Below, in pieces: positions 1 through 64,000 of a stretch of 64,000 bases of DNA. Source of the stretch: Vicingus serpentipes (GTDB lineage: Bacteria; Bacteroidota; Bacteroidia; Flavobacteriales_E; Vicingaceae). Both the position numbers and the translations under genes were made by a program. Under the pieces are notes generated by a model. That model saw only the letters and a list, made by a program, of their open reading frames with translations, was not told the origin of the DNA and searched no databases. Where the stretch lies: the NCBI RefSeq assembly GCF_007993035.1, contig NZ_VOOS01000005.1:124001-188000 (forward strand). The letters run 5' to 3'. Each line of letters starts with the position of its first letter. Position 1 is the stretch's first letter.

Positions 1-72
1 TTTATTAAAGCGTTAACTGACAGTGAAAATATAAAAGAAACTATTAAACAATTTATTACTTCAATAAAATGA
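1..72 (+). CDS. C-terminal fragment of an upstream gene, truncated by the window edge
   Basis: An open frame runs from base 1 to a TGA at 70-72 and gives 23 residues ending in FITSIK. Its stop overlaps the ATG of the DAHP synthase gene (ATGA, 69-72), so the two are almost certainly translationally coupled. In many Bacteroidota the gene before this kind of DAHP synthase is prephenate dehydrogenase, but the fragment is too short to identify, so that is only an inference from gene order. Confidence 0.6.
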   Translation, partial: FIKALTDSENIKETIKQFITSIK

Positions 73-1070
73 TAATTCAATTATCCGATACTATTACCTC
101 ATTGCAAAAAGATGCATTACTAAATTCTTTAAGCGGCCTAAATATTAAATCTAATGAGGTTAAAACACAATTTAAAAACTATATCATTGGTATTCCAAAA
201 GTTGATTTTGACATAAGAACAATCGGAAATCTAGATGGAATAGAAGATATTCATCGTGTTTCTGATGCTTATAAATTAGTATCTAAAAAATGGAAAATCA
301 ACAGAACAATAATTGATTTAGGAGATGATGTAACTATAGGAGGAAATGAGTTAGCAATAATGGCTGGTCCTTGCTCTATAGAAAATGAAGCTCAAATTGA
401 AAATACTGTTCAACACCTATTAAAAAACAATATTAAAATAATGCGCGGTGGAGTTTATAAGCCTCGTAGTTCTCCTTATGCTTTTAGAGGCTTAGGAATG
501 GATGGATTAAAATTATTTTATAAACATTGTAAAGAAAATGGTATTAAAGTAATTACTGAAGTAATGCAAGTCTCTCAAGTTGAAGAAATGTTAGATTATG
601 TAGATGTCTTTCAAGTTGGAGCAAGAAACTCTCAAAATTTTAACTTATTAGATGTATTAGGCGAAGTAGACAAGCCCGTTTTAATAAAAAGAGGAATGTC
701 AGGCACCATTGAAGAATTGTTAGCATCGGCTGAGTATGTTTTTTCAAATGGTAATGAAAAACTATTATTGTGCGAAAGAGGAATTCGAACTTATGAAAAT
801 GCCTACAGAAACACATTAGATTTAAATGCCATTCCTATTTTAAAAGAGAAAAGCCATTTACCTGTAATTGTTGATCCTTCTCATGGTATTGGATTAAGAC
901 AACATGTAGCAACTATGGCTTTGGCAGGAGTTGTTGCTGGTGCCGATGGAATTATTATAGAGGTTCATGAACAACCAGAAAATGCATTTAGCGATGGTCA
1001 ACAAACCTTATATTATGAACAAGCAGAAGAATTATATAGAAAAGCTAAAGTTTTATTTCAAAATATTTAA
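69..1070 (+). CDS. aroF: 3-deoxy-7-phosphoheptulonate (DAHP) synthase
   Basis: Catalyses the first step of the shikimate pathway, condensing phosphoenolpyruvate with erythrose 4-phosphate in the cytoplasm. The 333-residue product has an N-terminal regulatory region of about 80 residues followed by the (beta/alpha)8 barrel. Visible family motifs are AGPCS (residues 99-103), KPRSSPYAFRG (from about 131), ITEVM, QVGARNSQNF, LIKRGM, CERGIRTYE and VDPSHGIG. This layout fits the type I-beta family, whose N-terminal domain is ferredoxin-like. No chorismate mutase domain is visible at the C terminus. The start overlaps the previous stop, which suggests an aromatic amino acid operon. It is followed by a hairpin at 1072-1102. 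Confidence 0.93.
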   Translation: MIIQLSDTITSLQKDALLNSLSGLNIKSNEVKTQFKNYIIGIPKVDFDIRTIGNLDGIEDIHRVSDAYKLVSKKWKINRTIIDLGDDVTIGGNELAIMAGPCSIENEAQIENTVQHLLKNNIKIMRGGVYKPRSSPYAFRGLGMDGLKLFYKHCKENGIKVITEVMQVSQVEEMLDYVDVFQVGARNSQNFNLLDVLGEVDKPVLIKRGMSGTIEELLASAEYVFSNGNEKLLLCERGIRTYENAYRNTLDLNAIPILKEKSHLPVIVDPSHGIGLRQHVATMALAGVVAGADGIIIEVHEQPENAFSDGQQTLYYEQAEELYRKAKVLFQNI

Positions 1071-1071
1071 T

Positions 1072-1102
1072 AAAAAAAGGGCTTGCAGTTTGCAAGCCCT
1101 TT
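1072..1102. terminator. Bidirectional intrinsic terminator
   Basis: The hairpin GGGCTTGCA / TGCAAGCCC (1079-1087 and 1091-1099, loop GTT) has seven A on its left and TTT on its right. It lies between the convergent DAHP synthase and DUF4397 genes. The T-tract is stronger for the minus-strand gene. Confidence 0.8.
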
Positions 1103-1124
1103 AACAGTTATCAATAACCTACCT

Positions 1125-2837
1125 TTACTGTTTAATTAACTGTATTGTTTTTATATCTTCAATGTTATTAATGAAAGTTACATTATAATAACCGTTAGAT
1201 AAATTTTGAATATTTAATTGGTTATCATTAACACTATAATTATTAGATTGAATCAATCTACCTGAAACATCTGTTATAGAAATATTGTAATTATTTAAAT
1301 TAATTCCTTTAATATTAACTAATCCATTTGTTGGGTTTGGGAAATAATCAATACTTACATTTTCAATTTCATTAATTGAAGTTGGGAATACTGGAGGTAA
1401 AGGGATTAATGCACCTCCTGTTGGTAATGCAACATATAATCCAAATGCTTCTCCATTACTATTGTTTGCCGGATTTAAAAACCCTGATGCTACAACTACT
1501 AATGCTGCTCCATCTAAACTTAATGTTGATAATGGTGCTGAATACGTTGCAACTGTTACTGCTCCTGTTTCATCTCTTACTTCTAATGTATAATCTGCCG
1601 TTGGTAACTCTAAGTAACCTGTACTATTAAATTCTCCGTATGACATATCATCTACAATTATTCCAGCTCCTACTCCTGTTTCATAAACATCTACTGTTGG
1701 TGCGTCTGTAGCTCCGTGGTGTACCAATACATCAGTATTATTTGGGTTTGTTGCTGACTCTCTTCCCATTCCATAAACTGCTAAACCAAATGGCTGAGCT
1801 GGCGAATAGCCTGTTGAACTTACAATTCCATCTGCAACCACTACATAAGTTTCGTTTGTAGTTAATACTACAGGAAAGTTTGCAACAGTATCTAATACAG
1901 AACTACTTGATCCTGGTGCAATTCCTACATTTAATGTTACTCCAGCTGGAACATATTCAAAAGCAGTAGCTGCTCTAAATGGAACATCGTTATGAAGTAA
2001 AGCTCCATTTACATATATATCAACAGGGTCTGCTATAGCATCTGCTGAATTATGTATAATCTGTAATCTCGCTGTTGTGGAAGCCACGGCAGGCAATGGA
2101 ATTAATGCACCTCCTGTTGGTAATGCAACATATAATCCAAAAGCTTCTCCATTACTATTGTTTGCCGGATTTAAAAACCCTGATGCTACAACTACTAATG
2201 CTGCTCCATCTAAACTTAATGTTGATAATGGTGCTGAATACGTTGCAACTGTTACTGCTCCTGTTTCATCTCTTACTTCTAATGTATAATCTGCCGTTGG
2301 TAACTCTAAGTAACCTGTACTATTAAATTCTCCGTATGACATATCATCTACAATTATTCCAGCTCCTACTCCTGTTTCATAAACATCTACTGTTGGTGCG
2401 TCTGTAGCTCCGTGGTGAACCAATACATCTGTATTATTTGGGTTTGTTGCTGACTCTCTTCCCATTCCATAAACTGCTAAACCAAATGGCTGAGCTGGCG
2501 AATAGCCTGTTGAACTTACAATTCCATCTGCTACAACTACATAAGTTTCGTTTGCAGTTAATACTACAGGAAAGTTTGCAACAGTATCTAATACAGAACT
2601 ACTTGCTCCTGGTGCAATTCCTACATTTAATGTTACTCCAGCTGGAACATTCTCAAAAGCAGTAGCTGCTCTGAATGGAACATCGTTATGAAGTAAAACT
2701 CCATTTACATATATATCAACAGGGTCTGCTATAGCATCTGCTGAATTATGTATAATCTGTAATCTCGCTGTTTGTGAAAATGCAATAGAAGGTATTAAAA
2801 AGACTCCTAGTGCTAATTTGTAAACTAATTTTTTCAT
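1125..2837 (-). CDS. Secreted protein with two DUF4397-type domains and a T9SS type A sorting domain
   Basis: Predicted secreted or cell-surface protein of 570 residues; the molecular role of DUF4397 domains is not known to me. I chose the ATG at 2837 because it begins a clear signal peptide (MKKLVYKLALGVFLIPSIAFSQ region); an upstream in-frame ATG at 2882 would add 15 residues that spoil it. Two nearly identical modules of about 230 residues follow, each starting TARLQIIHNSADAIADP and containing YVNG, VLVHHGATDAPTVDVY and LEVRD. The C terminus has the Por secretion signature (DYFPNPTNGLVNI ... GRLIQS ... LSNGYYNVTF ... IQLIKQ), so export by the T9SS is expected. The gene stands alone and is convergent with aroF. 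Its upstream region holds four spaced repeats (see 2851-2926). Confidence 0.85.
   Translation of the reverse strand: MKKLVYKLALGVFLIPSIAFSQTARLQIIHNSADAIADPVDIYVNGVLLHNDVPFRAATAFENVPAGVTLNVGIAPGASSSVLDTVANFPVVLTANETYVVVADGIVSSTGYSPAQPFGLAVYGMGRESATNPNNTDVLVHHGATDAPTVDVYETGVGAGIIVDDMSYGEFNSTGYLELPTADYTLEVRDETGAVTVATYSAPLSTLSLDGAALVVVASGFLNPANNSNGEAFGLYVALPTGGALIPLPAVASTTARLQIIHNSADAIADPVDIYVNGALLHNDVPFRAATAFEYVPAGVTLNVGIAPGSSSSVLDTVANFPVVLTTNETYVVVADGIVSSTGYSPAQPFGLAVYGMGRESATNPNNTDVLVHHGATDAPTVDVYETGVGAGIIVDDMSYGEFNSTGYLELPTADYTLEVRDETGAVTVATYSAPLSTLSLDGAALVVVASGFLNPANNSNGEAFGLYVALPTGGALIPLPPVFPTSINEIENVSIDYFPNPTNGLVNIKGINLNNYNISITDVSGRLIQSNNYSVNDNQLNIQNLSNGYYNVTFINNIEDIKTIQLIKQ
1389..2772 (-). 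repeat. Tandem duplication inside the DUF4397 gene (period 696 bp)
   Basis: Two copies of about 688 bp (1389-2076 and 2085-2772) are offset by exactly 696 bp. At protein level I count four substitutions in the shared domain (V/A, N/Y, A/S, A/T) before the linkers diverge. The DNA is also nearly identical, including third codon positions, which suggests a recent duplication or ongoing gene conversion. Confidence 0.9.
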
Positions 2838-2850
2838 GATATTATATTTT

Positions 2851-2926
2851 TTGTTTAACATTTTTTCTACAATATTAAACAAAATAAATACATATTGTTT
2901 ACTTTTTTTTATTTTTTGTTAAACAA
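2851..2926. promoter_or_regulatory. Four TTGTTnAACAA-like sites upstream of the DUF4397 gene
   Basis: The sites TTGTTTAACAT (2851-2861), ATATTAAACAA (2872-2882), TTGTTTACTTT (2895-2905) and TTGTTAAACAA (2916-2926) are centred on 2856, 2877, 2900 and 2921. The spacing is 21, 23 and 21 bp, about two helical turns. Only the last is a perfect palindrome and the region is very AT-rich, so this is a suggestion of an operator array, not a demonstration. Confidence 0.35.
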
Positions 2927-3029
2927 AATATTTGTGTAAAATATTACATTATAATTAAAGTCTTTATTATTGGGACTATAGAAAGAATAATATTTTTAAA
3001 ATGTAAAAATTCACCTTATCAATTTTAAT

Positions 3030-3043
3030 ATGATGTAAGTCAT
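3030..3043. promoter_or_regulatory. CRP/FNR-like inverted repeat ATGA-N6-TCAT
   Basis: The inverted repeat ATGA-TGTAAG-TCAT keeps the TGA-N6-TCA core typical of CRP/FNR-family operators. It ends 33 bases before the start of a cyclic-nucleotide-binding-domain gene. Regulation by a Crp/Fnr-family protein is an inference from this match and its position. Confidence 0.4.
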
Positions 3044-3076
3044 TTTATTGGGGCTTCTAATCCTTTAATTTAGCTA

Positions 3077-3496
3077 ATGTTATTCCAAGAAATGCAAGAA
3101 AATATTTCAAATAGTAAGTTACCTCTAGATTTAATTGAAAAAATAAAATCAATTTCTTCTGGTTTTTTTAACTTAAATAAAAATGAACTTTTATTTAAAG
3201 AAGGTGATATTACAAAGTATATTTATTTTATTGAAAAAGGAGATGTTGCTCTAAAAAAAATAAAAAATAAAAGTGAAATTGATTTCTTGCACCTTTCTAA
3301 CAACGAACTAATTGGGATTGATAGTGTTTATATTGAAGGGTACTGTAATTATTCTGCATTTACATCAACATCCACAAGAGGACTTAAAATATTAATCACC
3401 GATTTTATAGAACTTATAACCGAACACAAAGTTGCTTCTTTAGAGCTTATGAAATATCTTTCTTCTATTTTAAACAGAATAGAGAACAACATTTAA
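3077..3496 (+). CDS. Cyclic-nucleotide-binding-fold protein without a DNA-binding domain
   Basis: A 139-residue protein resembling only the sensor half of a Crp/Fnr regulator. The beta-roll is recognisable from about residue 25: FFNLNKNELLFKEGD, then YIYFIEKGDVALKK, then LIGIDSVYIEG, followed by the start of a long C-terminal helix (SLELMKYLSSILNRI). The chain stops where a Crp protein would continue into its helix-turn-helix, and there is no room for a DNA-binding domain. Arginine and glutamate of a classical cAMP pocket (RxS motif) are not evident, so the ligand is unknown. It stands alone, with a CRP/FNR-like box upstream. It could signal through protein contacts or be a degraded regulator. 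Confidence 0.72.
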   Translation: MLFQEMQENISNSKLPLDLIEKIKSISSGFFNLNKNELLFKEGDITKYIYFIEKGDVALKKIKNKSEIDFLHLSNNELIGIDSVYIEGYCNYSAFTSTSTRGLKILITDFIELITEHKVASLELMKYLSSILNRIENNI

Positions 3497-3631
3497 TTTG
3501 CCATAACAATTTATAGCCAAATAAGAATCCACAATCATAAAATAATCAGTTTATTATTCTGAAAATTTTTATTTTCGCCATTTAATGAAACATTTATTCC
3601 TTTTTGTAAGTAAAAACATATAACAACTTAC

Positions 3632-3686
3632 CAAACTAGTTTGTTTTAGTCAAATACCCATTAAGCCCTAACTTATAAGGGTTTAA
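3632..3686 (+). promoter_or_regulatory. Palindrome and leader hairpin upstream of the SPOR-like gene
   Basis: The 228-base gap 3497-3724 holds a perfect 12-bp palindrome, CAAACTAGTTTG (3632-3643), and a hairpin TTAAGCCCT / AGGGTTTAA (3661-3669 and 3678-3686, 8-base loop, one G-T pair). There is no T-tract, so this is not an obvious terminator. It could be an operator plus structured leader. I see no small gene here. Confidence 0.3.
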
Positions 3687-3724
3687 GAAAACTATACTTA
3701 ATTATTAACTAAAACTAATTAGCC

Positions 3725-4459
3725 ATGAAACCACTTATTAAATATCTCGTAATAGCCTTAGGTTTTTTAACTGCTTCAAATAGCAATGGCTTTAACCCCA
3801 ATTTACCTAAAGGCATAGTTTACCAAATTTCATTAAATAGTAATGATCTTGAAAAATCTCAAACTGTTATTACAGAATATCATTATTTAACTCATATTAT
3901 AAGTAACAACTCATCAACTTATATTTTTGGCAAATTTCAACACTTTTCTGAAGTTGATTCAATTCAAAATTTATTAAATAATATAGGCTGTAACACAAGT
4001 ATAATAGCTTACCAAAACCAAATTGAAATTCCTTTAGCAGAAGCAATTTCGATTCAATATAAAAATGATATGCTTACAGAGGAAGCTTCAAACCAAAGAA
4101 AAGGCAGTAAAAAGATAACCGTAAAAGAGGTGAATTACCTTTTAGATGTTCAAAAATCTGGCTTAAAACATTATTATGCTTTGGCAATCCCCGTAAATTC
4201 TATAGAAACAGTAGATAAGCTTTTAGAACAAATTGATAATGAACAAATAATTGAAATTAGTACTTCAGACGATATCTATTCTATAGGACGATATGAAAAA
4301 TTTGAAGATGTATTAAATGCTCGTAAAAACTTTATTGATGGCGACATTAACGATGTATTTATTATGGCTCAAATTACAGACGAAAGAATAGAAGTTGACG
4401 AAACTGACAACTTTGCTATTGTCATTCAGAATTTAGTAAATGACTTAGCCGACAACTAA
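3725..4459 (+). CDS. Secreted protein with SPOR-like repeats, unknown function
   Basis: The 244-residue product begins with a probable signal peptide (MKPLIKYLVIALGFLTASNSNG region), so it should be periplasmic. Two similar segments have the alternation seen in SPOR-type repeats: YIFGKFQHFSEVDSIQNLL (about residue 67) and YSIGRYEKFEDVLNARKNF (about residue 180), each a beta strand with G-x-F/Y followed by a helix. SPOR domains bind denuded peptidoglycan glycan strands, but these copies are diverged, so that role is only possible. The next gene (YgiQ) follows after 18-39 bases. No close family is recognised. Confidence 0.65.
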   Translation: MKPLIKYLVIALGFLTASNSNGFNPNLPKGIVYQISLNSNDLEKSQTVITEYHYLTHIISNNSSTYIFGKFQHFSEVDSIQNLLNNIGCNTSIIAYQNQIEIPLAEAISIQYKNDMLTEEASNQRKGSKKITVKEVNYLLDVQKSGLKHYYALAIPVNSIETVDKLLEQIDNEQIIEISTSDDIYSIGRYEKFEDVLNARKNFIDGDINDVFIMAQITDERIEVDETDNFAIVIQNLVNDLADN

Positions 4460-4498
4460 AACTCAACAACCTGTTAAATGAATACTTACTTTTGCAAT

Positions 4499-6400
4499 AT
4501 GCAAAATGAGTATTCACTTACAGATTGGCTTCCTACAACTAAAAAAGAAGTTGAATTAAGGGGCTGGGACAACTTAGACATTATATTATTTAGTGGTGAT
4601 GCTTATGTTGATCATCCTGCCTTTGGTAGTGCTGTAATTGGAAGAATAATTGAAAGCATGGGGCTCAAAATAGCCATTGTTCCTCAGCCAAACTGGAAAG
4701 ATGATTTACGTGATTTTAAAAAATTAGGAACTCCTAATTTATTTTTTGGTATTACCGCAGGTTGTATGGATCCAATGATTAATCACTACACTGCTAATAA
4801 AAGATTACGTTCAGATGATGCTTATACTCCTGGAGGGAAAGCTGGTTTTAGACCTGATTACGCCACAGTAGTTTATTCCAATATTTTAAAAGATTTATTT
4901 CCAGAAACACCTATAGTTATTGGTGGAATTGAAGCTTCCCTAAGAAGGGTTACCCATTATGATTATTGGAGTGATGAATTAAGGCCTTCTGTTTTACATC
5001 AAGCAAAAGCTGACTTATTGATTTATGGAATGGGCGAACAACCAATTCGTGAGGTAATAACATTACTTCAAAAAGGCGTACCATTTTCGTCGTTAACTAC
5101 AATAAAGCAAACCGCTTTTTTAATTGACAAAAATGATGAATTACCTAAAAACAAACAGTGGGAAGATAAAGAACTAGCTTCACATGAAGCTTGTCTAAAA
5201 GATAAAAAAACTTTTGCCTCTAATTTTAAACACATTGAGCAAGAATCAAACAAGCTATACGCTAACAGACTAACTCAAACCATAGGGAATAAAAAATTAG
5301 TGATCAATCCTCCTTTTTCTACAATGACCGAGAAGGAAATTGATGCTTCTTTTGATTTACCTTACACACGTCTTCCACACCCAAAATACAATAAAAGAGG
5401 ACCAATTCCTGCTTTTGAAATGATTAAATTTTCCATTAACATTCATAGAGGATGCTTTGGAGGTTGTAGCTTTTGTACGATATCTGCTCACCAAGGAAAA
5501 TTTATTGCAAGCCGATCAAAAGAATCGATTTTAAAAGAAGTTGAAAAAGTTACTACAATGCCTGATTTTAAAGGTTATTTAAGCGACTTAGGAGGCCCTT
5601 CAGCTAACATGTACAAAATGAAGGGCAAGGTTCAAGAAATCTGTGATAAATGTGTAAGCCCATCTTGTATTTCGCCTAGTATTTGCCATAATTTAGATAC
5701 TTCTCACAAGCCTCTAACCGATATTTATAAATCTGTAACAGACAACCCTAAAATAAAAAAAGCATTTATTGGAAGTGGAATCCGTTACGATATGTTGGTG
5801 CCTGAGTTTAATAAAAATGCTGACCCAGAAGATATAGAACATTATACCGAACAAGTTGTTAAGTATCATGTTTCTGGAAGATTAAAAGTTGCTCCAGAGC
5901 ACACTTCTGATGATGTTTTAAAAATAATGAGGAAGCCCTCTTTTAAGAACTTTCATTTATTTAAAAAGACTTTTGATCGAATAAATAAAAAACTTGATTT
6001 AAATCAAAAATTAATACCCTATTTTATTTCGAGTCATCCAGCTTGTGAATTAAAAGATATGGCAAATTTGGCTGCCGAAACTAAAGATATGGGGTTTCAG
6101 TTAGAACAGGTAAATGATTTTACCCCAACCCCAATGACTGTAGCTACTGTTATTTATTATTCAGGCTATCACCCATACACACTAAAACCAGTTAAAACAC
6201 CTAAAACGGAACAAGATAAAAAAGATCAAAACAGGTTTTTCTTTTGGTATAAAAAAGAAAATCAAGGTTGGATTAGAAATGTTCTTAGCGGAAGAGGAGA
6301 AAATGAATTGTTAAGCAAGCTTACACTAAACAATAAAAAAACTACGAATAGCCCTTCAAATAAAAAATTTGTACCACATCATGCTAAAAGAAAAAAATAA
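4499..6400 (+). CDS. YgiQ family radical SAM protein
   Basis: A long radical SAM enzyme (633 residues) of the UPF0313/YgiQ family. The cluster motif is visible at about residue 318 as GCFGGCSFC (C-x3-C-x2-C), with a preceding N-terminal region containing GDAYVDHPAFGSAVIGR, GGIEASLRR and YDYWSD. A second set of cysteines (ICDKCVSPSCISPSICHN) suggests an additional metal site. The reaction is not established to my knowledge. I prefer the ATG at 4499 over 4478 because a TAnnTTTG-type -7 element (TACTTTTG, 4487-4494) would put the transcript start at about 4500, downstream of the earlier codon; the mRNA may be nearly leaderless. The C-terminal 40 residues are basic and low-complexity. Confidence 0.88.
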   Translation: MQNEYSLTDWLPTTKKEVELRGWDNLDIILFSGDAYVDHPAFGSAVIGRIIESMGLKIAIVPQPNWKDDLRDFKKLGTPNLFFGITAGCMDPMINHYTANKRLRSDDAYTPGGKAGFRPDYATVVYSNILKDLFPETPIVIGGIEASLRRVTHYDYWSDELRPSVLHQAKADLLIYGMGEQPIREVITLLQKGVPFSSLTTIKQTAFLIDKNDELPKNKQWEDKELASHEACLKDKKTFASNFKHIEQESNKLYANRLTQTIGNKKLVINPPFSTMTEKEIDASFDLPYTRLPHPKYNKRGPIPAFEMIKFSINIHRGCFGGCSFCTISAHQGKFIASRSKESILKEVEKVTTMPDFKGYLSDLGGPSANMYKMKGKVQEICDKCVSPSCISPSICHNLDTSHKPLTDIYKSVTDNPKIKKAFIGSGIRYDMLVPEFNKNADPEDIEHYTEQVVKYHVSGRLKVAPEHTSDDVLKIMRKPSFKNFHLFKKTFDRINKKLDLNQKLIPYFISSHPACELKDMANLAAETKDMGFQLEQVNDFTPTPMTVATVIYYSGYHPYTLKPVKTPKTEQDKKDQNRFFFWYKKENQGWIRNVLSGRGENELLSKLTLNNKKTTNSPSNKKFVPHHAKRKK

Positions 6401-6570
6401 TGGAAAAAATTAAAACTTGGATAATGCTTGGTGATTTATTTATTGATGAAAGTAATATTCGATCAGTAAGAAAAAACGGTAAACAAACTATAATTGAACG
6501 AATTCAAGGAGAACCAATAGCCACAAATATTGATTACGATAAAGTCAAATTACTTATCAAAGAAATTTAA
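6400..6570 (+). CDS. Small hypothetical protein, 56 residues
   Basis: The ATG at 6400 overlaps the last base of the ygiQ stop codon (TAATG), so it is probably translationally coupled. The product starts MEKIKTWIMLGD and ends VKLLIKEI; it is mixed acidic and basic with no signal peptide or cysteines. The clean frame of 57 codons, codon use like its neighbours and tight coupling argue that it is real. Its stop overlaps the stop of the convergent PorP-like gene by four bases (6567-6570). I do not recognise a family. Confidence 0.6.
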   Translation: MEKIKTWIMLGDLFIDESNIRSVRKNGKQTIIERIQGEPIATNIDYDKVKLLIKEI

Positions 6571-7502
6571 TTGTATGCCGGACAATAGTGGGAATCTTTT
6601 CCACTACCACTACCTACACCATTTTCTGGACATCTACTAAAACTTATCATTATTTCGTGAGTATAATTACCCATTATTTTGTTTAAAGGATAATCGAAAG
6701 CATATCCTAATGAAACAGAAGCAAGTAATTTAAGCTTTAACTGAGCACTTACAGCTTCACCTGTTCGGTAACCTAAGCCAATTCCAAAATCACCTCTATA
6801 ATCCCAATTTAAATTCATATCTAAAACTGGAGGAGCAGTCATATTTGTTTTTAATAATACTGATTTAAATAAAGTCCACTTCCCTGCAGGTGATTTATGC
6901 CCCCAGCCAAACATGTACTGATTTACTTGTTTATTTTCATCCCCTCCAAGTCCCATATTTTTAAAATACAATTGATTAATAGAAAAACTATAATAGACTT
7001 TATTGCTATATAGAAGTAATCCAGGCATAATATCTGGATATTTCAATTCTGAGCCATCTGAATTTGCTAAAACTGGATCTGGATTATTTGGTCCAATTGC
7101 AGTATTTAAAGCATATTGTTGAATCCCAGCATATACTCCTAAGCCGGCAGTAAATTTACTTGACAATTTTTTATGGTAAGCGTATCCTAATTTCACATAG
7201 GTCCTCGTAGTAATATGTAATTCATCTTGTTCAATGTACAATCCTAGACCGTGTTTACCTTTATTTTGAAAATTTTTAGACCCAAATGTTTTTTGAATAC
7301 TTGCAAAAGATGTACGAGGAGCTCCTTCAAAACCTACCCATTGCATTCTTGTTCCAGCTTTAAATGACAAACACTTAGTTGTTCCTATAAATGCAGGGTT
7401 ATAACTCATATTATTAAATGAATACTGGGTATATTGAACATTTTGTTGAGCCTGAGCAAAACATCCTAAAACAATAAATATTATAAATAACCCTTTTTTC
7501 AT
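6567..7502 (-). CDS. PorP/SprF family T9SS outer-membrane protein
   Basis: A 311-residue beta-barrel-type protein with signal peptide MKKGLFIIFIVLGCFAQAQ. The family hallmark follows directly: QNVQYTQYSFNNMSYNPAFIG, then RMQWVGFEGAPRT, alternating aromatic strands, and a C-terminal stretch (YTHEIMISFSRCP) before a short Gly/Ser tail. Proteins of this family (P. gingivalis PorP, F. johnsoniae SprF) serve export or anchoring of type B T9SS cargo. The gene overlaps the type B cargo gene upstream: a GTG at 7508 shares bases with the cargo TGA, but the ATG at 7502 gives a better signal peptide. The pairing implies that the 7505-8341 product is its client. Confidence 0.9.
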   Translation of the reverse strand: MKKGLFIIFIVLGCFAQAQQNVQYTQYSFNNMSYNPAFIGTTKCLSFKAGTRMQWVGFEGAPRTSFASIQKTFGSKNFQNKGKHGLGLYIEQDELHITTRTYVKLGYAYHKKLSSKFTAGLGVYAGIQQYALNTAIGPNNPDPVLANSDGSELKYPDIMPGLLLYSNKVYYSFSINQLYFKNMGLGGDENKQVNQYMFGWGHKSPAGKWTLFKSVLLKTNMTAPPVLDMNLNWDYRGDFGIGLGYRTGEAVSAQLKLKLLASVSLGYAFDYPLNKIMGNYTHEIMISFSRCPENGVGSGSGKDSHYCPAYN

Positions 7503-7504
7503 TA

Positions 7505-8341
7505 TCACCTTAAAATAGAGACTGGTCCCTTAAACACTTGTCTATCTTGTTTGTCAAATTCCAACTCAATAACATAATAAAAAGTAGAAACCGCTAGATT
7601 TCCTCCAATATATTTGGCATCCCAACCATCAACATTATCATAACCTTCTTTATAATAGACGCGTTGACCCCATCTATCAAAAATATAAACCTTATTTTTA
7701 GGATAGTCTTTTATATTTTGTATAAACCACGTATCATTGAATCCGTCATCGTTTGGAGTAAATATCTGTGAGGGAATAATAGGGTCACATTCTTTTGTCG
7801 TCATACTCATCCATGTAGTATCAACACATCCTTCACCATCAGTTACAACAAGAGGATAAGTACTAATAGGTAAGTCTGAGTAGTAATTACTCTGGGCTAA
7901 ATCTTCTTCAGCGGTATGCAAATAATAAGTGAAAGGTTCAGTACCTCCAGAAATATCTATGATTGAAATATCGTTTACTGGTTGATTACATTCTGTAGGT
8001 TCAGGGGAAACATAATCAACTTGGATATCAACATTCAATAAATATTTAATATTAGAAGCATTATTTTGAGGACAACCTGTTGTTGTCTCCATATAAAGAT
8101 TAATTTGACCAACATTAGTTGATGAAAAAGTTGAGTCAAAACTAACCGTATCTCCATTAAATGTCCAAATGTATTGAGGGTTCACAACTCCAATAGAAGG
8201 CTCTGCTTTAAAATTAACAAGCGTATTTTTACAAACAGGAATCTGCTTATCTGAAATAACCTGAACACTTAAAGGGCATTGGGCACCAGCATTAAGAATA
8301 GTTATAAAAATAAAAATGTAAAAAAATATTCTTTTTAACAT
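7505..8341 (-). CDS. Small T9SS type B (CHU_C) sorting-domain protein
   Basis: Secreted surface protein of 278 residues. A signal peptide (MLKRIFFYIFIFITILNAGAQ region) is followed by a PKD- or Ig-like part (YIWTFNGDTVSFDST, residues about 25-110), a second beta-rich segment (ISIIDISGGTEPFTYYLHT), then the gliding-motility-associated C-terminal domain: FTPNDDGFNDTWFI, VYIFDRWGQRVYYKEGY, GWDAKYIGG and STFYYVIELEF. The Asp/Asn-rich PNDDGFND and the RWG motif define the type B signal. At this size it is a miniature of the large SprB-like adhesins. It is translationally coupled to the downstream PorP/SprF gene. Its ligand or partner is unknown. Confidence 0.87.
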   Translation of the reverse strand: MLKRIFFYIFIFITILNAGAQCPLSVQVISDKQIPVCKNTLVNFKAEPSIGVVNPQYIWTFNGDTVSFDSTFSSTNVGQINLYMETTTGCPQNNASNIKYLLNVDIQVDYVSPEPTECNQPVNDISIIDISGGTEPFTYYLHTAEEDLAQSNYYSDLPISTYPLVVTDGEGCVDTTWMSMTTKECDPIIPSQIFTPNDDGFNDTWFIQNIKDYPKNKVYIFDRWGQRVYYKEGYDNVDGWDAKYIGGNLAVSTFYYVIELEFDKQDRQVFKGPVSILR

Positions 8342-8476
8342 GTTCCAAATTTACACTTTTTTACCACTTTTAGTTTTTTGTTGTATTTTATGTCTTTAGA
8401 GCACTTTAAAGTTTAAACTGAACTAACATAATCAAACTAGATTAGCTAATTTTAGGTTTTTACTAATTACTCATCA

Positions 8477-10156
8477 ATGCTTCAAGAAAAAGCCCTTGCA
8501 ATATTAAAGTCTGGACAAAATGTTTTTCTTACAGGTTCTGCAGGGACTGGTAAAACCTACGTATTGAACCAATACATTGAATTTTTAAAAGAAAGAAAAA
8601 TTACAGTTGCTATTACTGCATCTACAGGTATTGCTGCAACACATATGAATGGAATGACAATACATTCTTGGGCAGGAATTGGAGTAAAAGAGCACCTTAC
8701 TAATGGTAATTTAGTAAGTATGAAATCTAAAAAATACTTAAAGGATCATCTAGAGAAAGTAAAGGTTTTAATTATTGATGAAATTTCAATGTTGCATAAA
8801 AACCAACTTAATTTAGTTGATACTGTTTTAAAGTATTTTAAAAATAATACCGAACCTTTTGGCGGAATTCAAGTGGTTTTGTGTGGTGACTTTTTTCAGC
8901 TACCTCCAATAGGAAATCAAGGAGAATTAAGTAGAGATAAATTTGCTTTTATGTCAGAAGCATGGGTAAACGCAAAACTCTCTATCTGCTATTTAACTAA
9001 ACAATTTAGGCAAAGTGATAATGATTTAAATGAAATTTTAAACGAAATAAGAACCGGAGAAATTTCTTCACCTAGCTATATGAAGTTAAAAAATGCAGCA
9101 AATAATAACTTAACTGACAAGGAACCTACAAAATTATACACCCACAATTATGATGTAGATACAATTAACTCAGAACATTTAGCAACACTAAATAGTTTAC
9201 CTAAAAAGTACAACGCCAATACCAAAGGAAATCCAAAGCTTATTGAAACTTTAAAGAATTCCGTTTTAGCAAGCGAAAAATTAGAACTAAAAATTGGAGC
9301 TAAAGTTATGTTTGTTAAAAATAACAATGAAAAAGGCTATGTAAATGGTTCTTTAGGTAATGTTATTGGCTTTAATGACAAAGGATTCCCTTCAATAAAA
9401 TTGTTAACAGGTAAAACTATAACTACAGAAAAAGAAGAGTGGTCTATTAATGATGATTCTGGCAAAACATTAGCCACTTATAATCAAATTCCTTTAAGGT
9501 TAGCATGGGCAATAACAGTTCATAAATGCCAAGGAATGACATTAGATTCTGCTGAAATTGATCTTTCTAAAACCTTTGAAAGAGGCCAAGGGTATGTAGC
9601 TCTTTCTAGATTAAAAAATATTGAAAATTTAAAATTGATAGGATTAAATGAAATGGCTTTGAAAGTAGACAACTTAGCTGCTAAAGCAGATATACGTTTT
9701 CAAGAACTTTCATCTAATATTGATGAAAAATTGACTTTTGAAGAGCTAGATATTCTTGCAACAACATTTATTAGGGATAATGGAGGATTACTTGACAAAA
9801 AAGAAATTGAAAAAAATAAAAAGAAATTAAAAGAAAAGACAACTAAAAAAGATACTACATACGGAACAACATTAGCCTATTTAAAGCAAAAAAAATCTAT
9901 AGAACGAATTGCAGAAGAAAGAGGTCTTAGTGTTGGGACAATTGCGAGTCATCTTATTAAAATTTGTAAAGATTACCCAAAAGAAGATTTATCTTTTTAC
10001 AAACCTAAGTTAGGTATTATGCGAAAGGTAGAAAAAGCATACAATAACCAACCAAAAGGCAAACCTATTAGCTTAAAAGTAATTTTTGAGGAATTAGACA
10101 GGAAAGTTGATTACGAAGATATAAAGCTAGCTATAGCATTTATTAGTAAAAATTAA
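8477..10156 (+). CDS. PIF1-like superfamily 1 DNA helicase with C-terminal helix-turn-helix
   Basis: ATP-dependent DNA helicase of the PIF1/RecD-like group, 559 residues. Walker A is GSAGTGKT (residues 20-27), followed by TASTGIAATHMNG (motif Ia region) and a Walker B-like LIIDEISM near residue 100. Other SF1 motifs include GDFFQLPPIG, LTKQFRQSD and the C-terminal AWAITVHKCQGMTLD with GQGYVALSRLKNIENL. After the motor, from about residue 445, comes a lysine-rich linker and a helix-turn-helix-like segment (SIERIAEERGLSVGTIASHLIKI) like that at the C terminus of some RecQ-type helicases. Roles of the family are in replication fork and genome maintenance. It is monocistronic and ends at a bidirectional terminator. 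Confidence 0.9.
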   Translation: MLQEKALAILKSGQNVFLTGSAGTGKTYVLNQYIEFLKERKITVAITASTGIAATHMNGMTIHSWAGIGVKEHLTNGNLVSMKSKKYLKDHLEKVKVLIIDEISMLHKNQLNLVDTVLKYFKNNTEPFGGIQVVLCGDFFQLPPIGNQGELSRDKFAFMSEAWVNAKLSICYLTKQFRQSDNDLNEILNEIRTGEISSPSYMKLKNAANNNLTDKEPTKLYTHNYDVDTINSEHLATLNSLPKKYNANTKGNPKLIETLKNSVLASEKLELKIGAKVMFVKNNNEKGYVNGSLGNVIGFNDKGFPSIKLLTGKTITTEKEEWSINDDSGKTLATYNQIPLRLAWAITVHKCQGMTLDSAEIDLSKTFERGQGYVALSRLKNIENLKLIGLNEMALKVDNLAAKADIRFQELSSNIDEKLTFEELDILATTFIRDNGGLLDKKEIEKNKKKLKEKTTKKDTTYGTTLAYLKQKKSIERIAEERGLSVGTIASHLIKICKDYPKEDLSFYKPKLGIMRKVEKAYNNQPKGKPISLKVIFEELDRKVDYEDIKLAIAFISKN

Positions 10157-10173
10157 CTCTACAAATCACTTAT

Positions 10174-10203
10174 AAAAAAAGCCCCTAATCGGGGCTTTTT
10201 TTT
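10174..10203. terminator. Bidirectional intrinsic terminator
   Basis: AAAAAAAGCCCC (10174-10185), loop TAATC, then GGGGC plus eight T. It separates the convergent helicase and T9SS cargo genes and runs into the stop codon of the latter (10202-10204). Confidence 0.85.
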
Positions 10204-13090
10204 ATTTTAACAAAGTAAAAGTTCCTTTTATAAGCTTAGCATCTACACTTGCGCCGTCTGGCACCAACACATAAAAATATGTTCCGTCAGATTGGTCACT
10301 TCCATCCCAATCATTTTTATAATTATCCGTCTCATAAATTTTATTTCCCCATCTATTAAAAATAACTAACGATGATTCTGGATAATAATTTAGGTTAGGA
10401 AATACTAAGAAATCATTAAAGCCATCCCCATTTGGAGTAATAACGTTAACTCCTGAAAGTGTACAATCATTTAATGTCACCATTGCTGAATCTTCAACAC
10501 TATTACACAACCCTGTTATTTCAACATAATAAATACCAGAATCTTGAACTGTAATAGAAGGAGCGGTTGAACCAGTACTCCACAAAAATGAAGCTTCTGC
10601 TACAGACGTTGATACATCAAAGGTTTCTTCGCTACCAAAACAAAAAGTCAAATCTACTAGATTAGATACTACGTATTGAGGGAAATAAACTTCAAACGTA
10701 CTATCCTTTGCACATTGGTTATCAGTAAATGTAAATTCATACAATCCTTTTTTGTCAACTTCAACCAAAGGATTTTCAACTGATTCACTAGTTGTAAAAG
10801 TAACTGTTCCAGGACCACTATAGGTCCATTGACCACCATCATAAGAAGATGTTCCTACAAACTGAAATTGATTTACACAAGAAGTGTCACTTAAAGGAAC
10901 AGAAGGTGTTTGTACAACATTTAGTAAAAATGAATTAGCAATAGCACATTGATTATCAGTATAAGTTAATGTATAAAGTCCTTCTGAATCGACCATTACT
11001 TGTGGATTTGAAGTTGTGTCATTTGGTAAAAAAGTAGCTGTACCTGGTCCATTATAAGTCCATTGACCACCATCATAAGAAGATGTTCCTGCAACTTGAT
11101 AATCTTGAATACATATTGTTGTATCTGATTGAATTACTGGACTAGGAGCAAATATAATATCAAAACTATCTGTCAAACTACACTGATCATCCGTATAATA
11201 CAAAGTATAACTTCCTTCAGCAGTAACATTAACAAGAGGATTTAAATTTGTATTATTTGGAGAAAAATTAACTGTTCCTGGTCCAGAACCTGTCCAAAAA
11301 CCTTGGTTTAAATAAGATGAAGTACCCGTAATTTGAAATTGATTATTACATGCTGTAGTATCTGTTCTTAATTCTGGTGTTGGTAATACATATACTGAAA
11401 CAGTAGTATCGTAATCACAACCATAATTATCTGTAACTGCATAAGTATAATTGTAAATTCCTGTAGTAGGAGGTTGAACTACAATTGCAGTATCATTTTC
11501 TCCAGAAATTATTGATGGATCACTTAACCATCCTTCATCAACAATTGAAGTTGTATAAGTTTCATTGTTTGGATTAATAGTTGGATCAAAAAGAATTCCC
11601 CATTCAAAAATGAAACCATCATCAGTTCCAATATTATCCCTTACAGTAATATACCAATTTCCATTTAACGGACACCCTGCAAAATCTAAAAATGAATCTT
11701 CTGGTAAATAAATACCATTAGGATTCATTGCATTTCCATTAACAGGGTTTGTAACATTTACAAAATTATTATTACCAAATTCTGTTGGAAAATCTCCCCA
11801 AGTATTATAAGTAGATGACCAACAATATTCCATACCAACCCCAGGTGTTCCAATATTGGCATCAAATGCGTTACCTAAAAAAGTTCCTCCACCATTAAAA
11901 CCTCCAGGTATAATGCCCGGAGAATAACTATTAAAAATACTAATTGCAGTTCCATTTGGACAAGTTAATGTCATTTCTAAATCTCCTAAATAAGAATGCT
12001 CCATATTTAAACATAACTGCTCTAAATCAGAAACACTAGTTAACGTTTGTCCAGGCAAAAACCCGCTTATATTAATAGTATCTGTATAATTAATACCACT
12101 ACCATCAGGCAAATAAACTAATCCAGCAAAAGTACCTCCTAACTGAAAATTAGCTTCAGAAGGATCAACTCCTACAGTATCAGTAGCAGTAACACCTCCA
12201 ATAATAACAGTAGTATCACCAAAACAAATAGAATCTCTATTATTAATTATTCCTGAAAAACTTGGAATTGTAGATACTCTAACCTTAGATATTATACTCT
12301 GAGATTGAGGGAATTGATCTGTAATTTTCAATGTTGCCAAATAACCACTTCTAGCTGGAGGTGTAAACCAGACACTATCTCCTAAAGCTGTAGTCCCATC
12401 ACTAAAACTCCATTTATAAGTTACATTAGAACTATTTTGAGAATAGCCTAAACCAGTATTTTCTAATGAATAGGGAAATTGATCTCCTGCAACAAATAAA
12501 ATTGAATCACCAAAACAAACATCAACATATCCTGTATCACTTGGGTTTAATGCATTTGCACCTGCACCATTAACAAAAGCTTCCATATGAGGTGTAAATG
12601 GTTGTGGCAATTGAATACAAGATAAATTTGCATCCCAACCTGTCCCTGTAACTGCTAAATCAGATTTAAATCTAAAAGTTAAACATCCAGTAGCGTTATT
12701 TTCAAATGATGCTATATAATTAAACCCTAATGGGTCAGTACTAGAATTATGCTTTCCTAAAAGAGGTGCATTAACTCCAATTCCATCATAAACAAAAATT
12801 GTATCTGAAGCGTCAACATCAAAAAGTAAACCTGCACTAATTCCAAAGGAAGCAGATAATTTTGTAGTACTTCCTGCATAATCTGGACAAACTACAATCG
12901 TATCATTTTCATTATCAGAATAATTTGCTGAATTATTTCCTGTGTCAAAAAAATTAGCTATCGGTCCAGAATTTGCGTTACAATCAAGGGGATTTAATAA
13001 ATCTAAATCAGAATCACTAATTAAAATAGTTGATTGAGAATATAGAGTAACTGATAATATGTATAAGATTCCTAAGAATAAATTTTTCAT
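10202..13090 (-). CDS. Large T9SS type B cargo protein with CUB-like, PKD-like and P-domain-like regions
   Basis: Predicted surface protein of 962 residues. Visible parts: signal peptide (MKNLFLGILYILSVTLYSQ); a CUB-like region to about residue 160 (FVYDGIGVNAPLLGKH, GCLTFRFKSD); a PKD-like fold (YKWSFSDGTTALGDS); a proprotein-convertase P-domain-like region from about 335 to 510 (HSYLGDLEMTLTCPNGT, GNWYITVRDNIGTDDG); three similar segments of about 68 residues built on GTSSY-x-GQWTY-x-GPGT; an Ig-like stretch; and a C-terminal CHU_C domain (VITPNGDGFNDFLVF, VIFNRWGNKIYET). The P-domain-like region suggests a relationship to exported hydrolases, but I see no catalytic domain. No PorP partner is adjacent. 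A 133-residue secreted protein gene lies 13 bases upstream. Confidence 0.85.
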   Translation of the reverse strand: MKNLFLGILYILSVTLYSQSTILISDSDLDLLNPLDCNANSGPIANFFDTGNNSANYSDNENDTIVVCPDYAGSTTKLSASFGISAGLLFDVDASDTIFVYDGIGVNAPLLGKHNSSTDPLGFNYIASFENNATGCLTFRFKSDLAVTGTGWDANLSCIQLPQPFTPHMEAFVNGAGANALNPSDTGYVDVCFGDSILFVAGDQFPYSLENTGLGYSQNSSNVTYKWSFSDGTTALGDSVWFTPPARSGYLATLKITDQFPQSQSIISKVRVSTIPSFSGIINNRDSICFGDTTVIIGGVTATDTVGVDPSEANFQLGGTFAGLVYLPDGSGINYTDTINISGFLPGQTLTSVSDLEQLCLNMEHSYLGDLEMTLTCPNGTAISIFNSYSPGIIPGGFNGGGTFLGNAFDANIGTPGVGMEYCWSSTYNTWGDFPTEFGNNNFVNVTNPVNGNAMNPNGIYLPEDSFLDFAGCPLNGNWYITVRDNIGTDDGFIFEWGILFDPTINPNNETYTTSIVDEGWLSDPSIISGENDTAIVVQPPTTGIYNYTYAVTDNYGCDYDTTVSVYVLPTPELRTDTTACNNQFQITGTSSYLNQGFWTGSGPGTVNFSPNNTNLNPLVNVTAEGSYTLYYTDDQCSLTDSFDIIFAPSPVIQSDTTICIQDYQVAGTSSYDGGQWTYNGPGTATFLPNDTTSNPQVMVDSEGLYTLTYTDNQCAIANSFLLNVVQTPSVPLSDTSCVNQFQFVGTSSYDGGQWTYSGPGTVTFTTSESVENPLVEVDKKGLYEFTFTDNQCAKDSTFEVYFPQYVVSNLVDLTFCFGSEETFDVSTSVAEASFLWSTGSTAPSITVQDSGIYYVEITGLCNSVEDSAMVTLNDCTLSGVNVITPNGDGFNDFLVFPNLNYYPESSLVIFNRWGNKIYETDNYKNDWDGSDQSDGTYFYVLVPDGASVDAKLIKGTFTLLK

Positions 13091-13103
13091 AAATTAAATT
13101 TTA

Positions 13104-13505
13104 CTATTTTCTTAATTCTTTTAAAATATGATCTTTAGATTTTACGACTAACATTTGATCAGTACCTTCGATTGCGAAATATTGATAATCATCTTGAATT
13201 ATTTCTAAGTTTAATTCAAAGAAGTTTATATTGCTAGCATCTTTTATAGTTATTGAACCAATTCTAGTTTGCCCTTCAGACATTTTCTCCATTGGAATTG
13301 GGTTTAAATAAAATGCATTTTTAGCGCAATATTTTAAATATTCATATTCTTCAAAATCTTGAACTTTAATATTGTCAATTTCTTCCTGAGAATATTTCAA
13401 TAACAAATCTTTATCAGAATCATTACTCTGAGAAAAAGCAGTTGAAGAGAAAATAAAAAAACCTAGAATTAAAAAGCTTTTCATCATATTCATATAATTG
13501 TTCAT
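13104..13505 (-). CDS. Small secreted protein of unknown function
   Basis: 133 residues with a signal peptide (MMKSFLILGFFIFSSTAFSQ, preceded by a few optional residues; ATGs at 13505, 13493, 13487 and 13484 are all possible starts). The mature part is acidic (SNDSDKDLLLKYSQEEIDNIKVQDFEEYEYLKY) and then beta-rich, with TRIGSITIKD and LMVVKSKD-like segments. It lies 13 bases upstream of the large type B cargo gene and is probably cotranscribed. No sorting domain and no family recognised; it may assist or accompany the cargo, which is inference from position only. Confidence 0.65.
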   Translation of the reverse strand: MNNYMNMMKSFLILGFFIFSSTAFSQSNDSDKDLLLKYSQEEIDNIKVQDFEEYEYLKYCAKNAFYLNPIPMEKMSEGQTRIGSITIKDASNINFFELNLEIIQDDYQYFAIEGTDQMLVVKSKDHILKELRK

Positions 13506-13653
13506 TTCAAAAAATAAAATTTTAAACTACAAATGGTGTTTAAGTTACACAAACTTAACGATTATAAAGAAAAAAGGTAGCTTTTTTAATGAAATTTATA
13601 GGATAGCACAAATAAAGGTAAGAGTCCAATCATTAATATTTATAAAAACAAAA

Positions 13654-13686
13654 AAAGCCCTTAACAAATTGATTGTTAAGGGCTTT
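13654..13686. terminator. Intrinsic terminator downstream of tRNA-Gln
   Basis: AAAGCCCTTAACAA (13654-13667) pairs with TTGTTAAGGGCTTT (13673-13686) around a five-base loop; the A-run before it becomes a T-tract on the minus strand. The rest of the gap 13506-13699 holds nothing else that I can support. Confidence 0.75.
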
Positions 13687-13699
13687 AATTTTTTACTTG

Positions 13700-13770
13700 T
13701 TGTCCTACTAGGATTCGAACCTAGAATGACGGTACCAAAAACCGGAGTGTTACCATTACACCATAGGACA
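13700..13770 (-). tRNA. tRNA-Gln (anticodon TTG)
   Basis: Read on the minus strand, acceptor arms TGTCCTA and TAGGACA pair fully, the D arm is GTGT/ACAC, and the T arm is CTAGG-TTCGAAT-CCTAG. The seven-base anticodon loop TTTTGGT places TTG at positions 34-36. Position 27-43 is a C-U mismatch. The discriminator is A and CCA is not encoded. It is followed by the hairpin at 13654-13686. Confidence 0.92.
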
Positions 13771-13921
13771 ATAAGGTCGGCAAATTTATGAAAAATTTAT
13801 TTTTCTGCAACTTTTTTTATTTTTGTTTTTATAAAAAACACATTTTAACATTGATTAACTTCCTTTAACAATTTATCTTTCAGAAATTCATAAATTCGCT
13901 TCCTATAAAAATTTACAAAAA

Positions 13922-16900
13922 ATGGAGTACAAAAAATTAAATAATATATTAGGCTGGTTAGTTTGGGCAATTGCTACAACTGTTTATTTAATGACAATTG
14001 AGCCAACTGCTAGTTTTTGGGATTGTGGTGAATTTATCGCAACGGCTTACAACTTAGAAGTAGGTCATCCTCCAGGAGCTCCATTATTTATGCTTTTGGG
14101 TAAGATTTTCACAATGTTTGGATCTGCAGAAAAAGCTGCTTATGCTATAAACATTATGTCAGCTCTAAGTAGTTCATTTACTATCTTATTTTTATTTTGG
14201 ACTATTACAGCAATGGTTAAAAAATTAGCCATGAAAACTGGAGAAATAACTAAAGGAAAGGAATTTGCAATTTTAGGAAGTGCGTTAGTTGGTTCATTAG
14301 CTTATACTTTTTCAGACTCATTTTGGTTTTCAGCTACAGAAGCAGAAGTTTATGCTATGTCGTCTTTATTTACAGCTGTTGTATTCTGGGCAATCTTAAA
14401 ATGGGATGCTGTTTCAAGTGAAAAACACAGTACAAGATGGATGGTTTTAATTGCTTATTTAATGGGATTATCTATTGGAGTTCACCTTCTGAACTTATTA
14501 GCTATTCCTGCTATGGTTTTCTTGTTTTATTTTAAAACAAGAGAATTAAACGTAAAAACATTTTTTACAGCTACTGGCTTTTCATTATTAATACTTGGTA
14601 TTGTTCAATTTGGCATTATTCCGGGAACTTATAAATTAGGTTCTATGTTTGAGATTCTTTTTGTTAATTCATTTGGAATGCCATTTCATTCAGGGTTATT
14701 ATTTTACTTACTCTTATTAGCTGGATTGGTTTCTTATGGATTATACTATACTCAGAAAAACAAAAAAGTAATCTGGAATACTGTCATATTATGTTTTACT
14801 GTTATCTTAATTGGATATTCAACTTTCGCAGTAATCATGTTACGTTCTGCTGCTAATCCTCCGATGGATGAAAATAATCCAGAAAATGCATTTAGTTTGC
14901 TTTCATACTTAAATCGTGAACAATATGGTTCTGCTCCATTTTTAACTGGGCAATCATTCAACACACCTCTTGATGCTCAAGAACCATATAAAGAAGGCAA
15001 AGCTGTTTATTACCAAAACAAAGAAACTGGTAAATATGAACAAACTAATAAAGGCGAGAAAAACGAACCAAATTATGATAGTAAAGCTTCTGGCTTTTTA
15101 CCTCGTATGTGGAGTTCTCAAGGTCACCATATTGATGGTTACAAACAATGGAGTAATTTTAAAGGAAAAAATGTAAGAGCTTCAAATGGTGAGACAGTTA
15201 AAATTCCAACCTTTGGAGAAAATTTAGCTTTCTTATTTAATTACCAATGGGGACACCTATATTGGAGATATTTCATGTGGAATTTTGTTGGAAGACAAAA
15301 CGACATTCAAAGTCAGGGAGAAATTATTAATGGTAACTGGATTAGTGGTATTGATGCTATTGACTCCGCAAGATTAGGAGATCAAAGTAAAGTGCCTTCT
15401 TCAACAAAAAATAATCCAGGAAGAAATACATATTTCTTTTTACCACTTATTATCGGGCTAATTGGATTAGTTTATCAATTTAGTAAAGATCCTAAAGATT
15501 GGTTAGTACTTGGATTACTATTCTTTTTCACAGGAATGGCAATTAACTTTTACACCAATCCTCCTCCATTTCAACCTAGAGAAAGAGATTACGCATACGT
15601 AGGTTCTTTCTATGTATTTACTATATGGATTTCAATTGGTATTTATGCTTTATATGAAATACTAAGCAAAAAAGTTCCTCAAAAAGTTAGTGCAATTGCT
15701 GTTACTCTTGTTGGATTATTAGCTGCACCTGTTTTAATGGGTTCTCAAAACTGGGATGATCATAATCGTTCTGGAAGATATACAGCAAGAGATTTTGCTA
15801 AGAACTATTTAAATTCTTGTGCTCCAAATGCAATTTTATTTACTAATGGAGACAATGATACTTTCCCTTTATGGTATGTACAAGAAGTTGAGGGTTACAG
15901 GACTGACGTTAGAGTTGTTAACTTGAGCTTATTGAATACCGATTGGTATATCGAGCAAATGAGAAGAAAAGCTTGGGATGCAGATGGAATTCCTCAACGT
16001 ATTCCTGACTATAAAATCAGACAAGGTACAAATGATTATGTTCCTGTTTATGATAGAGGAATTAAAGGTCATATAGATATTGATGAAGCGATTGATTTTG
16101 TTATTGATGACAGCCCTAAATCTAAAGTTGGTGTAAATACTGGAAAACAAGTAGATTACTTGCCAACTAAAAACTTTAGTATTTCAGTTGACAAAGAAAC
16201 TGTTTTAGCAAATGGAACTGTTACAGCTGAATATGCAGATCGAATTTTAGACAAAGTTGAATGGACAGTTGATAAGAATTACATCATGAAAAATGATTTA
16301 ATCATCTTAGATATATTAGCAGCAAATGATTGGAAAAGACCAATTTATTTTGCAATTACTACTGGTAATGCAAGCTATATTGGCTTAACTCCATTTTTCC
16401 AATTGGAAGGATTGGCTTATCGTTTAGTTCCATACAGAGCTAATAATTTTGATGGCCAAACTGGAGAAGTTCATACAGCAATTATGCAAGAAAACTTGAT
16501 GGAGAAATTCGTTTGGGGTGGAATGGAAAACGGAGACATCTATCTGGATGAAAATAACAGAAGAATGTGTATGAATTTTAGAAACAATTTTTCTCGTTTA
16601 GCTGATGATTATATAAGAAGAGGCGAAAATGATAAAGCTATTGCTGCTTTAGATTATTGTATAAAAGTAATGCCTGAAAATTTAGTAGCCTTCAATTTCT
16701 TTATGATACCAGTTGCTGAATCTTATTACAAATTAAAAGAATATGAAAAAGGTAATGCAGTTGTAAGAAGCTTAGTAAACACTTATCATGAAGATTTAAA
16801 ATTCTATTTAACTCTTAGAGGAGAGCAAAGAAAATCGATTCAAAGTGAAATGGATAGAGCTAGATACATTTTACAGCAATTGATTATGTTAACAAACGAT

Positions 16901-16987
16901 AAGTATAAAGATTCTGGTTTAGCTGAAGAAATGCAAGATCGTTTTATTGAAATAAACAGTTTAATCTTAACCGAAGGAAGCATATAA
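13922..16987 (+). CDS. Glycosyltransferase family 117 / DUF2723 membrane protein
   Basis: A 1,021-residue multispanning protein of the DUF2723 (TMEM260-like, GT117) family, predicted to transfer sugar from a lipid-linked donor to exported proteins. The N-terminal region carries the family signature: TIEPTASFWDCGEFIATAYNLEVGHPPGAPLF (given here as two linked motifs, FWDCGEFI and VGHPPGAP), which resembles the acidic catalytic region of protein O-mannosyltransferases. About a dozen hydrophobic segments run to residue 600, with NPPPFQPRERDYAYVGSF in a loop. The C-terminal part is soluble, with SLLNTDWYIEQMRRK and TPR-like helices near 880-960. It is coupled to an FkbM methyltransferase gene (TAATG). 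Acceptor protein and sugar are unknown. Confidence 0.87.
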   Translation: MEYKKLNNILGWLVWAIATTVYLMTIEPTASFWDCGEFIATAYNLEVGHPPGAPLFMLLGKIFTMFGSAEKAAYAINIMSALSSSFTILFLFWTITAMVKKLAMKTGEITKGKEFAILGSALVGSLAYTFSDSFWFSATEAEVYAMSSLFTAVVFWAILKWDAVSSEKHSTRWMVLIAYLMGLSIGVHLLNLLAIPAMVFLFYFKTRELNVKTFFTATGFSLLILGIVQFGIIPGTYKLGSMFEILFVNSFGMPFHSGLLFYLLLLAGLVSYGLYYTQKNKKVIWNTVILCFTVILIGYSTFAVIMLRSAANPPMDENNPENAFSLLSYLNREQYGSAPFLTGQSFNTPLDAQEPYKEGKAVYYQNKETGKYEQTNKGEKNEPNYDSKASGFLPRMWSSQGHHIDGYKQWSNFKGKNVRASNGETVKIPTFGENLAFLFNYQWGHLYWRYFMWNFVGRQNDIQSQGEIINGNWISGIDAIDSARLGDQSKVPSSTKNNPGRNTYFFLPLIIGLIGLVYQFSKDPKDWLVLGLLFFFTGMAINFYTNPPPFQPRERDYAYVGSFYVFTIWISIGIYALYEILSKKVPQKVSAIAVTLVGLLAAPVLMGSQNWDDHNRSGRYTARDFAKNYLNSCAPNAILFTNGDNDTFPLWYVQEVEGYRTDVRVVNLSLLNTDWYIEQMRRKAWDADGIPQRIPDYKIRQGTNDYVPVYDRGIKGHIDIDEAIDFVIDDSPKSKVGVNTGKQVDYLPTKNFSISVDKETVLANGTVTAEYADRILDKVEWTVDKNYIMKNDLIILDILAANDWKRPIYFAITTGNASYIGLTPFFQLEGLAYRLVPYRANNFDGQTGEVHTAIMQENLMEKFVWGGMENGDIYLDENNRRMCMNFRNNFSRLADDYIRRGENDKAIAALDYCIKVMPENLVAFNFFMIPVAESYYKLKEYEKGNAVVRSLVNTYHEDLKFYLTLRGEQRKSIQSEMDRARYILQQLIMLTNDKYKDSGLAEEMQDRFIEINSLILTEGSI

Positions 16988-17742
16988 TGAGAAAAATACT
17001 GAGATCAATAATAAGAGGGTTAGGATTGTACGCATTTTCAATTAAGTTAGAAAACAAAATTGTAACTGCTCTTCAAAAAAATAAACAGAAAGAACTATAT
17101 AGTCAGTTTGTTAAACCAAACAGCTTATGTTTTGATGTTGGAGCGAATGTGGGTAATAGAACCGCTATTTTCTTAGAATTAGGAGCTAAAGTAGTTATGG
17201 TTGAGCCTCAAAAAGAATGTTATCAAGCTTTAAAAAAACGTTTCCCTAATTTACCTTTAATTAAAAAGGGGCTCGGCGAAAAAGAGAGTACTGAAAAATT
17301 ATATGTTTCTGATGTTTCTTTGATTTCTTCGTTTTCTAAAAGTCATGTTGACCAAATGCAAGAAGACCGTTTTAAAGGTGCTAATTGGGATAAGACGGTT
17401 GATATTGAAATGACAACTTTAGACAACTTGATTAAAGAACATGGCGTTCCTGATTTTTGTAAAATAGATGTAGAAGGATATGAGTATGATGTTTTAAAAG
17501 GATTGTCTCAGCCCCTAAAATCTTTATCGATTGAATACATTGTACCAGAAAACAAAGAAGTTGTTTTAAATTGCATCCAACACCTTAACAAGCTAGGTAA
17601 TATTGAGTGTAATTTATCACATGGTGAAACAATGAGTTTTCATTTAGCTAAATGGAAAAACGGACAAGAAATGATAGACTATGTTCAAAGTCAAGACTTT
17701 ATAGATACATCTTACGGTGATATTTACATTAAATTTGTGTAA
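16987..17742 (+). CDS. FkbM family methyltransferase
   Basis: SAM-dependent methyltransferase of 251 residues. The SAM-binding motif is CFDVGANVGNRTAIFLELGA (residues about 49-68), followed by VVMVEPQKECYQAL and the FkbM signature DFCKIDVEGYEYDVLKGL near residue 160. Many relatives O-methylate sugars or natural products. Its ATG overlaps the last base of the GT117 stop codon, so a role in finishing the glycan made with that enzyme is plausible but inferred. The N-terminal 30 residues are basic and partly hydrophobic. Confidence 0.87.
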   Translation: MRKILRSIIRGLGLYAFSIKLENKIVTALQKNKQKELYSQFVKPNSLCFDVGANVGNRTAIFLELGAKVVMVEPQKECYQALKKRFPNLPLIKKGLGEKESTEKLYVSDVSLISSFSKSHVDQMQEDRFKGANWDKTVDIEMTTLDNLIKEHGVPDFCKIDVEGYEYDVLKGLSQPLKSLSIEYIVPENKEVVLNCIQHLNKLGNIECNLSHGETMSFHLAKWKNGQEMIDYVQSQDFIDTSYGDIYIKFV

Positions 17743-17754
17743 CTTCCAGTTTGA

Positions 17755-18792
17755 ATGAATGGAATAATAGAACGATATAAAAAGATTAGAAAAAAAGGAA
17801 TGCTCGAGAAGAAATTCAAAGGCAAATATGCTTTTGTAGGAATCGGTAATCATTCTATTAATAATCTATATCCTGTTCTTAATTACTTAAATGTAGATTT
17901 AAAATATATTGTTGTAAGAAGTGAAGACACCAAACAACTTGTTGAGAATAATTTCAATAATGTTATTGCTACAAGTAACTTAGGCGAAGTCTTAAAAGAC
18001 AATGAAATTAAAGGAGTTTTTGTTTCTGCTCATCCATCAGCACACTTTAGTTTGGCTAAACAAATTTTAGCAGCTAACAAAAACTTATTTATTGAAAAAC
18101 CACCATGTTCATCACAAAATGAACTAAACGAATTAATTGCTGCAGAAAAAACATCATCTGCTACAGCTTTAACTGGTTTACAAAGAAGATATGCTCCTTT
18201 ATTTAACATTCTTGCTAAAAAAGTAACTAATGCTAGTTATTATACATTAAAATATAAAACTGGAGGTTATCCAGAAGGAGATGAACTACTTGATTTATTT
18301 ATTCATCCCTTAGATGCGCTTTTTTATTTATTTGGAGATGGTAGCGTAGAAAACATAAAAGTGGTAAAAGGTAAAGGGACAATTGTTTACTTAGCTCAAG
18401 TTCAACATCAAAATGGAATTTGTGGCACTATAGAATTTTCTACTTCTCATTCATGGACAGAAGCTCAAGATATTTTAACCGTTACTACTCCAAAAGGTGA
18501 GTACATTACAGATAATACTTCTAAGCTAGTTTTTAATAGCTCTCCAACTGTAATGATGAATATTCCTTTAGAAAAAGTAAAAGGATTTACTCCACAATCT
18601 ACTACTTTATACCAACAAAATAGTTTTTTACCCGTAAAGGAGCATAATCAATTATATTCTGCTGGATACTTTAATGAATTAGAAAGCTTTTTACAAATTT
18701 GTGAAAGTGGCAATTCATCCAACAATTCTGAATTTAAAGCATTAATTCCTACTTTTAAAGCTATTGAAGCTTTAAGAAAAGCAAAAGCTTAG
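17755..18792 (+). CDS. Gfo/Idh/MocA family NAD(P)-dependent oxidoreductase
   Basis: 345 residues. The N-terminal Rossmann domain is seen as YAFVGIGNHSINNLYPVL (about residue 23) with a Gfo/Idh-type EKPP motif (NLFIEKPPCSS) near 115. The C-terminal half has the alpha/beta sheet typical of the family (YTLKYKTGGYPEGDELLDLFIHPLDALFYLFG), whose H-P-L-D segment contains the usual catalytic His. Family members oxidise or epimerise sugars and inositols. It follows the FkbM gene by 12 bases, supporting a three-gene sugar-modification operon. The substrate cannot be predicted. Confidence 0.85.
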   Translation: MNGIIERYKKIRKKGMLEKKFKGKYAFVGIGNHSINNLYPVLNYLNVDLKYIVVRSEDTKQLVENNFNNVIATSNLGEVLKDNEIKGVFVSAHPSAHFSLAKQILAANKNLFIEKPPCSSQNELNELIAAEKTSSATALTGLQRRYAPLFNILAKKVTNASYYTLKYKTGGYPEGDELLDLFIHPLDALFYLFGDGSVENIKVVKGKGTIVYLAQVQHQNGICGTIEFSTSHSWTEAQDILTVTTPKGEYITDNTSKLVFNSSPTVMMNIPLEKVKGFTPQSTTLYQQNSFLPVKEHNQLYSAGYFNELESFLQICESGNSSNNSEFKALIPTFKAIEALRKAKA

Positions 18793-18801
18793 CTTTTTTT
18801 T
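18783..18801 (+). terminator. Short intrinsic terminator at the end of the glycan operon
   Basis: AAAAGC-TTA-GCTTTT followed by more T (to 18801) overlaps the TAG stop codon of the oxidoreductase gene. The stem is only six base pairs, so strength is uncertain. Confidence 0.4.
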
Positions 18802-19012
18802 ATTTCTCGATATAACTTAATGCTCCTGAAGGGCATGTTGCTATTTGTTTTTTCAATTCATCAGTGGTAGCATTTTCAATTTTTAACCAAGGTCGTTCTT
18901 TCGGGTTGTATACTCTTGGTAATTGTTTTACACATTTTGCTGAATGAGAACAAATTTCTGGATTCCAAACTATTGTGATATTATCATTTGAATAGTGAAT
19001 TGTTTTGCTCAT
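18800..19012 (-). CDS. Small (4Fe-4S) mono-cluster protein
   Basis: A 70-residue divergent ferredoxin of the mono-cluster Fer4_19 type. It has the pattern VWNPEICSHSAKCVKQLP followed later by ATCPSGALSYI, giving C-x5-C and a third Cys near residue 60, with histidine in the first loop as a possible fourth ligand. It may act in small-molecule redox reactions or iron-sulfur handling; the partner is unknown. It ends eight bases from the convergent oxidoreductase gene and is followed upstream, on the same strand, by the lipoprotein gene at 19021. Confidence 0.85.
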   Translation of the reverse strand: MSKTIHYSNDNITIVWNPEICSHSAKCVKQLPRVYNPKERPWLKIENATTDELKKQIATCPSGALSYIEK

Positions 19013-19020
19013 TCCGTTTC

Positions 19021-19641
19021 TTAATTTAAATTAGTAAACCTAACATCTGTAAAAGAACCATTTTCAATTATTAGATAACCTGTTCCATACTCAGGTTCTT
19101 CCCATAAAACTCCTTCATAAACTCCACTAAAAGTTTTATCTGTAAAATTGATATCGGTGATTTTTACAAATCCTGAAGAACCACTATCGGTTATATAACT
19201 ACTAGTAACTCCTCCAACATTATTCTTGTAATATGAGATAATAGCATAGGGAGCAGAACCTACTTGGTCAGCAAAAGCATATTCTTGATTTAACGTGATT
19301 TCATCCATCTGTAAGTTCCAAACATTAATTTCAATTTTTGCAAACCCAACTGTCAATCCATTATGAATTGAATCTTTAGAAGAGCTTGACTCAATATACT
19401 TATTGGTTGGTTCATTATGGTTTTGTCCATAAGATCCATCTTCAGTAGTATGCTCAATTAAAACTCCATCTCTTTCATATGAGAAATTTACTGTTGCTGT
19501 TGTGCCTCCTCCATTTCCGCCTCCAGTTGGAGGTAAAGTTGTTGGTGTTGTAGCAACTGGACTGGGGCTACTACTATCTTTAGAACATCCTATAAAAATA
19601 ATTAACACTAAAAAAACAACTATTCTCACATTCATATTCAT
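19021..19641 (-). CDS. Predicted lipoprotein, unknown function
   Basis: 206 residues. The signal is MNMNVRIVVFLVLIIFIGCS with a lipobox FIGC, followed by SKDSSSPSPVATT and a Pro/Thr/Gly-rich tether (GGGNGGG) typical of Bacteroidota surface lipoproteins. The C-terminal domain of about 150 residues is beta-rich (FSYERDGVLIEHTTEDGSYG ... SGFVKITDINFTDKTFSGVYEGVLW), resembling the DUF6252-type lipoproteins common in flavobacteria. That family name is tentative. Eight bases separate it from the downstream mini-ferredoxin gene. Confidence 0.75.
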   Translation of the reverse strand: MNMNVRIVVFLVLIIFIGCSKDSSSPSPVATTPTTLPPTGGGNGGGTTATVNFSYERDGVLIEHTTEDGSYGQNHNEPTNKYIESSSSKDSIHNGLTVGFAKIEINVWNLQMDEITLNQEYAFADQVGSAPYAIISYYKNNVGGVTSSYITDSGSSGFVKITDINFTDKTFSGVYEGVLWEEPEYGTGYLIIENGSFTDVRFTNLN

Positions 19642-19690
19642 ATCTAATTATTAATTAATAAGTTACAAACATAAAAAAAAATATATAAAT

Positions 19691-19723
19691 AAAAAAGCCC
19701 CACATTTCTGTGAGGCTTTTTTT
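19691..19723. terminator. Bidirectional intrinsic terminator, copy 1 of a look-alike pair
   Basis: AAAAAAGCC-C-CACA, loop TTTC, TGTG-A-GGCTTTTTTT, with one internal C-A mismatch. It lies at the 3' end of the 1,750-residue cargo gene and upstream of the lipoprotein gene. Its sequence almost repeats the hairpin at 25047-25080. Confidence 0.8.
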
Positions 19724-19736
19724 ATATTAATTAAAC

Positions 19737-22700
19737 TTATTGTTTAATAACCTTATAAGTTTTACTCGTGTTATTTTCTTTAACAACCAAGAAGTAAATT
19801 CCTTTACTCTCATTTGTTAAATCAACTTCTATGTTGTTTGCCGTAACATTATTTGCTTGCTCAACTATTCGCCCTTCAAGTGTTGTTATGGTATAACTAA
19901 CAGCTTGGCTTGTATTCGCTAAGCTAATTGTAAACAATCCATTTGTTGGGTTAGGGTAAATTGAAACGACATTAGTTGCTGCTTCTTTTATTCCTACTCC
20001 TGTTATGTTTTCACAAGCTGATGTATCTACACAACTACCAACTGTAATTTCAACAGCATAATTACCATTTACTGTTGCCGTAAATGTTTGTCCTATTTCT
20101 GTTGGTATAATTGCATTTCCATTGTCACAATCTAACCATTGGTAACTTGCTCCAGTTTGATTAGCTGATAATGTTGGAGATGTATTAGTTACACTAATAT
20201 CAATAGTAGATACTGTTACATTAAATGAACATACCGCAGTATTTCCACTTCCATCTGTGCTAGTGTATTCAATAGTAGTTACACCTGTTGGGAAAACCAT
20301 TCCACTCGCTAATCCCGTAGCATCAGTTTGAGCAACCGTTTGAGAACAGTTGTCAGCTCCTGCTGGAGCAGTAAAGTTTACAACATCTCCTACACATGCA
20401 ATAATATCTGAAGGGCATGAAATAGTTGGGGCAATAGTATCCATTACAGTAACTACTGAAACACAAGTATCAATATTACCGTTTCCATCGGTTACTGTTA
20501 ACGTAACATTATTTGGACCTAAATCACTACATGTAAAGGTTGTTAAACTTGCTCCAAATGTTATCCCTGAACAATTATCAGTTGATCCACCATCTAAATC
20601 AGAGGCAACTATAGTTGCATTACCAGAACCATCTATATAAGCATTGATGTTTTGACATACTGCTGTTGGTGCTTCTAAATCCTCAATTGTTACTTGTTGA
20701 TCACATGTACTACTATTTCCGTTTACATCCGTTGCAGTCCATGTTACAGTTGTTGTTCCAACTGGCAATACAGATGGAGCATCATTATAAATTGTATCTA
20801 TTGCACAGTTATCAGCTGCTGAAGCCGCTCCAATACCATAAGACACTGTTACTTTAGCATAAGATTGTGGCGCCCAACTTGGGTCTGGATTTTCATCTAG
20901 AACTATACAATTTATTGTTGGGATAATTGTTAATGTATTTGAACCTCCAACAGCATATCCTGAAGGGTCTAAATTATAATTTACAACTTGATTAGAACAC
21001 ATTCCATCTGTACTAACGTAATCATTATTAGGGATGCTATTAAATGTTGTAGATGAAATTCCCCCTACATCATAATAGCTTTGATAAAATTCAACTTGAA
21101 CATTTGAAGGGTTTATTGTTTCAAGACTGTTCCATGAGATTGAAAGTTCAACACTATCACAACTATAAGCATCGTTTCCTGTTCCATTACAATCTGGGCC
21201 ATTAACACCATCTGAACTAATATCTGCCAATGAAATATAATAAACATTCTCAAATGAAGTACTTACATCAAAACCACAAGTTCCATTGTCTGCAGCTAAA
21301 GTAATATCTGTAGGACAAGTAATCATTGGAGCAATAGTATCTATTACTACAACTTGTTGCATACATGTATTACTATTCCCATTTGCATCCATTGCAGTCC
21401 ATGTTACATTTGTTGTACCAACTGGCAAAATTGATGGAGCATCATTATATACAGTATCAACAGTACAATTATCAGTTACAACAGGCATAGTTAAAACACT
21501 TCCTCCACCATAAACAACGGTAACTTTTGCATAACTGTTTGGATCCCATGATAAATCTGGATTCTCATCCAAAACAATACAGTCAGTTGAAGGAGATATC
21601 GTTAAAGTATTTGAACCCCCTACTATATAACCTGTTGGATTTAAAGAATAGTTGATAATATTATTTACACAACTAAAATCAGCAGTTATATAGTCATTAT
21701 TTGGCGTACCATTAAATGTTGTTGGCGAGTTAGCTCCTTCATTATAATAACTTTGATAAAACTCTATATCAACACTTAAAGGAGAAGCTGTTTCTAAACT
21801 TGTCCAAGTAAATGTCATATCTGAGCCACAACTGTAAACATCTAATGATGGGTTACAACCAGGACCTCCAGTACCATCAAAAGTCATTTGAGATAGTGGA
21901 ATATAATATACATTTACAAATGAACTTGCTACTCCACAACCTCCTGCTCCTGCATATAAGGTATCAGTATCTGCACAAGTTATTGTAGGTGGTGTTACAT
22001 CCATAGAACAACAGAAATTTTCTACTCCAGGACTAGCTTTTACTTCAAAAGAATTAATGATTACTCCTGTACCTGCAACACTTGCATTCCAGTTAACTCC
22101 ATCGTTATTATCTGAATTTACATCACATAAAACAATAGAAGAACCTCCGCCGTCTGGCTCCCCAGCAGCTACTCCTGAAGGCCATGGTGAAGCGTCATCA
22201 TAATTTACTGAATCCACTAAATTTCCTAATGCATCTTTTAGGGTAACGAACTCGCCCCCATTAGATAATCCTCCAGTAAACACTCCATCAGGTATAAATC
22301 CAAATACATTATTAAAAGCTACTGAATTTATAGCTACAACATAAAACTCTCCAGGATTTAAAGTTACACTTGGGAAAGTATAATTTCCTCCTACCAAACT
22401 ATAGTTAGTTAAATCTACTGCTGCAACATCATTGTTATAAATTTCAATGAATTCTGTAGTATCTGTACCCGCTTCTGGACCATTGTACATTATTTCTGAA
22501 ATAACCAAATTAGCTAATGTGTTAACAGTAATGACTGTTGATCCTTGTATTCCAGAGCCATCGTTTGATGTCGCAAATACAGTAACCGTTCCAGGACTCC
22601 CTCCTGTTAACATTCCTGTTGATGGATTAATCGTTGCTGTCCCTGTCCCATTTGTTACTGACCATGTCACGCTTCCATCAGTAGCATTTGCAGGTAATAC

Positions 22701-24989
22701 TGTAGCTAACATTTGTAAACTACTACCCGATAGAACATTCGTTGCTCCTCCTTGCCCTTGTACTCCCATTGATGTTACTAAAACTGGGTCAACTGTAATG
22801 ACTGTGGATCCTTGTATTCCAGAGCCATCGTTTGATGTCGCAAATACAGTAACCGTTCCAGGACTCCCTCCTGTTAACATTCCTGTTGATGGATTAATCG
22901 TTGCTGTCCCTGTCCCATTTGTTACTGACCAAGTTACGCTTCCATCAGTAGCATTTGCAGGTAATACTGTAGCTAACATTTGTAAACTACTACCCGATAG
23001 AACATTCGATGCTCCTCCTTGCCCTTGTACTCCCATTGATGTTACTAAAACTGGGTCAACTGTAATGACTGTGGATCCTTGTATTCCAGAGCCATCGTTT
23101 GATGTCGCAAATACAGTAACCGTTCCAGGACTCCCTCCTGTTAACATTCCTGTTGATGGATTAATCGTTGCTGTCCCTGTCCCATTTGTTACTGACCAAG
23201 TTACGCTTCCATCAGTAGCATTTGCAGGTAATACTGTAGCTAACATTTGTAAACTACTACCCGATAGAACATTCGATGCTCCTCCTTGCCCTTGTACTCC
23301 CATTGATGTTACTAAAACTGGGTCAACTGTAATGACTGTGGATCCTTGTATTCCAGAGCCATCGTTTGATGTCGCAAATACAGTAACCGTTCCAGGACTC
23401 CCTCCTGTTAACATTCCTGTTGATGGATTAATCGTTGCTGTCCCTGTCCCATTTGTTACTGACCAAGTTACGCTTCCATCAGTAGCATTTGCAGGTAATA
23501 CTGTAGCTAACATTTGTAAACTACTACCCGATAGAACATTCGTTGCTCCTCCTTGCCCTTGTACTGCTATTGATGTTACTAAAACTGGAGGAATTAGACA
23601 AGTAACACTTGGTGAAAAAACTCCAGGTGAAATATCATAAGGAGTAGCATCATTACCTGACCAATTTGTATAATCATTTATTGCAGCTCTCAATGCTGTT
23701 GATGTTCCAGTTAAAGTTCCTGTATATTTTGAATTGTCTAACCCAGAATTAGTTGTTGAAGGGTTTGGATATAATGAAACACAGTTTACTCCATTTGTTA
23801 ACCCAGAAGGCAATACCGAATATCCTGATGCATTATTATCGGTATTATTCCATGAAGTAGAAGCATTATAATTGGTATTATCACTACTAGAGGTAATTGC
23901 TGTGATAAAAGTCGGATTCATATCTCCAGCCGATGAGGCTTGATACATCAATATCTGATCACCATTGTTAAATTGTAAATAATTAGTAGATGGAAGTCCG
24001 GAATAAGGACCGGTAATCGTACCTGTTGATGACGCCAATGTATTTAAAGTTGCTGTCATGTAAACATGAACCACAGTACCACAGCCTGCCCCTCCGGCAG
24101 GAGCCGTCCAGGAATAATGTCCTCCTCCGTTCGAAGCAGCCCATGAACTACCACCCCATCCATCAGCTGTAAAGTATACAACTTCTCCTTCTGGTATATC
24201 GCTTAGGGTAATAAAAGTAAAATCATCTTTAACACTTGCTGAAAAATTATCAGAATTAATTCCAATAATTGCAATATCACCTGCAGCAAGAGTTCTTGTT
24301 TTATTACAACTAAATCCTTCTAAAGACCATTGAGGCGAATTTACTAATGTTCCATTTTGAGAACCATCTGTAGTTGCTATATCTGAAGTTGTAGTACCAG
24401 AACCTTCTTCAAAATCGTACATTACTATCAAATTTGCTTCTGCAGCAGAAATACATGTTTGATAGTTGTCAGAAATTTCTGTTGGTGTTCTAACATCATT
24501 CCATATTCTAAAATTATCAATAGAACAATTTGCATTTTCTGAAAAATTGTTCTGATTCGCACCTAAATACCATGCAGATGCATTCAATGGAGATCCTGTA
24601 CATCCTGTAGCCCACACTTGTGTTCCATCAATATACAACAAAATTTGAGTGCCTTGTTTTACCCAAGCCATATGGTACCACGTGTTAAAAATTAAACTTG
24701 TAGAAGTATTTGTCCAGCTTGGTAAGAAGTCCGCTGAATAAATTCTGATATTATTACCACTTAGAGGATCTACAGCAATAGACATTCCATTATTAAATGT
24801 GCTTAAAAATCTTTGATAATTTGATCCTGTACCAGAACCTTCGATTCTGACATCAAATTCGATAGTAAAATCATTTAGTGATACAATAGGGTCTGTTTGA
24901 ACCCAATTGTTTCCATTAAAATCAACTGCTTTTTGAGCATTAATTGTAAATGCAAATAAAGACAAAAGAATAAAAAGTAATTTCTTCAT
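19737..24989 (-). CDS. Giant T9SS type A cargo: LamG, Ig-like repeats, lamin-tail, HYR domains
   Basis: Predicted surface protein of 1,750 residues. I prefer the ATG at 24989 (MKKLLFILLSLFAFTINAQ); 25007 would add six residues. Domains in order: LamG/concanavalin-like (AVDFNGNNWVQTD ... WYHMAWVKQGTQILLYIDGTQV, to about 215); a region resembling internalin-type surface domains (about 230-465); four nearly identical Ig-like Big_2 repeats of 89 residues (about 470-825); a lamin-tail-like domain (LVISEIMYNGPEAGTDTTEFIEIYN); two HYR domains each interrupted by a roughly 145-residue module; two further HYR-type domains; then a type A sorting domain (VVSIYPNPTNGLFTISLAN ... KGIYFLVVKEN ... YKVIKQ). 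Many Asn and Thr, few Lys. Function is probably adhesion or surface coating. The gene stands alone between two matching terminators. Confidence 0.85.
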   Translation of the reverse strand: MKKLLFILLSLFAFTINAQKAVDFNGNNWVQTDPIVSLNDFTIEFDVRIEGSGTGSNYQRFLSTFNNGMSIAVDPLSGNNIRIYSADFLPSWTNTSTSLIFNTWYHMAWVKQGTQILLYIDGTQVWATGCTGSPLNASAWYLGANQNNFSENANCSIDNFRIWNDVRTPTEISDNYQTCISAAEANLIVMYDFEEGSGTTTSDIATTDGSQNGTLVNSPQWSLEGFSCNKTRTLAAGDIAIIGINSDNFSASVKDDFTFITLSDIPEGEVVYFTADGWGGSSWAASNGGGHYSWTAPAGGAGCGTVVHVYMTATLNTLASSTGTITGPYSGLPSTNYLQFNNGDQILMYQASSAGDMNPTFITAITSSSDNTNYNASTSWNNTDNNASGYSVLPSGLTNGVNCVSLYPNPSTTNSGLDNSKYTGTLTGTSTALRAAINDYTNWSGNDATPYDISPGVFSPSVTCLIPPVLVTSIAVQGQGGATNVLSGSSLQMLATVLPANATDGSVTWSVTNGTGTATINPSTGMLTGGSPGTVTVFATSNDGSGIQGSTVITVDPVLVTSMGVQGQGGASNVLSGSSLQMLATVLPANATDGSVTWSVTNGTGTATINPSTGMLTGGSPGTVTVFATSNDGSGIQGSTVITVDPVLVTSMGVQGQGGASNVLSGSSLQMLATVLPANATDGSVTWSVTNGTGTATINPSTGMLTGGSPGTVTVFATSNDGSGIQGSTVITVDPVLVTSMGVQGQGGATNVLSGSSLQMLATVLPANATDGSVTWSVTNGTGTATINPSTGMLTGGSPGTVTVFATSNDGSGIQGSTVITVNTLANLVISEIMYNGPEAGTDTTEFIEIYNNDVAAVDLTNYSLVGGNYTFPSVTLNPGEFYVVAINSVAFNNVFGFIPDGVFTGGLSNGGEFVTLKDALGNLVDSVNYDDASPWPSGVAAGEPDGGGSSIVLCDVNSDNNDGVNWNASVAGTGVIINSFEVKASPGVENFCCSMDVTPPTITCADTDTLYAGAGGCGVASSFVNVYYIPLSQMTFDGTGGPGCNPSLDVYSCGSDMTFTWTSLETASPLSVDIEFYQSYYNEGANSPTTFNGTPNNDYITADFSCVNNIINYSLNPTGYIVGGSNTLTISPSTDCIVLDENPDLSWDPNSYAKVTVVYGGGSVLTMPVVTDNCTVDTVYNDAPSILPVGTTNVTWTAMDANGNSNTCMQQVVVIDTIAPMITCPTDITLAADNGTCGFDVSTSFENVYYISLADISSDGVNGPDCNGTGNDAYSCDSVELSISWNSLETINPSNVQVEFYQSYYDVGGISSTTFNSIPNNDYVSTDGMCSNQVVNYNLDPSGYAVGGSNTLTIIPTINCIVLDENPDPSWAPQSYAKVTVSYGIGAASAADNCAIDTIYNDAPSVLPVGTTTVTWTATDVNGNSSTCDQQVTIEDLEAPTAVCQNINAYIDGSGNATIVASDLDGGSTDNCSGITFGASLTTFTCSDLGPNNVTLTVTDGNGNIDTCVSVVTVMDTIAPTISCPSDIIACVGDVVNFTAPAGADNCSQTVAQTDATGLASGMVFPTGVTTIEYTSTDGSGNTAVCSFNVTVSTIDISVTNTSPTLSANQTGASYQWLDCDNGNAIIPTEIGQTFTATVNGNYAVEITVGSCVDTSACENITGVGIKEAATNVVSIYPNPTNGLFTISLANTSQAVSYTITTLEGRIVEQANNVTANNIEVDLTNESKGIYFLVVKENNTSKTYKVIKQ
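20825..21930 (-). other. Two copies of a roughly 145-residue module inserted in HYR domains
   Basis: HYR domains normally run continuously from TPPTITCP to VTDNC-x-VGTTxVTWTATDxxGN. Here both copies break after CG(V/F) and resume at TDNC or ADNC. The inserted segment shares FxNVYYI(P/S)L, WxSLET, EFYQSYY, PNNDY, VGGSNTLTI, CIVLDENPD and SYAKVTV. The copies lie about 660 bp apart. I do not recognise the inserted module. Confidence 0.65.
22528..23595 (-). repeat. Four tandem 267-bp repeats coding for Big_2 Ig-like domains
   Basis: The same segment begins at 22528, 22795, 23062 and 23329, exactly 267 bp (89 codons) apart. The copies differ at only a few bases, for example GTTGATCC versus GTGGATCC. 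Each copy encodes LxxVTSMGVQGQGGAS/T-type ends and TVTVFATSNDGSG. Such identity points to recent expansion, and copy number may vary among strains. Confidence 0.95.
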
Positions 24990-25046
24990 AACAAGTATTT
25001 TTTGCATAGATAAAACAATTTTTTCGGTTTCGAAAATTTGAAATAG

Positions 25047-25080
25047 AAAAAAAGCCTCACATTTCTGTGAGGCTTTTTTT
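25047..25080. terminator. Bidirectional intrinsic terminator, copy 2 of a look-alike pair
   Basis: AAAAAAAGCCTCACA (25047-25061), loop TTTC, TGTGAGGCTTTTTTT (25066-25080), a perfect stem. It terminates leuS on the minus strand, and shares loop and most of its stem with the hairpin at 19691-19723. Confidence 0.88.
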
Positions 25081-25094
25081 GAATTTTTATATAA

Positions 25095-27896
25095 TTAAAC
25101 AACAAAATTCACAATCTTGTTAGGCACCACAATTACCTTTTTAGGGGTTTTTCCATCTAAGTATTTAGCCGTTTGTGCATTTGCCATTACTGCTGCTTCA
25201 ACATCGTTTTTACTCATGTTGGCTGGCAACTCTAACATAAAACGCATTTTACCATTAAACGATACGGGGTATTTATGATTGCTTTCTACCAAGTATTCCT
25301 CGTTATGTTTTGGGAAAACGGCCGTTGAAATACTTTCTGTATTGCCCAATTTAGCCCACAATTCTTCTGCAATGTGAGGTGCATAAGGCGAAAGTATAAT
25401 ACACAAATCGCTAATTATTGCTCGTTTGTTACACTTTAAGGCAGTTAATTCATTTACACAAATCATAAAAGTAGAAACTGGTGTGTTAAACGAAAAACGC
25501 TCTATATCTTCTTTTACTTTTTTAATGGTTTTATGTAAGCTTTTCAATTCTTCTTTTGTTGGTTCTTCATCACTAATGTTAAAACCATTATCATCGTGAA
25601 CCAAACGCCATAGTTTTTTTAAGAAACCATTTACACCAGTAATTCCTTGTGTATCCCAAGGTTTTGCTTGTTCTAATGGACCCAAAAACATTTCGTAACA
25701 ACGTAAAGTATCAGCACCATATTTTTCTACTAAGTCATCTGGCGTTTGAACATTGTATTTCGATTTCGACATTTTATCGACCTCTCTTCCAACAATAAAA
25801 TCTCCGTTATCTTCTGTTATAAATTCAGCGTTTTTATATTCTTCTCTCCAGCTTCTAAATTTGTCTAAATCTAATTTATCTCCTTCTAAAAAGTTGATAT
25901 CAGTATGGACATAAGTTGTACTTAACCCTTCTTTTTTACCTTTTGATAAAAATTTTCCAGACTCTTTATCTTTATACACCAAAGCCGAATTTCCTTGAAT
26001 CATTCCTTGGTTTATCATTTTTTGGAAAGGTTCTTCAAATGGGATATAACCTAAATCGTATAGAAATTTTGTCCAAAAACGCGAATACAACAAGTGCCCT
26101 GTTGCATGTTCTGCTCCACCAATGTATAAATCCACATTTTTCCAATAATCTACTTTTTCTTTGGCAACAAACTCATTATCATTTGTTGGGTCCATGTAAC
26201 GTAAAAAGTACCAGCTACTTCCTGCCCAACCTGGCATAGTGTTGTATTCCATTCTGTCGCCTGGGCAAGTTACATTCCAAGCATCTTTTGTTGCTCTTGC
26301 CAAAGGTGGTTCTCCATCTTCGGTTGGCAAATATTTATCTACTTCGGGCAACTCAACTACCTCATCATTATCCAACAAATAAGGCACATCTCCTTTATAA
26401 TAAACCGGAAATGGTTCTCCCCAATAACGCTGACGAGAAAAAACTGCGTTTCTTAATTTGTATTGGGTTTTTCCTTTTCCAAATCCTCTTTGTTCAATTT
26501 CGTAAATTGCCAATTTAGTGGCTTTTTTTACGGGTAAATCATTTAAAAAATCAGAGCTAGCAATCACCGCATCTTTCTCAGCATAAGCTGCTTCGCTAAT
26601 GTCTTTATCTTTAAAAATGTTTTTAATTTCAATATTAAAATGTTTAGCAAAATCCCAATCACGTTGATCTCCACATGGCACTGCCATTACTGCTCCTGTT
26701 CCGTAGCCTGCCAACACATAATCGCCAATCCAAACTTGTACTTTATCTCCTGTAAAAGGATGAACAGCATAAGCCCCTGTAAATTCACCAGAAATGGTTT
26801 TTACATCACTCATTCTGTCTCTTTCCGATTTTAATGAAGCAGCTTTTTGATAAGCTTCTATCTTTTCTTTTTGCTCCGGAGTTGTAATTTTCGCTACCAA
26901 TTCGTGCTCTGGTGCCAAAACCATAAACGAAACTCCAAAAATGGTATCAGGTCGAGTGGTAAAAACTTCTATTTTTTCATCATGCTCATCCACATCAAAA
27001 TGTACTGCAGCTCCTTGGCTTTTTCCAATCCAGTTTCGTTGAATATCTTTAATAGAATCTGTCCAATCTAAGCCTTCTAAACCAGAAAGTAAACGCTCTG
27101 CGTAAGCAGTAATTCGCATACTCCATTGGCGCATTAATTTTTGCTCAACAGGATGTCCTCCTCTTTCTGAAACACCATCTTTAATTTCATCGTTTGCTAA
27201 AACAGTTCCAAGAGCTGGGCACCAGTTTACCCATGTGTCAGACAAATAAGCAATACGGTAATTCAATAATAGTTGCTGTTGTTCTTCTTCGCTCCAACTG
27301 TTCCAATCTGCTGCAGAAAACACCTCAACATCATCAGCAACAGCATTTACATTACCATTTCCTTCAGTTTTGAATTTCTCAATTAATGTTTCTATTTTCT
27401 CTGCTTTATCGGCATCTTTATTATACCAAGAGTTGAACAATTGCTTAAAAATCCATTGTGTCCATTTGTAATAATTAGGATCCGAAGTTCTTACTTCTCT
27501 GTCCCAATCAAACGAAAATCCAATTTTATCCAATTGATTTCTATATCCGGGAATTACATTTCCATCCTTGTCTGTTCCTCCTTCAATATTTGTTTTTGTA
27601 GTAATTGCTGGATGCTGTCCAGTTTGTATCGCATACTGTTCGGCAGGCAAACCAAACGAATCGTATCCCATTGGATGCAACACATTAAAACCACACAATC
27701 TTTTGTAACGAGCATAAACATCTGAAGCAATATAACCTAGTGGATGACCAACGTGCAACCCTGCTCCCGAAGGGTAAGGAAACATGTCTAACACATAAAA
27801 TTTAGGTTTTACACTATTGTCTTCTGCTGCAAAAGTTTTGTTTTCTGCCCAATACTTTTGCCAGTTCTTTTCTATCTCGTTATATTGATATTGCAT
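25095..27896 (-). CDS. leuS: Leucyl-tRNA synthetase
   Basis: Class I aminoacyl-tRNA synthetase that charges tRNA-Leu; 933 residues, as expected for Bacteroidota. Visible landmarks are [15 protein letters not shown] (the HIGH motif as HVGH, about residue 41-55), [13 protein letters not shown], the editing-domain threonine-rich stretch [15 protein letters not shown] with VAPEHELV nearby, [18 protein letters not shown], the [11 protein letters not shown] segment, and [18 protein letters not shown] (KMSKS) near residue 715. Two lineage-specific segments, at about 168-190 and 655-705, are charged and acidic. The gene is transcribed divergently from ftsX, and its 3' end has a strong terminator. Confidence 0.97.
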
Positions 27897-28029
27897 CGTT
27901 AATAAGTCTTAAAATAAGCAGCGAAATTAACAATATTTAAGAGTAATTTTGAACAATTAAATTGCTAATCAGTCAGTTTAGTGTTAGTTTAGCACTCTAT
28001 TGGCAACATCAAAATAGGATTAAAAATTA

Positions 28030-28902
28030 ATGGCAAGTAACGACAAACATACAGCGCGAAGGTTGAGAACAAACTACTTAACTACCATTATCAGTATTTC
28101 TTTGGTTTTATTTATGTTGGGAATTTTGGGGCTAATTATTTTAAATGCTCAACAAATTTCTAATCATGTAAAAGAAAATATTGGCTTCTCAATTATTTTA
28201 AAAGATGGAATAAAAGATGTTGATATCAATCAAATTCAAAAATCGTTAGATGCTGAATCGTTTGTAAAAACAACTCATTATATTCATCCCGATACGGCTG
28301 CGGCTCAATTACAAAAAGAATTAGGTGAAGATTTTATCGACTTTTTAGGTTTTAATCCGCTTTTACCGTCTATTGATGTGAAATTGAATGCTGATTATGC
28401 AAATACGGATAGCCTAACTGTAATTGAAGCCTCATTATTACAAAATGCAAAAATTAAAGAAGTGTTTTACCAAAAAGATTTAGTGAGTTTAATTAACGAA
28501 AACGTAAAGAAAATTAGTTTTTACCTACTTGGTTTTAGTGGCTTACTTTTAATTATAGCAGTAGCTTTAATCAACAACACCATTCGTTTATCCATTTATT
28601 CTAAACGATTTGTAATTAAAACCATGCAATTGGTTGGAGCTAAACATTCATTTATTCGCCGCCCATTTGTATTGGCAGGTATTGGCAATGGAATTGCAAG
28701 TGCGTTTTTAGCCATTGGTTTAATTGTTACTTTTTTATATTATTTACAAAAACAAATGCCCGAATTAATCGACTTTAAAAACATTGAACTTTATGGAGCT
28801 TTATTTTTAGTGATGGTTATTTTAGGAATAATATTATCATGGATTTCTACTAACTTAGCCGTACGTAAGTATCTAAGAATGGACTCAGGAAATTTATATT
28901 AA
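28030..28902 (+). CDS. ftsX: Cell division protein FtsX (permease-like)
   Basis: 290 residues with the FtsX topology: one membrane segment near residues 20-44, a periplasmic domain of about 115 residues, then three membrane segments (about 165-190, 215-240, 260-282). The family pairs with the ATPase FtsE to control septal peptidoglycan hydrolases. No ftsE is adjacent, so it must be elsewhere. The membrane-proximal motif LVGAKHSFIRRPFVLAGI matches the family. It heads a compact cluster with DUF3098, uppP and truB (gaps of 10 and 15 bases, then an overlap), a layout I recall from other Flavobacteriales. Confidence 0.9.
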   Translation: MASNDKHTARRLRTNYLTTIISISLVLFMLGILGLIILNAQQISNHVKENIGFSIILKDGIKDVDINQIQKSLDAESFVKTTHYIHPDTAAAQLQKELGEDFIDFLGFNPLLPSIDVKLNADYANTDSLTVIEASLLQNAKIKEVFYQKDLVSLINENVKKISFYLLGFSGLLLIIAVALINNTIRLSIYSKRFVIKTMQLVGAKHSFIRRPFVLAGIGNGIASAFLAIGLIVTFLYYLQKQMPELIDFKNIELYGALFLVMVILGIILSWISTNLAVRKYLRMDSGNLY

Positions 28903-28912
28903 AACAAAAATT

Positions 28913-29149
28913 ATGAGCGACGAATCAAATAAAGATTTTGCTTTTGGCAAAGAAAACTACATACTAGTTGCAGCTGGAACAGTTTTAGCAATTTTAGGCT
29001 ACATCTTAATGTCTGGTGGTGGTTCTGACGACCCTGCAGTATTTAGCGAAGAGCTTTTTAGTTTTAGAAGAATGTATATTTCTCCAATTATGATTATTGT
29101 CGGTTTAGCAATAGTTGGTTGGGGAATCATGAAAAAAGTTAAAGACTAA
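28913..29149 (+). CDS. DUF3098 family membrane protein
   Basis: 78 residues with two membrane segments (about 17-35 and 56-72) separated by a short loop with GGGSDDPAVFSEELFSFRRMYISPI. This matches the DUF3098 family, whose function is not known. The genes for such proteins commonly sit between ftsX and uppP, which suggests an envelope role. Ten bases separate it from ftsX. Confidence 0.85.
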   Translation: MSDESNKDFAFGKENYILVAAGTVLAILGYILMSGGGSDDPAVFSEELFSFRRMYISPIMIIVGLAIVGWGIMKKVKD

Positions 29150-29164
29150 TTTCACTTTCCTTCT

Positions 29165-29956
29165 ATGTCGATTTTTGAAGCTATTATTTTAGGAATAATA
29201 CAAGGCCTAACTGAATTTTTACCTGTAAGTAGTAGTGGCCATTTAGAATTAGCCAAAGTAATTTTAGGCGATAATTCCCTTCCAGAAGAAAGCATGCTAA
29301 TGACCGTTGTTTTGCATGGAGCAACTGCATTAAGCACTATCGTTGTTTTTAGAAAAGATATTGTTGAGATAGTGAAAGGACTTTTTCAATTTAAAAACAA
29401 TGAAGAGTTTAAGTTTTCTTCAAACATTGTTCTTTCTATGATTCCTGCAGCTATTGTGGGAGTTTTATTTAATGACGAAATTGAAGCCTTTTTTGGAGGT
29501 AAAGTTTTATTAGTTGGCTCTATGCTTATTCTTACTGCTATCCTTTTAATATTTGCCGATAAAGCAAAAAATACAGACAAAAAAGTAGGTGCTATTCAAG
29601 CAATTATTATTGGTATTTCTCAAGCAATTGCTATTCTTCCCGGAATATCACGCTCAGGGGCAACTATTTCAACCACCGTTTTATTAGGGATTGACAGAGA
29701 AAAAGCAGCACGCTTTTCTTTTTTAATGGTTGTTCCTCTTATTTTAGGTAAAATGGCAAAAGACATTTTAGATGGAGCTTTTGAAACGATTGGTGGATCA
29801 ATGGTAAATTATGGTGTAGGATTTATTGCCGCATTCGTAACCGGAATTCTAGCCTGCACTTGGATGATTAAATTGGTTAAGAAAAGTAAGCTAAAATACT
29901 TTGCTTTTTATTGCTTTATTGTAGGTGCTATAGCTATTGTTTATTCTCTTGTTTAA
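29165..29956 (+). CDS. uppP: Undecaprenyl-diphosphatase
   Basis: Integral membrane enzyme (BacA/UppP family, 263 residues) that dephosphorylates undecaprenyl pyrophosphate to recycle the lipid carrier of peptidoglycan and other glycans. The two signature motifs are present: QGLTEFLPVSSSGHLEL (residues about 15-31) and ILPGISRSGATIST (about 158-171), with several membrane helices. Its stop codon shares a base with the truB start. Confidence 0.95.
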   Translation: MSIFEAIILGIIQGLTEFLPVSSSGHLELAKVILGDNSLPEESMLMTVVLHGATALSTIVVFRKDIVEIVKGLFQFKNNEEFKFSSNIVLSMIPAAIVGVLFNDEIEAFFGGKVLLVGSMLILTAILLIFADKAKNTDKKVGAIQAIIIGISQAIAILPGISRSGATISTTVLLGIDREKAARFSFLMVVPLILGKMAKDILDGAFETIGGSMVNYGVGFIAAFVTGILACTWMIKLVKKSKLKYFAFYCFIVGAIAIVYSLV

Positions 29957-30747
29957 TGTCAAATCAGGCAGAAAAATTTCAACAAGGTCAAATCATTCTT
30001 ATTGACAAACCATATACTTGGACTTCTTTTGATGTTGTTGGAAAAGTAAGATACCTCCTAAAAAAAGAACTAGGTTTAAAAAAACTAAAAGTTGGTCATG
30101 CTGGAACTTTAGATCCATTAGCAACTGGATTATTGGTTATTTGTACTGGAAAATTCACCAAAACAATAGACGAAATTCAAGCTCAACAAAAAGAGTACAC
30201 CGGTATTATCACTTTAGGCGCAACTACTGCTTCTTACGATTTAGAAAAAGAAACTGATATCGATTATCCAACAGAACACATTAGTGAAGAACAAATTAAA
30301 ACTATAGCTCAATCATTTATTGGAGAACAACTACAAGAAGCACCAATGCACTCAGCTAAAAAGATAGATGGGAAACGTGCTTACGAATATGCTCGCGCAG
30401 GAGAAGAAGTTGTCATTAAATCAAATACCATAAACATTTATGATTTTGATGTTCCTGCCATTTCTCAATCATTAGAAGAGATAAAAGACAAACTAACTCA
30501 AATTGACATTCGGTTAAATCCAAAAATTAATGTGGCTCAACCTTATGAAAATGGTTTACATGTTAAGTTTAAAATAGGTTGCAGCAAAGGAACTTACATA
30601 AGAGCAATCGCTCGAGATTTTGGAACTCACTTAAACTCTGGTGGCCATTTAAGTGAATTACGCCGCACAAAAATTGGTGACTTTGACGTGAAAAATGCTA
30701 CACTCCCAACAGAAGGTGAGCTTATAAAGCTAATTCATTCTATTTAG
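29956..30747 (+). CDS. truB: tRNA pseudouridine(55) synthase
   Basis: Converts U55 of the T-loop of tRNAs to pseudouridine. The product is 263 residues from the ATG at 29956, which overlaps the uppP stop (TAATG); a longer frame from 29911 would lie inside uppP and is unlikely. Motifs: IDKPYTWTSFDVV, KVGHAGTLDPLATGLL (catalytic Asp in the GTLDP motif), KEYTG, then MHSAKKIDGKRAYEYARAG and CSKGTYIRAIARDFG. No C-terminal PUA extension of note. Confidence 0.95.
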   Translation: MSNQAEKFQQGQIILIDKPYTWTSFDVVGKVRYLLKKELGLKKLKVGHAGTLDPLATGLLVICTGKFTKTIDEIQAQQKEYTGIITLGATTASYDLEKETDIDYPTEHISEEQIKTIAQSFIGEQLQEAPMHSAKKIDGKRAYEYARAGEEVVIKSNTINIYDFDVPAISQSLEEIKDKLTQIDIRLNPKINVAQPYENGLHVKFKIGCSKGTYIRAIARDFGTHLNSGGHLSELRRTKIGDFDVKNATLPTEGELIKLIHSI

Positions 30748-30790
30748 AAAATAATTTTTGACAACAATTTGGTATTCACTAAATTGCACT

Positions 30791-32362
30791 ATGTTTTTAT
30801 CCTTTCATAAAAAAATACAATCTTCGAATAAAATCTGTATTTTATCTTTTGTCTGTTTATTTTTATGGTCTCCCTTATTTTCTCAAGGTATCACCTTCAC
30901 TGATCAAGAACAAGAATGGATTAAAAACCATCCAATAATTGAGTTTGGATATGAACCAAGCTGGCCACCATACGAAATTTATGAAAATGGAGAATATTCA
31001 GGAATAATTGGTGACTATGTAAGGATTCTTGAAAGAGAAATAGGCATTGAAATAAAACCTATTCCTAACATTACATGGGACGAAACAGTTAAAGGGTTAA
31101 AGAATGGCTCAATTGATTTTACGATTTGTGCCGGAATTACAGATGAACGTAAAGAATACTTAAATTTCACTAAGCCATACATTTCTTCACCAATGGTTAT
31201 TGTCACTAGAAAAAATGATGGGTTTGTTAGTGGATTAAATGATTTACAGGGAAAAACTATTGCATTACCTATTAATTACTATACGGGAGAATTAATCAGT
31301 AAAGATTACCCTAAAATAAAAATCAATTTTAAAAATAGTATTGAAGAGTCTATCCGTTCAGTTAGTATTGGTGAATCAGAAGCATTTGTGGGGAATCTAG
31401 TTGTCGCAAGCTACTACATTGAAAATTTAGGTTATTCCAACTTAAAAATTGCCGCACCAACAGACTATGAAAAAACTCATATTGGATTAGCTGCTCGAAA
31501 GGATTGGCCTGAATTGATTAGTATTTGTCAAAAAGTATTTGACAATATATCGATAAAAGAAAAAAATGAAATCATTGAAAAATGGATTTCTGTTCGTTAT
31601 GAATATGGTATAAATCCCTACAAAATAAAATCTTATATTATTTACGCTTTAACGTTTATTTGCCTTTTATTTATTTTAATTCTACTTTGGAATAAATCAC
31701 TAAAAAAGGAAATTGAAAAACGAAAAGAAATTGAAAAGCAACTTGAAATAACCTTGGCAGATGCGAATAAAAAAAGTGATGAACGTAAAATACTTTTACA
31801 AGAAATTCATCACCGAGTTAAAAATAACCTTCAAGTAATTATAAGCTTATTACGCCTTCAAAAAAGTGAGTTAGAAGAACCTCTTTCTGAAAAATTAAAC
31901 GAAACCATTGCTCGTATTAGTTCAATTGCTTTAGTTCATGAAAAGGTATACAATACTGAAAATTTAGCAAATATTAATTTGAAAGAATATATTGAAAGTT
32001 TAGCTAATGACATTATTACTTCTTTCTCATATCAAAAAAAACCTACTTTAACTATTAATTCTTCGATAGAAAATTTTGATTTAAAACCATTAGTGCCTTT
32101 AGCTTTAATTCTAAATGAGTTAATTACAAATTCGTTAAAACACGGTTTAAAAAACCCCTCAAACGGAGTAATTGAAATAAACATATCAAATAAGGGGAGT
32201 CAATTAAACATGACTTACCATGACAATGGTATTTGGATTGACAATAATAGAAAATCTAATTTTGGACTATCACTAATAGAGACTTTTACTGAACAGTTAG
32301 ACGGAAACTTTTCTAAAACAACTGACAATGGAACTACTTATACTTTTGAATTTAATTTGTAA
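30791..32362 (+). CDS. Sensor histidine kinase with solute-binding sensor domain
   Basis: Membrane kinase of 523 residues. The ATG at 30791 starts a signal or anchor sequence (KICILSFVCLFLWSPLFSQG); 30758 is possible. A type 3 periplasmic solute-binding domain follows (residues about 40-260: FGYEPSWPPYEIYENGEYSGI, IDFTICAGITDERKEYL), then one membrane helix (about 270-290), a short coil and a HisKA_2-type domain with LLQEIHHRVKNNLQVIISLLRLQ, whose first His is the likely phosphoacceptor. The ATPase domain shows LNELITNSLKHG (N box) and DNGIW. No response regulator is adjacent. The ligand is unknown; amino acids or similar small molecules are typical for such sensors. Confidence 0.87.
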   Translation: MFLSFHKKIQSSNKICILSFVCLFLWSPLFSQGITFTDQEQEWIKNHPIIEFGYEPSWPPYEIYENGEYSGIIGDYVRILEREIGIEIKPIPNITWDETVKGLKNGSIDFTICAGITDERKEYLNFTKPYISSPMVIVTRKNDGFVSGLNDLQGKTIALPINYYTGELISKDYPKIKINFKNSIEESIRSVSIGESEAFVGNLVVASYYIENLGYSNLKIAAPTDYEKTHIGLAARKDWPELISICQKVFDNISIKEKNEIIEKWISVRYEYGINPYKIKSYIIYALTFICLLFILILLWNKSLKKEIEKRKEIEKQLEITLADANKKSDERKILLQEIHHRVKNNLQVIISLLRLQKSELEEPLSEKLNETIARISSIALVHEKVYNTENLANINLKEYIESLANDIITSFSYQKKPTLTINSSIENFDLKPLVPLALILNELITNSLKHGLKNPSNGVIEINISNKGSQLNMTYHDNGIWIDNNRKSNFGLSLIETFTEQLDGNFSKTTDNGTTYTFEFNL

Positions 32363-32372
32363 TTAATACAGT

Positions 32373-34154
32373 CTATTCTTCTTTTACTTTTACACCCTCT
32401 TTAAAGTAAACTGTTTTTTTCACTTTTCCAGCTTGCTTCTCATAATAAACCCATTTACCATCTGGTTGGTAGTTCTTATAATTTTTTTCAGCTTCTAAAG
32501 TTCCTATTGCATACCACTGTGTTACTTTTCCTTCTTGATGACCATCTACAAATGTTTGTTCATACATCTTGTTTCCATTATCATAATAGTAAGTCCATTT
32601 ACCATCTTGTACATTATCTAAATAAGCTCCCTCGTCTTTTGGCTTTCCATTCTCGTACCACGAAAATTGAGGCCCATCCAACACTGATATTTCTCTAGTT
32701 TTTGTAAACTCTGCATATTTCTTATCTCCCTCTCTTAAATAACTTTTCACTTCTTCTTCTTTTACAAAATAGGTTTCCATTAACTCCTGCTGCCCGTTTT
32801 CATACCAATGTTCCCAAGTACCATTTTTCAATCCATTTTTATACTCTCCCTTATAGTCTTGCTGCCCATTTTCAAACCATCCTTCCCATGCTCCATTCAT
32901 TAAACCTGCAGTAAAAAAACCAACATCTTTTTTTGCTCCACTATCAAACCAAGATTCCCATTGCCCTTCTTCTTTTCCATTTTTAAAATTACCGTGCATT
33001 ACTAAAACCTTGTTTTCGCTCCAATAACTCCATTCTCCATCTTTTACATTATTGGTATAATTTCCTTTCTTCCATACATTATTATTTGGATACCAATATG
33101 TCCATTCCCCATTTTTCTTATCTTCTTTGTAAGTTCCCTCATATTCTTTTTCTCCAGAAGTATGGTTGTAAAACGACCATAAACCATCTCTTATCCCACT
33201 TTTAAAATTCCCTACAATATCTTTATTTCCATTTTCCAACCAATAAATCCATTCATTATCTTTTTCTCCAGCTAAATAATAACCTTCAACACTTATTTTA
33301 CCGGATTCAAACCACTCTTTATAAGTCCCTTCTTCTTTTCCATTCTTATAAGTTACTTCTTTTAGTTTTTCCCCATTCGCATACCAATAAGTCCATAACT
33401 TATCTTTGCTGCCATCTTTTGCAATACCTTCCAAGCGTTTATTTCCATTGTCGTAATAATAAACCCATTTTCCATTCATTAATCCATTTTCATAATCCCC
33501 CTCTGATACTTTGTTATGATTATTATCGTATTCTATCCACAACCCCGTTCTTTTTCCATTTAAATAATTCCCTTTTAATTGCTCTCTTCCTTCTTCGTCA
33601 AGCTCAACAAATTTTCCATTCCCATTTTTTACCAATTGGTTTCCTTTTTCATTCCAATAACTAACTAAACTTACTTCATAATTTTCAAATTTTCGAATAG
33701 CTTTTTTTTGTTCATTTGGATACCATGTTGTCCAATCGCCTATTCTTTTGTCCTTTTCAAAATAACCTTCTTCTTTCTTCTTTCCATCTTCATAATAAAA
33801 AGTCCACAAACTATCGTTAAATCCATTCTTGTTATACCCTATCATTTCTAGCTGACCAGAGCTATACCACATTTTGCAAACACCTTCTTTTTTTGCTGCT
33901 ATAAATGTTCCTTCTTCTTGTTTATTCCCTTGCTCATCATAATTAACATAAGCACCATTAAAAACCCCATCTTTATAAGTTACTTCTTGTTGAATGATGC
34001 CGTCTTTATTCCAAAAAGTCCATTTTCCTTGCTCTAACGCGTCTTTTACAACACCTTCTGCTTTTTTATTTCCATTAGTCCAATTGTAGGTATGAAGCTG
34101 AGCAAATAAACTCCCATTAACAAAAAGTATAAGCGCAAGAATTAAGTTTTTCAT
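32373..34154 (-). CDS. Secreted YwqK/MORN-type repeat protein
   Basis: 593 residues: a signal peptide (MKNLILALILFVNGSLFAQ) and then about twenty repeats of 23-25 residues of the MORN variant type, with cores such as GKWTFWNKDG, GEWTYWYPN and NGAWEGWFENGQ. Databases often call such proteins 'YwqK family antitoxin', but that name comes from a Bacillus gene and I see no toxin here. A surface or periplasmic repeat scaffold is the safest description. It ends 10 bases from the convergent kinase gene with no clear terminator between them. Confidence 0.8.
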   Translation of the reverse strand: MKNLILALILFVNGSLFAQLHTYNWTNGNKKAEGVVKDALEQGKWTFWNKDGIIQQEVTYKDGVFNGAYVNYDEQGNKQEEGTFIAAKKEGVCKMWYSSGQLEMIGYNKNGFNDSLWTFYYEDGKKKEEGYFEKDKRIGDWTTWYPNEQKKAIRKFENYEVSLVSYWNEKGNQLVKNGNGKFVELDEEGREQLKGNYLNGKRTGLWIEYDNNHNKVSEGDYENGLMNGKWVYYYDNGNKRLEGIAKDGSKDKLWTYWYANGEKLKEVTYKNGKEEGTYKEWFESGKISVEGYYLAGEKDNEWIYWLENGNKDIVGNFKSGIRDGLWSFYNHTSGEKEYEGTYKEDKKNGEWTYWYPNNNVWKKGNYTNNVKDGEWSYWSENKVLVMHGNFKNGKEEGQWESWFDSGAKKDVGFFTAGLMNGAWEGWFENGQQDYKGEYKNGLKNGTWEHWYENGQQELMETYFVKEEEVKSYLREGDKKYAEFTKTREISVLDGPQFSWYENGKPKDEGAYLDNVQDGKWTYYYDNGNKMYEQTFVDGHQEGKVTQWYAIGTLEAEKNYKNYQPDGKWVYYEKQAGKVKKTVYFKEGVKVKEE

Positions 34155-34266
34155 AATTAGAGTGTTTATTGAAGTAAACTATTTTTTAACAAAAATATTA
34201 TGATTACGCATTCGTTCTACACGAATCGTTTAATAGTGTTAACATTAAAATGTGAAAGAAGATTGA

Positions 34267-35595
34267 TTATTGTAAAATAACTTTTTGTATTAAAGTCTCA
34301 TTATCAGAAGAAATTTTAACCATATAAATCCCTTTTGGCAAATTGTTTAAATCAATTTTTAAGCGACTATCTCTAACTAGTTGACTAAATACGTTTCTTC
34401 CCTGACAATCAATAATATTAATCTGATGAGTTTCTTGATCGGCAAATTTCACATGCAAGATACCGTTTGTAGGATTTGGATAAATTAAAATGTTATTATC
34501 ATTAGTCAATTCTTCCTGCGAAGTAACAATACCTGAAACATCAAAAACGTATAGTCCATTTTGCATATCGCTTACTAAAACCTTCCCATCTTTCAAAAAA
34601 GGATAAACTCCCCAAGCGCCTTCATATTTAGTTGGACTAACTGGTTGTGTTGATGTGTCATAATTTCCCACTTCAACAACATTATCTGGATCAGAAATAT
34701 CATAAATATAAAATCCATCAAAATATTGAGCTGAGTATAAAAAATTACCTTTTATGATTTGATTATGTGGAATAGAGTTTGGGTCAGTCATCGTCATAAA
34801 TGTTCCGCGAATAGATAAATTATTGATATCAGAAACATCTAAAACTTTCATTTGCTTGCCATGGGTTTCATCTGCAAAAATATAAGTATTACCGTCTTCA
34901 CTCAACCAACCTGAGTGATTGTAACCTTTTTGAGGGTATACAGAAAGTGTATTTAATGGTTGCGGATTAGGAACAGAAGCATCATATATAAAGAGCCCAT
35001 CTGGACCACCATTTACATATGCAGTATCATCTCTAACGTATATATCATGCGCATGAGAAGGTAAATCTATTGTTGTAAAATAAGTTGGATTAGTTGGATT
35101 AGTTAAAGAATATACCGCTATATCTCCTTTACATACATAAAGTTTAGCATGTAATGAGTCAATAAAAATATTATGTGACCGAACAAACAATTGGTCTGAA
35201 TCATATACTAAACTCACAGAATCTGGTAAATAACTTAAATCGACAATTTGCAATGAACTTGCTCCTTCATCACAAACCATGTATAAATATCCATTATAAT
35301 CATGAAAATCACGATGGATAATTTGTCCCCCTTGAATTTTACCTGGAATAAAATCAACTGGTGTAATATTATTTTTATCTGTAACATCAAAGAAATGTGT
35401 TCCCATTGTACTTCCAATTACACCGTATTCTCTTCCATCTTGCTCAAAACCCCACACTTCATTATAAGTGTTGTTATGTGCGCTTGAAGGAGGAAGACTA
35501 GTATCCTCCCAGTGGTAAAGCAAATCAACTTGTTGAGCAGTTAAACTCATTGAAAATAATATTGTTAGTAAATAAAAAATTGCTTTTTGCATCAT
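34267..35595 (-). CDS. Choice-of-anchor B family protein with T9SS type A sorting domain
   Basis: 442-residue secreted protein. The signal peptide (MMQKAIFYLLTILFSMSLTAQ) is followed by a beta-propeller-like region of LVIVD-type repeats, with family features YNEVWGFEQDGREYGVIGS, HDYNGYLYMVCDEG, HAHDIYVRDDTAYVNGG, GWLSEDGNTYIFADETHG and YEGAWGVYPFL. The C terminus is a type A sorting signal (ILIYPNPTNGILHVKFAD ... LPKGIYMVKISSDN ... QKVILQ). Function of the family is not known. Together with the peptidase gene at 35605 it forms a short minus-strand pair, nine bases apart. Confidence 0.87.
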   Translation of the reverse strand: MMQKAIFYLLTILFSMSLTAQQVDLLYHWEDTSLPPSSAHNNTYNEVWGFEQDGREYGVIGSTMGTHFFDVTDKNNITPVDFIPGKIQGGQIIHRDFHDYNGYLYMVCDEGASSLQIVDLSYLPDSVSLVYDSDQLFVRSHNIFIDSLHAKLYVCKGDIAVYSLTNPTNPTYFTTIDLPSHAHDIYVRDDTAYVNGGPDGLFIYDASVPNPQPLNTLSVYPQKGYNHSGWLSEDGNTYIFADETHGKQMKVLDVSDINNLSIRGTFMTMTDPNSIPHNQIIKGNFLYSAQYFDGFYIYDISDPDNVVEVGNYDTSTQPVSPTKYEGAWGVYPFLKDGKVLVSDMQNGLYVFDVSGIVTSQEELTNDNNILIYPNPTNGILHVKFADQETHQINIIDCQGRNVFSQLVRDSRLKIDLNNLPKGIYMVKISSDNETLIQKVILQ

Positions 35596-35604
35596 AATAA
35601 TAGT

Positions 35605-36471
35605 TTAAAACACAATGTACTCTTGAGGATTTAAAGGAATGCCATTATACCATAATTCAAAATGTAAATGTGGTCCTGTAGATAGTTCTCCTGAATTCCC
35701 TACAATAGCTATAACATCTCCAGCTCTTACCTTATCTCCTTGTTTTTTATGTAACGAAGAATTATGCTTATAGATTGAAATTAAATTATTAGAATGTTGT
35801 AAATGAATCACATACCCTGTTTCTACTGTCCATTCTGCAAAAACTACCGTCCCATCCAATGTTGCCTTTATTGCTTCATTTTTAGGGGCAACTAAATCAA
35901 CTCCAAAATGCTCTTCTTTTGGATTAAACTCATCTGTAATAATTCCTTTTATAGGGGTGAAAAATATGAAATTACTAATATCACTTGGCGTTCGTCCAGC
36001 AGATTTGAATAAATTATACTTTTCTTCTGTTTCTATCATCACCCTAAGCAATGAATCTTCTTCAATTGGATGATTTGATATATTTTTATAGTTTACTGTT
36101 GTGTCAACTACAATTGAATCGCTAAACTGTATTAATTCTCCTTGAATTATTTTATTAATATTTTCTATGTATTGTTCTTTTTGTTTTACTGCAGTTTCTA
36201 GAGAATCTACTTTTAATGAATTTTTAATTCCTTGACGGCGGATATTTACATCAGTATAGCCGGGAATAAATTCACGTAATGGAGTAAAAGCTATTATAAT
36301 AATAACCAACACAACTAATAATAAAGAGCCAAAACCAACTATAGAAAATACATTTAATTGGGAAAGACGTACTGAAATCTTTTCTTCAAAAGTATCATCA
36401 TTCAATATCACTAAACGATACTTATGCTTTAACTTCTGAAGTTTTTTCTTCTTTTTAATCCTGTTCTCCAT
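35605..36471 (-). CDS. M23 family metallopeptidase (peptidoglycan endopeptidase-like)
   Basis: 288 residues with a basic N terminus, one membrane helix (about residues 38-62), a helical region and a C-terminal LytM/M23 domain. Metal ligands are visible as HFGVD (H-x3-D, about residue 188) and HLHFE (H-x-H, about residue 266). The usual GH..L strand appears as YKHNSSLHKKQGDKV, keeping its His. These imply an active zinc peptidase that cleaves peptide cross-links of peptidoglycan, anchored on the periplasmic face of the inner membrane. It is transcribed divergently from the porW gene. Confidence 0.92.
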   Translation of the reverse strand: MENRIKKKKKLQKLKHKYRLVILNDDTFEEKISVRLSQLNVFSIVGFGSLLLVVLVIIIIAFTPLREFIPGYTDVNIRRQGIKNSLKVDSLETAVKQKEQYIENINKIIQGELIQFSDSIVVDTTVNYKNISNHPIEEDSLLRVMIETEEKYNLFKSAGRTPSDISNFIFFTPIKGIITDEFNPKEEHFGVDLVAPKNEAIKATLDGTVVFAEWTVETGYVIHLQHSNNLISIYKHNSSLHKKQGDKVRAGDVIAIVGNSGELSTGPHLHFELWYNGIPLNPQEYIVF

Positions 36472-36633
36472 AACGATATTAATAACACAAATATACCTAT
36501 TACTTTAATCATAAAAAGTCATACACAATCTAATAACATTGATTTAAAAAAATATGAAGTAAATAAGTACTTTAGCGAATTAAATTTATACTAAAACAGA
36601 ATTTATTCAGTTAATACCCCTTTATTAAAGGTT

Positions 36634-39201
36634 TTGAAGTTAAAATCACATATCATAATTGCTTTTTCTGCCCTACTTTTAGTTGGATGTTCTACTAAAA
36701 AAAATTCTTTTACTCGAAGAGCTTTCCATAATACCACTGCAAGGTATAATGGTTATTTCAACGCAAAAGAGATAATGAAAGCAAATGATTTAGCTCTAAG
36801 AGAAGAACATCAAGACGATTATTCTGAAATTCTACCCTTATTTATTTACCCTAGCGAAGACAAATCAAAAAATCTTTATCCAGATATGGATAAGATAATT
36901 GAGAAGACATCTGAAGTAATTGACAGACATTCTATTTATGTAAAAAAAGAAGAACACAATAGATGGATAGATGACAGTTACACCCTCATGGGAAAAGCTC
37001 GATTTTATAAATATGAGCACTATGTTGCTATTGAAATTTTTGAATATTTAGCTAAAGCTTATAACAAAAAACCAGAGAAAAATGCTGCATTAATTTGGTT
37101 AGCTCGTTGTCATATGGAGTTAAACGAAATGAACAAAGCTGAATCATATTTAAAATTAATGGAAGGAGGAAAAGCTCCTCCTGAAAAATACAATAGTGAA
37201 TATAATGCATTATATGCTGATTATTTAATTCGAAAACATCAATATGATGACGCTATAGCAAAACTTGAAGAAGCATTAAAAACAACGAAAAAAAGAATTG
37301 ATAAAAGACGATTTAACTATGTTTTAGCTCAACTTTGGTTAAAAAAGAAAGAATACGCTAAAGCTTCAGAAGTTTTTACAAAAGTGATAAAACTTCGCCC
37401 AAGATATGACATGATGTTTAACGCTCAAATTAGCAGAGCACTTTCTTTTGATGTTGGCGGAGAAGACAATAATGACATCAAAAAAATGCTGAACAAAATG
37501 TTAAAAGATGCTAAGAATAAAGAATTTTTAGATCAAATTTATTACGCATTAGCAGATATTGCTTTTAAAGAAGGAAATGAACCCCTTGGTATTGAATACC
37601 TTCAAAAATCAGCCGCCAGTAGTGTTAACAATCCAAAACAAAAAGCTTTAGCTTATTTACGTTTAGGAGAATTGTATTTCGACAAACCACTTTACGTTCC
37701 AGCTCAAGCTTATTATGATAGCTGTATTGCCGTTTTACCTGAAACATATAAGAACTATGATAACATTTTTGCAAGAAGTAAAGCATTAAGCAACTTAGTT
37801 GAAAAAATAAAGATTGTTGAAACTCAAGATAGTTTGCAAAGAATGGCAAATGACGAGGGATATCGTAATCAGGTAATAGATGAATTAATACAAAAAGAAA
37901 AAGACTTTGAAGCAGAACAAGCATTAATGGCTCAATACGCTGGAAATGATTTTGATTTAAGCAATACAAACTCTATAAACACTCAGTCAAACGGGAAATG
38001 GTATTTCTATAATCAAACAACACTAGGTTTTGGTTTTGCTGATTTTAAGAAAAATTGGGGAGATAGAAAACTTGAAGACAATTGGAGAAGAATAAATAAA
38101 CAAACTACCATTTCGTTTGATGAAGATTTTTCTACTTCAACCGATTCTTTAAGCAATGATAGTATTCCCGAAAACCCGAAATTAACAAGCGAATATTACC
38201 TTAAATTTTTACCATTAGATGAGAAAAAAATGAATGCTTCTCACAACCAAATTATTGAAGCACTATATGCTCAAGGAAATATTTATCGTGAAGACTTTAC
38301 TGATTATCCTCTCGCAACAAAAGCTTTTGAAACACTTTTAGAACGATATGACACCTGCAGATACAGACTTCCAACATGGTATAATTTATATCGTATTAGT
38401 CTTTTGATTAATGACGATGTGATGAAAGAGAAATACCGTAACTTAATTTTAAATAACTATCCTGAAAGTGAATATGCCCAAATAATTCAAGACCCAACCT
38501 ACAACAAAGTAACAAGGGAAAATAGAAAACGTGTTGACAATTACTACAGCATTGTATATGAATATTATAAAGATGGAAAATATAGCACAGTTTTAACCCG
38601 ATGTGAGAAAGCCAAAGCAATTTTTGCTGATAACCATATCAAAGAGAAATTTGACTTTATAGCGGCATTATCAATAGGCCACACTAGCCCTATCGATACT
38701 TTTAAAGTTGTTCTACAAAACATAATTGACCAGTACCCTGGAACTGATGAAGCTACTGAATCTCAAAACATTTTAAACTTAATTAAAAAAGGAATTAACA
38801 TTGTTGAAGAGCCTAATAGCAGTGGAATAGTATATAATTATAATGCTGAAGACAAATATACTTTCGTTGCGGTTATCCCTTCTAGCGATAAAAAAACAAA
38901 TAATTACAAAATCAATATTTCAAACTTTAATACAAAATATTTTAGCACAAAAACATTAAATGTAAATAGTATCTTTCTAAACGGATTAAATCAAATTATT
39001 ACTGTTAAAGAATTAGAAAATGAAAAAGACGCTATAGATTACTTAAAAACATTTAAACTTAATCAAGATGAATTGACTGAGTTAAATGGAAAAAACTATC
39101 AATATTTTTTTATCTCTACAGAGAACTTTATAACATTTTACAAAGACAAAAATATTTTAACTTATCTTAACTACTTTAATAACCAGTATGAACTTGATTA
39201 A
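36634..39201 (+). CDS. porW: T9SS lipoprotein PorW/SprE with TPR repeats
   Basis: Component of the type IX secretion machinery (PorW in Porphyromonas, SprE in Flavobacterium), a lipoprotein of 855 residues rich in TPR-type helices. I accept the TTG at 36634 as start: it is the only in-frame start that includes the signal MKLKSHIIIAFSALLLVGC with lipobox LVGC; no ATG precedes it and the next ATG is past the lipobox. After the lipid Cys come NSFTRRAFHNTTARYNGYFNA and ALREEHQDDYSEILPLFIYPS, both typical of the family. TPR motifs are clearest from about 130 to 400 and again at 510-640. The bactofilin and ATP synthase genes follow, in a co-directional block. Confidence 0.88.
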   Translation: MKLKSHIIIAFSALLLVGCSTKKNSFTRRAFHNTTARYNGYFNAKEIMKANDLALREEHQDDYSEILPLFIYPSEDKSKNLYPDMDKIIEKTSEVIDRHSIYVKKEEHNRWIDDSYTLMGKARFYKYEHYVAIEIFEYLAKAYNKKPEKNAALIWLARCHMELNEMNKAESYLKLMEGGKAPPEKYNSEYNALYADYLIRKHQYDDAIAKLEEALKTTKKRIDKRRFNYVLAQLWLKKKEYAKASEVFTKVIKLRPRYDMMFNAQISRALSFDVGGEDNNDIKKMLNKMLKDAKNKEFLDQIYYALADIAFKEGNEPLGIEYLQKSAASSVNNPKQKALAYLRLGELYFDKPLYVPAQAYYDSCIAVLPETYKNYDNIFARSKALSNLVEKIKIVETQDSLQRMANDEGYRNQVIDELIQKEKDFEAEQALMAQYAGNDFDLSNTNSINTQSNGKWYFYNQTTLGFGFADFKKNWGDRKLEDNWRRINKQTTISFDEDFSTSTDSLSNDSIPENPKLTSEYYLKFLPLDEKKMNASHNQIIEALYAQGNIYREDFTDYPLATKAFETLLERYDTCRYRLPTWYNLYRISLLINDDVMKEKYRNLILNNYPESEYAQIIQDPTYNKVTRENRKRVDNYYSIVYEYYKDGKYSTVLTRCEKAKAIFADNHIKEKFDFIAALSIGHTSPIDTFKVVLQNIIDQYPGTDEATESQNILNLIKKGINIVEEPNSSGIVYNYNAEDKYTFVAVIPSSDKKTNNYKINISNFNTKYFSTKTLNVNSIFLNGLNQIITVKELENEKDAIDYLKTFKLNQDELTELNGKNYQYFFISTENFITFYKDKNILTYLNYFNNQYELD

Positions 39202-39222
39202 AATCGTTTTTTACTATATTTG
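39193..39222 (+). promoter_or_regulatory. Bacteroidota-type promoter before bactofilin gene
   Basis: CTTG (39193-39196), 18-base spacer and TATATTTG (39215-39222) match the TTTG / TAnnTTTG consensus. The expected start of transcription is near 39228, about 15 bases before the ATG at 39243; it overlaps the end of porW. Confidence 0.55.
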
Positions 39223-39242
39223 TTCCCCAAAATACATTGAAT

Positions 39243-39668
39243 ATGTTTAACAAAAACTCTTCACAAATGGCAAAAACGAACGATACAGATGCTTCTGCAA
39301 TCAATATTATAAGAAAAGGAACCGTTATTAAAGGTGACATCAGTTGCCAAGGAGACATAAGAATTGATGGAGAATTAAAAGGAAAACTAATTTCTGAAGG
39401 GAAAGTTGTTGTTGGTGCTACTGGTATAATTGATGGAGAAGTTACATGTAAAAATGCTGATATCTCAGGCACTTTAAATGCTGTTTTAAAAGTTAAAGAA
39501 TTACTTCTATTAAAATCTACAGCCAACATAATTGGCGATATTAAAACAACTAAACTATCTATTGAACCAGGGGCTAACTTTACAGGCTCATGCAATATGG
39601 GAGGAGTTGTAAAAGGCATGAAAAATGATGAAAAACAACCAGCCTTCGAAGAAGCGCAAACCGCTTAA
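39243..39668 (+). CDS. Bactofilin family cytoskeletal protein
   Basis: 141-residue protein with the right-handed beta-helix repeats of bactofilins: IIRKGTVIKGDISCQGDIRIDGELKGKL is the opening core, followed by GKVVVGATGIIDGEV and CKNADISGTLNAVLKVKELLLLKS. Bactofilins polymerise at the inner membrane and organise cell-wall enzymes; many are found near M23 peptidase genes, as here. The ATG at 39243 fits the promoter spacing better than the upstream TTG at 39237. The last 44 bases overlap the next gene. Confidence 0.92.
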   Translation: MFNKNSSQMAKTNDTDASAINIIRKGTVIKGDISCQGDIRIDGELKGKLISEGKVVVGATGIIDGEVTCKNADISGTLNAVLKVKELLLLKSTANIIGDIKTTKLSIEPGANFTGSCNMGGVVKGMKNDEKQPAFEEAQTA

Positions 39669-39870
39669 TAATTATCTTCGATTTTCTGGAGTTGCTATTC
39701 AAATGGGAGCCATAATTGGACTAGGAGCATGGGGAGGTTCATCTCTTGATGCACATTATCATTTTACAACTAAATTATTCACAATTATTTTAACTCTTTT
39801 AGGAGTTGCCGCTTCTCTTTACCTTGTCATTAAAGAGGTAATAAATATGGGTAAAGACGATGATAAATAA
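39625..39870 (+). CDS. atpZ: AtpZ/AtpI family protein
   Basis: 81-residue membrane protein with two hydrophobic segments (about 20-36 and 46-66), motif GAWGGSSLDAHYHFTTKLFTIIL typical of AtpI/AtpZ proteins that assist F-ATP synthase assembly or act as Mg/Ca channels with it. The gene starts inside the bactofilin gene (44-base overlap) and ends 11 bases into the next. The ATG at 39628 is an equally good start. Confidence 0.85.
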   Translation: MMKNNQPSKKRKPLNNYLRFSGVAIQMGAIIGLGAWGGSSLDAHYHFTTKLFTIILTLLGVAASLYLVIKEVINMGKDDDK

Positions 39871-40252
39871 AAAAATTACTTTTTCAGTTATTCTATTTGC
39901 TGCATGTATTTTTGGATTACATTATTTAATAAACTTCTTTATCTTAAGTCAGCCCATAGATATAAAGGTTTTATTAAAGATTAATTTCTTTGTTACTTTA
40001 CTTACTATAGTTGTTTTAAACTCGCTTCAAGTAATAAAAATTAAATTTTCCGATAAAGTCGGTTTTGGGTACTTAGCATTTGTATTAATCAAAATGATAA
40101 TTTCAGTTATATTTTTATTTCCATTCTTAAAAGAAAAAACTGAGAATATTAAATCAATAGTACTTTCATTCTTCATTATTTTCTTTATTCATCTATTTTT
40201 CGAAGCCTATTCTGTGATAAAAAGCTTAAAAGATGATGAAAAACAATTTTGA
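39860..40252 (+). CDS. Small integral membrane protein in the ATP synthase cluster (DUF6168-like)
   Basis: 130 residues with four predicted membrane helices and a charged C terminus (KSLKDDEKQF). Its position between atpZ and atpB recalls subunit AtpI of other bacteria. I believe flavobacterial relatives are grouped as DUF6168, but that label is from memory. It overlaps atpZ by 11 bases, so the two are coupled. Function unknown; it may help c-ring assembly. Confidence 0.72.
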   Translation: MINKKITFSVILFAACIFGLHYLINFFILSQPIDIKVLLKINFFVTLLTIVVLNSLQVIKIKFSDKVGFGYLAFVLIKMIISVIFLFPFLKEKTENIKSIVLSFFIIFFIHLFFEAYSVIKSLKDDEKQF

Positions 40253-40352
40253 AAATAAATATTTTAATTTACTGAAATACTGTGGTTTACGTTTATTTTT
40301 TTTTAGAGTTTTAACTTAGAAGTGGAGATGCCAAATAAATATTTGAAAATAC

Positions 40353-40383
40353 CTTGTCGAAATAGAATTATTAACTACATTTG
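40353..40383 (+). promoter_or_regulatory. Bacteroidota-type promoter of the ATP synthase genes
   Basis: CTTG (40353-40356), a 19-base spacer and TACATTTG (40376-40383) match the -33/-7 consensus. Transcription would start near 40390, about 30 bases before atpB, leaving room for the GAGGTAGG-like segment at 40396-40404. Confidence 0.65.
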
Positions 40384-40418
40384 CACCCAAATTTAAGAGG
40401 TAGGAATTTATAGTTGAT

Positions 40419-41537
40419 ATGCTTAAAAACAACACAATAAAATCAGTTCTTTTTGCACTTCTTACGTTAGTTTACGTAAGTTCTATTAATGCAGAAACAA
40501 GCCACGAGGCTGATGTAAATCATGAAGAAAATCATGAAGTAGCATCTGAAAAAGAAGGATACGATCCCATTCCAGTTATTATGCATCACATTGCAGATGC
40601 ACATGATTGGCATTTCTTTGATTATAATGGACATTCATACTCAATGCCTTTACCAGTAATTCTTTGGACAGAGAATGGTTTGGTTACTTTTATGTCTAGT
40701 GAATTTCATCATGATGACTCAGGACATCATATCGTTGAAAAAAACGGTATGAATTTTGTGAAATCTCATGAGAAAATTTACCAATTAGAAGCTGGAGCAA
40801 CAAAAGCAGAATTTGATGAGGCTCATCATATTTCAAATGGAGTACGTCCAATTGACTTATCGATTACAAAAAATATTTTCTCAATGCTAATGTCAGTGTT
40901 CATTATCTTGTTTGTTTTCTTAAAAACAGCTGGGCATTATGCTAAAAATGGTGCTGTTGCCCCAAAGGGAATTGCTTCTTTTATGGAGCCTATTATTGTT
41001 TTTGTTAGAGATGATATCGCTAAAATTAACATTGGAGAAAAAAAATACATGAAATTCATGCCTTACTTATTAACCGTATTTTTCTTTATATGGTTTAATA
41101 ACTTATTAGGCTTAATTCCTTGGATTGGTGGAGCTAACTTAACAGGAAACATTGCTGTAACTTTAGTTTTAGCTACATTCACATTAATCATAACAAACAT
41201 AAATGGAAATAAAGAATACTGGGGACACATCTTTTGGATGCCTGGTGCTCCTTGGCCAGTTAAAATTTTATTAATGCCTATTGAATTAGTTGGTGTTTTA
41301 ACTAAACCATTTGCATTAATGATTCGTTTGTTTGCAAACATGACAGCAGGTCATATTGTTGTATTGAGTTTAATATCGTTGATATTTATATTTGAAAGCG
41401 TTGGAATGAGTGCTGTTTCAGTGCCATTTGCGTTATTCATTTCTGTATTAGAGCTTTTAGTAGCTTTCTTACAAGCATACGTGTTCACTATGTTATCTGC
41501 ATTGTTCATCGGAACAGCAGTAGCAGAACACCATTAA
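40419..41537 (+). CDS. atpB: ATP synthase F0 subunit a
   Basis: 372-residue stator subunit forming the proton half-channels. A signal peptide (VLFALLTLVYVSSINAE) and a His-rich periplasmic extension (residues about 25-150) are typical of Bacteroidota and longer than E. coli subunit a. The core helices follow, with LTKPFALMIRLFANMTAGHIV holding the essential Arg (about residue 303) and a C-terminal helix pair. First gene of the main atp operon, downstream of the promoter at 40353-40383. Confidence 0.95.
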   Translation: MLKNNTIKSVLFALLTLVYVSSINAETSHEADVNHEENHEVASEKEGYDPIPVIMHHIADAHDWHFFDYNGHSYSMPLPVILWTENGLVTFMSSEFHHDDSGHHIVEKNGMNFVKSHEKIYQLEAGATKAEFDEAHHISNGVRPIDLSITKNIFSMLMSVFIILFVFLKTAGHYAKNGAVAPKGIASFMEPIIVFVRDDIAKINIGEKKYMKFMPYLLTVFFFIWFNNLLGLIPWIGGANLTGNIAVTLVLATFTLIITNINGNKEYWGHIFWMPGAPWPVKILLMPIELVGVLTKPFALMIRLFANMTAGHIVVLSLISLIFIFESVGMSAVSVPFALFISVLELLVAFLQAYVFTMLSALFIGTAVAEHH

Positions 41538-41560
41538 TAAGTAAATTAATTATTGTTTAA

Positions 41561-41776
<216 letters not shown>

Positions 41777-41786
41777 GAAAATCAGA

Positions 41787-41817
41787 AAGTACTCGCTACG
41801 GTTGGTAGCGAGTACTT
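41787..41817 (+). other. Intercistronic hairpin after atpE
   Basis: AAGTACTCGCTAC (41787-41799), loop GGTTG, GTAGCGAGTACTT (41805-41817), then CTTTTAAG. The 13-bp stem is stable but the T-tract is weak. It could protect the atpE mRNA end or partly terminate transcription, raising c-subunit yield relative to the downstream genes. Confidence 0.7.
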
Positions 41818-41854
41818 CTTTTAAGAGTTAAATAAATAAAAATAAAAATATATT

Positions 41855-42355
41855 ATGGACAATCCATTAGTAACCCCCGAACTTGGTCTTATAGTTTGGA
41901 CAACTTTAGTTTTTTGCATTCTATTTTTCTTGCTTGCAAAATTTGCTTGGAAACCTATTTTAAAAGCGGTAAAAGATAGAGAGTCTTCAATCGAAGATGC
42001 GTTAAATGCAGCAGAAGAAGCTACACGAAAAATGTCTGAGTTAAAATCAGACAATGAAGCTCTTTTAAATAAAGCTAGAGCAGAAAGAGATGCGATGCTT
42101 AAAGAAGCAAGAGATGTAAAAGATAAAATTATCGCTGAAGCTAAAGCAAATGCTAATGTTGAAGGTGAAAAAATTATTGCTGCAGCAAAAGAAAGTATTA
42201 ATCTTGAAAAATTAGCTGCAATTACTGAACTTAAAAATCAAGTAGCTACACTTTCAATTGAAATTGCTGAGAAAATTTTAAAAGAAGAATTATCTTCTGC
42301 AGATAAGCAAAAAGCTATTATTGACAACGTTGTTAAAGACATTAATCTAAACTAA
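41855..42355 (+). CDS. atpF: ATP synthase F0 subunit b
   Basis: 166-residue peripheral stalk subunit: one N-terminal membrane helix (residues about 9-28, LGLIVWTTLVFCILFFLLAKFAW) and a long charged coiled coil (RESSIEDALNAAEEATRKM onward). It dimerises and joins F0 to the delta subunit. Seven bases separate it from atpH. Confidence 0.95.
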   Translation: MDNPLVTPELGLIVWTTLVFCILFFLLAKFAWKPILKAVKDRESSIEDALNAAEEATRKMSELKSDNEALLNKARAERDAMLKEARDVKDKIIAEAKANANVEGEKIIAAAKESINLEKLAAITELKNQVATLSIEIAEKILKEELSSADKQKAIIDNVVKDINLN

Positions 42356-42362
42356 AATTTAG

Positions 42363-42917
42363 ATGAGAGATATAAAAGTTGCATCAAGATACGCCAAATC
42401 ATTAATTGGTATTGCTATTGAACAAAACTCATTAGAAGAAGTATATAGTGATATGCTTTCTATTGATGCTGTTTGTACTGAGTCGCATGACCTAGTTGTA
42501 ATGTTAAAAAGCCCTATTGTTAAATCTAATAAACAAGAAGCAATATTAAATGAAATTTTCACTTCAATAAATACTGTTTCTAAAGCTTTTATTAGAATTA
42601 TAATTGCCAAAAAAAGAGCTGGTTTATTAGCTGATATTGCTAAAGCTTTTATTGAAGCATATAAGGTTCATAAAAACATAAAAACTGCATATGTAACATC
42701 TGCAATTTCATTAACAGCTGACCAAAAAACAAAAATTATAGCTCTTTTAAATAAGACTGATGATGCTACTATTGATTTACAAGAAATAGTTAATCCAGAA
42801 ATTATTGGAGGTATGATTTTAAGAGTTGGTGATAGACAAGTTGATGAAAGTATAAAAAGAAAATTAACTAGCCTTGAATTAGAGTTTGATGATAACCCAT
42901 ATATCAAGGAGTTTTAA
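42363..42917 (+). CDS. atpH: ATP synthase F1 subunit delta
   Basis: 184-residue subunit that links the b stalk to the top of F1. N-terminal helical bundle (KVASRYAKSLIGIAIEQNSLEEVYSDM), ending with NPEIIGGMILRVGDRQVDESIKRKLTSLE, the conserved C-terminal motif. Length and position fit the family. Confidence 0.95.
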   Translation: MRDIKVASRYAKSLIGIAIEQNSLEEVYSDMLSIDAVCTESHDLVVMLKSPIVKSNKQEAILNEIFTSINTVSKAFIRIIIAKKRAGLLADIAKAFIEAYKVHKNIKTAYVTSAISLTADQKTKIIALLNKTDDATIDLQEIVNPEIIGGMILRVGDRQVDESIKRKLTSLELEFDDNPYIKEF

Positions 42918-42952
42918 TATAATATTTAATTAAGGAATAAAAAATAAATAAA

Positions 42953-44533
42953 ATGGCCGAAGTAAAACCCGCAGAAGTATCAGCTATATTAAGAGAACAA
43001 TTAGCTGGTTTTAAAACCGAAGCACAATTAGAGGAAGTAGGAACAGTACTTCAAGTTGGTGATGGTATTGCACGTATTTATGGACTTTCGCAAGTTCAAG
43101 CAGGAGAGTTAATCGAATTCGAAAATGGACTACAAGGAATTGTATTAAATTTAGAAGAAGATAACGTTGGTGCTGTACTTTTAGGATCATCTAAAGGTAT
43201 TAGAGAAGGTGAAACAGCAAAAAGAACTAACAGAATTGCATCAATCAATGTTGGTGAAGGAATGTTAGGTCGTGTTGTTGATACACTTGGTAATCCTATT
43301 GATGGAAAAGGTCCTATTCAAGGTGATACTTACGAAATGCCTTTAGAAAGAAAAGCGCCAGGAGTATTATTTAGAGAGCCTGTTGCCGAACCACTTCAAA
43401 CAGGTATTAAAGCTGTTGATGCTATGATTCCTGTTGGAAGAGGGCAAAGAGAGTTAGTAATTGGTGATAGACAAACTGGAAAAACTGCAGTATGTATAGA
43501 TACTATTATTAATCAAAAAGAATTTTACGATGCAGGTAAACCTGTATTTTGTATATATGTTGCTACAGGACAAAAAGGTTCTACAGTAGCAGGGATTGTA
43601 AAAACATTAGAAGATGCTGGAGCAATGGCCTACACAGTTGTTGTTGCTGCAAATGCTTCTGATCCCTCTCCAATGCAATTTTACTCTCCTTTTGCAGGAG
43701 CGGCAATTGGAGAATTTTTTAGAGATACTGGTCGTCCAGCATTAATTGTTTATGATGATTTATCTAAACAAGCAGTAGCTTACCGTGAGGTTTCTTTATT
43801 ATTAAGAAGACCACCAGGACGTGAAGCTTATCCAGGTGATGTATTCTACTTACACTCAAGATTATTAGAAAGAGCAGCAAAAGTTATTAATGTAGATAGC
43901 ATTGCTCAAGAAATGAACGATTTACCAGAATCAATTAAGCATTTAGTAAAAGGTGGAGGTTCTTTAACGGCTTTACCAATTATTGAAACTCAAGCTGGTG
44001 ACGTTTCTGCATATATTCCAACAAACGTAATTTCGATTACTGATGGACAAATTTTCTTAGATGGTGATTTATTTAACCAAGGTGTACGTCCAGCAATTAA
44101 CGTAGGTATTTCTGTATCTCGTGTTGGTGGTAATGCTCAAATTAAATCGATGAAAAAAGTTGCAGGTACATTAAAATTAGACCAAGCACAATACAGAGAG
44201 CTTGAAGCATTCTCTAAATTTGGTTCTGACTTAGATGCTGCTACTATGTCTGTTTTAAATAAAGGTAAACGTAATGTTGAAATTTTGAAACAAGGTCAAA
44301 ATGCTCCATTACCAGTAGAAAAGCAAGTTGCAATTATTTACCTAGGTACTAAAGGTCTAATCAATAGTGTTCCAGTAGAAAAAGTAAGAGAATTCGAAAC
44401 TGAATTTTTGAGCTACATGGAAAACAAACACAGAGATGTTTTAGATTTATTGAAAGCAGGTAAATTTGATGATAACATTACATCAACTATAGAAAAAGCT
44501 GCATCTGAATTAACTGCAAAATATAAAGTTTAA
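42953..44533 (+). CDS. atpA: ATP synthase F1 subunit alpha
   Basis: 526-residue non-catalytic nucleotide-binding subunit. P-loop GDRQTGKT (about residue 174-181), [41 protein letters not shown] and the ALEAF-type segment [15 protein letters not shown]. Very well conserved. Its catalytic partner atpD is not in this window. Confidence 0.97.
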
Positions 44534-44598
44534 TATAACAATTTAGCACTGTATAAATTATTCAATTGCTACATCGTTAAATTGTTAAATTATTAAGA

Positions 44599-45480
44599 AT
44601 GGCAAATTTAAAAGAAATAAGAAATAGGATTGTTTCTGTATCATCAACAAAGCAGATTACTTCTGCTATGAAGATGGTTTCTGCAGCAAAGCTTAAAAAA
44701 GCCCAAGATGCAATTACAGAAATGAGACCTTACTCTAATAAACTTCAAGAGATTCTTCAAAATGTAAGCGCAAGCTTAGATAATTCTGAAGGGATTTATT
44801 CTGAAGAGAGGGAAGTTAAAAATGTTCTTATAGTTGGTATTACCTCTAATAGAGGACTTTGTGGAGGTTTCAACAATAATGTGATTAAAATTGTTAAATC
44901 AATTGCTGCAGATGAACAAAAAAAAGGGGCTAATGTTACTGTTTTATCGATTGGTAAAAAAATTAACGACGCCTTTAAAAACTCAGAATTAGCAATTCAA
45001 GGTACATTATTACCAAGACATTTAGATTCTATTTGGGATGAATTAACTTATGATAATTCTTCTAAAATTGCAGATAAATTAATGACTCAGTTTACTGATC
45101 ATCACCAAGATAAAATTGTTTTGGTTTACAATCAATTTAAAAATGCAGCTGTACAAGATGTTCAAAGAGAACAATTTTTACCAATAGTTGCTACTGCATC
45201 AGAAGACAATTCTTCAGCTACAGATTATTTATATGAACCTGATAAAAAAGAAATTTTAGATGACTTAATTCCTAAGTCATTAAAAACTCAATTTTTTAAG
45301 GCTTTATTAGATTCTCAAGCCTCTGAACATGGAGCAAGAATGACAGCAATGCATAAAGCAACTGATAATGCTTCTGATTTGATTGATGATCTTAAATTAA
45401 TCTACAACAAAGCTAGACAAGCAGCAATTACTAATGAAATTTTAGAAATTGTTGGTGGTGCTGAAGCATTAAAAAACTAA
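44599..45480 (+). CDS. atpG: ATP synthase F1 subunit gamma
   Basis: 293-residue central shaft. N-terminal ANLKEIRNRIVSVSSTKQITSAMKMVSAAKLKKAQ and C-terminal SEHGARMTAMHKATDNASDLI are the conserved coiled-coil ends. This is the last atp gene here: atpD and atpC are missing, as in other flavobacteria where the beta and epsilon genes lie elsewhere. Two hairpins follow. Confidence 0.96.
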   Translation: MANLKEIRNRIVSVSSTKQITSAMKMVSAAKLKKAQDAITEMRPYSNKLQEILQNVSASLDNSEGIYSEEREVKNVLIVGITSNRGLCGGFNNNVIKIVKSIAADEQKKGANVTVLSIGKKINDAFKNSELAIQGTLLPRHLDSIWDELTYDNSSKIADKLMTQFTDHHQDKIVLVYNQFKNAAVQDVQREQFLPIVATASEDNSSATDYLYEPDKKEILDDLIPKSLKTQFFKALLDSQASEHGARMTAMHKATDNASDLIDDLKLIYNKARQAAITNEILEIVGGAEALKN

Positions 45481-45501
45481 AATAACAACTGTTATATATT
45501 A

Positions 45502-45533
45502 AAAAAAGACTTACCAATTGGTAAGTCTTTTTT
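45502..45533 (+). terminator. Intrinsic terminator of the atp operon
   Basis: AAAAAAGACTTACC, loop AATT, GGTAAGTCTTTTTT (45520-45533), a strong stem with six T. Confidence 0.88.
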
Positions 45534-45551
45534 ATTTGACATTATAAAAAC

Positions 45552-45587
45552 AAAAAAAGCCCGAAAAGGACTTCTTTTCGGGCTTCT
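45552..45587 (-). terminator. Intrinsic terminator of the acyl-CoA dehydrogenase gene
   Basis: AAGCCCGAAAAG (45557-45568), loop GACTT, CTTTTCGGGCTT (45574-45585). The A-run at 45552-45558 provides the T-tract for the minus strand. Confidence 0.82.
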
Positions 45588-45606
45588 AATAATTTATTTT
45601 AGAAAA

Positions 45607-46812
45607 TTATAATCCTTCTAGTTGAGTTCCATCATTTTTAAAAGCACTAATTCCTGTAACATCCATACCTGTAATTAACAAGTGAATATCATGAGTACCT
45701 TCATAAGTAACTACTGATTCTAAATTTGCCATGTGACGCATAATCGGATATTCCCCGGTAATACCCATTCCACCATGCATTTGACGAGCTTCTCTTGCTA
45801 CTTTTAAAGCCATATCAACGTTGTTTCGCTTTGCCATAGATATTTGAGCAGACGTTGCTTTACCTTCGTTTCTAAGCACTCCTAGACGCCAAGTTAATAA
45901 TTGAGCTTTAGTAATTTCAGTAATCATTTCTGCTAACTTTTTTTGAGTTAATTGGAATGAAGCGATAGGCACTCCAAACTGAATTCTCTCTTTAGTATAG
46001 CGTAAAGCAGAATCATAACAATCCATTGCTGCACCAATAGCTCCCCATGCAATACCATAACGAGCAGAATCTAAACATCCAAGAGGCGCTCCTAATCCAC
46101 TTTTATTTGGTAATAAATTTTCTTTAGGAACTTTTACATTATCAAAGACTAACTCCCCAGTTATACTTGCTCTTAATGACCATTTGTCATGAGTTTCAGG
46201 AGTTGTAAATCCTTCCATTCCTCTTTCAACAATTAATCCATGGATTCTACCCTCTTCATTCTTTGCCCATACAACAGCAACATCTGCAATTGGAGCATTA
46301 GTAATCCACATTTTAGCACCATTTAATAAATAATGGTCGCCCATATCTTTAAAGTTGGTTACCATTCCACTAGGATTTGAACCATGATCTGGCTCTGTTA
46401 ATCCAAAACAGCCCATAAATTCACCAGTAGCTAGTTTAGGAAGGTATTTCATTCTTTGTTCTTCGTTACCATATTTCCATATAGGATACATTACTAACGA
46501 ACTTTGAACTGAAGATGTTGAACGTACACCAGAATCACATCTTTCTAATTCTTGCATAATTAAACCATACGAAATTTGGTCTAACCCTGGGCCACCATAT
46601 TCTTCTGGAATATATGGACCAAAACCACCAACCTCAGCTAATCCAGGTATAATTTGTTTTGGAAATTCTGCACGCTGTGCGTAATCTTCAATAATTGGAG
46701 AAACATCCTTTTTAATCCATGCACGAACTGTATCTCTAATTAATTTATGTTCTTCTGTTAATAGCTCATCTAAATTGAAATAATCTGGAGCTTGAAATCT
46801 ATCGTCAGCCAT
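45607..46812 (-). CDS. Acyl-CoA dehydrogenase, glutaryl-CoA dehydrogenase-like
   Basis: Flavoprotein of 401 residues. The three acyl-CoA dehydrogenase regions are present: N-terminal helices, a middle beta domain (GCFGLTEPDHGSNPSGM, KMWITNAPIADVAVVWA) and the C-terminal domain (RQMHGGMGITGEYPIMRH). The catalytic base is likely the Glu in VVTYEGTHDIHLLITG, the form seen in glutaryl-CoA dehydrogenases, which oxidatively decarboxylate glutaryl-CoA in lysine and tryptophan breakdown. SYG, LERCDSGVRSTSSVQSSLVM also fit that group. Other short-chain substrates are possible. The gene stands alone. Confidence 0.88.
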   Translation of the reverse strand: MADDRFQAPDYFNLDELLTEEHKLIRDTVRAWIKKDVSPIIEDYAQRAEFPKQIIPGLAEVGGFGPYIPEEYGGPGLDQISYGLIMQELERCDSGVRSTSSVQSSLVMYPIWKYGNEEQRMKYLPKLATGEFMGCFGLTEPDHGSNPSGMVTNFKDMGDHYLLNGAKMWITNAPIADVAVVWAKNEEGRIHGLIVERGMEGFTTPETHDKWSLRASITGELVFDNVKVPKENLLPNKSGLGAPLGCLDSARYGIAWGAIGAAMDCYDSALRYTKERIQFGVPIASFQLTQKKLAEMITEITKAQLLTWRLGVLRNEGKATSAQISMAKRNNVDMALKVAREARQMHGGMGITGEYPIMRHMANLESVVTYEGTHDIHLLITGMDVTGISAFKNDGTQLEGL

Positions 46813-46940
46813 ATTTTTTTGTTAAAATTGAACCACAAAAATAGCTATATTTATTAAAGTTTAAAACAATTAAAGAGATTCAAAAAATCGATTTATACAT
46901 TTATAATGTATATTTATCACTTAACTAAAAAATAACACCT

Positions 46941-47516
46941 ATGAAAAAACTATTATTATCTTCCTTCTTATTAGCTTCTACATTAATTTTTGCTCAAACA
47001 AAACATACTGTTATCATCGAAAACTTTAGTTTTACTCCAGCAAATCTATTAATTAGTCAAGGCGACACAGTTGTTTTTGATAATGTTCAAGGGTTTCACT
47101 CTATAGATGGATCACAATCAACGTACCCTTTAAATCCTGAAGGTTTTAGTAATGCTAATGCAAGTGCTCCTTGGACTTTTACACATGTTTTTAATACAGC
47201 TGGAGACTATGATTATCGTTGTGGTGTTCATACTGGATCAATGTTCGGAACTATAACCGTTAACACTTCTACTTCGGTAAAGGAGACCACTTCACTATCG
47301 TCTAATTCATATCCTAACCCAACAACTGGTGTTATTTATTTATCAAAAAATAAAACTTACACTCAGATTGAAGTTTTAAATAATATCGGTAAAGTTGTTT
47401 TAACAAAAAACTTTCCTCAAGGAAATATAGATGTCACAAAATTGGCAACAGGAACTTATTTTATGAGGTTATATACAAAGGAAGGCTCAACAACTGAAAA
47501 AATAATTGTACAATGA
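46941..47516 (+). CDS. Plastocyanin/azurin-like copper protein with T9SS type A sorting domain
   Basis: 191-residue secreted protein: signal peptide (KKLLLSSFLLASTLIFAQ), a cupredoxin domain (residues about 20-110) and a type A sorting domain (SNSYPNPTTGVIYLSKNK ... LATGTYFMRLYTKEG ... EKIIVQ). Type 1 copper ligands are visible as His in GFHSIDG, then Cys, His and Met in YRCGVHTGSMFG. It probably carries electrons or binds copper on the cell surface; the partner is unknown. Confidence 0.87.
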   Translation: MKKLLLSSFLLASTLIFAQTKHTVIIENFSFTPANLLISQGDTVVFDNVQGFHSIDGSQSTYPLNPEGFSNANASAPWTFTHVFNTAGDYDYRCGVHTGSMFGTITVNTSTSVKETTSLSSNSYPNPTTGVIYLSKNKTYTQIEVLNNIGKVVLTKNFPQGNIDVTKLATGTYFMRLYTKEGSTTEKIIVQ

Positions 47517-47586
47517 TTCTTTTATATAAATACACTTAAGATTTTCATTTCAAGTGTATTTATTTCTACGACATCTTTTTGCAAAT

Positions 47587-47617
47587 AAAAAAAGCTCCAG
47601 ATTTCTCTGAAGCTTTT
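47587..47617 (-). terminator. Intrinsic terminator downstream of the initiator tRNA
   Basis: AGCT-C-CAGA, loop TTTC, TCTG-A-AGCT with flanking A and T runs; one C-A mismatch at the same place as in the hairpin at 19691-19723. Confidence 0.65.
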
Positions 47618-47622
47618 CGGTG

Positions 47623-47695
47623 TAGCGGGGGCCCGACTCGAACGGACGACCTTCGGGTTATGAGCCCGATGAGCTACCAACTGCTCTACCCCGCG
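47623..47695 (-). tRNA. Initiator tRNA-fMet (anticodon CAT)
   Basis: On the minus strand the acceptor begins CGCGGGG and the 3' arm is CCCCGCT, leaving an unpaired C1-U72. The anticodon arm is TCGGG-CTCATAA-CCCGA, with the three G-C pairs typical of initiator tRNAs. The T arm is GTCCG-TTCGAGT-CGGGC. CCA is not encoded (the sequence after A73 is CACC). All features indicate the initiator rather than elongator Met or lysidine-type Ile. Confidence 0.92.
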
Positions 47696-47782
47696 ATATA
47701 TTGTTTACTAATTGTATCTCGTTTAAAGGAATGCAAATATAATATTTTGTTTCTTTGCAATCCAAACTTTTACGAAAAAATA

Positions 47783-48661
47783 ATGCATAAATCTGGATTC
47801 GTTAATATTATAGGCAACCCAAATGTAGGTAAGTCCACGCTAATGAACGCTTTAGTGGGAGAAAGACTATCTATAATAACTTCAAAAGCACAAACTACTC
47901 GACACCGAATTCTAGGAATTGTAAACGATGATGACCATCAAATTGTGTTTTCTGATACTCCAGGAGTATTAGAACCTGCATATAAAATGCAAGAAAGCAT
48001 GATGACTTTCGTAAAATCTGCCTTAACTGATGCAGATGTGATTTTATTTATGGTTGAAGTAAAAGAAAATAAGTTTAAGGATGAAAACATATTAAATAGC
48101 CTTAAAAAAACAGACACTCCTATCATTTTATTAATCAATAAAATTGATGAAGTTGACCAAGCATTTTTAGAAAGCAAAGTTGATTTTTGGAAAGCCGAAA
48201 TACCTAAAGCCGAAATTTATCCGCTTTCGGCATTACACAATTTTAATATTGAAAACATTTTTGCACGTATAAAAGAACTTTTGCCTGAAGGAGAACCGTT
48301 TTATGATAAAGATGCTTTGACTGACAAACCCGAAAAGTTTTTTGTTTCCGAGATTATTCGAGAAAAAATACTACTCAACTATAAAAAAGAAGTGCCTTAC
48401 TCTTGCGAAGTAATTATTGAAGAGTTTAAAGAAAAAGAAGATATAATACACATCAGAGCCAATATTATTGTTGCTCGAGATTCTCAAAAAGGAATATTAA
48501 TTGGTCATCAAGGAAAAGAGTTAAAAAAAGTTGGGACGTTAGCTCGTAAAGACATTGAAACATTTTTTGCTAAAAAAGTTTTCTTAGAACTTTATGTAAA
48601 AGTGAATAAAGATTGGCGAAATGATGACAATATGCTTAAACGTTTTGGCTACAATCATTAA
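47783..48661 (+). CDS. era: GTPase Era (16S rRNA binding)
   Basis: 292 residues. The G domain shows [11 protein letters not shown] (G1, about residue 9), TTRHR (G2), DTPGVLE (G3) and NKID (G4); the C-terminal KH domain has KGILIGHQGKELKKVGTLARKDIE. Era binds the 3' end of 16S rRNA in 30S assembly. I chose the ATG at 47783; the open frame extends upstream to 47579 but crosses the tRNA gene. Followed by the second GTPase gene der. Confidence 0.95.
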   Translation: MHKSGFVNIIGNPNVGKSTLMNALVGERLSIITSKAQTTRHRILGIVNDDDHQIVFSDTPGVLEPAYKMQESMMTFVKSALTDADVILFMVEVKENKFKDENILNSLKKTDTPIILLINKIDEVDQAFLESKVDFWKAEIPKAEIYPLSALHNFNIENIFARIKELLPEGEPFYDKDALTDKPEKFFVSEIIREKILLNYKKEVPYSCEVIIEEFKEKEDIIHIRANIIVARDSQKGILIGHQGKELKKVGTLARKDIETFFAKKVFLELYVKVNKDWRNDDNMLKRFGYNH

Positions 48662-48688
48662 ATTGATATAATAGCACAGTTAAAGTTG

Positions 48689-48696
48689 TACCTTTG
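48689..48696 (+). promoter_or_regulatory. -7 element upstream of der
   Basis: TACCTTTG matches TAnnTTTG and lies 20 bases before the der ATG. The nearest TTG upstream is 23 bases away, longer than usual, so this is a partial match. Confidence 0.4.
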
Positions 48697-48715
48697 CAAA
48701 ATCTAAAATCAGAAC

Positions 48716-50023
48716 ATGAGTAATATTGTAGCAATAGTAGGAAGACCAAACGTAGGAAAATCTACTCTTTTTAATAGACTAACAGAGAGCAGACAAGCAA
48801 TTGTTGATGAATCGAGTGGAGTAACAAGAGACCGTCATTATGGTCTAGTTGATTGGAATGGAAGACAATTTACGTTGATTGATACTGGTGGTTACATTAA
48901 AGGTTCTGATGATATTTTTGAAGATGAAATTCGAAAGCAAGTTATTATTGCGATCGAAGAAGCAGATTTAATAATTTTTGTGGTAGATGTTACCTTAGGA
49001 ATAACTGACCTAGACCAACAGGTTGCTAACGTTTTAAGACGCGCAAACAAAAAAATCTTATTGGTTTCAAACAAAGTTGATAATACCTCTCGTATTCCTG
49101 ATTCTAGTGTTTTTTACGGATTAGGTATAAGCGATGAAATATATAATGTATCTTCAGTTAGTGGAAGTGGAACAGGAGAATTACTAGACGAAGTCGTTAA
49201 TAATTTGGAGGAAAAGCCTGAAGAAAATGATGACGATTTGTTAAGACTAGCAATTGTTGGACGTCCAAATGTTGGAAAATCATCTTTACTAAATGGTTTA
49301 ATTGGTGTAGATAGAAATATTGTGACTAACATCGCAGGAACAACTAGAGATGCAATTTCAACTCGATATACAGCGTATGGTTTTGACATGAAGTTGATTG
49401 ATACAGCTGGTCTTAGAAAGAAAGTAAAAGTAAATGAAGATTTAGAGTTTTATTCTGTGATGCGTACAATTCGCGCCATAGAAAACTCTGATGTTTGCCT
49501 ATTAATGATTGAAGCTACCGAAGGTATCATGACTCAAGACATGAACATCTTTAGTTTGATTTTAAAAAATAAAAAAGGACTTGTTGTTCTTGTAAATAAG
49601 TGGGATTTAATAGATAAAGAAACGAACACTGCAAAAGAATTTGAAGCAGCTATTAGACAAAGAATGTCTCCATTTACAGATGTGCCTATTATATTTACTT
49701 CTGTAACCAATAAGCAACGTATTTTTAAAGCTTTAGAAGAGGTTGTAAAAGTTTATGAAAATAGAGTTAAAAAAATACCTACTTCAAAACTTAACGAAGT
49801 AATGTTAGATATAATAACAAGAAATCCACCACCAGCCGTAAAAGGAAAATACATTAAAATTAAGTTTGTAAGTCAACTACCTACTCACACTCCAACATTT
49901 GCTTTCTATTGTAATTTACCTCAATACATTAAAGAACCTTATAAACGGTTTTTAGAAAATAAATTGAGAGAAAATTTTGATTTTACTGGAGTTCCTATTC
50001 AGTTATTTATGAGGAAAAAATAA
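48716..50023 (+). CDS. der: GTPase Der (EngA), ribosome assembly
   Basis: 435 residues with two tandem GTPase domains: [14 protein letters not shown] at residue 8 and [14 protein letters not shown] near 183, each followed by DTGG or DTAG and NKxD (SNKVD, VNKWD). The KH-like C terminus has [13 protein letters not shown]-type sequence. Needed for 50S subunit maturation. It ends in a strong terminator. Confidence 0.96.
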
Positions 50024-50055
50024 AAAAAGTCCAATCAAATGATTGGACTTTTTTT
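50022..50055. terminator. Bidirectional intrinsic terminator
   Basis: AAAAAAAGTCCAATC (50022-50036), loop AAAT, GATTGGACTTTTTTT (50041-50055), perfect 15-bp arms including the A/T tracts. It separates der from the convergent hydrolase gene. Confidence 0.92.
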
Positions 50056-50068
50056 ATGGAACCAGGTC

Positions 50069-51205
50069 TTAGTCTTTAATCACTTTTTTAGAAAATATAG
50101 AAAAATTAGTAGTAACCTGAAGAATATATATTCCTTTATTGAGTTCTGATATATCTATCGAATTTAAATTCCCAATTGCAGTTTTAATGAGTTTGCCTTG
50201 TAAATCGAATAATGAAATACTTTCTATCTCATCTTTAGCAGATATATTTAATAAAGCATTGGCAGGAATAGGATAAACCTTGAACTCTTCATAATTTGAA
50301 TAGTTGTTTAATGAAGTAAAAATTCCACAATTATTTTCAAATTCAGCAACTGTATTAGGTTGGTTTGATGTGTTCGTTAAATTATTGGCTGCTTCATCAT
50401 CGTTTTTGAATTCACTCAACATCCAGCTCACCAAAAAATGCCTAATTGTAGCTGTTGCATCGGCTCTCCCTATAGAACCAACGGGTTGGCTAGCTAGCAC
50501 ATAATCTCCAAATCCTCCGTGATCTAGACCATCGATATTTACATATGTTTTACAAGATGAACTCGAAAACTTATCCCATCCTTCTTTATTTGATGTTGGA
50601 TCATTCTCTCCTGCAGCCATAGTTAATACTTTACCGGCATAATTGGAAACATTGTGAGCTCCCAAACCAAAAATACCTCCACTTGGATATGAATCCATAA
50701 AAACAATTCCACTTATTTCAGTAGGTCGGTTAACTAACAAAGCCGAAGCATTAACCCCTCCATTTGAATGGCCTCCAATAATAAGCGTTGTAGGATCTGC
50801 ATAAGAACTAAGCCAATGACTTTGATTTGAAACTTCTGATTTAAACCAATCATGAGCAGCAGTAAAAGACCCTCCGTTTGGAAAACCCGCTTGAGAATCA
50901 TCTATTACAATTACAACAAACCCATAAGAAGCTATATGCTTCATAAACAAGTCGTAAGTATGTCTATTAATAACTGAACTCCCAACTGAATTTGCTCCCA
51001 ACTGAAACATAAATACAGGATAATTTCCTTGATTTTGAGGACGATATATTAATAAAGGTACTGAAATAGCCGTCATATCTGAATCTGATACAACTGTATA
51101 AGAACCATCAGCTAAATATGGGCTGCTTTGCGGGTTTATTTGGCCTTTTGAATTACTAAACCAAAAAGTAACGAGCATAATAATAAGTAAACATCTTTTC
51201 ATCAT
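50069..51205 (-). CDS. T9SS-targeted alpha/beta hydrolase
   Basis: 378 residues. Signal peptide (CLLIIMLVTFWFSNSKGQ), an alpha/beta-hydrolase domain (about 25-270) and a type A sorting domain (FKVYPIPANALLNISAKD ... LNKGIYILQVTTN ... KVIKD). The nucleophile is Ser in IGGHSNGG, a candidate acid is Asp in VFMDSYPSGG, and His in DGLDHGGFGD. The fold is closest to dienelactone hydrolase/chlorophyllase-like esterases. The same combination of an esterase domain with a Por sorting domain occurs in some polyester-degrading enzymes of Bacteroidota, but the oxyanion-hole region (MFQLGANSVGS) differs and the substrate is open. Confidence 0.83.
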   Translation of the reverse strand: MMKRCLLIIMLVTFWFSNSKGQINPQSSPYLADGSYTVVSDSDMTAISVPLLIYRPQNQGNYPVFMFQLGANSVGSSVINRHTYDLFMKHIASYGFVVIVIDDSQAGFPNGGSFTAAHDWFKSEVSNQSHWLSSYADPTTLIIGGHSNGGVNASALLVNRPTEISGIVFMDSYPSGGIFGLGAHNVSNYAGKVLTMAAGENDPTSNKEGWDKFSSSSCKTYVNIDGLDHGGFGDYVLASQPVGSIGRADATATIRHFLVSWMLSEFKNDDEAANNLTNTSNQPNTVAEFENNCGIFTSLNNYSNYEEFKVYPIPANALLNISAKDEIESISLFDLQGKLIKTAIGNLNSIDISELNKGIYILQVTTNFSIFSKKVIKD

Positions 51206-51497
51206 TGAATATTTTTGAATTTAAACACCAATATTAAATATGTAAATACTCATAAAAAACGCTCGTATTTAGGCTTTAATCAGATAAAAAAACCAGCTTA
51301 TTATCTCTTGACAGAAAGTGTTAATAATTGTCTGTATTGTAGTTTATAGTAATACTAAATTTTGGATTTGGCATCAACCCAAAAAATAAAACACACTAAA
51401 AAAATATAATCGAAACAATATTTTTTTGATTGGTGTCTATTAAGTTGTTAAATTTATCTGCTTTTAGCATATTTTAATTAAAAAAATATTCGTTCTT

Positions 51498-51815
51498 ATG
51501 TTTAAAATTCTAATACCTATATTGTTACTTTTTACTTATTATACAAGTAATGCCCAAGAGATTGCTAAAGAAAGAGTTACAACTTACTCTTTTAACATTA
51601 ACAAACTAAAAACTCAGGACCAAGTTACCGCTATTGAATCATCAGTTAAATTGCTGGACAACGTTACCAATTGCAATTTAGATTGGCTGAACTATAAAAT
51701 GACTGTAAAAGTTTATGAGGGTGGAACAAAAGGATATTTTTCAATGGAAAAATTAAAAGCCATTCTACTTGAAAATAAAGCCGCTTTAAAATCATTCACT
51801 AAAGAATCTAAATAA
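51498..51815 (+). CDS. Small secreted protein heading the adhesin operon, unknown function
   Basis: 105 residues with a signal peptide (FKILIPILLLFTYYTSNAQ) and a compact domain whose order suggests beta-alpha-beta-beta-alpha-beta (TTYSFNINKL, TQDQVTAIESSVKLL, NCNLDWLNYKMTVKVY, MEKLKAILLENKAAL). This resembles the heavy-metal-associated ferredoxin-like fold but lacks CxxC, so metal binding is not supported. It lies two bases before the giant adhesin gene and probably shares its transcript. The 292-base gap upstream holds no gene; I found no convincing promoter. Confidence 0.6.
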   Translation: MFKILIPILLLFTYYTSNAQEIAKERVTTYSFNINKLKTQDQVTAIESSVKLLDNVTNCNLDWLNYKMTVKVYEGGTKGYFSMEKLKAILLENKAALKSFTKESK

Positions 51816-51817
51816 TT

Positions 51818-54800
51818 ATGATAAAATATTTTACTCTTTTATCAATTGCGTTTTTATTCTCTATACTTCTATACTCACAATCAGACGAATGTTTAAATGC
51901 TGTTGTAATTAACCCTACTTTCACTACTTGTTCATTTCAAGCAGGCTCCTCTGCTAATGCAACTGAATCACTACCATCATGCTCTGGGGGAGGAAATGCA
52001 GATGATGATGTTTGGTATACGTTTGTTGCTAATAGTACAAACATGACTATTACAGTTGACCCTACTACAGGATATGACGCTGTAATTCAACTATATACTG
52101 GCACTTGTGGATCACTGACTTCAATTCAATGCGAAGATGTAAATGGCCCTAACGGAGATGAAGTTTTAAGTAATCAAACACTTACAATTGGAAACACATA
52201 TTTTATTCGGGTTTATAATTATAGTGCAGGATGGGGCTCAGCAACCTTTAATATTTGTGTTACAGGACTAGCTCCTCCAATAAACGATACGCCATGTAAT
52301 GCTTATGCTTTATCTACAGTTACACCTTCTTGTAATTTTGAAATTTACACCAATTCAGGAGCAGGTAATTCTTCAGTTCCAACTCCTTCTGGATGTGGAG
52401 GTTCAACTCCTTTTGATGGAGGTTATTTAGGAAGTGATGTTTGGTTCTCTGTTATAGTACCAGCAAGTGGAGAACTCGATATTCATACACTATCAGTTGA
52501 TTTTGCAGACGGAGCAATGGCTTTATATTCTGGTGCTTGTGGTGCATTAACATTAGTAGAATGTGATGATGATGGCGAGCCTGGGGATGGCATTCTTATG
52601 CCTCATATTTATGCAACTGGATTAACCCCTGGAGCAACAATGTATATTCGCGTTTGGGAATATGACAACGATAATAATGGGCAGTTTGGTATTTGTGTAT
52701 CAACTCCTGACAATGACGATTGTGCTAACTCTCAAGAGATTTGTGATTTAAATGGATATGGAGGAATTACAAGTAGTGCATATACAGTAGATTTTCCAAG
52801 TAACATGACTGGTACTGGTCAAAATGGTATTGCTAACTCCAATCCTACAGCTCCTTTCGGTCAAGGCTATGGAGGAGTTTCTCCAGTACAAATAGACAAT
52901 AATAGTTGGTTAACTTTTACTGCTGATGCAACAACCGCTGAATTGTTTGTTCAAGTAAACTATTGCTCTAATGGAAATGGAATGCAAATGCAAATATTTA
53001 GCGGGACTAATTGTACCAATTTCACTGCAGTATCTACTTTTTTAGAAACAACAAATTCTCAAACTATTACAGCAAGTGGGTTAACTCCTGGCAACCAATA
53101 TTATATTATGATTGATGGTTTTGCAGGAGACATCTGTTCATATACTATTTCCGCTACAAGCGGAGTACAAGTTGTCGAAATAACTTCAACAAAAACGAAT
53201 ATTTGTTTGGGAGATACTGCTTCACTTGATGCTGAAGTGACTGGTACTGGATCTTATACATATACATGGAGTTCAACTCCTGCTGGTTTAAGTAGTTCAT
53301 CTCCCTCTGTTAACGTTAATCCTAGTCAAAACACGCTTTATACCGTTGACATTACAGGAGTTTGTGGCTCAGTTTCAACTGCAAATTTATATGTTACAGT
53401 AAACCCTTTACCTACTGTTAATATTACCGCTTCTGACACTGAAATATGTTTAAACCAAGTGATTAGTTTAAACGGAAATGTTTCGAGTGGAACAGCTCCT
53501 TTTACTCATCTTTGGTCAGGAAACGGACAACCTTTCTTAAATACATCATCAAGTGAAACGCCCAATTTTAATGGTAGTACCGATGGAGATTATACACTTT
53601 TATATGAATTAACCGACACAATTGGATGTACAACTTCGGATAGTATAATCCTAAAAGTAAATCCCATACCTTTTATTACTATTTCTGGTATAGATAGCAT
53701 TTGTAATGGTGACACCACTTTACTTGTTGCTTCTGGCGGAACTTCATTTTTATGGAGCAACACCTCAACTAATGATTCTATTTTCGTGTCTCCAACAAGT
53801 GATACCAATTATAGTATAACTGTTACTGATAGTAATAGTTGTAATAATTCTGGCAATATTGACGTAATCGTAAATCCTTTACCAAATCCATCTATTTCAG
53901 GGACATTAATTATTTGCCAAGGAAATTCTACTTCATTAACTGCAAGTGGAGGAAATACTTACAGTTGGAGTACAGGAGATACTTCAGCTACTATAAATAT
54001 TACTCCAATAACAGACAGCAGTTATACGGTTACAGCTATAAATGCAAATGGGTGTTTTGATACAACGAGCGTAACTGTTCAGGTTAATCCTAAACCAACA
54101 GCAAGCTTATCAGGTATTGATACGATTTGTATAGGAAATAGCACTACTCTATTTGCAAATGGTGGCAATTCTTATACTTGGAATAATGGTTCAACATTAG
54201 ATTCTTTAATTGTTTCACCAACTAATGATTCAATTTTCTCAGTTGTTGCAAATATAAATAGCTGTTTAGATACGGCTTATTATACGGTTGTAGTAAATTC
54301 ACTTCCTATTCCAATTATTACAGGAATTGATACGATTTGTAATGGCGAATTAACAACATTAACTGCTTCTGGCGGCATTTCTTATTCTTGGAATACAGGA
54401 AGTACAAATGATTCTATAATAGTTTCTCCATCTCTGGATTCTACTTATTCCGTTACAATTACTGATGTTAATAATTGTAGTAATTCTACCAATATCAATG
54501 TAGTTGTAAATACTTTACCAAATCCTACAATCAATGGCTCTTCATTAATTTGTAGTGGAAGCTCTACAACATTAACTGCATCAGGAGGAACTTCTTATTT
54601 ATGGAATAATGGAGCTTCAACTCCAGACATTACAGTCTCTCCAATAATAGATTCAACGTATATAGTTACAGTTTCCAATGCAAACAATTGTTCTGATACG
54701 GTTTCTACAACAGTTCAAGTAGTAAGCAATCCTAACGGATTAATTACCTCAAGTAATGGTTCAAATTTCTTATGTATTGGAAATGCCACAACATTATCTG

Positions 54801-56095
54801 CTTCTGGTGGTGGAGCTTATACTTGGAACAATGGTTCTACACTCGATTCTTTAGTTGTTTCACCAATTTTAGATTCAACATACTCTGTAATAGTAAATAT
54901 TGGTGGTTGTGTCGATACAGCTTATTTTGCAATAACTGTAAATTCATTACCTATAATTAATTTTAGTGGCGTTGATACTATTTGTGATGGTGAATCGACC
55001 ACACTAACTGCTTCTGGAGGCACTTCTTATTTATGGAATACTGGAAGTACAAATGATTCCATAGTAGTTTCTCCAACAACAAATACAACTTATAATGTTG
55101 TTGCTACTGATGTAAACAATTGTTCAAATTCAGCGATTATTGATGTTGTTGTAAATAACTTACCGACAATAACTATTTCAAGCTCTCAAAACGATACCAT
55201 TTGCGAAGGTCAAACTTCAACACTTGCAGCAAATGGTGCAAATAGTTATGAATGGAGTACAACAGAATTAACTCCATCAATAGATGTGAGTCCTACTGTA
55301 AATACAACTTATAATGTAGAGGGTACAAATACAAATGGGTGTAAAAACACTGCTAGTTTTACATTAAACGTAGCTACACAACCAACTGCTTCAATAATGG
55401 GTATAACAGAAATTTGTGAAAATGGAGAAACTACATTAACTGCTTCAGGAGGCTTAACCTATCTATGGAGTAACACTGAAATAACACCTTCAATAACTGT
55501 TTCTCCTTCAGATACGACTGTTTACTCGGTAGTTAGCATTATTAATTCATGTGTTAGTGATACTGCTAAAATCACAGTAAATGTAATTCTTAATCCTTCA
55601 ATAAATGCTTATAGTGATACCCTGATTAATTTAGGTCAATCTGTACAACTATTAGTACAAGGAGATGCTCCTTTTTTATGGTCTCCTACAAATGATTTAT
55701 CATGTATAACTTGTGAAAATCCAGTTGCTACACCAACAGAAACAACAGTTTATTGTGCTGAAGTTACTATAAATAATTGTTCTAGTTCAGCATGTGTAAC
55801 GGTGGAAGTTGAAAATATTTGTGGGGAACTATTTGTACCAGATGCTTTTTCTCCTAATAATGATGGCAACAACGATTGCTTAAAAGTATATAGTAATTGT
55901 TTGGACGAAGTATTGTTTAGGGTATATTCTCGTTGGGGAGAATTAATTTATGAATCTACCGAAATTAATGGGTGCTGGGACGGAACATACCACGGCAAAG
56001 AATTAAATAGTGGTGCTTATGCATATACCGTAAAAGCTTTATTGGTTAATGGTGTGGAAGTTGATATTAAAGGAAATACAACATTATTTAAATAA
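51818..56095 (+). CDS. Giant T9SS type B adhesin with Ig-like repeats
   Basis: 1,425-residue surface protein. Signal peptide (YFTLLSIAFLFSILLYSQS), three jelly-roll domains of the type seen in pre-peptidase C-terminal regions (DDVWYTFVANSTNMTITVD, DVWFSVIVPASGELDIH, SWLTFTADATTAELFV; to about 440), two diverged Ig-like domains, then nine repeats of about 71 residues with core IC-x-G-x-xTTL-x-ASGG-x-SY-x-W, and a C-terminal CHU_C domain (FVPDAFSPNNDGNNDCLKVY, YSRWGELIYE, CWDGTYHGKELNSGAYAYTV). Type B cargo of this kind is typically a gliding or attachment adhesin. Genes for a TPR-PD40-OmpA protein and a PorP/SprF protein follow directly. Confidence 0.88.
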   Translation: MIKYFTLLSIAFLFSILLYSQSDECLNAVVINPTFTTCSFQAGSSANATESLPSCSGGGNADDDVWYTFVANSTNMTITVDPTTGYDAVIQLYTGTCGSLTSIQCEDVNGPNGDEVLSNQTLTIGNTYFIRVYNYSAGWGSATFNICVTGLAPPINDTPCNAYALSTVTPSCNFEIYTNSGAGNSSVPTPSGCGGSTPFDGGYLGSDVWFSVIVPASGELDIHTLSVDFADGAMALYSGACGALTLVECDDDGEPGDGILMPHIYATGLTPGATMYIRVWEYDNDNNGQFGICVSTPDNDDCANSQEICDLNGYGGITSSAYTVDFPSNMTGTGQNGIANSNPTAPFGQGYGGVSPVQIDNNSWLTFTADATTAELFVQVNYCSNGNGMQMQIFSGTNCTNFTAVSTFLETTNSQTITASGLTPGNQYYIMIDGFAGDICSYTISATSGVQVVEITSTKTNICLGDTASLDAEVTGTGSYTYTWSSTPAGLSSSSPSVNVNPSQNTLYTVDITGVCGSVSTANLYVTVNPLPTVNITASDTEICLNQVISLNGNVSSGTAPFTHLWSGNGQPFLNTSSSETPNFNGSTDGDYTLLYELTDTIGCTTSDSIILKVNPIPFITISGIDSICNGDTTLLVASGGTSFLWSNTSTNDSIFVSPTSDTNYSITVTDSNSCNNSGNIDVIVNPLPNPSISGTLIICQGNSTSLTASGGNTYSWSTGDTSATINITPITDSSYTVTAINANGCFDTTSVTVQVNPKPTASLSGIDTICIGNSTTLFANGGNSYTWNNGSTLDSLIVSPTNDSIFSVVANINSCLDTAYYTVVVNSLPIPIITGIDTICNGELTTLTASGGISYSWNTGSTNDSIIVSPSLDSTYSVTITDVNNCSNSTNINVVVNTLPNPTINGSSLICSGSSTTLTASGGTSYLWNNGASTPDITVSPIIDSTYIVTVSNANNCSDTVSTTVQVVSNPNGLITSSNGSNFLCIGNATTLSASGGGAYTWNNGSTLDSLVVSPILDSTYSVIVNIGGCVDTAYFAITVNSLPIINFSGVDTICDGESTTLTASGGTSYLWNTGSTNDSIVVSPTTNTTYNVVATDVNNCSNSAIIDVVVNNLPTITISSSQNDTICEGQTSTLAANGANSYEWSTTELTPSIDVSPTVNTTYNVEGTNTNGCKNTASFTLNVATQPTASIMGITEICENGETTLTASGGLTYLWSNTEITPSITVSPSDTTVYSVVSIINSCVSDTAKITVNVILNPSINAYSDTLINLGQSVQLLVQGDAPFLWSPTNDLSCITCENPVATPTETTVYCAEVTINNCSSSACVTVEVENICGELFVPDAFSPNNDGNNDCLKVYSNCLDEVLFRVYSRWGELIYESTEINGCWDGTYHGKELNSGAYAYTVKALLVNGVEVDIKGNTTLFK
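53684..55620 (+). repeat. Nine Ig-like repeats with a three-domain super-repeat
   Basis: Nine repeats of about 71 residues cover 53684-55620. Repeats 1-3 match repeats 4-6 in order, and repeat 7 begins a third cycle: GIDSICNGD (53684), GIDTICNGE (54320) and GVDTICDGE (54965) are 636 and 645 bp apart. Repeats 3 and 6 share NNGSTLDSL-VSP and the DTAY ending; 1, 4 and 7 share a NNCSNS-type ending. Confidence 0.8.
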
Positions 56096-56096
56096 G

Positions 56097-58079
56097 ATGA
56101 GAAGGTTATTGGTGTTATGCATATTAATCTTTTCTTCTCAACTTATAGTTGGGCAAAATATTCCTTTTGATAAAAACAACTTCACTGATAAAGAAAGATT
56201 GAAAAGTGCTTTAAAAAACATACAAGAAGGAGATGCCTTTTATTTTTCTAATATCTATTCAAAAGCATTAGAAAAGTTTTCGGAAGCAAATACTTTTAAC
56301 CCTAAAAATGCTGACTTAAACGCTAAAATAGGTGATTGTTATTTGCGCACTGGAGAATATAAAAAAGCACAACTTTCATTAGAAAAAGCATATCAATTAA
56401 ATCCTGAAATGGATGGATATTTTCTCTATTTATTAGGAAAAACTTATCATATAAATAACAACTTTAAAAGTGCTATAGAGTTCTATAAAAAAGCAAAATC
56501 AAAAGGGTCAAACTTAAATTCATCTGCTATAGAAACAGCAGGTAAAAAAATAGAAGAATGTGAATTTGGAAAAGAGTTAGTGGCTTCATCTGTTAAAGTT
56601 GTAATTACAAATGTTGGCAACCTTATTAATAGTGCTGATCATGAATATGTTCCTGTAATTACTGCTGATGAATCGGAAATGTTTTTTACTTCTAGAAGAA
56701 AAAATACTACAGGAGGAAAAAGAGATTACTTAATTGACGACTACTACGAAGATATTTATTATTCAAAAAAAGAAAATGAGACTTGGAGTGAAGCTGTAAA
56801 TATAAGCTCTCCAATTAATAGTGAATTTCATGATGCAACAGTTGGATTATCAATAGATGGACAGAAATTATTTATTTACAGAGACAATGCTAAAGGAGAT
56901 GGAAATATCTTGGTAACAGAACGAACTGGTAATAGCTGGAGTGAACCTGAAGAACTTCCAAACCCAATAAATTCAAAACATCAAGAAACCTCTGCTTGTT
57001 TCTCTTATACTGGCAAAACAATTTATTTTGTTAGTGACAGACCAGGTGGATATGGAGGAAAAGACATTTATAAATCAGACTTAGATGAAAAAGGAAAATG
57101 GGGGAACGCACAAAACCTTGGAGCAACAATAAATACTCCTTTTGATGAAGACGCTATTTTTTTACATGCTGATGGCAAAACACTTTATTTTAGCTCAAAA
57201 GGACACCAAACTATGGGAGGGTATGATATTTTTAAAAGTGTTTTTGAAAAAAATAAATGGTCAACACCAATAAATCTAGGTTATCCTATAAATTCTGCAG
57301 ATGATGATGTTTGCTTTGTATTATCTGCAAATGGAAAGTATGGTTATTACACTTCCGAAAAAGTAGAAGGACAAGGGAAAAAAGACATTTATAAATTAAC
57401 TTTTGAAGTAAAAGATGATAAACCAAGACTTACATTATTGAAAGGGATTGTTTACGATAGTAAATCAAAAGAATTATTGAGCGCACAAATAGAAATTTTT
57501 GACAATACTGAAAACAAATTAGTTTCTACTTATCATTCAAACAGTGTTACAGGAAAATACATTGTTTCATTACCTGCAGGTCATGATTATGGAATTAGTG
57601 TTCGAAAAGAAGGTTATTTATTTTACTCTCAAAACATAAATATACCTGATACAGCAGCATTTCAAGAAATTAAAAAAGACATTGGTTTAGATAAAATTGA
57701 AGCTGGAAAGAAAGTGGTGTTAATGAATATTTTTTATGACTACAATAAATCTTCCTTAAGAACATCTTCTTTTAATGAATTAGATAAAGTTGTGGAATTA
57801 TTAAACAAAAACCCTAAAATGAAAGTAGAACTAGGCGCACATTCTGATTCTAGAGGAAGCGATGGATATAATTTAAAACTGTCGCAAGACAGAGCTCAAT
57901 CTTGTGTTGATTATTTAACCTCTAAAGGAATAGACAAAGTAAGACTAAACGCAAAAGGCTATGGGGAATCTAAACCAATAATTTTAGAAACCGAAATTAA
58001 TAACCTTAAAACCGAAGATGAAAAAGAAAAAGCTCATCAACAAAACCGACGAACCGAATTTAAAATATTAGAACATTAA
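56097..58079 (+). CDS. OmpA family protein with TPR, PD40 and carboxypeptidase-regulatory-like domains (PorE-like)
   Basis: 660 residues starting at the ATG at 56097 (one base after the adhesin stop); a longer frame from 56049 lies inside the adhesin gene. Signal peptide (RRLLVLCILIFSSQLIVGQ), TPR helices (about 28-150), PD40 propeller repeats (about 185-430, DEDAIFLHADGKTLYFSS, GGYDIFKS), a CarboxypepD_reg-like fold (about 445-530) and an OmpA domain (about 545-660) with LGAHSDSRGSDGYNLKLSQDRAQ, whose Asp and Arg contact peptidoglycan. This order matches PorE-type proteins that tether T9SS parts to peptidoglycan. The context suggests it anchors the adhesin complex. Its stop overlaps the next start. 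Confidence 0.87.
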   Translation: MRRLLVLCILIFSSQLIVGQNIPFDKNNFTDKERLKSALKNIQEGDAFYFSNIYSKALEKFSEANTFNPKNADLNAKIGDCYLRTGEYKKAQLSLEKAYQLNPEMDGYFLYLLGKTYHINNNFKSAIEFYKKAKSKGSNLNSSAIETAGKKIEECEFGKELVASSVKVVITNVGNLINSADHEYVPVITADESEMFFTSRRKNTTGGKRDYLIDDYYEDIYYSKKENETWSEAVNISSPINSEFHDATVGLSIDGQKLFIYRDNAKGDGNILVTERTGNSWSEPEELPNPINSKHQETSACFSYTGKTIYFVSDRPGGYGGKDIYKSDLDEKGKWGNAQNLGATINTPFDEDAIFLHADGKTLYFSSKGHQTMGGYDIFKSVFEKNKWSTPINLGYPINSADDDVCFVLSANGKYGYYTSEKVEGQGKKDIYKLTFEVKDDKPRLTLLKGIVYDSKSKELLSAQIEIFDNTENKLVSTYHSNSVTGKYIVSLPAGHDYGISVRKEGYLFYSQNINIPDTAAFQEIKKDIGLDKIEAGKKVVLMNIFYDYNKSSLRTSSFNELDKVVELLNKNPKMKVELGAHSDSRGSDGYNLKLSQDRAQSCVDYLTSKGIDKVRLNAKGYGESKPIILETEINNLKTEDEKEKAHQQNRRTEFKILEH

Positions 58080-59125
58080 TGAAAGTCAAACATCTATATA
58101 TCATCCTTATTTTTAATATTCTTTCAGCATTCAGTCTAAATGCTCAAGATATTCATTTAACACAAACTAATATGACTCCACTATTAGTTAATCCTGCAAA
58201 TGCTGGAGCAGAATATGAAATACGCGGAATACTAAATTACCGATCTCAATGGACAAGTTCTGATGCACCATTTAAAACTATGATGGCATCTTACGATATG
58301 AATTTTAAAAAAGGAAAACAATCTAAGTTTGGATATTTTGCAGGGGGTATTTATTTATTTAACGACAAAGCCGGCACAGCAAACATTACAACAAATCAAG
58401 CAAATTTAAGTATTGCTTACCATGTTAATCTTAATTCAAAAAACACACTTGGTGTTGGTATTCAAGGAGGTTATTTTCAACGCTCTACAAGTACTTCTGA
58501 TTTAAAATGGGGAAGTCAATTTGATGGTTACTCTTATAACGCTGATTATTCAACTGGAGAAGCTGCAGGAGATAAATTTACTGTTGGTTCTACCGATTAT
58601 AATACTGGATTAGTTTGGACTTATAGAAATGATGAAAAATATTTTTCTGGTGAAAAAATCATCATAACTTCAGGATTATCTTTTCACCATATAAATAAAC
58701 CTAGCTATGAAAATCAAGGTTTAGTTACAGATAATCTATATAATAGATGGATTGGACACTCAAGTGCTACAATTGGTTTAAATACTAAAATATCTATACT
58801 TCCTTATATTTTTTATTCTTATCAAGGAGAAATTGATGAGGCTATGTTTGGATCTAATATGCTTTATTCTCTAAAAAATTCATCTACATACACCAATAAT
58901 ATTAAAGGAATGGCAATAGGTGGCGGGGCATTTTATAGATGGAATGATGCCGTAATTTTAACCATCCTTGCTCAATACTCTAATTATATGTTTGAGTTTA
59001 GTTACGACATAAACACCTCTTCTTACAGCAATGCAACAGGTGGTAACGGAGCTTTTGAACTATCAATACAATATGTTTATCCTAGTCCTTTTGGTGGTGT
59101 TAAAAGTAGATCAAGGTTCAATTAA
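58079..59125 (+). CDS. PorP/SprF family T9SS outer-membrane protein
   Basis: 348 residues with signal peptide (MKVKHLYIILIFNILSAFSLNAQ) and hallmark DIHLTQTNMTPLLVNPANAGAEYEIRGILNYRSQW (in two parts: HLTQTNMTPLLVNPANAG and LNYRSQW). Alternating strands continue to a C-terminal YVYPSPFGGVKSRSRF. Overlaps the previous stop by one base (TAATG). Probable client is the adhesin at 51818-56095. It differs clearly from the PorP/SprF protein at 6567-7502. Confidence 0.88.
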   Translation: MKVKHLYIILIFNILSAFSLNAQDIHLTQTNMTPLLVNPANAGAEYEIRGILNYRSQWTSSDAPFKTMMASYDMNFKKGKQSKFGYFAGGIYLFNDKAGTANITTNQANLSIAYHVNLNSKNTLGVGIQGGYFQRSTSTSDLKWGSQFDGYSYNADYSTGEAAGDKFTVGSTDYNTGLVWTYRNDEKYFSGEKIIITSGLSFHHINKPSYENQGLVTDNLYNRWIGHSSATIGLNTKISILPYIFYSYQGEIDEAMFGSNMLYSLKNSSTYTNNIKGMAIGGGAFYRWNDAVILTILAQYSNYMFEFSYDINTSSYSNATGGNGAFELSIQYVYPSPFGGVKSRSRFN

Positions 59126-59126
59126 C

Positions 59127-59780
59127 TTATTGTATAATATTATGCTTTATTGCTTTTTGAACAGCTTCCATTTTGTTATGAACCTGTAATTTTTTATAAA
59201 TATTCTCAATATGCTTACGAACTGTTGCTGGGCTAATAATTAAATTATCTGCTATTTGCTGGTAATTAAGTCCTTTTGACAATTGTTCTAAAATTTCTGT
59301 TTCACGACTGCTCAGCTTAATTTCTTCTTGCTGAACTTTGTCTCCTGTCATTTTCTCTGGATGACGTAAAATATTTAACGTTTTCAAAGCAACAGAAGGA
59401 GTCATAGCAGCCCCTCCCTCTAAAACATCTAAAATTGCTTTATGCAATTCTTCTGGATTGGTTTCTTTTAATAAATAACCATCTGCTCCTGCTTGTATTG
59501 CATTAAAAATATTATCATCATCATCATAAACAGTAAGCATTAATATTTTAATGTGAGGAAACTTATTTTTTACATATTCAGTAGTTGAAATACCATCCTT
59601 TTCTGGCATTTGAATATCCATTAAAATAACATCAACATTATGATCTTGTTCCAACTTACCTATAAACTCATTTCCATTTGCTCCTCTAAACTTAAATTTT
59701 AAGTCATCAAAAAAAGAAATTTTTTCTTCCACCGCTTTAGCTAAAAAGCCATTATCTTCTGCTACTGCTACTCTTATCAT
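59127..59780 (-). CDS. LuxR/NarL family response regulator
   Basis: 217 residues. The receiver domain shows acidic EDN at 8-10, phosphoacceptor Asp55 in ILMDIQMPEKDG and Lys105 in LLKETN. The C-terminal GerE-type helix-turn-helix reads LSSRETEILEQLSKGLNYQQIADNL (about 155-179) with TVRKHIENIYKKL. Probably activated by the kinase encoded upstream at 59855-61687. Its stop is one base from the end of the convergent PorP gene. Confidence 0.95.
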   Translation of the reverse strand: MIRVAVAEDNGFLAKAVEEKISFFDDLKFKFRGANGNEFIGKLEQDHNVDVILMDIQMPEKDGISTTEYVKNKFPHIKILMLTVYDDDDNIFNAIQAGADGYLLKETNPEELHKAILDVLEGGAAMTPSVALKTLNILRHPEKMTGDKVQQEEIKLSSRETEILEQLSKGLNYQQIADNLIISPATVRKHIENIYKKLQVHNKMEAVQKAIKHNIIQ

Positions 59781-59854
59781 GTTTTTAGTTTTATGTTATT
59801 TCAAAGGTATTTAGCCTTTCAATAATAAACTATACGGCATTTGTCTTATTTCGT

Positions 59855-61687
59855 TCAATTAAATTCAGCTATAGGTATTTCTAAAATAATTTCTGTACCT
59901 TCTTTTGGTGTTGAGTTTATAGCGAAATTTGCATGAATAGCAGAAGCTCTATTTTTCATATTCTCCAATCCGTTTCCTAATTGTATTTCAGCCATTTTAA
60001 ATCCAATTCCATCATCATTTATTGATAACACCAAAAAATCATTCTTTTCAGTGATTAATAAAGAAACATTTGTTGCTGCAGCATATTTCATCGCATTATT
60101 TATTGCTTCTTGCACAACCCGATATATACTAACTCCTTGAATTGAGTTTAAATGAAAATTATTACTCAACTCCACATTAAAGTTAAATACTGTTTGCTCT
60201 TGAGCTAGATTAGCATTTTCTATATACTTGTATAATCTAGACTTTAAATCTTCAAAAGAAATTTCATCTTTATTCAGTGCCCAAATGGTATCTCTCAATT
60301 GAGTAATTGTTGTCCTAGAGAAATTTGCAACATCAGTTAATTTGTCTGTTAATTTTTCATCAGCCGATTTAAAAAAGTGTTTCATGTTGTCAACTGATGA
60401 AATAATAAAAGTTAATTGAGCCCCAATATTATCATGTAAATCTCTAGATATTTTAAGTCGCTCTTCATGTAATTTACTTTGCAAAGTAATTTGAGCCAAT
60501 TGGTCTTTTAATCTGTTTTCTTCAAAAAGTCGTTGTTGCTTTTGTTTTTGCTGTTTGTATATAAATGAAGCTATAACAAAAAATAATAATACGATTAACC
60601 CCAAAACAAGCATCATGTAATTTCGTTGCTTCACCTTTAGCTCTTGTGCCGATATTTCTGCTTTTTGTTCAGCAATTTCTTTTTCCTTTTTTTCGGTGTC
60701 AAACTGTACTTCTAATTTTGCAATAGCATTATTTGTTGATTCATTTAACAATGAATCTTTTAATGCTTGTTGAATTTTTAAAAATTTGACCGTATTTAAA
60801 TTATCTCCTATTTTCTCATAACAAATTGCAGCATGCTCTGCAGCATATTGTCCTAAATGAATATATTTATTTGGTATGGCTTCATAGTAACACATTACAA
60901 ACCATTTTAAAGCCTCTTTATAATTTTCTTGAGCATAATAAAAATCAGCATACAACACTAAACATTCTGCTATCCCATAGGTATCGTTTCGTTTTTTACG
61001 AATAGCATACGATTCATCTAAGTATTCTTTTGATTTATTATAGTCTTTTTTAACTAAATAAGCTCCCGATAAATGTCCTAACGCGAAAGGAATACCTATG
61101 CTATCGTTTTGATTTCTTTTTAAATCTAGTGCCATATTGTAATAATAAATTGCAGAGTCAACATTTCCTGCGATCTCTTGAACAATACCATAATTATCGT
61201 ACACCGAATTTAAAGCTACCTCATCATTTATTTCTTTTAATAAATGAACCCCTTTTTGCATATATTCAATTGCTTTATCAATGTCCCTTCTTTTCATTGC
61301 AAAACCTAATTCGGCATAAGTTATCCCTGCATTAGATTTGTTATTGGTAGCTTCATAAATTTTAATGGCTTTTAAATTAAAATCTAATCGTTTATCATTA
61401 TTTCCTAAAAAAGCATTTATTAAAGCCAATTGGTTATAAATATCTGCTTCTGCTTCTTTGTCCTTTAATTGTTTTGCTTGACCTAATGCGTCTAAATAGA
61501 GTTTTTCGGCAACAGAAGTGTTTGCAACCACCTTATCATAAGGAATAGCTAATAATAGTTCTATTTGCTGTTCTTCTGTATAATTTTGAATTGAAGAGGC
61601 AATACTGTCAATATAATTTTGTGCAGACATTACTATTGACGACGATAGAAGTACTACTAAAATTATATTTTTTAAAATTAAGCGCAT
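59855..61687 (-). CDS. TPR-containing sensor histidine kinase (HisKA_3)
   Basis: 610 residues: signal peptide (LILKNIILVVLLSSSIVMSAQ), TPR repeats in the periplasm (about 60-310), a coil, one membrane helix (about 358-378), a second coil and a HisKA_3 dimerisation domain with LKISRDLHDNIGAQLTFIISS, whose His in DLHD is the phosphoacceptor. The ATPase domain has VVQEAINNAMKYA and NDDGIGF, followed by LGNGLENMKNRA. This is the usual partner of NarL-type regulators, and the response regulator follows on the same strand after 74 bases. The start codon directly abuts the T-tract of the pheS terminator. Confidence 0.93.
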   Translation of the reverse strand: MRLILKNIILVVLLSSSIVMSAQNYIDSIASSIQNYTEEQQIELLLAIPYDKVVANTSVAEKLYLDALGQAKQLKDKEAEADIYNQLALINAFLGNNDKRLDFNLKAIKIYEATNNKSNAGITYAELGFAMKRRDIDKAIEYMQKGVHLLKEINDEVALNSVYDNYGIVQEIAGNVDSAIYYYNMALDLKRNQNDSIGIPFALGHLSGAYLVKKDYNKSKEYLDESYAIRKKRNDTYGIAECLVLYADFYYAQENYKEALKWFVMCYYEAIPNKYIHLGQYAAEHAAICYEKIGDNLNTVKFLKIQQALKDSLLNESTNNAIAKLEVQFDTEKKEKEIAEQKAEISAQELKVKQRNYMMLVLGLIVLLFFVIASFIYKQQKQKQQRLFEENRLKDQLAQITLQSKLHEERLKISRDLHDNIGAQLTFIISSVDNMKHFFKSADEKLTDKLTDVANFSRTTITQLRDTIWALNKDEISFEDLKSRLYKYIENANLAQEQTVFNFNVELSNNFHLNSIQGVSIYRVVQEAINNAMKYAAATNVSLLITEKNDFLVLSINDDGIGFKMAEIQLGNGLENMKNRASAIHANFAINSTPKEGTEIILEIPIAEFN

Positions 61688-61715
61688 AAAAAAAGTCCCG
61701 ATAAAACGGGACTTT
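61688..61715 (-). terminator. Intrinsic terminator of pheS, abutting the kinase start codon
   Basis: On the minus strand AAAGTCCCG, loop TTTTAT, CGGGACTTT plus more T ends exactly at the ATG of the kinase gene (61687). Nine base pairs; no ribosome binding site fits between. Confidence 0.8.
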
Positions 61716-61744
61716 AAAAATAGTGTTTTTAAATCTTTTCTATA

Positions 61745-62767
61745 TTAAAAAGCTGATTTAAACTGTTCCAAAAATCGAATATCCCCTTCAGAATACAAGC
61801 GCAAATCATTTACTTTATATTTTAACATAGCTATACGCTCAACTCCCATTCCAAATGCAAAACCTGAATATTTTTTGCTATCTATTCCACAATTTTCAAG
61901 CACACTTGGATCAACCATTCCACAGCCTAAAATTTCAAGAAAACCTGTGTATTTACATACATTGCACCCTTTACTATTACAAACTGAACATGAAACATCC
62001 ATCTCAGCACTTGGCTCTGTGAATGGGAAATACGAAGGTCTTAATCTTATCTCTGTTTTTTCTCCAAACATTTCTTTTGCAAAGTATAATAGTGTTTGTT
62101 TTAAATCGGCAAACGAAACTTTCTCCGCGATGTATAAACCTTCTACTTGATGAAAAAAGCAATGCGCACGAGCAGAAATTGCTTCATTACGATAAACTCT
62201 TCCTGGCGACAATGTTCTAATTGGAGGTTTTGAATTTTCCATAATACGAACCTGAACAGAAGATGTATGCGTTCTTAATGCCATCTCCTTATCATCAGAC
62301 TTAACAAAGAATGTATCTTGCATGTCTCTTGCAGGATGTTCTGGTGGAAAGTTCAATGCTGAAAAATTATGCCAATCGTCTTCAATTTCTGGTCCTTCAG
62401 AAACTGTAAAACCAATTCGAGAAAAAATATCTATTATTTCTTTTCTTACCAATGAAATTGGGTGACGACTACCTAATGGTGTTGGATAACCTGGTCTAGA
62501 TAAATCAATATCATCAACTTTATCATTAGTAGTTATTAAATTACTTTTTAACTCATTAATTTTTTCTTGAGCTTTTTCTTTTAACTCGTTAATTAACTGC
62601 CCTACTTCTTTTTTTTGCTCATTAGGAACAATTTTAAAATCAGCAAACAAGTCTTTTAATACTCCTTTACTACCTAATATCTTAATTCTAAAAGCCTCAA
62701 TTTGTTCTTGATTGTCGGCATTAAAATTTTCAACTTCATTTAAGAGTTCTGCTATCTTTCCTTTCAT
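61745..62767 (-). CDS. pheS: Phenylalanyl-tRNA synthetase alpha subunit
   Basis: 340-residue class II synthetase subunit. N-terminal coiled coil, then PLGSRHPISLVRKEIIDIF (motif-1 region), GPEIEDDWHNFSALNFPPEHPARD, ALRTHTSSVQVR, YRNEAISARAHCFFHQVEGLYI (motif 2), RPSYFPFTEPSAEMDV and a C-terminal GFAFGMGVERIAMLKY (motif 3). The beta subunit is not in this window. Four cysteines in CSVCNSKGCNVC suggest a zinc knuckle, as seen in some bacteria. Cotranscribed with the cyclophilin gene one base upstream. Confidence 0.97.
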   Translation of the reverse strand: MKGKIAELLNEVENFNADNQEQIEAFRIKILGSKGVLKDLFADFKIVPNEQKKEVGQLINELKEKAQEKINELKSNLITTNDKVDDIDLSRPGYPTPLGSRHPISLVRKEIIDIFSRIGFTVSEGPEIEDDWHNFSALNFPPEHPARDMQDTFFVKSDDKEMALRTHTSSVQVRIMENSKPPIRTLSPGRVYRNEAISARAHCFFHQVEGLYIAEKVSFADLKQTLLYFAKEMFGEKTEIRLRPSYFPFTEPSAEMDVSCSVCNSKGCNVCKYTGFLEILGCGMVDPSVLENCGIDSKKYSGFAFGMGVERIAMLKYKVNDLRLYSEGDIRFLEQFKSAF

Positions 62768-62768
62768 C

Positions 62769-63464
62769 TTATTTCTTAACTATTTTAATAGTCATTTTAA
62801 TATCTTTTACAGGCCTATTTCTTTTATCTTTTTCAACCACAGCAATTTTCTCAACCACATCTAAGCCTTCTAAAACTTCTCCAAAAACAGTATAATCCAT
62901 ATCTAAAGATGGATAGCCCCCAATAGTTTCGTATGTTTTATATTGTTCTTCGGTATAAACTATCGGCTCTTTTCTTCGAGCATTTTTACCTTTTAGCATC
63001 TTGTCTATTTCTGCTCTTGTAAACGTTCTTCCTTCCACAATATAAAACTGGCAACCTGATGATGCTTTTGAGGGATTTATATTGTCTGGCTCACGAGCAG
63101 CGGCTAGCACTCCCTTTTTGTGAATAAGTGTAGAATTAAATTCTTCGGGAATAGTATAGCCAACATCTCCATCACCCAACATCGCTCCTGCTGGAGCAGT
63201 TTTAGAGTCAGGATCTCCTCCTTGAATCATAAAATCATTAATAACTCGATGAAACAATGTGCCATCATACATACCTTCTTTTACTAATTTTATAAAATTG
63301 TCTCGATGTTTAGGAGTTTCATTGTATAAAGCAATTTTAATATCCCCAAATTCAGTTGAAATTAAAACTTTAGCTTGCTTCGATTTATTCTGACCAACCA
63401 CAACTCCGCTAAGTAACAGCGATACAGCAAATAAGGTTGTATAAAATAATTTCTTAATCAACAT
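62769..63464 (-). CDS. Cyclophilin-type peptidyl-prolyl isomerase, secreted
   Basis: 231 residues. Signal peptide (FYTTLFAVSLLLSGVVVGQ) then a cyclophilin fold: FGDIKIALYNETPKHRDNFIKL, YDGTLFHRVINDFMIQGGDPDS (catalytic Arg and Gln/Gly motif), GVLAAAREPDNINPSKASSGCQFYI and DYTVFGEVLEGLDVVEKI. An insert of about 35 residues (FTRAEIDKMLKGKNARRKEP) is typical of Bacteroidota. It should help fold envelope proteins. Confidence 0.93.
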   Translation of the reverse strand: MLIKKLFYTTLFAVSLLLSGVVVGQNKSKQAKVLISTEFGDIKIALYNETPKHRDNFIKLVKEGMYDGTLFHRVINDFMIQGGDPDSKTAPAGAMLGDGDVGYTIPEEFNSTLIHKKGVLAAAREPDNINPSKASSGCQFYIVEGRTFTRAEIDKMLKGKNARRKEPIVYTEEQYKTYETIGGYPSLDMDYTVFGEVLEGLDVVEKIAVVEKDKRNRPVKDIKMTIKIVKK

Positions 63465-63540
63465 TTTATTATTATATTTGTTAATTACAAAACTAACAAA
63501 TTAAACGAATAGCTTTTTTGAGATTCTAAAATTTTAACCC

Positions 63541-63969
63541 ATGGTACGCAATTTTAACTTTAAAATAGTATTGTTTTTATCTTTCGTGATTGTTGCATTT
63601 TCATGTGCAAAAGAACGAACTCCTACCTTAAACATAACTGTGGTTGATGAGCAAGGTGTTCCTGCTCCTGGGGCTATTGTTCATGCTTGGCCAAGTGATG
63701 ATGCAAGTGCTACAGGATCTACAGTAAATGAAATTGAAATGGATAAAACTGGAAGTACTGATGCTCTAGGTCAAATTAGTTTTGATTTTAAATTCTCGGC
63801 TGTTTTAGATGTAGATGTAAAATACTATAAAACTACTCAAGTATCAGATGGTATGGGTGGACTTACAACTCAAACAGATTCATTAAGTGGACATAAAGTT
63901 GTTAAAATAGAAACTGTAAGACAACGAAGTAAAGATAATGACTACAACGAATTAGTTGAAGTAAAATAA
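63541..63969 (+). CDS. Predicted lipoprotein with an Ig-like domain
   Basis: 142 residues with lipoprotein signal (IVLFLSFVIVAFSC, lipobox AFSC) and a beta-sandwich domain of the carboxypeptidase-regulatory type: LNITVVDEQGVPAPGAIVHAW ... KTGSTDALGQISFDFKFSAVLDVDVKYY. Probably tethered at the outer membrane; function unknown. A TATATTTG element (63473-63480) in the divergent gap could be its -7 box. The last 31 bases of the window hold nothing I can identify. Confidence 0.72.
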   Translation: MVRNFNFKIVLFLSFVIVAFSCAKERTPTLNITVVDEQGVPAPGAIVHAWPSDDASATGSTVNEIEMDKTGSTDALGQISFDFKFSAVLDVDVKYYKTTQVSDGMGGLTTQTDSLSGHKVVKIETVRQRSKDNDYNELVEVK

Positions 63970-64000
63970 CTACAAATCAAAATACTTTATAATTGCTCTT

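Follow-up and report, generated by a model that had tools for sequence, protein, structure and literature searches.

The operon studied here lies near one end of the window, the whole 64,000-nucleotide stretch of Vicingus serpentipes DNA that was analysed, and it raises a single question: what is the small secreted protein encoded at its head, directly before a giant adhesin of the type IX secretion system (T9SS), and what does it do there? The four genes lie on the plus strand in the order leader, adhesin, TPR-PD40-OmpA gene and PorP/SprF gene. The leader and adhesin genes are 2 bases apart and the adhesin and OmpA genes 1 base apart, and the OmpA and PorP genes overlap by 1 base; the coordinates thus confirm the initial annotation, which had reported this order with gaps of two bases and one base and an overlap.

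51498..51815, plus strand: leader, a secreted protein of 105 residues with a signal peptide at about residues 1-19, mature from Gln20; fold predicted to be ferredoxin-like (HMA-like), CxxC absent; second helix with the invariant Lys87
51818..56095, plus strand: giant T9SS adhesin of 1425 residues, with signal peptide, N-terminal beta-sandwich module, Ig_7 repeats and type B sorting domain
51818..53167, plus strand: residues 1-450 of the adhesin, its N-terminal module, which the leader tracks across families
52715..53167, plus strand: 'ICDLNGY' domain (adhesin residues 300-450), whose strong full-length matches co-occur with the leader
55835..56041, plus strand: T9SS type B sorting domain (adhesin residues 1340-1408), TIGR04131, CHU_C in Pfam
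56097..58079, plus strand: TPR-PD40-OmpA protein of 660 residues, graded as PorE-like only because its NF052230 score (350 bits) does not reach the cut-off of 600
58079..59125, plus strand: PorP/SprF-family shuttle and anchor protein of 348 residues, PF11751 and TIGR03519; no Cys after residue 20

The ATG at 56097 was taken as the start of the third gene; the list of open reading frames also holds an earlier ATG at 56049, which would overlap the adhesin. In the domain scan the second protein contains six Ig_7 stretches and meets the TIGR04131 type B sorting domain (48.7 bits; cut-off 35), the third contains TPR, PD40 and OmpA, and the fourth is a PorP_SprF protein (PF11751; TIGR03519 at 163.7 bits, cut-off 90.55) that lacks the SprF-type CxC in its C-tail. 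We apply the label 'adhesin' to the second protein on the basis of its domain architecture; its 'ICDLNGY' domain has no Pfam family above cut-off, and the model of its N-terminus (pLDDT 75) gives fold matches of low TM, many of them to proteins with jelly-roll-type domains. No Rfam family was found in positions 50000-60000, and a promoter scan returned fewer sites than the shuffles did. Terminator-like sites number 7, as compared with 2.6 in shuffles, and lie inside genes.

Sequence and predicted fold of the leader

The initial annotation had described the leader as unrecognised and secreted, with a ferredoxin-like order of fold elements and no metal motif, and each of these points is borne out. 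The window's leader has a signal peptide and no Pfam or NCBIfam family above cut-off; it belongs to a secreted family without a name. The Pfam matches of 38 leaders are scattered over 34 families, none with more than two members (best E 1.9e-5, PI3K_p85B, in one member), and a search for a solved relative with profile A1 found none (best E 0.79). GLPGLI (TIGR01200) was rejected as an identity: the NCBIfam scan gives weak matches in 7 of the 38 leaders (best E 0.00098), and a rescan of three of these gave 14.8-16.9 bits, where the cut-off is 50, with matches that span the signal peptide and the first half.

Two residues are invariant in all 38 aligned leaders, the Gln at the predicted signal cleavage site and the Lys in the second helix (Lys87 in the window), so that conservation in this alignment is more than chance would give. 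The Bacteroidetes 'Q-rule', as set out in the cited portion of PMC5837995, expects Gln after the signal peptide of signal peptidase I substrates; its retention in 38 of 38 leaders agrees with that prediction.

The AF2 model of the leader (mean pLDDT 86.1) predicts the order strand-helix-strand-strand-helix-strand. With this model as query, the 15 best PDB rows in Foldseek are all HMA domains (best E 4.9e-4); in VIA, the top eight rows have Z values of 10.9-11.2 and rmsd values of 1.5-2.0 over 67-75 residues. Other ferredoxin-like folds lie within 1 Z (3bpd, Z 10.8; permuted ribosomal protein S6, Z 10.7), and because they tie in VIA score an HMA ancestry of the leader is not proved. Aligned by hhalign with four secreted HMA or HMA-like proteins, leader profile A6 reaches 96%, in an alignment limited to the signal peptide and the first half.

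The predicted fold raises the possibility that the leader is a degenerate MerP, that is, a binder of a metal or small ligand that modifies or loads the adhesin, or that signals. Weak matches of the leader profile outside adhesin operons also point in this direction, for some are secreted proteins that exceed the Pfam cut-off for HMA: of four such matches, two (L128 and L212) pass this cut-off and keep CxxC, and two (L129 and L131) fall below it and retain a Cys but not the second one. In a sample of the phylum, the leader match other than the window's own (G531, E 2e-6) is an HMA protein. The leaders themselves argue against this function: the CxxC metal motif occurs in 0 of 38, each of the 37 tabulated has at most one Cys after residue 22, and HMA (PF00403) has no match to the window's leader and, of the 34 Pfam families matched by the 38 members, does not appear among the 25 listed. 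A metal carrier is disfavoured because CxxC is absent, and we regard binding of a metal or small ligand as an improbable role.

Pairing of leader and adhesin

Relatives of the leader were collected with iterated profiles, starting from a single-sequence search of 46 genomes of the window's family that gave 8 clear matches (E <= 1.3e-15). Profile A1 brought in two more leaders, both diverged, and profile A2 found 18 genomes at E <= 3.5e-15 and seven more with weaker matches only (up to 0.05). The N-terminus of the adhesin (residues 1-294), searched alone, is present in 19 of the 46 genomes (E <= 5.4e-63); these are the 18 leader genomes of profile A2 and one more (G010), in which a diverged leader (L094) was seen by eye. 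In 395 genomes of the class, strong matches to profile A3 (E <= 3e-11) mark 26 leader places; 19 lie outside the window's family, in f20, f21, f28, f29, f37 and f41.

We also searched the class genomes with the 150-residue 'ICDLNGY' domain of the adhesin (A4), which gave 28 strong full-length places (E <= 7e-38), followed from 7e-30 by partial and weaker full-length matches. Of the 28, 26 are the leader places of A3, the 27th has a leader that was found by eye (G264) and the 28th is at a contig end (G394), so that searches begun from either partner converge; A4 was built from leader-bearing loci, and it added only two places missed by the leader search. In a sample of 308 genomes of the phylum, which overlaps the class sample, a true leader and a full-length domain were both found in the window's genome only. 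Because no more than 9-14 candidates per genome were scored in the class and phylum searches, some instances may have been missed, and the leader counts omit most weak matches (E 0.0005-0.05 in the A2 family search; E > 4e-4 in the A3 class search).

The leader is directly upstream of the orthologous adhesin at 39 of 39 testable loci, that is, at all 19 in the window's family and at 20 in six others, so that the pairing is seen across seven families in total; the adhesin orthogroup has 40 loci, and the 40th (G394) is cut by the contig end and excluded. Outside the window's family, the leader immediately precedes the adhesin at 18 loci (L109-L126) and at a 19th (L150), and in G264 it is 12 bases upstream (20 of 20). 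The spacing of the 38 tabulated pairs ranges from -17 to 93 bases (median 12), with five pairs that overlap by 4 bases; in the 39th pair (L097) it is 94 bases. It had been asked beforehand whether the leader is absent from orthologous operons or is found mainly elsewhere; the 39 loci answer this in favor of the pairing, and, judged by gene neighborhood, leader and adhesin are a constant unit. The exception is a match to the leader profile in G164 (E 3.9e-8) that precedes a non-adhesin protein of 281 residues. At 12 loci encoding weaker relatives of the 'ICDLNGY' domain (E 1e-30 to 1e-20, some full-length), the leader was detected at none.

Two stray matches to the leader model are located away from adhesins, a 115-residue ORF in L206 (E 9.6e-6) and an ORF in L091 (E 0.0007); both were set aside as signal-peptide noise.

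Trees built from 36 leaders and 36 adhesin domains indicate that the two are inherited jointly. Leader distances correlate with adhesin-domain distances (r 0.67, n 36; 0 of 2000 permutations as high), a correlation that includes shared species history. In both trees, the leader and adhesin of G010, a member of the window's family (f1), group with those of f29: the leader joins L138 and L140 at 0.89 (the wider five-member node has only 0.446), and the domain joins five f29-type members at 0.995. The window's pair groups in both trees with genera g9 and g16, apart from its three congeners, with support 1.0. The trees agree broadly but not in full, with L182 and the f37 members, for example, taking different positions; they suggest that leader and adhesin have probably been exchanged or replaced together.

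This history bears on the reading that the leader is a chance neighbor, kept in place by operon inertia and functionally unlinked to the adhesin. The flanking genes differ among the 39 loci and seven families in which the order is kept, the pair of G010 groups jointly with another family, and leader and domain are co-absent in the phylum sample outside the window's genome; we consider chance adjacency very improbable.

The genes downstream of the adhesin are much less constant. The downstream side is readable at 37 loci, 17 in the window's family and 20 elsewhere (L022 and L092, cut inside the adhesin, and L138 are excluded). PorP is in the operon at 19 of the 37. Sixteen of the 17 loci in the window's family have it (G010 does not), directly after the adhesin, after one gene (L098) or, in the window, after the PorE-like gene; elsewhere it is present at 3 of 20 (L140, L149 and L182), and at the other 17 it was not found with a local model or by eye, a search that a very diverged PorP could escape. 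The PorE-like TPR-PD40-OmpA gene occurs at 4 of the 37 loci, namely the window and the same three loci, and at 0 of the 16 other loci of the window's family whose downstream side is readable; the adhesin is followed by PorP and then OmpA in L140, L149 and L182, and by OmpA and then PorP in the window. The sorting domain varies as well: f37 adhesins end in type A (TIGR04183; 3 of 3 scanned), and both f37 loci with readable upstream DNA (L139 and L148) have the leader.

Because PorP, the PorE-like gene and the type of sorting domain all vary while the leader stays, the leader is tied to the N-terminal module; as far as these loci can tell, it tracks this module and not the sorting signal, the shuttle or the anchor. 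The initial annotation was half right in its emphasis: the leader is real and unnamed, as it proposed, but the known PorP-OmpA-adhesin trio that the leader was thought to join is not a conserved unit (PorP at 19 of 37 loci, the PorE-like gene at four).

The same counts bear on the possibility that the leader is part of a PorP/PorE shuttle-anchor complex. The genes share an operon in the window, and in Porphyromonas gingivalis a type B substrate is found in complex with PorP and PorE, according to the consulted part of PMC9143113; against this, most loci in other families have no detected PorP, the PorE-like gene is rare throughout and the type A adhesins of f37 also have the leader. With neither gene constant, we rejected membership in this complex as the main reading and think it unlikely.

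A putative helper of the adhesin N-terminus

Since the leader directly precedes the same type of adhesin in seven families, it is probably a dedicated helper of this adhesin type, and as such would be a new kind of part for the T9SS. 'Chaperone or co-exported subunit', as the initial annotation put it, is still the best guess, now narrowed to the adhesin N-terminal module. We give roughly an even chance to the explanation that the leader is a dedicated periplasmic partner of this module that holds or folds it before type IX export. The leader, encoded first and next to the adhesin, would leave the cytoplasm by the Sec route, lose its signal peptide to signal peptidase I and remain in the periplasm; there it may bind the N-terminal beta-sandwich domains of the adhesin and, as a chaperone, hold or fold this very long protein until the type IX machine takes over. 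That machine would act on the C-terminal sorting domain and move the adhesin across the outer membrane. For the operon in the window, PorP would then hold the adhesin at the surface, and the PorE-like protein probably ties PorP to peptidoglycan; from the lack of a Cys after residue 20 in the window's PorP, we infer a static, wall-anchored adhesin and not a gliding one.

The main rival to a periplasmic helper is a surface subunit: the leader could piggy-back with the adhesin through the T9SS pore and cap or complete its N-terminal head at the cell surface. Such a subunit, too, would be expected to pair strictly with the N-terminal module irrespective of the sorting domain and to show signs of joint inheritance; against it, the window's leader has no sorting domain of its own, with no match to TIGR04131 (type B) or TIGR04183 (type A). 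We regard the surface subunit as possible and the less likely of the two. The periplasmic helper is the simplest reading because the leader is encoded first, sometimes overlaps the start of the adhesin and is without a sorting domain.

Taken by itself, the missing sorting domain is equally compatible with a periplasmic chaperone and a piggy-backed subunit. As a counterpoint to a dedicated chaperone, a general chaperone, SkpA, already serves SprB export in Flavobacterium johnsoniae (PMC10994853, in the part available).

Small ORFs before giant adhesins may follow a wider rule, of which the leader would be one case. At 10 of 12 loci with more distant adhesins (L184-L195; the exceptions are L184 and L188), the position directly upstream is taken by a small ORF that in most cases starts like a secreted protein; likewise, in the window's own genome, a small ORF is directly upstream of a giant adhesin at L205, L206, L209, L210 and L211, and there is none at L196, L198, L202, L207 and L208. 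The leader model matches none of the small ORFs at the 12 distant loci, and two small upstream proteins aligned with the leader by hhalign give probabilities of 0.4% and 5.3%; because no relation is detectable, these ORFs are not counted as leaders. Among proteins of at least 700 residues, 31 of 36 with a DVW[YF] motif have a small secreted ORF directly upstream, as compared with 9 of 44 without it; the count is a rough guide only, given that the loci had been selected as adhesin loci and that secretion signals were judged by a rule of thumb. We grade this wider pattern as a lead and not as a result.

The T9SS literature, in the excerpts available to us, centers on the C-terminal sorting domain, the translocon and the PorP/SprF shuttles (PMC12635249, PMC12618676, PMC9143113, PMC10994853). 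No description of a leader component of this kind was found in the available portions of the open-access literature, which mostly leave aside subscription papers, and we regard the leader as a new family of components for a secretion system already known. If our reading is true, a partner for the N-terminal end of one adhesin family would add a cargo-specific step to the T9SS, and it would help to explain how exported proteins of approximately 1100-2300 residues stay competent in the periplasm.

Comparison with known systems

HMA domain proteins (PF00403) include CopZ, Atx1 and MerP. The leader resembles them in its predicted beta-alpha-beta-beta-alpha-beta fold; it differs in that CxxC is absent from all 38 members and in being tied to adhesin operons.

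The SprB operon of F. johnsoniae and other pairs of type B sorting domain and PorP/SprF offer a closer parallel: a giant adhesin with a type B domain is likewise accompanied by a cognate PorP/SprF shuttle, on which type B substrates leave the translocon (PMC12618676, sections consulted). The available text of PMC12618676 and PMC12635249 describes no leader of this kind for the SprB operon. SprF has a CxC tail that ties it to GldK (PMC12635249, in the portion cited), whereas the window's PorP is without such a tail. A type B substrate with a PorE-like partner appears static, according to passages of PMC12618676 and PMC9143113.

The PorE-PorP-PG1035 anchor complex of P. gingivalis likewise combines a TPR/beta-propeller/OmpA-like protein, PorP and a type B substrate; the part of PMC9143113 cited here describes no small secreted fourth component, and in the loci compared here the PorE-like gene is the inconstant part. 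For a periplasmic helper, the closest known case is SkpA of the extended T9SS translocon, which is required for SprB export. In the text available, SkpA is a Skp homologue, a trimer in the translocon that serves several substrates and is not tied to one adhesin gene (PMC10994853), whereas the leader is tied to one.

PorP/SprF genes of the genome and a second locus in the window

The V. serpentipes genome (2.9 Mb) encodes 14 PorP/SprF genes above the family cut-off, and the layouts of their loci are many and varied. Another PorP locus (L205) lies inside the window at 6567-13505 on the - strand and contains the following genes:

13104-13505, -, small protein, 133 aa, secreted-looking
10202-13090, -, 962-aa protein, end type B-like
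7505-8341, -, 278-aa protein
6567-7502, -, PorP

The 133-aa small protein of this locus has no match to the local leader model.

Genes facing the 3' end of the operon

On the - strand at 59127-61687, separated from PorP by 1 base, are genes convergent with the end of the adhesin operon; judged by eye, one resembles a response regulator gene and another encodes a likely histidine kinase with TPRs.

Leader-like and possibly leader-like proteins at other loci

In genome G164, a 124-aa leader-like protein (E 3.9e-8; locus L151) precedes a 281-aa non-adhesin protein. In the V. serpentipes genome itself, one locus (L209; C2:55000-66000) encodes a paralogous 1413-aa protein that carries part of the ICDLNGY domain; the gene for this paralogue shares a 4-base overlap with that encoding a 130-aa secreted-looking protein, for which, judged by eye, our guess is a leader-like fold.
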